The position numbers and the translations under genes are program-made. Positions 1 through 33,702 of a stretch of DNA of 33,702 bases are shown in pieces. The notes under the pieces are model-generated. The model saw nothing but the letters and a program-made list of their open reading frames with translations, ran no database searches and was not told where the DNA came from. Origin of the DNA: Acidobacteriota bacterium (GTDB lineage Bacteria > Acidobacteriota > UBA6911); contig QHZE01000096.1 of the NCBI GenBank assembly GCA_003225335.1, positions 1 through 33,702 of the forward strand. Direction: 5' to 3'. How positions within the stretch are numbered: the first letter of the stretch is position 1; the number at the start of each line of letters is the position of its first letter.

Positions 1-33
1 CATCTGTGGTTTCGTTTTCTGAGGTGGGACCTC

Positions 34-3000
34 TTAACCACGCTCTACTCCCACCTGAGGTCGCGTTTGAACGACGTAGAACAGTCCTCCCACATAAGCG
101 CCTTCGATGTCCTGCGGAGAGCCAAAGACGCGCTCGAGGGCCAGGCCGATTCGAGCAATCTCTTTGAGAAGTTCGTTTCTGAGCCGTTCATCCCAGACGA
201 TCGGTTCCACGGTGTAATCCAGAGCCACGCGGCGAGGCGGTTCCAGGAGAACGCTGTCATACAATCCCGCGCCTGCGTATCCCGCCAGGTCTTCCCCACT
301 GGAGTCTGATCTAAAGATCAAGCCGCCCCCATAGAGGCCCTCGCTCTTGCTTGGATACGCCACAAGGTTAAGCTGGAGCGTTTTCTTGTTGCAGCTGAAG
401 CTCAGCGCTCTTCCCGGATAATTGGCCACCAGCGACTCGCCCAGGCCGAGCACGACCTCGGCATAGACTTCGCCCCTATTGCCAGAGAAAGGGTTGACCG
501 TGTGAATAACGAAAGCATATTCGGCTTCAATCACCTGCTGTATGAGCACGGCCATGAAAAGGTCCTCATGGGCAATACCCCTGGCGTTGCGGCTCAGATA
601 AGCCCGATCGTTCCACTTTGAAGCCCACACTCTTTTTATGCAAGTCCAGGCACCCTCCCAGTTCTGCGGCCAGGCGAGCCCCGCCCCTTTCATGGCTTCG
701 CGCAGACTCGGCGCCAGTTCCTCCGGCGCCGCGAGCGCCGGGACAAGAGCGCGAAGTTCCGAGAGAGCCTTCCGGGGGTCTCCTTCCAGCTCGCCCACCA
801 GTTCTTCATAACGCCTGGCAACATCCCGGTTAATGTCCAGCTCCATCACTCTTTCAAAAACTCCGAATGGGAGCGCAACCGAGGACGGAACAGAGACCCC
901 CTCAGGCAGACTCTCGTGGAGAAGCCGCAGATTGTAAGATTTCTGCCCTACGATCCCTTGCTTGAAATCGCGCTCTGCCAGTGCGTACGCGTGGAACTCC
1001 GGCCTCGGAGCCGGGTGTGAAGAGGGCAAAGATCGAGGCGCATTCGAGGTCTCCTCGAGCTCCACCTCCTCGAATGTCACGTCGCCGCCTGCGCTCACGT
1101 CAAGATGCAGGGTTCGCCCGCGCAGCGATTTCAACTGGCCGAATATCTGTGAGTCGTAACAGGTCGCGAAGAGAAGATTGGCGTTCCTCGCCCGCACTGC
1201 GACGTGCGACACGATATCCGTGGCATCGGAAGCAATGACTGCGGTGACTGAGGCGGGAATCTCCTCGTCCCCCCGCACTTTGTCCGCAATCACTACGGCC
1301 GGGCCGTCAAATTCTTTACCTTGCACATCGGCGAGGGCGTCGACCACTTCCACTCTCCCTCCGCCGGAGCCCCGGCTGATCACCTGCCAGTTCCCAAGAC
1401 GCGCCGTTTTCCGGAGTATCGGATCCATGTGATGGAGAAGCATGGAAAGCACGAAAGCCGGACCGCCGCGCACCACTTCCTCGCTGAATAGCGTGATGGT
1501 CCATGGATCGGCATGGAAGGCGCTGCCGAGAAACTCCGCCTTGGGCTGCAGCCACTGGTAACACTCATCGATCTCGGCGCTCAGGGCGCGTCCCAGCCGT
1601 TCCAGAACGGCCTTGGCGTGCAGAGCCCATTCCGGGCTGAAGCGGGAGATGTTTCCGAGACGCTCCCAGTGGCGCAGGCAGCGCGTAAGCTCGGGATCGT
1701 TCCCTGAGAGAGAGAGATTTTCAAGTACCCGCGCTATCACATCGACCAGCTGGTCGCCGCTCCATTGCAGATGTATGTTTCGCTCCACGACCATCCGCAG
1801 GAACTGTTCGAGCGCAAGGTCCAGGTAGAGCAGCTCACGCACTCCATGGTCCCGGGTCAAAACCTGGTTCAGGCGGCGCGCTTCAGTTATTCGCCCGATC
1901 AGCTGCACCCATGGTATCTGAAGATCGTTTCGCTGTTGCCAGAGCGACGAAAGCAGACCCCGAATCCCGTCGTCCAGCAGGTGATTCGCGGCGTTGATGG
2001 CCGTCTCGAGGTCGGTGCCGGAGTGGACCGACCTGAGCGTTTTCAGGAAGTGCTCGAAATCGTGAATCAAGCCCTCTTTGAGGTGCGGCACGAAATCAGG
2101 ATCGGTGCGGATGGGCCGTTCGAAGCTCTCCAGGCGCTGCCTGGTGACACCGCCCGCTCGAAGGGTCTTATAGAATCCGTCAAGATTTCCGTTGCCGCGC
2201 AAGAAGGCCAGATACGCCTCGCAAATGACAATATCGTCGGGTGTTGTATTGTTGTGGAGCTTCTGATGCCATTCTTCCATAAAGCGCCCGGAGACCTCTT
2301 TGATGTGATGGCGGTGCATGATATTGAGTATTTCATCACGGATCTCCTGCCCTTCTCCGCCTCGTCCCACGGTGGTCAGCATGAGCCGAATGAGGGGACG
2401 GCTCGCGGCATCATGGGCGTAGATACCGGCCAGCTTCCCTGTGAGCCGGTCCTGGGCGTGGCTCAACTCCCGGGGCTTGGTGTTGTAGTTGCGTTGCCAG
2501 TCTAACTGGCGGATGGCGGAAAAACGCAGCCAGACAAAGAGCAGCGCGAGTCCCTCAGGATTATTCCCGACCCGGTCCAGCAGGTCATGGCACAGGCTAA
2601 AACGATGCATCAGCGTCCAGGAGCTGCGGCTCATCTCCGCGCGAACGATTTCTTCCGCGAGACTCGAAAGCTCCCGGAGGTCCACAACGGTCCCCGTTTG
2701 CGCCTGCTCCCCCACAGGAATGTAAAAATTGGAGCCGTGATCCTTGATCCAGCGGTTCGAGCCGGCATCTCTCAATACAAATGGAATACCCAGCGGGGCA
2801 TCGTCCGCCTGGAATTCGAGCGCCAGCCGGTTCAGCTCGTCCTGCGAGTCAAAGGTCGTCTCCGCTGCGATGTTGTTCCAGACCGAAGTGTCAGGCGGCC
2901 GAAGCGGGGCGGGAGGGACTAACCATTCATGGGGAGAACGCCGGGCGATGCCCCAGTGCAGAATCAAAGGTCCGGCCAGATCCGTAATAAGTTCGATCCG

Positions 3001-3507
3001 GTAGATGTCGGCTTCCCTGGTCACGGCGACGGCGAGCTGCCGGTCCCGGTCCACGGCATACGCGCACTCGAAAGAAATCCGCTTCCCCTCAGACCGTTCA
3101 CGAAGGGCCTGAACGGGAGCCACTCCGGCCGGCCCCCGCAGCGAAAGAGCGATCCGGTAGTTCAGGCCGTTGTTGTTGTCCCACTGCCCCTCGTCCGGGA
3201 AAAACAGCGCGAAGTCGATAGAGGAATAGTCCGGCCCCCGACGCAGGCGGATCGTGAGGCGAATGGCGCCGTTCTGTCTCAAAAATGGGGTCTGCAGGGC
3301 CATTTGATTGAAGTTCCTGGTGCCTTCGGGCCAGAACGATTCAGGAGGAAGCAGCCATGCTTTCGAAGTATGACGGCGCACGCCCCAGTGCAAAAGGCAA
3401 TTGCTCTTCCCCTCCAGGCGAAGAGATACTTCGATCTCGTCCTCTCGATCGCTGGTCTCCACCAGAATCGTAACGCCGCTTTTGGTCGCTATCGTCTCCA
3501 TGGTCAT
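34..3507 (-). CDS. Plant-type alpha-glucan water dikinase (GWD/R1-like): two N-terminal CBM45-like repeats, phosphohistidine domain, C-terminal PEP-synthase-like ATP-binding domain
   Basis: 1157-aa ORF. GWD-type motifs: EEWHQKLHNNTTPDDIVICEAYLAFL; DATDIVSHVAVRARNANLLFATCYD (phosphohistidine region); VPSSVALPFGVFERVM; IKRVWASKWNDRAYLSRN; EYAFVIHTVNPFSGNRGEVYAEVVLGLGESLVANYPGRALSF; FRSDSSGEDLAGYAGAGLYDSV. Two N-terminal LHWG...W.LPP repeats resemble CBM45. Confidence 0.9.
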   Translation of the reverse strand: MTMETIATKSGVTILVETSDREDEIEVSLRLEGKSNCLLHWGVRRHTSKAWLLPPESFWPEGTRNFNQMALQTPFLRQNGAIRLTIRLRRGPDYSSIDFALFFPDEGQWDNNNGLNYRIALSLRGPAGVAPVQALRERSEGKRISFECAYAVDRDRQLAVAVTREADIYRIELITDLAGPLILHWGIARRSPHEWLVPPAPLRPPDTSVWNNIAAETTFDSQDELNRLALEFQADDAPLGIPFVLRDAGSNRWIKDHGSNFYIPVGEQAQTGTVVDLRELSSLAEEIVRAEMSRSSWTLMHRFSLCHDLLDRVGNNPEGLALLFVWLRFSAIRQLDWQRNYNTKPRELSHAQDRLTGKLAGIYAHDAASRPLIRLMLTTVGRGGEGQEIRDEILNIMHRHHIKEVSGRFMEEWHQKLHNNTTPDDIVICEAYLAFLRGNGNLDGFYKTLRAGGVTRQRLESFERPIRTDPDFVPHLKEGLIHDFEHFLKTLRSVHSGTDLETAINAANHLLDDGIRGLLSSLWQQRNDLQIPWVQLIGRITEARRLNQVLTRDHGVRELLYLDLALEQFLRMVVERNIHLQWSGDQLVDVIARVLENLSLSGNDPELTRCLRHWERLGNISRFSPEWALHAKAVLERLGRALSAEIDECYQWLQPKAEFLGSAFHADPWTITLFSEEVVRGGPAFVLSMLLHHMDPILRKTARLGNWQVISRGSGGGRVEVVDALADVQGKEFDGPAVVIADKVRGDEEIPASVTAVIASDATDIVSHVAVRARNANLLFATCYDSQIFGQLKSLRGRTLHLDVSAGGDVTFEEVELEETSNAPRSLPSSHPAPRPEFHAYALAERDFKQGIVGQKSYNLRLLHESLPEGVSVPSSVALPFGVFERVMELDINRDVARRYEELVGELEGDPRKALSELRALVPALAAPEELAPSLREAMKGAGLAWPQNWEGAWTCIKRVWASKWNDRAYLSRNARGIAHEDLFMAVLIQQVIEAEYAFVIHTVNPFSGNRGEVYAEVVLGLGESLVANYPGRALSFSCNKKTLQLNLVAYPSKSEGLYGGGLIFRSDSSGEDLAGYAGAGLYDSVLLEPPRRVALDYTVEPIVWDERLRNELLKEIARIGLALERVFGSPQDIEGAYVGGLFYVVQTRPQVGVERG

Positions 3508-3526
3508 TGCCGTGAAGCTTTCAGCC

Positions 3527-3595
3527 CTTTGCGTTCTTTGCGTCTTCGCGGTTCAGTCGGACTCCCTCTCACCGCCAAGGCGCTAAGGCGCAAAG
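3527..3595. repeat. Imperfect inverted repeat (CTTTGCGttCTTtGCGtCTTcGCGGT / ACCGCCaaggCGCtaaGGCGCAAAG)
   Basis: Arms 3527-3552 and 3571-3595 are near reverse complements, between the GWD and GT5 genes. Confidence 0.7.
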
Positions 3596-3628
3596 GGAGT
3601 TGCAAAGAGCTGTGCGGGGAATGTTATC

Positions 3629-5098
3629 TCAAGGCTCCTTGATGTAGTTATAGATGTTCAGGTAATGCGTGCCCGGGTCTTTCCAGGAGTACTCATAGCG
3701 CATGGCGTTGCACATCAATTCCCTGAAATACTGCGGATACAAATGCCACAGACCGATGGCGCGCCGCAGGGCCGACTCGAGACCTTGATTATTATAGTCG
3801 TTGAAACTGTATCCGTTGCGCTCGTGATACGGCCTGTCGGAGTGGTCGGCGTCAAAAACGGTATCCGCCAATCCGCCTGTGTTCCGGACAATGGGAATTG
3901 TGCCGTACTTCATGGCGATCATCTGTGTCAGACCGCAAGGCTCGTAGGCGCTCGGAACGATTATCACGTCCGCTCCGGGATAGACCAGGTGCGCCAAATC
4001 CTCGTTGTAGCCGACTTCGAGGTGGCAGTCGGGGTTTTCGTTGAGACGGTGTTTGAGCCACAGGAAATCATTGTTGATAGCGGCATCGGGGCTCGATCCC
4101 AACAGGACAACTTGGCATCCGTTGCCCAGGCAATAAAAGATCGCGTGCCGCATCAACTCCACTCCCTTCTGACGGTCCAGGCGGCTCACGACAGCCGCCA
4201 GGGGCATGAACCCATGACGAAGCCACAGCCTGTCGCGCAGCGCTTCTTTGTTCTTGTATTTGTTCTCGATGGTCTCGATCGTGTAGCGACAGGGTATGTG
4301 GGAATCAATTTCAGGGTTCCAGACCTTGTAGTCCAGTCCGTTGAGCACCCCGCCGAGCTTCTGGCTGTGCGTTCTCAGAGTATGCTGCAGTCCCATACCG
4401 AGGCCGGTGTACTGGATCTCCCACGCGTAGCGAGGGGAAACAGTTGTTACAAAATTGGAATAGACTATCCCGCCTTTTACCAGATTCACGGCATTGCCCC
4501 TCGAATCATCGCGCAGGCGGTCGTGCGTGATTAAATGCCCGGGATTCAATCCTACCTGCCGCAGGATATGCTCTCCCGTGATCCCCTGATGCCCGAGGTT
4601 GTGGAGGGTGTAGCAGACCCTCGGGTGCGTCATCCCAACGTGTTTGTACATTTCATACAGGAGGACGGGAACCAGACCGGTCTGCCAGTCGTGACAATGA
4701 ACGATCTCCGGGTGTTTATTCGCCTTGAGCATGAATTCCAATGCTGCGCGGCAGAAGAAGGCAAAACGCGTCACATCGTCGTTATGTCCGTAAAACAGTC
4801 CGCGGTTGAAGAAATTGTGCTCCGAATGCGGATCTATGAAGAAGCATTTCAAATCGTCGACCAATCCAAAATAAACGTCGCAGTGAATCTGCCGGTCGAA
4901 ATAGGGAACCGACAGGTCCCCGTAGCTCTTCGTGAGTCCCCAGATCCGGTCGTAACGCATGCAGTCATACTTGGGAAGAATGATCTCGACGGGGTTTCCT
5001 CGGATCGCCAGTTCGTTGGCCAAGCCCTGGACCACATCCCCAAGACCTCCGACTTTGGCAACAGGAGCACATTCAGGCGTTACCATCACGACGAACAT
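3629..5098 (-). CDS. glgA: Glycogen/starch synthase, GT5 family, KVGGLGDVV type (SSIII/IV-like)
   Basis: 489-aa ORF with MVTPECAPVAKVGGLGDVVQGLANEL, VHCHDWQTGLVPVLL, YTLHNLGHQG, GVLNGLDYKVWNPE, VSRLDRQKGVELM, PSAYEPCGLTQMIAMKYGTIPIVRNTGGLADTV. AAAGGAGG-like RBS directly upstream of the start. Confidence 0.92.
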   Translation of the reverse strand: MFVVMVTPECAPVAKVGGLGDVVQGLANELAIRGNPVEIILPKYDCMRYDRIWGLTKSYGDLSVPYFDRQIHCDVYFGLVDDLKCFFIDPHSEHNFFNRGLFYGHNDDVTRFAFFCRAALEFMLKANKHPEIVHCHDWQTGLVPVLLYEMYKHVGMTHPRVCYTLHNLGHQGITGEHILRQVGLNPGHLITHDRLRDDSRGNAVNLVKGGIVYSNFVTTVSPRYAWEIQYTGLGMGLQHTLRTHSQKLGGVLNGLDYKVWNPEIDSHIPCRYTIETIENKYKNKEALRDRLWLRHGFMPLAAVVSRLDRQKGVELMRHAIFYCLGNGCQVVLLGSSPDAAINNDFLWLKHRLNENPDCHLEVGYNEDLAHLVYPGADVIIVPSAYEPCGLTQMIAMKYGTIPIVRNTGGLADTVFDADHSDRPYHERNGYSFNDYNNQGLESALRRAIGLWHLYPQYFRELMCNAMRYEYSWKDPGTHYLNIYNYIKEP

Positions 5099-5213
5099 AA
5101 GGCGGGACCTCCTTTGTTCGATTCGCTAAGCGGTATGATGCTCACTCGCTATCCATGGCTAAGTGCCTTTGTTCGCAATTGTGCTAACGTATTTTCTTGC
5201 AGAACTTGCTAAT

Positions 5214-5299
5214 GGGACACGGATTTTCACGGATTCGACGGATTGACACGGAATCGACCTCTCCGTGAAGATCCGTTACATCCGTGCAAATCCGTGTCC
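5214..5299. repeat. Quasi-palindromic repeat family A, copy 1 (GGACACGGATTTTCACGGAT...ATCCGTGCAAATCCGTGTCC)
   Basis: About 40-nt imperfect inverted arms; second copy at 13236-13340. Confidence 0.85.
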
Positions 5300-5352
5300 T
5301 ATGAAGGTGGCCCCGCAAGAATACGTATACCGTATTTATGACCACCATTAAG

Positions 5353-8300
5353 CTATCGCGAGAGTTTGCGGTACAGGTCGAGATAAGAGCGCGCGGAACG
5401 ATCCCAGGAAAAATCGGCCGACATCGCGTTCCTCATCAAAGCAGTCCATTTCTCCTTGACGGGATAGAAGCTCAAGGCTCGATCGACGGCCGCCAGCAGC
5501 GCTCGTCCTTCGTAGGGTACAAACAAGAACCCAGTCCCGCTTCCTGTGGCGGGATCGAACTCTTCGATCGAATCCTTGAGGCCGCCCGTCGCTCTTACAA
5601 TCGGGATCGTGCCGTATTTCAAGCTGTAAAACTGGTTCAGTCCGGAAGGTTCATATCGGGAGGGCATCACAAAGAGATCGGCTCCCGCTTCGATCTTGTG
5701 CGCCAGGGCCTCGTCGAAAGCGATTCGAACCGCGACCTTGCCGGGGTGGCGCTGCGGCAGCGCGCGGAAATGATCTTCGTACCTCCTCTCTCCCGTTCCG
5801 AGAAGGACAAACTGCAGGTTCCTTCCGAGCAGCGCGTCCAGCACGTCTCTCAGGATGTCCAGACCCTTCTGGTTCGCCAATCGCGAGACGACGGCCAGAA
5901 TCGGGACATCCGCTGCCTCGGAGAGCCCCAAATGCCGTTGAAGATCGGCCTTGCAAACCTGCTTGCCGGAAATTTCTTGAAGATTGTAGTTGTGGGCGAT
6001 GAACCGGTCGGTCGCCGGATCCCACACGTCATAGTCCGCGCCGTTGAGTATTCCGACCAACCGCTCCGCGCGCTCCTGGAAGACGCCCTCCAACCCGAAA
6101 CCGTGCTCACGGGTTTTGATCTCTTCGGCATAGGTGCCGCTCACCGTCGTTATGGCGTCCGAAAAGACCACGCCCGCCTTGAGGAAGTTTATCTTGCCAT
6201 ATGACTCCACATGACGAGGCGTGAAGAACCTGCGGTCCAGGTTCAGAAGATGCCAGTCCTCAGCCCGGAAGAGACCCTGATAACCCAGGTTGTGAACCGT
6301 CAGGACCGTGCGCGTGCCCGACAAGGCCGGATAGCGCTGCGGTTGGGCTCTGAGGAAAGCCACAGCGAGAGCCGATTGCCAGTCGTGGCAGTGAAGAATG
6401 TCCGGAGGATCCATGCCATGCAGGGCCTCGAGCGCAGCCCTGGCGAAAAGAACGAAGCGCTCCGCGTTGTCCGGATAATCACCTGAAGCGGTCCCGTACA
6501 ACCCGTCTCGGTCGAAGTAGCGATCGGAGCGTATCAGATAGACCGGGATCTCCCGGCCCGCCTTGGTGCGCAGGACCGTCACGTCTTCTTTTCGGCTGGA
6601 GACGGGAACGGCCACGCGGATGCCGGTTTCCTCCAGTATGAAACTGTCTTTAAGGGCCGAGCGATAGCCGGGAAGTATCAGGGACACGCGCGCTCCGAGA
6701 CGTTCCAGCGCCACGGCCAGCGAGCCGACCATGTCGGCCAATCCGCCCGTCTTGGCGAACGGTATGATCTCCGGCGAAACCATGACTACATGCAGGGGCC
6801 GGGCTAAGCCGGCAGCGTCCTCTGCCGGCGAGGCGCCTGCTTTTTCAACGACCGCCTCTTCAACGGCCGGTCTCTCCGTGAAGTCCTTCGCCGTGTCCAG
6901 CCGGGCGAAAATGTTGTCCTGGCTTTCGAGCGCGGATAACCAGTCCTGGTCTATCTGCATTTCTTCGATCTGGCGCGCGAGCTTGTGCAGGCGTAGAAGG
7001 TGCGCTTTCGTCCTCCGCTTTGCATAATCGACCATTGTGCCCGAATTCATTATGAAAGCCCAATCGCTCGCCTGGGCCAGGAGCAATTCCCTCGCGGCCT
7101 GGTTGAGAGCCCTCCGGGCCGGTCCTCCGGCCTGAGCGTGTCCTGCACCGGCCTTTTCCAGCGACAGAGCGGCGCGGTGCAGATGCGGGTAGATCCAGTC
7201 GTTGCGGTCGTTGAGCCATACTTCGTTGTAACCTTTGTGTCCCCAGCTGGAGGGGCAAGGCTCGGCTATTTGGTGCCCGGTGTATTCTTCAAGGTATTCC
7301 GAAAATGTGATCAGCCGGACCGCTTGTTCTCCGTCATTGACCGCGCGAATCAGATACTCCAGCCAGCGAGGTCCTTCGTACCACCAGTGGCCAAACAGTT
7401 CCGCGTCATACGGAGCGGCCACGATCGGTTTGCGGTCCATCCGGGCCGCCAGGTGTTCCACCTGCCCGCGCCGGCTGGACAGAAAATGACGGGCGTGAAG
7501 TCCCGCTTTGGCATCGGCGCGCTCCGGGTCGTAGGCCTCCTTCACCTCCGTCTTTCCGGTTACCCGGTGGTATTTGATCCCGGTGTCGATCCGGATGCCA
7601 TCGCGGTGAACGTAGGGCTTGATGTAGTCAAGATCGAGGTCATGAGCAATATCACGATAAAAGTCGCGGTAGTCGAAGTCCCCGGGGTACCCTTCCGTGG
7701 CGCTCCATACCTGCCTGGAGGAGTTGGGATCGCGTCCAAAGAAAACGATGCCTGAGGGAGAAGCGACAGGCGCATAGACACCGTATTTGGGCCGGGGAAC
7801 AGCGCGGGTGATTCCATGCGTCTCAAGGATGGTGAAACGAATGCCGTATTCCCTCAGTAATTCGTCCAGGCCGGTAAAATACCCGCATTCGGGAAGCCAG
7901 AATCCCCTCGGCTTGCACCCAAAGACTTGCTCGTAGCTCTCGATGCCCAAGCGAATTTGGGTTCTGACGGCCGGCGCACTCACCGAGAGCAAAGGGAGAT
8001 ACCCATGAGTGGCCGCGCTGGCCAGGATCTCGATTCTCCCCCGCTCTTGAAGCCTGCGGAATGCCTGAACCAGATCGCGCTTATACCGGTTTGTATAGGT
8101 CTGGCGCAGGTGAAGAAAATGATCGTGGTACATTCGGGCCAGAGCCTGAAACTCCGGCTGCGAGCGGGTGCGTGAGACTTCCTTCTCTGCGAGCTCGATC
8201 AGCAGCTCCAGCCTGCCCAGATAGCGCGACTGCAGGAACGGATCCAGCAACATGGACGTAAGCGTGGGGGTGACCGTAAAAGTCAGACGGAAATCCAGCC

Positions 8301-8457
8301 CTTCGTCGGCGAGTTTTTCCAGAGTAAGGAGCAACGGGATATACGTCTCGGTGATGGCCTCGTACAGCCATCGCTCCTCCAGTGAGTCCTGATACTCGGG
8401 ATGCCGCACAAAAGGCAGGTGTGCGTGCAAAGCTATGGCAAGGTATCCCTGTTCCAT
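5353..8457 (-). CDS. Fusion protein: N-terminal GH57 1,4-alpha-glucan branching enzyme-like domain (about 8457-6900) + C-terminal GT5 glycogen synthase (about 6803-5353)
   Basis: 1034-aa continuous ORF. GH57 motifs: ALHAHLPFVRHPEY, GFWLPECGY (nucleophile region), PYDAELFGHWWYEGPRWLE (acid/base region). GT5 motifs: MVSPEIIPFAKTGGLADMVGSLAVAL, LHCHDWQSALAVAFL, TVHNLGYQGLF, GILNGADYDVWDPATD, VSRLANQKGLDIL, PSRYEPSGLNQFYSLKYGTIPIVRATGGLKDS. Confidence 0.92.
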   Translation of the reverse strand: MEQGYLAIALHAHLPFVRHPEYQDSLEERWLYEAITETYIPLLLTLEKLADEGLDFRLTFTVTPTLTSMLLDPFLQSRYLGRLELLIELAEKEVSRTRSQPEFQALARMYHDHFLHLRQTYTNRYKRDLVQAFRRLQERGRIEILASAATHGYLPLLSVSAPAVRTQIRLGIESYEQVFGCKPRGFWLPECGYFTGLDELLREYGIRFTILETHGITRAVPRPKYGVYAPVASPSGIVFFGRDPNSSRQVWSATEGYPGDFDYRDFYRDIAHDLDLDYIKPYVHRDGIRIDTGIKYHRVTGKTEVKEAYDPERADAKAGLHARHFLSSRRGQVEHLAARMDRKPIVAAPYDAELFGHWWYEGPRWLEYLIRAVNDGEQAVRLITFSEYLEEYTGHQIAEPCPSSWGHKGYNEVWLNDRNDWIYPHLHRAALSLEKAGAGHAQAGGPARRALNQAARELLLAQASDWAFIMNSGTMVDYAKRRTKAHLLRLHKLARQIEEMQIDQDWLSALESQDNIFARLDTAKDFTERPAVEEAVVEKAGASPAEDAAGLARPLHVVMVSPEIIPFAKTGGLADMVGSLAVALERLGARVSLILPGYRSALKDSFILEETGIRVAVPVSSRKEDVTVLRTKAGREIPVYLIRSDRYFDRDGLYGTASGDYPDNAERFVLFARAALEALHGMDPPDILHCHDWQSALAVAFLRAQPQRYPALSGTRTVLTVHNLGYQGLFRAEDWHLLNLDRRFFTPRHVESYGKINFLKAGVVFSDAITTVSGTYAEEIKTREHGFGLEGVFQERAERLVGILNGADYDVWDPATDRFIAHNYNLQEISGKQVCKADLQRHLGLSEAADVPILAVVSRLANQKGLDILRDVLDALLGRNLQFVLLGTGERRYEDHFRALPQRHPGKVAVRIAFDEALAHKIEAGADLFVMPSRYEPSGLNQFYSLKYGTIPIVRATGGLKDSIEEFDPATGSGTGFLFVPYEGRALLAAVDRALSFYPVKEKWTALMRNAMSADFSWDRSARSYLDLYRKLSR

Positions 8458-8609
8458 CCCTGTCCTGCGGTTCAGACCGTAGCGCTATCTTCTCGAAAGT
8501 TTTTGTCGGGTCCGTCTACCCATGGCCGAAGGCCCGGCAGTGAATAGCCCCGCCCGTGACGGAGGTTGCCATTTGAAATCTCAAATTTCAAATTCGAAAT
8601 TTTCCCCGG

Positions 8610-9575
8610 TCATTTGCCGGAAGAGATCCCGAAATCGAGCATCCGTTCGTTGTTCGCGGTGATATCCGCCTCCAGCTCTTTCTCGTCAACCCAGGAAGCG
8701 GAACGCGCCTGCTCAAGCGATTGCGGGATCTGCGACGGCTGAAGCGGCTGTCGAGCGGGCCCTGCCTCAATCGCCTTTGCTTCAGCGTGCTCTATGAATT
8801 CAGTATCCCCTCCTGGCACAAGGCTCGCTTCTGCCTTTGCCGGCGATTCGGGAGTAAGCGGCGGGGTCGAGATCGATAGTTTCGGAGAAGTATCGGCCTT
8901 CGCCTGCACTTCGGGATCGGGCGCCGGGAGAGTCTCGGCCCGTGCATGCTCCCCTTCCACTTTCAAATAGCGTTCTTCCACCTTATCGGAAGGGAAGGCG
9001 CGCGGCGTCTGGACTACGTTGGAGCGCGCTAGCGGATAAAAGCGGCCGTCTTCGGTCTTAAGACCCAGATCCGCGTAGTACGACCTTGCCGGACTCCAGA
9101 GGTGCACATACCAGTTCCCGGCTTCCAACTGTATGTCGACATCGAACGAAGCGCGACCGCCTTCACGGGACACCCGATCCGTAATGTCGCAAAAGCGCAA
9201 AGCGGCCTGGATCCGCCGGTCATCCATTTGGCCCCTGGCCCTCTCGAGATCGCCGCCGTCTACATACCAGTATGCGTGAATGAGGTAGGGGTTGACAGGC
9301 AGCAATATCACGGTGGACTCTTCCCAGGGTGCAGACAGGTCGCCAGTCTCCATGACAAGAGGATACGAAATGCGTGAAGGTTCCGCCCTTTCGGCGCGCG
9401 ACTCTGTTGCTTTCGATACCTCCCCGTCCCTTCTGCCAAAGAATCTGAATTCAGCAGGGAGATCCACGCGGCTCCGCAGCAATCCCAGCCCGATGCGGCC
9501 TAACACGTCCACGAGTCTCACCAGGGGTCTGTAAAACATCGCAAATACCAGTCCGAGCGCAGAGGCAATACTCAT
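8610..9575 (-). CDS. DUF4912 domain-containing protein with N-terminal hydrophobic segment and low-complexity C-terminus
   Basis: 321-aa ORF. Core VILLPVNPYLIHAYWYVDGGDLERA...LRFCDITD...FDVDIQLEAGNWYVHLWSPARSYYADLGLKTEDGRFYPLARSNVVQTPR is typical of DUF4912, which often neighbours GH57 genes. Confidence 0.8.
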   Translation of the reverse strand: MSIASALGLVFAMFYRPLVRLVDVLGRIGLGLLRSRVDLPAEFRFFGRRDGEVSKATESRAERAEPSRISYPLVMETGDLSAPWEESTVILLPVNPYLIHAYWYVDGGDLERARGQMDDRRIQAALRFCDITDRVSREGGRASFDVDIQLEAGNWYVHLWSPARSYYADLGLKTEDGRFYPLARSNVVQTPRAFPSDKVEERYLKVEGEHARAETLPAPDPEVQAKADTSPKLSISTPPLTPESPAKAEASLVPGGDTEFIEHAEAKAIEAGPARQPLQPSQIPQSLEQARSASWVDEKELEADITANNERMLDFGISSGK

Positions 9576-9685
9576 CGGGTCTCCGGGACCTCTCGCCTCT
9601 TAGTCCGTACTCCCTGCGTTTACCTTCCGGGTTGAAAGGTCTTCGAGCATTCAAGCGCTCCATAGACGTCATGATAGTGTCATTC

Positions 9686-9747
9686 GCCACAGCGACACTG
9701 AGACACGGAGAAAAACTGGCCACGAATTTCACGAATTACACGAAAAC
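9686..9747 (-). repeat. Repeat family B, copy 1
   Basis: gccacagcgacactgagacacggagaaaaactggccacgaatttcacgaattacacgaaaac is close to the reverse complement of 29181-29235. Confidence 0.75.
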
Positions 9748-9874
9748 AAGCGGGCGGTTCACACAGCTTTGCGTCACATTACTCTCGTCAGCGATATACA
9801 CCCGTCTGAGATCGAAGAAAATTCGTGGCAAATTGTTTCCGGCGCCACTTCTATTCAGAGTCGGGCCCCAATTA

Positions 9875-11062
9875 TCAATTGAGGCGGTGGACCGTCAGCA
9901 GCGTGTAGTCGTCGGTCGGGCTGGCGTTGCCCAGGAACTTGCCAAGAATTGCGTCCAGGGAGTTTAGAAACTCCTCGTTTTCCAGTTGAGCGTTCTCTCT
10001 GAGCAGCGCTGGAAGCATGGCGCCGAACACCGACAGGTCGTCGGGCGACGCCTCGGAGATCCCGTCTGTAAAGGCAAAGAGCCGGTCTCCGGAGGATAGT
10101 TGAATCTCCTGATCGACGTAGCCGCCTTCTCCGAATACTCCAAGACAGAAGCCCGTGGACTCCAACTTTTTGACGTCCCGGTTGGATCTTTTGTACAGGA
10201 GCGGAGGTACGTGCCCCGCAAGGGCATAAACAAGCAGGCCCGTTTCGCAGTTCAGGACGCCCGAAAAGGCTGTCAGGTACTTGCCTCGATCCGCGCAGAA
10301 CTGGAAGGCATGGTTCAGCAGCGACAGAATCTTCGAGGGGCGTGTCTCCGCAGAGAGCGCGTCCTCGAGAGCGATCTTGAGCATGGCAGCCAGAAGGGCC
10401 GCCGATACGCCGTGGCCCACAGCATCCGCCAGAAAGATGCTGGCCAGATTCCCGCCAAGCGGGCGCAGATCGTAAAAATCTCCGCCAATGTTAGCCACGG
10501 GCCTGTAGCGGGTGAGGATCTGAAAAGGGCCCTGGTCCATGCGCGCAGGGGAAAGCATGCTCGTCTGAAGTCGCGCCGCCATTTCCAGTTCCTGCATCAT
10601 CTTTCGATTCAAGAGCGCTTGCTGGCGCAGGCTGGTCTGCAGCGCCTGAATGGCTTCATTCAATTGGCGGTTTTTGAGGAGCAGCTCTTCCTGCAATTTT
10701 TGCACGCGCTCGGCCGCGTGCACCCTGGCCACGAGCTCTCGCAGCTCAAAAGGCTTGGGCAGATAATCATCGGCTCCCGCCTCCAGGCCGCGCTCTACTT
10801 CAGCCAATTCGGCCCGAGCCGTCAGCATGATCACATAAGTATGCGGCACGTTCTCCATTGCGCGCAGGCGGCTCAAGACACCGTAACCGTCCAGGACGGG
10901 CATGTTGACGTCAAGAATCATGATATCGGGACGGACCTGCTCCACGAGACGGAGCCCTTCCAGCCCGTCCGGCGCCGGTAAGACCTCGTAGCCCAAAGAC
11001 GAAAGCTTCTCAACAAGAAGGTCGCGAATGGAACGTTCATCGTCAACGATCAGAATGCGCAT
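9875..11062 (-). CDS. Response regulator with receiver domain, coiled coil and PP2C/SpoIIE (RsbU-like) phosphatase domain
   Basis: Start taken at MRILIVDDERSIRDLL (11062) rather than the longer ORF start at 11140. REC phosphoacceptor region MILDVNMPVLDGYGV, ADDYLPKPFE; PP2C motifs IGGDFYDL, ADAVGHGVSAALLAAMLK, FTDGISEA, DDYTLLTVHRL. Confidence 0.9.
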   Translation of the reverse strand: MRILIVDDERSIRDLLVEKLSSLGYEVLPAPDGLEGLRLVEQVRPDIMILDVNMPVLDGYGVLSRLRAMENVPHTYVIMLTARAELAEVERGLEAGADDYLPKPFELRELVARVHAAERVQKLQEELLLKNRQLNEAIQALQTSLRQQALLNRKMMQELEMAARLQTSMLSPARMDQGPFQILTRYRPVANIGGDFYDLRPLGGNLASIFLADAVGHGVSAALLAAMLKIALEDALSAETRPSKILSLLNHAFQFCADRGKYLTAFSGVLNCETGLLVYALAGHVPPLLYKRSNRDVKKLESTGFCLGVFGEGGYVDQEIQLSSGDRLFAFTDGISEASPDDLSVFGAMLPALLRENAQLENEEFLNSLDAILGKFLGNASPTDDYTLLTVHRLN

Positions 11063-11175
11063 GGCCTCTCGCTTTCGGGGAAAAGAGTGGATGCACAGTA
11101 TAGCCTGGATTCCGGCCTGGTACATAGCCCCATTGTGCATTCTCCAACGGTCTCGGCAAAGTCAGCGATTTCTTG

Positions 11176-11257
11176 AAAATGACAAATGACCAATAACCGA
11201 TGACAGATGACAAGTCCACGGGCAATCCGGGCCGCTCTATTTGTCATTTGTCATTTT
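11176..11257. repeat. Inverted repeat AAAATGACAAATGACCAATA / TATTTGTCATTTGTCATTTT
   Basis: 20-nt arms at 11176-11195 and 11238-11257, one mismatch, upstream of the response regulator gene. Confidence 0.8.
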
Positions 11258-11449
11258 GAGTCCGAGGGCGGGCCTGGAAGCCTTGGAGCTCCGCGCTCTG
11301 AGCGTGAAGTGGTCCATGTTATCTTTCCAACGACTTTGCCGTTGTTCGTGCCCCAGGGTAACCGGATTCAGGCTACGCCATGTTCCTCAGACTGACCGAA
11401 AAATTCTTGCACCAGCAGCGTCCATAATCAACCATGTTGGCTCCGTAGG

Positions 11450-11659
11450 GTGCAATTAGTGGGAGTCGCCTCAGGTGTCCGCCTTGGTCAACTGCAGACG
11501 AACAATCACGGCTCTTTTGGAGTGCGGCGGCTTGTCGCCGCTATGGCCCGGGCGTCAGAACGAAAGCGGCGACAAGCCGCCGCACTCCATATCGGGATCG
11601 TTATTTGTCCGTCTTTTGCGCCTATCCCGCGGCAGAAACTGACCCCCACTTCTAATTAC
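11450..11659 (+). repeat. 210-bp repeat (family D, copy 1) with internal perfect 24-bp hairpin and GTGCAATTAG-type end
   Basis: Arms GGAGTGCGGCGGCTTGTCGCCGCT 11519-11542 and 11565-11588 are exact reverse complements; aligns over about 200 bp with the reverse complement of 20385-20585. Confidence 0.88.
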
Positions 11660-11868
11660 CCCCGGCGTGTTATGATGCCTTGCGTCTTTGAAAAATATAG
11701 ATAATTCTTGGAGGTCGGTAAGAGTCGCGATTCTTAGCGTCTTCGCGTCTACGTGGTGAATTGGGTCGCTATAGATTGACGATTTACGACTAATCCGGGA
11801 TAAGACCGCTTCAATCGTCAATTCGAATGGCCGGGCTTTCGTCTCCGTCCATACAGGAATTCATTGGA

Positions 11869-12648
11869 ATGACTGCCAAGAACGTAATGGAACTTTTTCG
11901 CCTGGACGGCCGGCGCGCAGTGGTGACCGGCGCTGCCAGGGGTTTAGGGCGGACGATCGCCGAAGCACTTGCTCAAGCGGGCGCCAACGTTGTAATCGCC
12001 AGCCGCACGCTTTCCGATTGTCAGGCTGTGGCAGAGGAGATTGCTGCCTCCACCGGCCGTCGAACCTGGGCGTTTGTGGTGGACGTTGCGAATTCTTCCG
12101 AGATCAAGCGCTTCGCAGAGGAAGTAAGCAGCGTTTTCGGCCCTGTTGATATCCTGGTCAACAACGCCGGCATCAACATTCGCGGAGCCGCGGAGGAGCT
12201 TTCCGAAGCCGATTGGGACGCAGTGATTGCCACGAACCTCAAGGCCCCGTTTCTGTGCGCCCGCGCGTTCGGGCCGGCCATGTGCGAGCGCGGATGGGGG
12301 CGGATCATCAACATCGGATCGATTCTGTCGGCCGTCGGGCTCCCCGGCCGGGCTCCCTACGCTTCTTCCAAAGCCGGCCTGCTTAACCTCACGCGCGTGC
12401 TGGCGCTCGAATGGGGCAAAAAAGGGGTCACCGTAAATGCCATTTGTCCCGGCCCCTTCGCAACCGACATGAACAAACAGCTGCTGAGCGATCCGGCCCA
12501 ATACGAAGCCTTCGTCGAGAAAATTCCCATGGGCCGGTGGGGCGAACTGCATGAAATTGCGGGAGCGGCGGTTTTCCTCGCGTCTGATGCGGCATCATTC
12601 ATAACAGGCAGCGCCCTTTTCGTCGACGGCGGCTGGACAGCGCAATGA
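11869..12648 (+). CDS. SDR family NAD(P)-dependent oxidoreductase (gluconate 5-dehydrogenase-like)
   Basis: [15 protein letters not shown] cofactor motif, NNAG, YASSKAG catalytic YxxxK, ICPGPF; ORF 11827-12648 with a likely internal start at 11869. Confidence 0.9.
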
Positions 12649-13136
12649 CCCAACTGCTTTACGAATACAACCGCTGGGCCAACGCCAGAGTGTTGAAGAC
12701 CGTTTCGGCGCTGACAGAGGAGCAGTTCAGGCGAGATTTAGGGGGAAGCTACCGTTCCGTGCGGGACGCGCTCGTACACATCCTGTCGGCGGAATGGATC
12801 TGGCTCATGCGCTGGAAGGGGACATCGCCGCAGGCGATGGTCGACCCGGCTGAATTTCCACGTCTGGACCTGGTGGCGGCAAAGTGGTCCCAGATCGAAA
12901 AGGAACAGGCCGCGTTCGTCAAGGGAGTGACGGATGAATCCCTGAAAGAGGTCATCACTTACGTGAATACCCGAGGCGAAACCTGGCGGTATCCGCTGAC
13001 GCATATGATGCAGCACCTGGTGAACCATTCCTCCTACCACCGAGGTCAGGTTTCTTTGATGTTACGGCAGCTCGGGGCGGAGCCGGTGCCCACAGACTTG
13101 CTCGTCTTCTTCGACGCGGGAGGACAAGTTGACTGA
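12645..13136 (+). CDS. DinB family protein (metal-binding, putative hydrolase/transferase fold)
   Basis: 163 aa: [14 protein letters not shown]...[18 protein letters not shown]...[18 protein letters not shown], the DinB-type His pattern. Overlaps the SDR stop by ATGA. Confidence 0.88.
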
Positions 13137-13235
13137 GAATCCGCTGCTTTCAGGCTAACCACCCGCGTCACCGTGCAATTAGAAGAAGTGCGAGGCACTT
13201 CTTAGGCGCCATTGATCTCGGGTAGTTGCGAGACA

Positions 13236-13340
13236 CTCTTATGGGACACGGATTTTCACAGACGCCACGGAAAAGTACGGGTCTCAATTTTTTGTCCGTG
13301 AGAATCCGTGACATCCGTGTGAATCCGTGTCCCATAAGAG
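13236..13340. repeat. Quasi-palindromic repeat family A, copy 2
   Basis: CTCTTATGGGACACGGATTTTCAC...GTGTGAATCCGTGTCCCATAAGAG inverted arms; same core as 5214-5299. Confidence 0.85.
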
Positions 13341-13392
13341 CTTTTCTTAAGGACCCAATTCTTTTTTGGTTGCGGCCGAAGGGTTGCGCTGT

Positions 13393-13440
13393 GAAATTCG
13401 TGGCCAATAAAAGGCCACGAATTCCACGAATTGACCCGAA
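13393..13440. repeat. Repeat family B-related inverted repeat
   Basis: GAAATTCGTGGCCaataaaaGGCCACGAATTCCACGAATTgacccgaa; shares GGCCACGAATTtCACGAATT with 9719-9738. Confidence 0.65.
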
Positions 13441-13565
13441 TTAAAATCTCCACGGCTTCTTGAGGAATTCACGGCACACATTGACAGATGCACGCGCCTT
13501 GCATCTGCCTGCGCGGCGCGTCAAAATGCCTGCCTATTCTTGTGCGAACCCTAAGGAGGTTTCTA

Positions 13566-16500
13566 GTGAGTCCAGATGGCAAGCATTTCAAGATCGCGTT
13601 TGTGGTCCTTCTGTACTTTCTCTTCAACACGACGACCCTTCGAGCCGACGTGACCGGAACGATCCTGGGAACCATCGCAGACCCGAGCGGAGCGGCAGTG
13701 CCGGGGGCTAAAGTCACCCTCTCAAACGCGGGCACAGGATTCAATCGCCAGACTACTACGGATTCGACGGGCTTCTATGAGTTTCTGTCCGTGCCGGTCG
13801 GGGAGAACTATGCCGTTGAGGTCGAAGTGAGCGGCTTCCGTAAATCCACGCAGACGGGCATCAAGCTGTTGGTCAACCAGCGCTATCGCGCGGACTTTCA
13901 GCTTGCCGTCGGTGAGATCACACAGTCGGTGGAGGTTTCAGCCAGTCCCGTTCAGGTGGAAAGCACCAGTACCCAGCTTGGAGACGTCATCGAAGACCGC
14001 AAGATGACGAACCTCCCTCTGAACGGCCGCAGTTACATCGACCTGCTTGGATTGCAGGCCGGTGTCGTTCCCATCACATCGGACGTGCAGTTCACGGATC
14101 GCCCTATCGGTGGGACGGGCGGCGCCGGCAACGTTTCGGTAAATGGGCAACGGGAATCTGCCAACGCCTTTTTGGTGAATGGGGGAGACGTCGAGGAAGG
14201 GCGGAACAACGGGGCATCCATCGTGCCCACTCTCGATTCGATCCAGGAGTTTCGCCTGGTCACCAACTCCTTCGACGCCGAATACGGCCGTTTCTCGGGG
14301 GCCATTGTCAATGCGGTGACCAAGTCGGGCAATAATGATTTTCACGGAACGGCCTTCGAATTCCTGCGCAATGAGAAGCTGGATGCCCGCAATTTCTTTG
14401 ATCCCCAGAAGGGGGTTTTCAAACGCAATCAATTTGGCGGCGTTTTCGGGGGGCCCATCCTGAAGAACCGTCTCTTCTTCTTCGGCGACTATCAGGGGAC
14501 CCGCGAATCGCGGGGGCTCTCCAGCGGGAACATCCTGGTTCCGTCACTCCTCAACCGGACCGGTGATTTTTCCGACGTGGAGGCGACCGGGTTCTCCGAC
14601 CTCAAGGGCCGAGTGCGCGGCGACAGCGTTGCCGGGAACGGAACCTTCGATGAAGCGCTCAGCCAGAGGCTGGGATACGCCGTGACTTCCGGCGAGCCCT
14701 ATTGGGAGGCGGGTTGCAACACGCTGGCGGATGCCCAGGCAGGAAGATGCGTCTTTCCCGGCCGCGTTATCCCCCAGCGCGCCTGGTCGCCGGTCTCTGC
14801 GGCCACTCTGAAGTTTGTTCCCACGCCGACCGGCACTCTGGCCGGACAACCCTTCTTTGCCACCAGCGCTGAAAAACAAACCGTCCACGATGACAAGTGG
14901 GGGCTACGTGTCGACCTGACCCATAAGCAAACCGGGGACTGGTCAATCTATTACCACTATGATGACTCAACGGTGCTGCGTCCGTTTCCTGCCTCCACCT
15001 CGAATGTGCCGGGCTTCCCGGCCGAGACGCCGCAGCGGGGACAGCAAGCAAACCTCTCCAACACCTTTACCCTCGGGCCCACCGCGGTCAATGAGGCCCG
15101 GATCAACTTCACCCGCCTTGCCCTGACCTTGAACAAGCCGTCAGCCGGATTGGGCGAAGTGGCCGACTTTGGCTACAAGAGCGGCGGCCTTGGCATACTC
15201 TCCACCGATCCTACGCTCGAGGGTGTTCCTCCGAACGGCCTGTTTGGGGCGACCGGGCTCTCCTTCGGCCTTCCGGATGGGACAACCGGGCAGTTCAATA
15301 ACAGCTTTCAGGGCCTCGACAACTTCTCCAAGATCGTAGGCAAGCACACCATGAAGTTCGGCGGCGAATTTCGCTACATCCAGATCAACGAGCGGAACAC
15401 CTATGCGCAGAATGGTTACTTCGAATTTTACGGAAACGAAACCGGAAGCGACTTTGCCGATTACTTGATCGGAGCGCCCGACCTCTTCATCCAGTCCAGC
15501 CGCCAATTCCTGGACTCGCGCACGAAGTACGCGGGCGTCTACGGCCAAGACACCTACAAGATCAAACCCAACGTCACTCTTAATTACGGTCTGCGCTGGG
15601 AGGTAAGCCAGCCGTTCTATGACACCCAGGGCAAGATTCAAGCCTTCGTTCCCGGTCTTCAATCCCAGGTGTATCCGGATGCTCCTCGCGGATGGGTTTT
15701 CCCGGGAGATCCGGGAATTCCCAAGACACTGGCCCCCACGGACCGCAACAATTTCGCTCCCCGGGTCGGTCTTGCTTACTCGCCGGGCTTCAGCGATGGC
15801 TTCTTGGGCAAAGTTTTTGGCGGCCCCGGAAAGACCAGCATCCGCGCCGCGTATGGCATCTATTACACGGCCATTGAAGACTTGACGCTCTTCTTCGAAG
15901 TGGGTGATGCGCCCTTCGGACTTTTCTATGTCAGCCCTACCGAAGTCTATTTGGAGGAACCGTACAGAGATCGGAGACGCGGCAACAATCCGGGGCAGCG
16001 CTTCCCGTTTACGATACCGCCCCCGGGCGCGACGGGTATCTGGCCCCAGTTCCAGCCGGTCTCCAGTTCTCCGGGCTTTCAGGTCAACAATGTCTTGCCC
16101 TACGCCGAGCACTTCAATTTCAGCATCGAAAGACAAATCAAAGGCTCCATGATCTTGAGGCTTGGCTACGTGGGGACTCAAGGACATCATCTGATTGCCC
16201 AGACCTCTTTTAACCCGGGGAGCGCGGCGCGCTGCCTGGAGATTCGTCGAATCCTTGGCTCTGACGAAGGGTGCGGTCCCGGCGGTCAGGATCAGATCTA
16301 TGATCTGAATGGGGACGGGATTCTGACACCGGGAGTGGATGCCTTCGGAACTCGACCCTTCTCCGTCACTTCCGGACGTTATGTCGGCGACGGTCTCCTC
16401 GATTTCGCCAACAACAACTATTCGACCACCATTGCCAACTCGGCTTATCACGCGTTTCAACTCAGCTTTGAGAAACGCGCAGGAGACTTGCGGTTGCTGG

Positions 16501-17138
16501 GGGCGTATACCTGGTCGAAGTCGTTGGATAATGCGTCGGGCTTTGGAGATACCATCAATCCGTTTAATCATCGAGTCAGCAGGGCCCTGTCGTCTTTCGA
16601 CCTGACGCATAACTTCGTGGTCAGCTATAACTACGATTTGCCTTTCCACAGACTGGCGCCTTCCCGCGGCGCCGCGCGCAAACTCCTGGAGGGATGGCGG
16701 ATCAACGGCATTACGCGCTTTACCACGGGCTTGCCTATCACCATGGGCGCCAGCGGGGATCATTCCCTGTGCGGTTGCGGCGGCGTGGACCGGCCTAATT
16801 ACAATGGTCAACCCGTTCGCTTCTTTAATCCCCGCGCCTCCGAGACCCACGACTACTTCTCCACGGATCAGTTTTCCGAAGAGGAACTTGGTGTGCCCGG
16901 CAACGCCAGCCGGCGCTCCATCCATGGTCCAGGCTTGAACAACTGGGATTTCTCTATCCACAAGTCGACGAAGATTGGCGAGAAACTTGCCGTGGAGTTT
17001 CGAGCCGAGCTGTTTAATGTTTTCAATCACGCGCAATTCATGAATCCGACCGGGAATCTCTCCTCCGGCAATTTTGGGAGAGTGACAGGGGCTCGGGACC
17101 CGCGCATCGGGCAGTTTGCTTTGAAGTTCATCTTCTAA
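13566..17138 (+). CDS. TonB-dependent receptor with N-terminal carboxypeptidase-regulatory-like domain (Oar-like)
   Basis: GTG start at 13566 chosen because AAGGAGG lies 6 nt upstream; signal peptide FKIAFVVLLYFLFNTTTLRA; GTILGTIADPSGAAVPGAKVTLSNAGTG; plug-like LNGRSYIDLLGLQAGV; C-terminal aromatic ending FALKFIF. Confidence 0.9.
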   Translation: MSPDGKHFKIAFVVLLYFLFNTTTLRADVTGTILGTIADPSGAAVPGAKVTLSNAGTGFNRQTTTDSTGFYEFLSVPVGENYAVEVEVSGFRKSTQTGIKLLVNQRYRADFQLAVGEITQSVEVSASPVQVESTSTQLGDVIEDRKMTNLPLNGRSYIDLLGLQAGVVPITSDVQFTDRPIGGTGGAGNVSVNGQRESANAFLVNGGDVEEGRNNGASIVPTLDSIQEFRLVTNSFDAEYGRFSGAIVNAVTKSGNNDFHGTAFEFLRNEKLDARNFFDPQKGVFKRNQFGGVFGGPILKNRLFFFGDYQGTRESRGLSSGNILVPSLLNRTGDFSDVEATGFSDLKGRVRGDSVAGNGTFDEALSQRLGYAVTSGEPYWEAGCNTLADAQAGRCVFPGRVIPQRAWSPVSAATLKFVPTPTGTLAGQPFFATSAEKQTVHDDKWGLRVDLTHKQTGDWSIYYHYDDSTVLRPFPASTSNVPGFPAETPQRGQQANLSNTFTLGPTAVNEARINFTRLALTLNKPSAGLGEVADFGYKSGGLGILSTDPTLEGVPPNGLFGATGLSFGLPDGTTGQFNNSFQGLDNFSKIVGKHTMKFGGEFRYIQINERNTYAQNGYFEFYGNETGSDFADYLIGAPDLFIQSSRQFLDSRTKYAGVYGQDTYKIKPNVTLNYGLRWEVSQPFYDTQGKIQAFVPGLQSQVYPDAPRGWVFPGDPGIPKTLAPTDRNNFAPRVGLAYSPGFSDGFLGKVFGGPGKTSIRAAYGIYYTAIEDLTLFFEVGDAPFGLFYVSPTEVYLEEPYRDRRRGNNPGQRFPFTIPPPGATGIWPQFQPVSSSPGFQVNNVLPYAEHFNFSIERQIKGSMILRLGYVGTQGHHLIAQTSFNPGSAARCLEIRRILGSDEGCGPGGQDQIYDLNGDGILTPGVDAFGTRPFSVTSGRYVGDGLLDFANNNYSTTIANSAYHAFQLSFEKRAGDLRLLGAYTWSKSLDNASGFGDTINPFNHRVSRALSSFDLTHNFVVSYNYDLPFHRLAPSRGAARKLLEGWRINGITRFTTGLPITMGASGDHSLCGCGGVDRPNYNGQPVRFFNPRASETHDYFSTDQFSEEELGVPGNASRRSIHGPGLNNWDFSIHKSTKIGEKLAVEFRAELFNVFNHAQFMNPTGNLSSGNFGRVTGARDPRIGQFALKFIF

Positions 17139-17180
17139 TGATTCTTCGCGTCTTTGTGCTAAAAGAGGATTTTGTATCTT

Positions 17181-17259
17181 CACCACGAAGACACGAAGAC
17201 GCGAAGATCCACCACGTTCTTGCCTGTGTGAATCTTCGTGTCTTCGTGTCTTTGTGGTG
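17181..17259. repeat. Inverted repeat CACCACGAAGACACGAAGACGCGAAGAT / ATCTTCGTGTCTTCGTGTCTTTGTGGTG (family C)
   Basis: 28-nt arms 17181-17208 and 17232-17259, 26/28 complementary, between the TonB receptor and the TPR gene. A related half-copy is at 11731-11760. Confidence 0.85.
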
Positions 17260-17267
17260 AGATTTTC

Positions 17268-19629
17268 ATGAGTGCCTGGTCCATCTTGAACGGCCCCCTT
17301 CCCACTTGCCTTTGCGGGTTCGGAGCGGCGGCGGTACTGCTGTCCCTTTTTGCAGGATCGATTCCAGCTGCACCCTCGACAGAGCGCCCCGCTCAGGGGA
17401 GTCGCTCGGTCATCTCGGACGAGGCTCGAAAGCATAACCAATCGGGAATTGATCTCGCCCGGCAGCGCAACCACCGCGCAGCGGCAATAGAATTCCAGGA
17501 GGCTGTCCGGCTCCGGCCTGATTATGCCGAGGCGCACTACAACCTGGGCGTAGCTCAGGAGGCACTCGGTGAGCTGGGCCAGGCGATCGATGCGTTTCGT
17601 TCCGCTCTGAAGTTTCGGCCCGCTTCCGCCCCGATGCACCGCGCCCTCGGTCTGGCCCTTCTGAAGGGATATCACCTGGAAGACGCAGTCGCCGAGCTGC
17701 GGCGAAGCCTCGAGCTCGATCCGGGCTCCGCTGAAGCCCATTACAATCTGGGTCTTGCCTTTGGCCAACAGGGTCGTGTCGAAGCGGCATCTGCCGAGTT
17801 CCGGAAAGCGCTGCGGTTGCAGACTGGCTTTCATCAGGCCCGTCTCCGCCTGGGAGTCGCCCTGCGCCCTGAAAGCGCAAAACGAACTGACCGGCGCTAT
17901 CGCCGCATTTCGCCGGGCGGTCGCCCTCAAGCCGGACTTCGAGAAGGCCCGTTATAACTTGGGAATCACGCTGCGCGCGCAAGGGCAAAAGCAGGCCGCC
18001 GAGGCAGAGCTGCGCCAGGGAGAGGTTTTGAAGAATTTCAGGCTTCGCCTGGCCCGCGCCAAGAGTCTGATAGTACAAGGAACAGAGGCGCTGAAGCGCG
18101 CGGACACTGATGCCGGATTACGGTTCTTTCAGGAAGCGCTGGAAGAGAGTCCCGAGCTTCCGGTCGCCCATTATTATCTCGGCGTTACCTGGGAGAAAAA
18201 GGGAGACATACCCAAGGCAATGACCTTCTATCAGAAGGCCCTGGAGCTTCAGCCGGACTACCCTCAAGCTCATTCCAGCTTGGGGTTGCTGTGGTGGCGT
18301 CAGGGAGAGCGTTCCAAGTCGCTGGAAAGCTTGCGGGAGGCCGTCCTGGGGGATCCCGATCTTGCCGAAGGCCACTATAACCTGGGCCTCGCATTGGCTC
18401 AGATGGGTCAATGGGAGGAGTCGGTCGACGAGCTTTCCGAAGCTGTCAGCCTGAATCCCCGCTATCTCGACGCCCGCATGAATCTCGGGCTGCTGTTGAG
18501 TCAAAAGAACGACCTTGCCGGCGCCGCCAGCGTGTTCCGAGAGATTCTCAAGCACCATCCCGATTCTGCCGAAGCGCGGAACAATTTAGGATTAGTCTTA
18601 CTGCAAGGCAAGGATGCCGCCGGAGCGCAGGTTTCTTTGAGAGAGGCCTTGCGCCTGAAGCCTGATTATGCCGAAGCCCATTACAACCTGGGACTGGCGC
18701 TGCTTCAAGCGGGACAGAGAGGTGCTGCCATCGAGCACCTCGCGAGAGCCCGGCAGCTCGATCCTCAGTCCGATGAAATTCGCAGGCGCCTGGCCGCTGC
18801 TTATATCGAGGGGCGGGATCCAGACCGCGCTTTGGCCGTGCTGAAATCGGCCGCCGGAGCAGAGGAACATTACCTCTCGGCAAGCGCTTTGCTTCTGTCA
18901 CGCCGCCTCCCTGAAGCCCTGAGCGAATCACGGCAGGCCTTGAAACAGGAGCCTCAGGAGCCCCGTTATTTGCTGCAGCAGGCCAGGATCTTGTTGCGCT
19001 TGGGGCAACATCCGGAGGCTCTTGAAATCCTGCGGCAGGTAAACCGGATCCAACCTCAGTGGGCCGAGCCTTACTACAGTGCCGGGGTCGGTTATTATCT
19101 CTTGCGCCGCTACGGCGATGCCCGGCGCAGTCTGGAGCGGGCGCTGGAGCTGGATCCACGCTCGGAAAGAGCTTTGTTTTTGTATGGCGCTACTCTGGCG
19201 AATGAAGGAAACAACAGCCAGGGTGAGGAATACCTTCTTCGCGCCATTGCCCTCGATCCGGCCAACGCTCGTTTCTATTACCACGTGGGCGCGATGCGGC
19301 TGCGTGACAACAAGCCGGACGAGGCGCGGCCGGCTTTCGAAAAAGCCATCCAGTTGAAGTCAGACTTCGCCCTGCCGCATTACCAGCTGGGCAAGCTCCT
19401 GGAGCGCGCAAACGATCTCGAGGCGGCCGCCAAGGAACTGGAGACGGCGGTGCGATGCCAGCCGGATCTGGCGCAGGCTTTCTACCATCTGGGACGGGTG
19501 TATGCCAGGCTGGGCGAGACCGAGAAATCGGCTCGCGCACTGGCGGCCTTTCAGCAGTTCAAGGAGAAGGAAGCCAGCGAGGACCGGGAATTCATGGAGA
19601 ATCTGCAGAAGGAAATTGGAATTCCATGA
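17268..19629 (+). pseudogene. Tetratricopeptide repeat protein with signal peptide, frameshifted by a 7-bp tandem duplication at 17858-17871
   Basis: ORFs 17238-17957 and 17755-19629 are two frames of one TPR protein. cgccctg is exactly duplicated (17858-17864 and 17865-17871); removing one copy gives continuous ...ARLRLGVALKAQNELTGAIAAFRRAVALKPDFEKARYNLG.... Confidence 0.85.
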
Positions 19630-19641
19630 TGCCGGCAATAC

Positions 19642-19753
19642 CTGGCGAGCGAGCCGCATACCGCCGAGACGGGAACCGCCGATGCACGCCGATTAACGCC
19701 GATGGAACCGATGAACATCCGCGTTCATCGGCGTTGATCGGCGGTTTCAAACT
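19642..19753 (+). repeat. Repeat family G, copy 1 (GGGAACCGCCGATGCACGCCGATT...CGGCGGTTTCAAAC)
   Basis: Same-orientation match to 26943-27055; the copy itself is self-complementary (GAACCGCCGAT...ATCGGCGGTTTC). Confidence 0.83.
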
Positions 19754-19808
19754 TTCAACTGCCCCTCCCACAACCATGGCTGAACTCCAAACGGGCCGCG
19801 CCAGTCTA

Positions 19809-20312
19809 CTAATTCCCAAATTTCCATCGGGTCGCGGCGTTCAACGATTTCTTTTCTGCCAGGCCGAATGCCACTCGGGGTCGGAATTCAAATATCGGCT
19901 CTTCCTGGTAGGCCGACATATCCCAGCTGTACTTCTTCTCGTAGCGCGCGAAAAATCCCCGAGATCGCGGACCTGTCGCCAGCCGTGCCTCCCCTTCGAC
20001 GATTACGGCCTCGTCGGCGCGCTCGGTACACAGGATGCACTTCGGGTTCGCCGCCAGATTGCGCGCCTTTCGTGACTGCCGCCCTGTGGAGAAGTAGAAT
20101 CTGCCATCGAGCCAAAGCCCCCAGACGATCATGGTGTGCGGAGACCCATCCGGCCTTACGGTGGTGATCCAGTAATTGTGGGATTTCTTCAGGCGCTGCT
20201 CTGCCCAGCCCCAGGGCAGGAGTCCCTTGGTACCCTTGGGAAGTCCGTAGCCGGGCATGTGGGGACGGCTGGCATTGGGCGCGCGGGATTGCACTTTCTT
20301 GGATTTCGCCAT
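19809..20312 (-). CDS. Pyridoxamine 5'-phosphate oxidase-family (PPOX class) protein
   Basis: 167 aa: LKKSHNYWITTVRPDGSPHTMIVWGLWLDGRFYFSTGRQSRKARNLAANPKCILCTE...AVIVEGEARL. Confidence 0.85.
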   Translation of the reverse strand: MAKSKKVQSRAPNASRPHMPGYGLPKGTKGLLPWGWAEQRLKKSHNYWITTVRPDGSPHTMIVWGLWLDGRFYFSTGRQSRKARNLAANPKCILCTERADEAVIVEGEARLATGPRSRGFFARYEKKYSWDMSAYQEEPIFEFRPRVAFGLAEKKSLNAATRWKFGN

Positions 20313-20384
20313 GGTCAGGACCTCCGGCTATGCTGAATGGTGCAGATGAGCCGGCCTTCGTGTCAATCGTTAAGGCTCGCGCGA

Positions 20385-20585
20385 GTGCAATTAGAAATGG
20401 GAGTCAATTTCTGCCGCGGGATCCCCGCAAAAGACGGACCAATAACGAGTCCGATATGGAGTGCGGCGACTTGTCAGACTTGTCGCCGCTTTCGTTCTGA
20501 CGCCCGGGCCATTGCGGCGACAAGCCGCCGCACTCCAAAGGAGCTGTGATTGTTGGTCTGCGGTTGACCGAAGCGGCGCCTGAGG
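20385..20585 (-). repeat. Family D repeat, copy 2 (inverted relative to copy 1)
   Basis: Reverse complement matches 11450-11659 (caacaatcac.gctc.tttggagtgcggcggcttgtcgccgc...cgtcttttgcg...cccgcggcagaaa.tgac..ccattctaatt); one hairpin arm carries a small gacttgtca duplication. Confidence 0.87.
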
Positions 20586-20677
20586 CGGCTCGGCCTTGGT
20601 TGCGCTGTAAACACTGAACGCCGGGCGAACGCTGTCACGAGCATTTCTTTACCTTTCGGTATAAAAGCGGCGTATGA

Positions 20678-21295
20678 TTGCCAGGTATGAAGAAAAAGAA
20701 GTCCGGTGCGCCGATGGGACGTCCGCGCGCGTTCGACGTGGATAAGGCGCTGGAGCGCGCGCTCCGGATGTTTTGGCGCAAAGGATTCGAGGGCACGTCC
20801 CTGTCGGATTTGACCAAGGCCATGGGAATCAACCGCCCGAGCCTTTATGCCGCCTTTGGCAATAAGGAGGCCCTGTTCCGCAAGGCGCTCGACCGCTACG
20901 ACGATGGGCCGGCATCCTACCTGCGCGAGGCGCTGGATGAGCCCTCGGCGCGCGACGTCGTTGAGCGGCTGCTGCGCGGGGCCGCCGGCTTGCTCACAGA
21001 TCCGCGCAATCCGCGGGGATGCCTCATGGTGCAGGGTGCGCTTTCCTGCGGCAAGGCGGGCGATCCCATCCGGAAGGAGCTGGCTTCGCGCCGTGTGGCG
21101 GGCGAGGCTGCAATACGCCGGCGCCTCGAGCGCGCGAAATCTGACGGCGATCTGCCGGCCGATGCGGACCCCGCCGACCTCGCCCGCTACGTCGCTACGG
21201 TCATCCATGGAATGGCGGTCCAGGCCGCAAGCGGCGCAAGCCGCGATGACTTGCAACGGGTTATCCAAACGGTGTTACGAGCCTGGCCGGAGTGA
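20678..21295 (+). CDS. TetR/AcrR family transcriptional regulator
   Basis: 205 aa: RPRAFDVDKALERALRMFWRKGFEGTSLSDLTKAMGINRPSLYAAFGNKEALF N-terminal HTH. Confidence 0.92.
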   Translation: MPGMKKKKSGAPMGRPRAFDVDKALERALRMFWRKGFEGTSLSDLTKAMGINRPSLYAAFGNKEALFRKALDRYDDGPASYLREALDEPSARDVVERLLRGAAGLLTDPRNPRGCLMVQGALSCGKAGDPIRKELASRRVAGEAAIRRRLERAKSDGDLPADADPADLARYVATVIHGMAVQAASGASRDDLQRVIQTVLRAWPE

Positions 21296-21482
21296 GATGA
21301 AACCTGCCGAGTCCCGGACTTACGCTCGGGCCGTCGCGGTTGAGATGGCTGTTGCGACAGACCATCGGAATCGGGGGAGTCGACTGCGGGCATCACACGC
21401 GGATCGTGTGAATTGCCCGCAATGGTCCGGTTGGCCGGCGCCCCGGGGAGAATTTGCAGGGAAAATCTGATGGAGGGAAACA

Positions 21483-21662
21483 GTGAGCACACTCAGCCTT
21501 CGCCTGCCAAACTCGCTCCATGAGCGGGCGCGCGAGCTCGCCGGGCGGGAGGGCATTTCGATGAGTACCTCGACGCCGCAGTAGCCTGGCGCGCTACCTC
21601 CGGGCGTTGGCGCAGGTACCGGACGTCGAGCCGGAGCCGTCCGACCGGCACTCACGAGAGCG
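21483..21662 (+). pseudogene. Degenerate antitoxin-like (HicB/RHH-type) small protein, truncated and frameshifted
   Basis: GTG start after a GGAGGG RBS gives VSTLSLRLPNSLHERARELAGREGISM then a stop at 21582. A C-terminal-looking fragment LARYLRALAQVPDVEPEPSDR resumes in another frame from about 21586. Confidence 0.55.
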
Positions 21663-24600
21663 GCCAGTAGAGCTTCGCATAGCCCCAGACTGCCGGCCAG
21701 GGACCGCCGTATTCACGCGCCATGCGGTGCACGCAGCGGCGGAAAACGCGCCGCATGCCTTTACCGTAGGGACGCAAGCAAGCACCCGCGAATTCCTTGT
21801 TCAGGCGGCGTCGCGCCTCCTTGAAGGCTGTCTTCTTTTCCGGTTGCGGACTGCTGCGCAATTTCACCACGGCATCTGCCAGTGCGAACACCTTTTGCAT
21901 GAAGGGCCTAAAATCCGAAGCCTGGAATGTGTCAATCGTTTGCGCTGCGCGGTTCGCATCTCCCGCGAGCAACTCCTCCACCGCCAGCCACAATGCGAAA
22001 TCGTTTGAGGTATGATCGCGTATCGGCAGGCGAAGCGCGGCGCGGCAGACTTCGTTGGCCTCGGTGACACGGCCAAGGTCTCGGAAGGCCACCACCAGGT
22101 TTGAGAGCATCCACGGCTCGGCGTTCGGATGATCGCGCCAGCTTGCGAGCCACTTCACGACGGCTCGCCGCCGTCGCATACTCGTCAGCGTATAGCCTAC
22201 CGTGCCCCAAGCCTGGTCGTCTTTCGCCAGCCACGCCCGGTGCCGATGCAGCAGCCGCCATAGCAGAAACCCGTGCTCGAGGCGCGATGAACCGCGCCGG
22301 ACGAAGGGCTGGCGGACCGTTTTGCCCATGGCGTTCACATACGCGATAATGGCGCGCCGCCCAATCTCGCCGCGTTTGTGAAGACGGTCCAGTGTGCCGA
22401 GGATGAACCACCGGTCCCGAGCCAACTGGCGTTGCACCCAGACTTCACCCAACAGCGGGGCGGCATCCGGCAAGGCCAGCGCTTCGCGGAAGACTGCGTC
22501 CACCTCCCTTCGCCGGCCAAGCTTGTCGAGCGTCTCGGCGATGCCGGAGAGCGGCCACGGATCGTCGAGGTTCGCCACGCAAAGCTTCTTCAGAATGGCA
22601 AGCGCCTGATCGAACTGTTTCTGATAGGCCGCCAATTGGGCGGCGCGGGCTTCCACGAGCTCGCCGCCCACGTGCTGCCTCAGCCCTGCCAGCAATTCTG
22701 CCGCCGCGCGATCGTTCCGTTCTTCGAGCTCCAAATCGAACAGGCTGAACCCGGCGTAGCCGTAGGCGGGATCGAGCGCCAGGGCGCGGCGGAAATCCTC
22801 TTTGGCCCCGGCGCGGTCGCGGCTGCGGAGCTTCATGTCGCCCAGGTAGCACAGTGGCGTCGGGTTGAGCGGCTCCAGTTCTGCCATTTTTTGCACGGCT
22901 TCGATGGCTGCCTTGTGTTCGCCGATGTTCGAATGCCAACCTGCCAGGCATTGCCAGCCCCAGAACAGGCCCGGATTCTCCGCCACCACCACGTGCATCA
23001 TGACGATGGCCTTCTTCACATCGCCACGTTCGCCTTCAATCCAGGCGGCGCGAGCGCGAAGCTCGACGGGTGGCCGCTCACCCCATGCCTCCGGCCGGCA
23101 CGCAGCCAGCGCTTCCTCAAAACGCTTCTCTCGCGCAAGCACCGCGGCTTTGATGTCATGAGCGACAGGATCGCGCGGCTGAAGAGCAATCGCTTTGTCG
23201 AGTGCGGCGTGGAGCTCCACCTTCTCATTCGAGGCAACCAGCGTTTCGGCGAGCAACAGCCAAGGCCGCGCTTCCCCGCCGCGGCGGACGATAAGCTGAC
23301 GCGCCATCCGCGGCGCGAGCTCTGGCTGGCCGATCTCAGCGGCCCACTGGCGCAGCGCGCGCCAGGCCCAGTCGTAGTTCGGGTTCAACTCCAGCGCGTG
23401 TTGTATGCATGCGATGGCTTCCTGCTTCTCGTCGAGCTTCCACAGCACGTCGGCCAGGCATCCATGGTTCGAGGAATCCAGCGGCGAAGCCGCGCAGGCA
23501 TCTTCGAGAACTTTCCGTGATTTGTGGAATTCACCCGCGCGCGCATGCAGGTCCGCGAGCCGCTGCGATGCGATTCCGTAAGCGGGCTTGATTTGCAGCG
23601 CTTGCCGCAGGCAGGCGGCTTCCTCGGGGGCATTCAAGCGGGCCTGATGGACGAAAGCGCGATCGAGCCACAGCCGGGGCAGCAAAGGGAACCGCTCGGT
23701 GGCTTCGCGCGCGAGCTTCTCGGCTTCATCAAGGCGCTGGAGATCGACCAGTTGGAGAATGACCGCAGACCAGGCGTGCCACAGGTCGGGGCGCGCCGTC
23801 AGCGCCTGCCGCAGGAATGTCAGCAATTCCTGCGGCTGCAAAATGCCGCGCGCGATCTTGCGGAACGCGAGCACCCCATCCCCGAAGACGGTCTGCCGGA
23901 TCAACTCTTGTTCGATGAAGCTCAGCGCTTGCTTTCGTTCTTCGAGACTGGCGGAAACCTTCATCAGCGAAGCGATGGCAAACTCGGTGTCAACCGCAAG
24001 CCGCAATGCCTGTTGGAAATCCGTGCGTGCGGCGTCGGGATGGCCCTGGCGCAAAAGCAAGTCTCCGCGCACGCAGAATCCGTCGGGATGCACCGGTTCG
24101 AGTTGGAGGGCCTGGTCCGCTTCGGCCATAGCTTCGGGAAAGCGGCCCTGCTTCGCTAACGTGGCGGCCAGTTGGCGATGCGACCAGGCATCCGCCGGGT
24201 TGATCTCCAGCAGACGGCGAACAATCGGTTCCACGGCCCTGGCGCCTTCCTCGTGGAGCCAGTTGATCCATAGCTGGTGCAACGCGAAGTGATGCGGGAA
24301 GCGGGCGCACGCCAGTTCGAGATGCTGAAGAGCGGCGGCCCGGCCTTCAATTTCGGCCAGCAGCCACGTTACGGCGCGGTGGCCGTCCATCGAAAGCGGT
24401 TCCAGTTCGAGCGCTTCGCGCCAGAGCGAAAGCGCAGCCTTGTTGTCGCCGCGAAAATGCGCCATATCCGCGGCAGCGCGCAGCGTGGCGACCCTGGGCG
24501 CGCGGCCATTGGCGCGTTCAAGAAGTTTCCCGGCCTCATCAAGTTTTCCCCAGCGAGCGCAGGTCGTGGCGCCAAAAAGAAGCAGGTCGCCGTCGGAGGG

Positions 24601-26739
24601 ACAACGCTGCAAGGCTTGTTCCAACACTGCGAACGCTTGCGGGACTTCGTCGATCTCGCTGAGGGCGTCGAATAATGTGATGGCGGGCCAGCCCGATTTG
24701 CCGCCAAAACGCTCAAACCGCTGCTGAAGGAACTGCAACGCCTGCTGGGTCTGCTTGAGGTGGCGGGCAGCGCTGAAGTAACTGCGCGCAGGTTGCTCTT
24801 TCTTGTCGTCCAGGCAGGCGGCGAACCGGTACATTTCGACCGCCTGCTCGAAGTCGCGTTGCAGCCAGAGCAGGTCCGCGAAGCCGCCGAGGTTGATGGC
24901 ATCGGTAGGCCGGAAGCGCAGCGCCCGGCGCAGCCAATGCGCGGCGGCTTCATGTTCGCGGGCGTCGGCGCGGAGTTCCTGGGCGAATTCCTGCCAGAAG
25001 GCCGGGTCGGCCTCCGGCTCGGCGCACAACTTCTCCAGCAGCGACAAACGGTCCTCCCGCCGGGAGAGCTCGCGCAGACAGGAAAGTTTGGCGAGTTGAG
25101 AAGTGCCGTCATCGGGAAACTGTTCGAGCAACTCGTTCAGGCAGGCGAGCAACGCCGGAGTGTTCTGGTCGTAGCTCGCGAGGGACCGTTTGGCGCTGAG
25201 GGTGAGCCGATGCTTCGGTCCATCGGCCTCCATCTGCTGGAACACGATTTGAGCTTCGGCGCGTTGGTGCTGAAAAAGCGCGCGTTGCAGCGCATGCAGT
25301 CGATCGAAGAGCGCCGCATCGGGGAGGTCGAGATCGTCGAGCAAATGCGCCTGAGCTTTCGGCACGAGCGCCATGCCGCGCGGCCCGCGGGCGCGGTAGT
25401 GCTCGAGGAAAGCTTCCGCCACTGCTTCGCCCGCGTAATACTGATAGGGGTCGCGAATGATCAGCGTGCCGCGCAAATCGTCGTAACCGATGACGGCCTG
25501 CAGGTGGGCGCTCGTCGCTTCTGCAGTAACCAGAGTGAACGGCACGCCGCGATTCAACAAAACGACGGCAGCTTCCCAGGTCACCGTGAACTCACGCGCT
25601 ATCCAGCCGTTTTGCTCGGCCCAGTGGCGTTCGCTGTGGGCGGGCGTGCCGTCGTAGCAAATGATCTCGGCGACCGCCAGATGCTCGGCCGGCAGGTTCC
25701 AGAAGTTGCTGATGGCCGTGAGGGTGGCCGGAGCGCAGGTCTGGTGATGCTGGCGGACGAAGTTGACAGACAGTTTAACGCGGCGGCGCGCCGCGCCTGG
25801 CTGCGAAATCCGGTCGGCGAACTTCTGAAAATAAGCGTAGTCGGTCTGCCGGGCGAAGCGGGCCGCCGCGTCGAATTCGCCGCAGTAGTAGGCAACCTGC
25901 GCCCGCTGAATCGTGAGCCACTCGGTGTAATCCTCCTCGAGAATAGGCGACAACGCGGCGATCGCGTCAAGCGAGACGTGCGCGTTGCTAAACTTCTCCA
26001 GATCGATCTGCAGAATCGCCAGCTGCGTCAGGACGGGAACGCTCTCAAAACGTTGCGCGGCGGCTTCGAGCAGTTCCAGCGCTTCATCGTCGCGGTCGAG
26101 GAGTTGCAGAAAGTGGGCCGTGGATTGGACTCCGGGGCGATACCACGCGCGCAGTTCAAGTGAATGGCGCGCCGCGGCCAAGCCCTCCTCATAACGATCT
26201 TCCAGCTCGAACAGATGGGCGCGTTCAGTCCAAAGCCATGGACTCAGCGGATCGATCTGCTCCGCGCGCTTGAGCCATTCCTCCGCCCGTTCGAAATCCC
26301 GCATGAGGGCGAAGACACGAGCGCGCAGGCAGCGGAGATATTGCCGGCCGTCGCGGGAAGCCTCGTCCTCGCCCGGCCCTTCCTCGAGCAGACGCAGGAG
26401 CTTCCAGGCGGCCAGGGGACCGCGTTGTTCGAGGACTGTGGCGGCGAAGTAGGCTTGGGCTTGCGCGTCCTGCGGCGCGGAGCGATAGGCGCGGAAGTGC
26501 AGCCAGCGTCCCAACCGGGGCGCGCCCAGGTTGCCGGCGACGCGGCCCACCATGATCTGCGCGCGCGCGCCAGTCCATGCCGGCAGCGGCCCCAGCGTCA
26601 ACGCGAGATCAAGCGCCTGCCGGACAAGGCCCCGCTCGTAAAGGTCGCGGAGCCTGAAGAGATCCTGGGCGGAAACCGCCACCGCAGGTTTCTGGGCAAA
26701 GAGGTTGTGCACTCGTCTCCTCTCTTGCGCTGTCTGCAT
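21652..26739 (-). CDS. Very large tetratricopeptide-repeat protein with embedded C39-like papain-fold peptidase domain (about 25380-25790)
   Basis: 1695-aa ORF with multiple TPR motifs across its length; KLSVNFVRQHHQTCAPATLTAISNFW (Cys), SAHLQAVIGYDD (His), IIRDPYQYYAGE (Asp) follow C39 order. Confidence 0.85.
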   Translation of the reverse strand: MQTAQERRRVHNLFAQKPAVAVSAQDLFRLRDLYERGLVRQALDLALTLGPLPAWTGARAQIMVGRVAGNLGAPRLGRWLHFRAYRSAPQDAQAQAYFAATVLEQRGPLAAWKLLRLLEEGPGEDEASRDGRQYLRCLRARVFALMRDFERAEEWLKRAEQIDPLSPWLWTERAHLFELEDRYEEGLAAARHSLELRAWYRPGVQSTAHFLQLLDRDDEALELLEAAAQRFESVPVLTQLAILQIDLEKFSNAHVSLDAIAALSPILEEDYTEWLTIQRAQVAYYCGEFDAAARFARQTDYAYFQKFADRISQPGAARRRVKLSVNFVRQHHQTCAPATLTAISNFWNLPAEHLAVAEIICYDGTPAHSERHWAEQNGWIAREFTVTWEAAVVLLNRGVPFTLVTAEATSAHLQAVIGYDDLRGTLIIRDPYQYYAGEAVAEAFLEHYRARGPRGMALVPKAQAHLLDDLDLPDAALFDRLHALQRALFQHQRAEAQIVFQQMEADGPKHRLTLSAKRSLASYDQNTPALLACLNELLEQFPDDGTSQLAKLSCLRELSRREDRLSLLEKLCAEPEADPAFWQEFAQELRADAREHEAAAHWLRRALRFRPTDAINLGGFADLLWLQRDFEQAVEMYRFAACLDDKKEQPARSYFSAARHLKQTQQALQFLQQRFERFGGKSGWPAITLFDALSEIDEVPQAFAVLEQALQRCPSDGDLLLFGATTCARWGKLDEAGKLLERANGRAPRVATLRAAADMAHFRGDNKAALSLWREALELEPLSMDGHRAVTWLLAEIEGRAAALQHLELACARFPHHFALHQLWINWLHEEGARAVEPIVRRLLEINPADAWSHRQLAATLAKQGRFPEAMAEADQALQLEPVHPDGFCVRGDLLLRQGHPDAARTDFQQALRLAVDTEFAIASLMKVSASLEERKQALSFIEQELIRQTVFGDGVLAFRKIARGILQPQELLTFLRQALTARPDLWHAWSAVILQLVDLQRLDEAEKLAREATERFPLLPRLWLDRAFVHQARLNAPEEAACLRQALQIKPAYGIASQRLADLHARAGEFHKSRKVLEDACAASPLDSSNHGCLADVLWKLDEKQEAIACIQHALELNPNYDWAWRALRQWAAEIGQPELAPRMARQLIVRRGGEARPWLLLAETLVASNEKVELHAALDKAIALQPRDPVAHDIKAAVLAREKRFEEALAACRPEAWGERPPVELRARAAWIEGERGDVKKAIVMMHVVVAENPGLFWGWQCLAGWHSNIGEHKAAIEAVQKMAELEPLNPTPLCYLGDMKLRSRDRAGAKEDFRRALALDPAYGYAGFSLFDLELEERNDRAAAELLAGLRQHVGGELVEARAAQLAAYQKQFDQALAILKKLCVANLDDPWPLSGIAETLDKLGRRREVDAVFREALALPDAAPLLGEVWVQRQLARDRWFILGTLDRLHKRGEIGRRAIIAYVNAMGKTVRQPFVRRGSSRLEHGFLLWRLLHRHRAWLAKDDQAWGTVGYTLTSMRRRRAVVKWLASWRDHPNAEPWMLSNLVVAFRDLGRVTEANEVCRAALRLPIRDHTSNDFALWLAVEELLAGDANRAAQTIDTFQASDFRPFMQKVFALADAVVKLRSSPQPEKKTAFKEARRRLNKEFAGACLRPYGKGMRRVFRRCVHRMAREYGGPWPAVWGYAKLYWPLS

Positions 26740-26820
26740 AAACGCTTAATCGACCGGCGATGGCAGGGACTTCAATGAAGCAATGCATCGAACTGGGCTC
26801 AAGACTAGGTCCTCTTGGTG

Positions 26821-26927
26821 GACACAAAGTTCACAAATCGGTCAAGTTTTGGACATGGCCGGGACGGCCATGCCACGAAGCCGTCGTGGCACGGGCGTCT
26901 CGCCCGTGACTGACTGGGCGGTATGAG
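26821..26927 (+). repeat. Repeat family F, copy 1
   Basis: gacacaaagttcacaaatcggtcaagtttt...ggccgggacggccatgccacgaag...cgtggcacgggcgtctcgcccgtga...gggcggtatgag; about 90% identical by eye to the reverse complement of 33264-33371. Confidence 0.88.
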
Positions 26928-26942
26928 GGTGGCTCGCTATTA

Positions 26943-27055
26943 ATGGCGAGCCACCTCATACTGCCGAGGGCAGGGAACCGCCGATGCACGCCGATTCACG
27001 CCGATGAGCGGCGCCGAACATCGGCGTGCATCCGCGTTCATCGGCGGTTTCAAAC
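26943..27055 (+). repeat. Repeat family G, copy 2
   Basis: TGGCGAGCCACCTCATACTGCCGAGGGCAGGGAACCGCCGATGCACGCCGATTCACGCCGAT...CGTTCATCGGCGGTTTCAAAC. Confidence 0.83.
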
Positions 27056-27428
27056 AACTGCGCTTGTTCCATTTCTCTTGTATCAACCTTGCCTCGGACC
27101 GTAACCTCCTGGTGGATTGTTCCGCCGGTCCGACGGACCTGCGACACGGAATTTTCCTTTGACGCTCCATAGCCTGCTGAGACCGTGCAAAGCTCCCGAA
27201 ATCTGTCCATCCTGTTATCCTGTCTAGCTGTTAGTGACGGGATTTATCGGGGTTGCTGCCAGCCGGGGCGGCGGACGACCAGGGTAGACCCACTCGTCGG
27301 GCTACGTAGCGAGTGAGCTGCTTTGAGCCAAGGAGAACGGCGGAGGAAATTTTAAACGCGCCTGTTTGGAAGCCAGGGATCAGACACTGACGTGATAGAA
27401 CCGCTTATTCATCGAACGCAACGGGCTA

Positions 27429-28907
27429 TCAGGCGATCCAACCGTACCATCGGTGGCTCGGCTCGCCACCTTCTTCCAGGTAAGCCATCTTGATCCGGCT
27501 CAGGTAGTCTTTCGGCAGTTCGTTACGCTTCGCGCTCGCGTCGACTCCGAACACGCGGGCGGCATTCAGGCCAAAAATTTGCTCCTTCACATCACGGGTG
27601 AGCGGCTGATACTTGTGCTTCTCGATGAGATCGCCGGGGACCTGAAATCGTCTGAACGCCTCAATCTGCCACTGTGGCGTGCCGTACCAGATCGAGTCCG
27701 TTCCCCATAGAACGTGATCGGCGCCGAACGCGTCGATGATCTGTCCGAGCAGGTGAGCGCAGATCGCCGGATGGGTTGTGACGAGCTGGCCGAAGGTCGA
27801 ACCGAGCTCCATGTAAATGTTCCGGATCCCAGGTTCGGCTTTTTTCATTTTGCAGAATTCCGTCGTCCACGGAATTTCGCCCGTGCTCGCGAAGACTTTC
27901 TCTGCCGAAGCCGCGTCGCGCAGTCCCGAGTGATAGACGAGAAACTCCAGGTCAGGAAAATCCTTCGCCGCCTTGATCAGATCGCGTGGGTGGTTGTAAT
28001 CCACCACGGGGCCTAACGGGAGCCCCTTGTGCACGCAGATTCTCGGGATCTTTAGAGCGCGCGCCTTCTCCAGCATCGGGTAGGTCACCTTTTCGTCATC
28101 CATCCACCACCCATGGTCGAAGCCCTTCGGCGCGGCTCCGGTGTAAGCTTTCCAGGCATCTACCTTCATCGCGCTCGCCTGCATGTCCATGAAATCGAGG
28201 TCGGCCTTCCCCAGTTGCGGCGTGACCAATCCATGCGCGAGCATCCGCTGCGAACCGGTCACCCGATTGATCTCGTCACGAATATGGGTCATCTGCTTCG
28301 GCGGGACGACGGCCTCCTGGGGATACGGTCCCGGTGGTGTGCTGATCAGGCCCAGCGACGTCTCGCTGTCCAGAAATACTTCTTTGACGAAGTTCTGCCA
28401 CGAGAGGTCTGCCATCGTTCCGGTGTCGCCGGCCAGCTTGGGATTCAGGCCGGCCCGCCGCGCCATCTTGCGCAACGCGAGCAGTCCCTGCTTCGCGACC
28501 GCGCCTTTGCGCCCGGCCTCGGCGTTCGTTGGGTCGTAGCTCTCGCTGACGTAATGGGTCTGGACGTCAAAAATGAAAAACGGCTCGCCCTTCCGCTCCA
28601 CGAATGCCGCCGCATCGAACATCTCTGCCTCGCCGACATCGAAAAACTTGCCAAAGACGTCGTTCAAGGCCAGGAGAGCGGCAGCCATTCCGCCCGTGGT
28701 CTTCAGGAAATGACGGCGAGTCAGTCCCAGCTTCGGTCCGGCCCGCTCCGCGTACAGGTCTGTGAGGTGCTCGACATTTGCCTGTGCGGGCGTTTGCGGC
28801 GGGGGCGGAAACTCCTCGTTCGAGACGATGCGGGTCGGGATGGGCGAGCGGGATGTGAAGCCTTTCCGCATCCCGGGCCGGATCGCGAAAGCACTACGGT
28901 TGATCAT
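27429..28907 (-). CDS. Amidohydrolase (amidohydrolase_2-type, metal-dependent) with internal Tat-like motif
   Basis: Start placed at MINRSAFAIRPG (28907) because of GGAGG upstream; Tat-like LTRRHFLKTTGGMAAALLALN; ICVHKGLP, LEFLVYHSG, DHVLWGTDSIWYGTPQWQIEAFRR, FGLNAARVFG. Confidence 0.85.
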   Translation of the reverse strand: MINRSAFAIRPGMRKGFTSRSPIPTRIVSNEEFPPPPQTPAQANVEHLTDLYAERAGPKLGLTRRHFLKTTGGMAAALLALNDVFGKFFDVGEAEMFDAAAFVERKGEPFFIFDVQTHYVSESYDPTNAEAGRKGAVAKQGLLALRKMARRAGLNPKLAGDTGTMADLSWQNFVKEVFLDSETSLGLISTPPGPYPQEAVVPPKQMTHIRDEINRVTGSQRMLAHGLVTPQLGKADLDFMDMQASAMKVDAWKAYTGAAPKGFDHGWWMDDEKVTYPMLEKARALKIPRICVHKGLPLGPVVDYNHPRDLIKAAKDFPDLEFLVYHSGLRDAASAEKVFASTGEIPWTTEFCKMKKAEPGIRNIYMELGSTFGQLVTTHPAICAHLLGQIIDAFGADHVLWGTDSIWYGTPQWQIEAFRRFQVPGDLIEKHKYQPLTRDVKEQIFGLNAARVFGVDASAKRNELPKDYLSRIKMAYLEEGGEPSHRWYGWIA

Positions 28908-29180
28908 GACGCCTCCAGAATTAGCAGCGGTGACGATTGTCCGTGAATTTTTCGGAACCGGCATACAGGCATAGCATCAAAAAGTCATTGACGCAACAAC
29001 CTGTAACAACTCTTAACAACTCTCTGTCGCGAAACCAGGGGGATTAGTGGACCATCCGATGGTTGGGCATTTCGACGTGACGCGCGACGGCCGGCGTTTT
29101 CTCGTCGTGACCGTAAGTGAAGAGACGGCGGCTGGGGCCGTTCACGGTCGTGCTCAACTGGACAGCGGAGTCGAAAAAGT

Positions 29181-29235
29181 GTTTTCGTATAATTCGTGAA
29201 ATTCGCGGCCAGTTTTTTCTCAGTGGCTCTGTGGC
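29181..29235 (+). repeat. Repeat family B, copy in opposite orientation
   Basis: gttttcgtataattcgtgaaattcgcggccagttttttctcagtggctctgtggcc matches the reverse complement of 9686-9747. Confidence 0.75.
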
Positions 29236-29338
29236 CAATGACGGTTTTTTGCCACGGACACACCGAGGCACGGCTTATCAATGGTGCTCCGGCGCTGGAA
29301 TCGTTTATAGTATCCGCAGTTTACCGGAGGACTCGGTA

Positions 29339-31714
29339 ATGAATCGCGGGGCGCTTTGGATTCTCCGATGGATAGCGGTGCTGTTTTTGGTCGTCGCCCC
29401 GATCGCTGTGGGGCGCACGCAGCAACAATCGGCCGTTCTGCCTCCGCCGGCCCCCTCACCCGAGCGTGCCGCCGTCAATCGATATTGCGTCGGCTGCCAC
29501 AACAACCAATTGAAGACGGCGGGACTCGAGCTCGACACGATCGGCGCTCAGAGCCTGAGTGCGCACCAGGAAGCGTGGGAGAAGGTGGTCCGGAAGCTTC
29601 GGTCCCGTTACATGCCGCCCCCAGGAATGCCTCGGCCGGATGAGCACACCTACGACGCCCTGGTGTCCTCGCTGGAGGCCTCGCTTGACAATGCGGCCGC
29701 GGCCAAACCCAATCCCGGCCGAACGGACACGTTCCGTCGACTCAACCGGACCGAATACCAGAACGCCATCCGCGACCTTCTTGCGCTCGAAGTCGATGTC
29801 GCCTCGCTTCTGCCGGGCGATGAGTCGAGCCAAGGCTTTGACAATGTGACGGTCGGCGATCTCTCTCCGACGTTATTGGAGCGATACCTGTCGGCGGCCC
29901 AGAAGATCAGCCGGCTGGCGATTGGACGCCCCAGCCGTTCTCCCGGCGGCGTTACCATCAACCTTCCGCCGGACCTCACACAGGAGGAGCACTTCGAGGA
30001 CCTTCCGCCCGGCACACGCGGCGGATTGGTGGTTCGCTGTACCTTCCCGCTGGACGCCGAGTACGAGATCCAGCTTCGGCTTGCGCGAGACCGCAATGAG
30101 CACGTCGAGGGCTTGAACGAGGCCCACGAGGTGGAGCTGATGTTGGATGGCGAGCGGCTGCGGTTGTTCACGGTGAAGCCGCCGCCGAAAGAGAACGACC
30201 ATCATCTCGTGGACAATGACCTCAAGCTCCGCGTCCCCGTGAAGGCCGGTCCGCACGCGGTCGCCGCCGCATTTCCGAAGAAGACCTCAGCCTTGCTCGA
30301 AACGGAGCGTCAGCCGTACCAGGCACACTTCAATATGGACCGGCATCCCCGGCCTCAGCCGGCTCTGTACTCGATTTCCGTCAACGGCCCTTATGAAGCC
30401 AAAGGACCCGGCGACACGCCCAGCCGCCGCCGGATTTTTGTCTGCCGGCCGGCGAAGGCAGGCGAGGAAGAAGGCTGTGCCAAACGCATCCTGGCGACTT
30501 TGATGCGCCGCGCCTACCGGCGGCCCGTGACCGACGCCGATTTGCGGATACCGATGAGGTTCTACAAAGACGCGCTGCCGGACGGTGGATTTGAGGCGGG
30601 GATTGAAATGGCATTGCGCGCGGTGCTGGTAAGTCCGGAATTCCTGTTTCGCGTCGAACAGGATCCTGCCGGCGTTGCTCCGAATACTGCCTATCGCATC
30701 ACCGACCTGCAACTGGCATCGCGCCTGTCCTTCTTCCTCTGGAGCAGTATTCCGGACGACGAGCTTCTCCAGGCGGCCATTCGAGGAAAACTCAAAAAGC
30801 CCGAGGTGCTCGAACAACAAGTCCGGCGCATGCTGGCGGATGACCGGTCGCGAGCCCTGGTGAGCAACTTTGCCGAGCAGTGGCTGTATCTGCGGAATCT
30901 TGCCTCGACGACTCCGGACATGCGCCTGTTCCCGGACTTCGATGACAATCTGCGGCAAGCCTTGCGCCAGGAAACGGAGCTGTTTTTTGAGAGTATAATG
31001 CGCGAGGATCGCAACGTGCTCGACCTGCTCAGGGCGAAGTACACGTTCGTCAACGGACGCCTGGCCAGGCACTACGGAATTCCGAACGTGTACGGCAGCC
31101 GCTTCCGGCGCATCACGTTCGGCGACGACAGCGTGCGAGGCGGGCTGCTGCGCCAGGGGAGCGTTCTGACGGTGACTTCCTATGCCACGCGGACCTCGCC
31201 CGTGATTCGCGGCAAGTGGATCCTGACCAATATTCTCGGCGTGCCTCCACCGCCGCCACCCGGGGCGGTGCCGGCGCTGAAGGAGAACGGCGGGACAGGT
31301 AAGACTTTGTCCATGCGGGAGCGCATGGCCGAACATCGCGCCAATCCCGCCTGCTCAGGCTGCCATCAGCTTATGGATCCGGTCGGCTTCTCGATGGAGA
31401 ACTACGATGCGGTGGGCCGCTGGCGAACCCTCGAGGAGGCTAAACGAATCGATGCCTCCGGGGGGCTTCCGGACGGCAGCAAATTCGAAGGTGTGTCCGG
31501 ACTCCAGCAGGCCCTGTTGAGACGTCCGGAGATTTTTGTTACGACTTTTGCTGAAAAGCTTCTTACTTACAGCTTGGGCCGGGGAGTCGAGTACTACGAC
31601 GCCCCGGCAATCCGAAAGATCGTACAGGAGGCCCGGACCAAGGATTTCCGGTTCTCGTCAATCATCCTGGGAATAGCTGGCAGCACACCATTCCAGATGA
31701 GGAGATCGCAATGA
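29339..31714 (+). CDS. DUF1587/DUF1592/DUF1595/DUF1588/DUF1585 domain protein with planctomycete-type cytochrome c motif
   Basis: ATG at 29339 after CCGGAGGA RBS; signal peptide; CVGCH haem-binding motif; RRLNRTEYQNAIRDLLAL; CAKRILATLMRRAYRRPVTDADL; CSGCHQLMDPVGFSMENYDAVGRWR; second CxxCH. Confidence 0.92.
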   Translation: MNRGALWILRWIAVLFLVVAPIAVGRTQQQSAVLPPPAPSPERAAVNRYCVGCHNNQLKTAGLELDTIGAQSLSAHQEAWEKVVRKLRSRYMPPPGMPRPDEHTYDALVSSLEASLDNAAAAKPNPGRTDTFRRLNRTEYQNAIRDLLALEVDVASLLPGDESSQGFDNVTVGDLSPTLLERYLSAAQKISRLAIGRPSRSPGGVTINLPPDLTQEEHFEDLPPGTRGGLVVRCTFPLDAEYEIQLRLARDRNEHVEGLNEAHEVELMLDGERLRLFTVKPPPKENDHHLVDNDLKLRVPVKAGPHAVAAAFPKKTSALLETERQPYQAHFNMDRHPRPQPALYSISVNGPYEAKGPGDTPSRRRIFVCRPAKAGEEEGCAKRILATLMRRAYRRPVTDADLRIPMRFYKDALPDGGFEAGIEMALRAVLVSPEFLFRVEQDPAGVAPNTAYRITDLQLASRLSFFLWSSIPDDELLQAAIRGKLKKPEVLEQQVRRMLADDRSRALVSNFAEQWLYLRNLASTTPDMRLFPDFDDNLRQALRQETELFFESIMREDRNVLDLLRAKYTFVNGRLARHYGIPNVYGSRFRRITFGDDSVRGGLLRQGSVLTVTSYATRTSPVIRGKWILTNILGVPPPPPPGAVPALKENGGTGKTLSMRERMAEHRANPACSGCHQLMDPVGFSMENYDAVGRWRTLEEAKRIDASGGLPDGSKFEGVSGLQQALLRRPEIFVTTFAEKLLTYSLGRGVEYYDAPAIRKIVQEARTKDFRFSSIILGIAGSTPFQMRRSQ

Positions 31715-33054
31715 TCATTACGAAGAAGGCTCTACCGCGGCGAACGTTTTTGCGGGGCATGGGCGCGTCCCTTGCGCTGCCGTTGCTGGATGCCATGGTT
31801 CCGGCCATGACCGCCCTGGCCGCCACGACGGCCAATCCGGTGCGCCGCCTGGGTTTTGTGTACGTACCGATGGGAGCCCATATCCCTCAGTGGACTCCTC
31901 CAGGCTCGGGGCGCCTCACCGAACTTTCGCCGACACTCCTCTCCCTGGCGCCGTTTGTGGATCAGCTCACCGTGATCACCAATCTGGAGCTGAAGAACGC
32001 CTATCCCGGCACGCATGCAACCTCCAACGCCGCCTTCCTGAGTGCCGCCAGGGCGAAGTGGACCGAAAGCACCGACTACTACCTGGGCACCACGGTCGAT
32101 CAAGTCGCCGCCAGGCAGATCGGCGGGGAGACTCCTCTGCCGTCGCTCGAGCTCGCGATGGATTTGCTCACCACGGTCGGCCAGTGTGACAATGGTTATG
32201 CGTGTGTCTACCAGAACAATCTCTCCTGGTCGTCACCGACGACGCCGCTTCCGGCAGAGGCTCACCCGCGCGTTGTGTTCGAGCGCCTTTTCGGCGATGG
32301 GGGGAGTGCGGCGGACCGGCTCACGGAGCTGCGGAAGAGATCGAGCCTTCTCGATTGGGTCAGGGAGGATATCTCCCGCCTTCAGAACAGGCTCGGCCCG
32401 GGCGACCGTACCAAGGTCGGTCAGTATCTGGATACCGTTCGAGAGGTGGAGCGACGCATTCAGAAGGCCGAGGCCCAGACGGCCGATTCCCCGCTGCCGG
32501 ATCTGGATCGCCCGGTTGGCGTACCGGCTGCTTACGCAGATCACGCGCGGCTGATGTTCGACTTGCAGGTGCTGGCTCTCCAGGGCGACGTCACAAGGGT
32601 GATTACGTTTCAACTGGCTCGCGAAACAAGCACGCGAACCTATCCCGAGATCGGCGTTTCCGATCCGCACCACCCGCTGACGCACAATGGCGGCAATCCG
32701 GAAATGCTCGCGAAGGTGGCCAAGATCAATGCGTTCCATGTGTCGCTGTTCGCCTATTTCCTGGACAAGCTGAAGGCCACGCCGGATGGCAACGGTTCCC
32801 TGCTGGACCATTCGGCCTACCTGTATGGCAGCGGCATGAGCAATGCCGACAAGCATGACCACGTAAACTTGCCGATTCTTGTCGCCGGCGGCGGAGCAGG
32901 CAGGATCAAGGGAGGGCGTCACATCAAGTATTCGGAACCTACGCCGCTGGCCAATCTTCACCTGACGCTGCTCGATATGGCAGGGGTGCATCTCGACGCT
33001 TTCGCAGACAGCCAAGGCAAGGTCAAGGAGCTGCTCGAGCCGCTTTCTCTGTAG
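31711..33054 (+). CDS. DUF1552 domain-containing protein with Tat signal
   Basis: 447 aa: LPRRTFLRGMGASLALPLLDAMVPAM; GFVYVPMGAH; ATSNAAFLSAA; LLDHSAYLYGSGMSNADKHDHVNLPILVAGGGAG. ATGA overlap with the upstream stop. Confidence 0.92.
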   Translation: MIITKKALPRRTFLRGMGASLALPLLDAMVPAMTALAATTANPVRRLGFVYVPMGAHIPQWTPPGSGRLTELSPTLLSLAPFVDQLTVITNLELKNAYPGTHATSNAAFLSAARAKWTESTDYYLGTTVDQVAARQIGGETPLPSLELAMDLLTTVGQCDNGYACVYQNNLSWSSPTTPLPAEAHPRVVFERLFGDGGSAADRLTELRKRSSLLDWVREDISRLQNRLGPGDRTKVGQYLDTVREVERRIQKAEAQTADSPLPDLDRPVGVPAAYADHARLMFDLQVLALQGDVTRVITFQLARETSTRTYPEIGVSDPHHPLTHNGGNPEMLAKVAKINAFHVSLFAYFLDKLKATPDGNGSLLDHSAYLYGSGMSNADKHDHVNLPILVAGGGAGRIKGGRHIKYSEPTPLANLHLTLLDMAGVHLDAFADSQGKVKELLEPLSL

Positions 33055-33114
33055 GACCAACGTCTATGAAGCCAAAAATCCTTTGCCGGCTGGAAAGGAT
33101 TTTCCCCCGAGTTC

Positions 33115-33190
33115 TCCTGGGAGAGCACGCATCTTGCGTGCTCTGTGAGTCGCGAAACCGTGAGCGCGCTGGAAGCGTGCGCTCCCAGGA
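33115..33190. repeat. Nested inverted repeat (TCCTGGGAGAGCACGCA / AGCGTGCGCTCCCAGGA) with inner perfect hairpin 33123-33143
   Basis: Outer arms 33115-33131 and 33174-33190 (15/17); inner gagcacgca-tct-tgcgtgctc. Confidence 0.75.
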
Positions 33191-33263
33191 AGCGTCCTCA
33201 CCCCTCTGCTTCTCCTGTGGTGAATTTTTCTTGGTTGCGGCTATGCTGCGCTGTGTAAATCTT

Positions 33264-33371
33264 CTCATACCGCCCGGTCATTCACGGGCGAGACGCCCGT
33301 GCCACGATAGCTTCGCGGCATGGCCGTCCCGGCCATGGCGCAAAACTTGACCGATTTGTCAACTTTGTGTC
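33264..33371 (-). repeat. Repeat family F, copy 2 (inverted)
   Basis: Reverse complement of the 26821-26927 sequence with few differences. Confidence 0.88.
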
Positions 33372-33385
33372 GAGCAGGTGGACTT

Positions 33386-33660
33386 AGGGCCCGTCAGGAA
33401 ATAAGGTGTGCATTTTGGCGCGAGCGCCGGGCGGGCAGATGCAAGGCGCCGCGACGCAGGCGATGTGGTGAACATCGTCGAGGAGCGGCAACGCCGCAGA
33501 TGCCCGCCCGCCGCCGCGCCCCTCCGGGCTGCGGCCCGCAGGCCCGCTGGCTGTGTTGCTCGCTCCTTACATACCGCAGCGGGTATGCTCGTCGCTCGCG
33601 CCTTGCCAGCGGGCCTGGGGGCCAGCAGCAAAATGTACACCTTATTTCCTGACGGGCCCT
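33386..33660. mobile_element. MITE-like non-coding element, 275 bp, 32-bp terminal inverted repeats, possible TTA target duplication
   Basis: Left AGGGCCCGTCAGGAAATAAGGTGTGCATTTTG, right CAAAATGTACACCTTATTTCCTGACGGGCCCT (31/32 complementary); flanks read ...ac-TTA-GGGCCC...GGGCCC-TTA-gt...; no plausible transposase inside. Confidence 0.75.
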
Positions 33661-33702
33661 TAGTTGTCCGCCTCGGTGTTTTCGGAACAGAGACGCGGAG
33701 AC

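Follow-up and report, generated by a model that had tools for sequence, protein, structure and literature searches.

The 33,702-nucleotide stretch of DNA that was analysed, hereafter the window, encodes a protein with the complete domain architecture of the plant starch-phosphorylating enzyme alpha-glucan, water dikinase (GWD), in a bacterial contig and in one run with genes for glycogen synthesis. Judging from its domains and conserved residues, this protein is very probably a GWD active on alpha-glucan. In relatives from several phyla the gene, gwd, is followed by a recurrent set of further genes, which we propose to be a predicted module for phosphorylation and dephosphorylation of the glucan. 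The features discussed below are collected in Table 1.

Table 1. Features of the gwd gene, its product and its neighbours (positions are those of the window except for TIM1, which lies on a second contig of the same genome; residues are those of the GWD protein).
Feature	Position	Strand	Evidence
gwd, alpha-glucan, water dikinase (GWD)	34..3507	minus	uninterrupted ORF from ATG, 1157 aa
CBM45-type module 1, residues 25-140	3088..3435	minus	PF23166; aromatics W41 W51 F99 W109 Y117
CBM45-type module 2, residues 150-265	2713..3060	minus	PF23166, best stretch 150-265; aromatics W185 W195 F243 W253 F261
GWD central domain, residues 283-702	1402..2661	minus	phmmer to potato GWD 9ha9, E 4.3e-92; 42-44% identity
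Phosphohistidine domain, residues 706-819	1051..1392	minus	PF22973, E 1.2e-34
His768 codon, predicted phosphoryl-carrying histidine	1204..1206	minus	at least 95% conserved, 75 bacterial GWDs
LFATC, counterpart of the plant redox motif CFATC, first Cys absent	1159..1173	minus	motif reading
ATP-binding PPDK_N-type domain, residues 850-1151	55..960	minus	RSDSSGEDL segment after VWASKW
glgA, glycogen synthase (GT5), 489 aa	3629..5098	minus	NF001905, E 3e-260
GH57 branching enzyme-GlgA fusion, 1034 aa	5353..8457	minus	PF03065, PF09210, PF08323; TIGR02095, E 2e-165
DUF4912 protein	8610..9575	minus	PF16258, E 1.6e-29
Response regulator-PP2C (RsbU type) phosphatase	9875..11140	minus	PF00072, PF07228
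TIM1, 291-aa TIM barrel	L089:7034-7909 (contig C741)		PF01261

A preliminary description of this DNA had read the open reading frame as a plant-type GWD over its full length, beyond the ATP domain shared with PEP synthases. Indeed, all GWD domains are present: the Pfam models for the GWD1 Ig-like N-terminal domain (PF23166, E = 8.6e-51, two copies), the GWD1 phosphohistidine domain (PF22973, E = 1.2e-34) and PPDK_N (PF01326, E = 1.8e-28, in two stretches) all matched, and the best PDB matches were the potato GWD central-domain structures 9ha9 and 9qvi (E ~4e-92, residues 283-702). These matches lie far above what chance would give. All the motifs that had been named were recovered as well, namely HQKLHNNTTPDDIVICEA at residues 414-431, DIVSHVAVRARN at 764-775, RVWASKWNDRAYLSRN at 959-974 and FRSDSSGEDLAGYAGAGLYDSV at 1065-1086; the second of these includes the phosphohistidine candidate, His768, whose codon had been placed correctly.

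The two LHWG repeats noted earlier (HWG at residues 40 and 184) likewise proved to mark tandem CBM45-type modules, each with five binding aromatics. The assignment was made from PF23166 and from comparison with plant CBM45-1, in which five aromatics, W129, W139, F184, W194 and F202, bind starch (PMC7569903, Table 3). The aromatics of both modules are spaced 10/48/10/8, close to the 10/45/10/8 of plant CBM45-1, and the last of them in module 1 is Y117, where the W-W-F-W-F pattern has F. Among other bacterial GWDs the four residues of module 1 that were counted, W41, W51, F99 and W109, are nearly invariant. About half of the GWD relatives carry a single CBM45-type module.

Plant and algal GWD1 (EC 2.7.9.4) is a known enzyme with the same set of domains (two CBM45-type modules, central, phosphohistidine and ATP domains) and the same motifs, at approximately 42% identity in the central domain. 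The window protein differs from it in being shorter, in having its modules directly in tandem and in being encoded in a bacterial gene cluster. A further difference concerns the redox motif CFATC, whose first Cys is missing from all bacterial GWDs in which the motif could be read, so that thioredoxin control via that disulphide is not expected. This Cys is not universal in plants, where C1079L is found in grasses and also in Chlamydomonas (PMC7569903).

Phosphoenolpyruvate synthase (pyruvate, water dikinase) shares the ATP-binding domain and the phosphohistidine chemistry, but the window GWD has no PEP/pyruvate-binding domain, its domain order is reversed and its ATP domain is rearranged. In 51 of 51 bacterial GWDs with both motifs matched, VWASKW precedes RSDSSGEDL, as it does in plant GWDs, whereas the order is reversed in eight copies of a second, homologous dikinase (DIK2) described below, in which the segments of the ATP domain follow the PEP-synthase order. 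PEP synthase was also considered as an identity for the window protein and was rejected, as only PPDK_N matched and the NCBIfam PEP-synthase models scored 17-68 bits against cut-offs of at least 598.

Upstream of gwd, all on the same strand, lie glgA, the GH57-GlgA fusion gene, the DUF4912 gene and the gene for the response regulator-PP2C protein. The last of these possibly regulates the cluster, of which it is an uncertain member. A DUF4912 gene was seen in 10 of 80 gwd-bearing loci, the window counted, and the combination of DUF4912, GH57 and GlgA recurs beside gwd in other phyla. Rfam, tRNA and promoter/terminator scans returned nothing of use. At its other side, gwd ends 33 bases from the edge of the contig, of which the window is the whole. 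A second contig of the same genome, C741, shares 290 bp with the gwd end at 98%, and the downstream gene lies on it. We considered C741 as a second copy of gwd and rejected this, as it continues the window contig beyond the overlap.

Because the assembly is fragmented (7.5 Mb in 795 contigs, with 3.6% contamination) and the other 14 genomes of the family have no gwd, the contig might have been misbinned, gwd then belonging to another organism in the metagenome. To judge this, the window was compared with 20 sampled contigs and C741 of the same genome and with other organisms. The window reaches a tetranucleotide-profile correlation of 0.965 with the contigs of its own genome, against 0.55-0.90 with other organisms, and shares with these contigs dispersed repeats that are absent or nearly so in 1.2 Mb from other organisms. 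An OMP_b-brl_4 TonB-type outer-membrane protein on the window contig, whose closest match among plasmid records is from Granulicella, points the same way. By composition and shared repeats the contig is native to its genome, and it is probably acidobacterial; we regard misbinning as very unlikely.

When 84,980 species genomes were scanned, 107 relatives came to light, and 80 of these were kept. Nitrospirota account for 39 and Desulfobacterota (Thermodesulfobacteriota) for 11, followed by eight "Deltaproteobacteria" filed by taxonomy under Myxococcota, six Verrucomicrobiota, five Planctomycetota (four of them anammox), five Pseudomonadota, and one each from Nitrospinota and Acidobacteriota; four are taxonomically unassigned. 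In a sample of Nitrospirota, 23 of 296 genomes were above the cut-off. No GWD relatives were found in viral contigs and phages, and the matches on plasmids were to PEP-synthase-type ATP domains only, with no record covering the length of GWD.

In a tree of the central domain rooted on DIK2, GWD and DIK2 separate with support of 100/100 and potato GWD falls with the bacterial GWDs. The window protein groups with the plant enzyme and apart from the paralogous dikinase in this sampling of potato, bacteria and DIK2. Within this group potato GWD is the sister of all bacterial GWDs, which form a clade without it (94/90, in a tree with one plant sequence and a very long outgroup branch). The lowest identity among bacterial GWDs, 39%, is as low as that to potato. 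The bacterial GWDs form a deep clade of several phyla apart from potato, which argues against a recent plant donor. Such a donor, plant or alga, might be suspected from the scarcity of the gene, as GWD was found in just one of 396 genomes from the phylum, and in one of 15 from the family, and lateral transfer into some bacteria has been suggested (PMC6260743). Against this, the closest sequences to the window GWD are bacterial, with 68-71% identity in the central domain compared with 42% to potato, and together with the exclusively bacterial clade and its internal divergence this makes a recent transfer from plants or algae extremely improbable. Another bacterium is the more likely source of the window gwd, and an ancient inter-domain transfer of GWD, in either direction, is possible.

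Downstream of gwd, the relatives revealed a cassette. Among the 67 loci that have a gene after gwd, this gene encodes a TIM barrel, TIM1, in 41, either fused to the second dikinase (24) or alone (17), and in the relatives TIM1 mostly starts no more than some tens of bases from the gwd stop codon. In the genome of the window, TIM1 is also the next gene after gwd, but it lies farther off, approximately 155 bp away on C741. Often found further downstream in relatives are a second TIM barrel (TIM2), GH13, DUF4912, GH57 branching enzyme and GlgA, with the longest runs in loci L010, L023, L039 and L043. Counted in loci with at least 6 kb of downstream DNA, TIM2 accompanies the second dikinase in 16 of 19 loci and occurs in none of the 20 that lack this dikinase (Fisher 2.6e-8, a p-value that overstates the association because the genomes are related). 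In the window's own genome, PF22973 matched a single time and no second dikinase was found, nor were TIM2 and the operon-type GH13, a TIM2-GH13 query giving just a 27% match of amylase type.

DIK2 is deeply diverged, at 27% identity to GWD, and its homology to GWD runs from residue 277 through to the end (hhalign E = 3.6e-95). DIK2 retains the phosphohistidine motif SH(L/M)(A/G)(V/I)RAR wherever this was readable. We take its phosphohistidine and ATP-domain blocks to resemble those of plant PWD, which serves as a lead only. PWD/GWD3 (EC 2.7.9.5) has the dikinase core in common with the window protein, and DIK2 may correspond to it. Unlike PWD, however, the window protein has CBM45-type modules, the GWD order and no CBM20, and DIK2 bears a TIM barrel in place of CBM20; indeed, no CBM20 Pfam match was obtained in the window GWD or in two DIK2 proteins.

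As for TIM1, residues H88, H122, E153, D185, H188, H214/216/218, D225, H227 and E261 are invariant in 39 of 39 sequences and align to the pattern of the trinuclear-metal site of endonuclease IV, with equivalents of its nine ligands. The ligand list that we take for the E. coli enzyme is partly borne out by the alignments. Profiles matched MJ1311 (1.5e-15) and endonuclease IV (8.5e-6), and a confident structure model (pLDDT 90.6) gave a TIM barrel whose structural matches are to MJ1311, AP endonucleases and ketose 3-epimerases. TIM1 thus resembles the endonuclease IV/MJ1311-type barrels in profile and in metal residues, but differs in being fused or adjacent to glucan dikinases. Endonuclease IV is also a phosphomonoesterase, and for this reason we propose, tentatively and at somewhat less than even confidence, that TIM1 may be a phosphoglucan phosphatase, from its fold, metal residues and gene association. 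As the fold is common to sugar epimerases and multinuclear-iron oxidases, a function of either kind is a possible alternative. TIM2 has a similar set of His, Asp and Glu residues, with weak structure matches (TM ~0.45). The job proposed for TIM1 and TIM2 is that of SEX4, LSF2 and laforin, whose fold is unrelated, and no phosphatase of that type was identified beside gwd.

One paper treats GWD as confined, so far as known, to organisms that accumulate starch, with a proposed origin alongside the primary plastid, and the legend to its 2018 tree allowed that some bacteria could have gained GWD by lateral transfer (PMC6260743, Fig. 9). The split between GWD and PWD predates the ancestor of Archaeplastida, and Gloeomargarita, the closest cyanobacterial kin of the plastid, has no homologue (PMC6805951). 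Phosphorylation of bacterial glycogen has been treated as open speculation (PMC13011383). Bacterial GWD homologues as such are therefore known in passing (PMC6260743), and the conserved bacterial cassette appears to be new; we found no description of it among open-licence papers, where the comma in "glucan, water dikinase" may evade a phrase search. It is conceivable, if rather doubtful, that a complete, non-plant cycle of glucan phosphorylation operates in several bacterial phyla, with GWD and a PWD-like dikinase each paired with its own endonuclease-IV-like metal TIM barrel as phosphoglucan phosphatase, and that plant GWD and PWD descended from this cassette or share ancestry with it. Given the spread of the relatives over several phyla, storage-sugar phosphorylation may not have been invented by plants. 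With a deep bacterial clade and a cassette at hand, the origin of GWD, the ancestry of GWD and PWD and the phosphorylation of bacterial glycogen become testable in bacteria, and bacterial GWDs may provide simpler enzymes for structural work and for the production of phosphorylated starch.

Since gwd shares its minus-strand run with the genes for DUF4912, GH57-GlgA and a second GlgA, the window GWD would most likely phosphorylate a glycogen-like glucan made by the cell itself. A glycogen phosphorylase that the genome encodes also speaks for this role. The preliminary description had proposed that the bacterium phosphorylates its own glycogen, and of this the glycogen-synthesis neighbourhood makes the predicted glucan phosphorylation the likeliest activity. 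In such a scheme His768 would take the beta-phosphate of ATP, with the gamma-phosphate passing to water and AMP being left, and the phosphate would then be handed to glucosyl residues, probably at C6, while the two N-terminal modules would hold the enzyme on the glucan. GWD would act alongside the two glycogen synthases and the GH57 branching enzyme, and TIM1 would be the partner phosphoester hydrolase that takes the phosphate off, as SEX4 and LSF2 do in plants; turnover or solubility of the glucan may be affected. Many relatives add the second dikinase, the second metal TIM barrel and GH13.

Among 53 loci of relatives of at least 12 kb, 30 contain an alpha-glucan gene and 12 contain GlgA, a GH57 branching enzyme or GlgB, which speaks for a glucan as the acceptor; the latter three are, however, missing from 41 within the DNA examined. 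In one acidobacterial locus (L065), gwd has no CBM45 modules and adjoins PPK2-like, CHAD and Ppx/GppA genes, as named from their translations. Both observations indicate that the substrate may vary, and a GWD-fold dikinase could act on a bacterial acceptor other than storage glycogen, such as a maltodextrin pool, a polyphosphate-linked compound or a polysaccharide that is secreted or displayed on the cell surface. For the window protein we consider this unlikely, as it keeps both CBM45 modules with their aromatics intact and its gene adjoins GlgA and GH57-GlgA, a combination that with DUF4912 recurs with gwd across phyla. The intact modules would also suit the starch-like, semi-crystalline glucan that the preliminary description named as its other possibility, with crystalline granules opened by GWD, an addition to phosphorylation of the cell's own glucan and not a replacement for it. 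Plant GWD acts on granules, and GWD has been tied to starch makers (PMC6260743), but the neighbours of gwd are an ordinary glycogen synthase and a GH57 branching enzyme, and no debranching-enzyme gene was seen at the locus, which leaves a semi-crystalline product improbable.

The GH13 enzyme of the cassette, the set of genes recurring after gwd in relatives, resembles the glucanotransferase domain of the eukaryotic-type glycogen debranching enzyme (PF14701, 2.7e-25), and at L043 and L045, two of these bacterial loci, it is joined to the TIM barrel TIM2 as a fusion. In the window, a GH57 branching enzyme and a full GlgA are fused in one protein of 1034 aa, and among the sampled family genomes matches span either half, never the whole fusion. 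A second, distinct GlgA (36% identical) comes next after it.

The GWD of Acidobacteria fen_186 (L065) has 927 aa and lacks CBM45 modules. Its neighbours, named from reading their translations, are PPK2-like, CHAD and Ppx/GppA genes, and its setting may be read as one of polyphosphate, not glycogen.

Dispersed repeats (GGGAGCGCACGC..., CTTCGCGTCTTCGTGTC...) are common to contigs of the source genome. The window also encodes the proteins in the last two rows of the table.

Coordinates of the features
Feature	Location
Cassette GH13 with PF14701 match	L023:17643-18998; L043:16463-18808
GH57-GlgA fusion	window 5353-8457
Second GlgA	window 3629-5098
GWD of fen_186	L065:2314-5097 (its neighbours lie on the flanks)
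Dispersed repeats	window 33116-33191, 17181-17256; L089 (source-genome contig C741) 4172-5048
C39-like peptidase domain within 1695-aa TPR-repeat protein	window 21652-26739
DUF1552 protein adjoining DUF1592/1588/1585/1587/1595 protein	window 29117-33054
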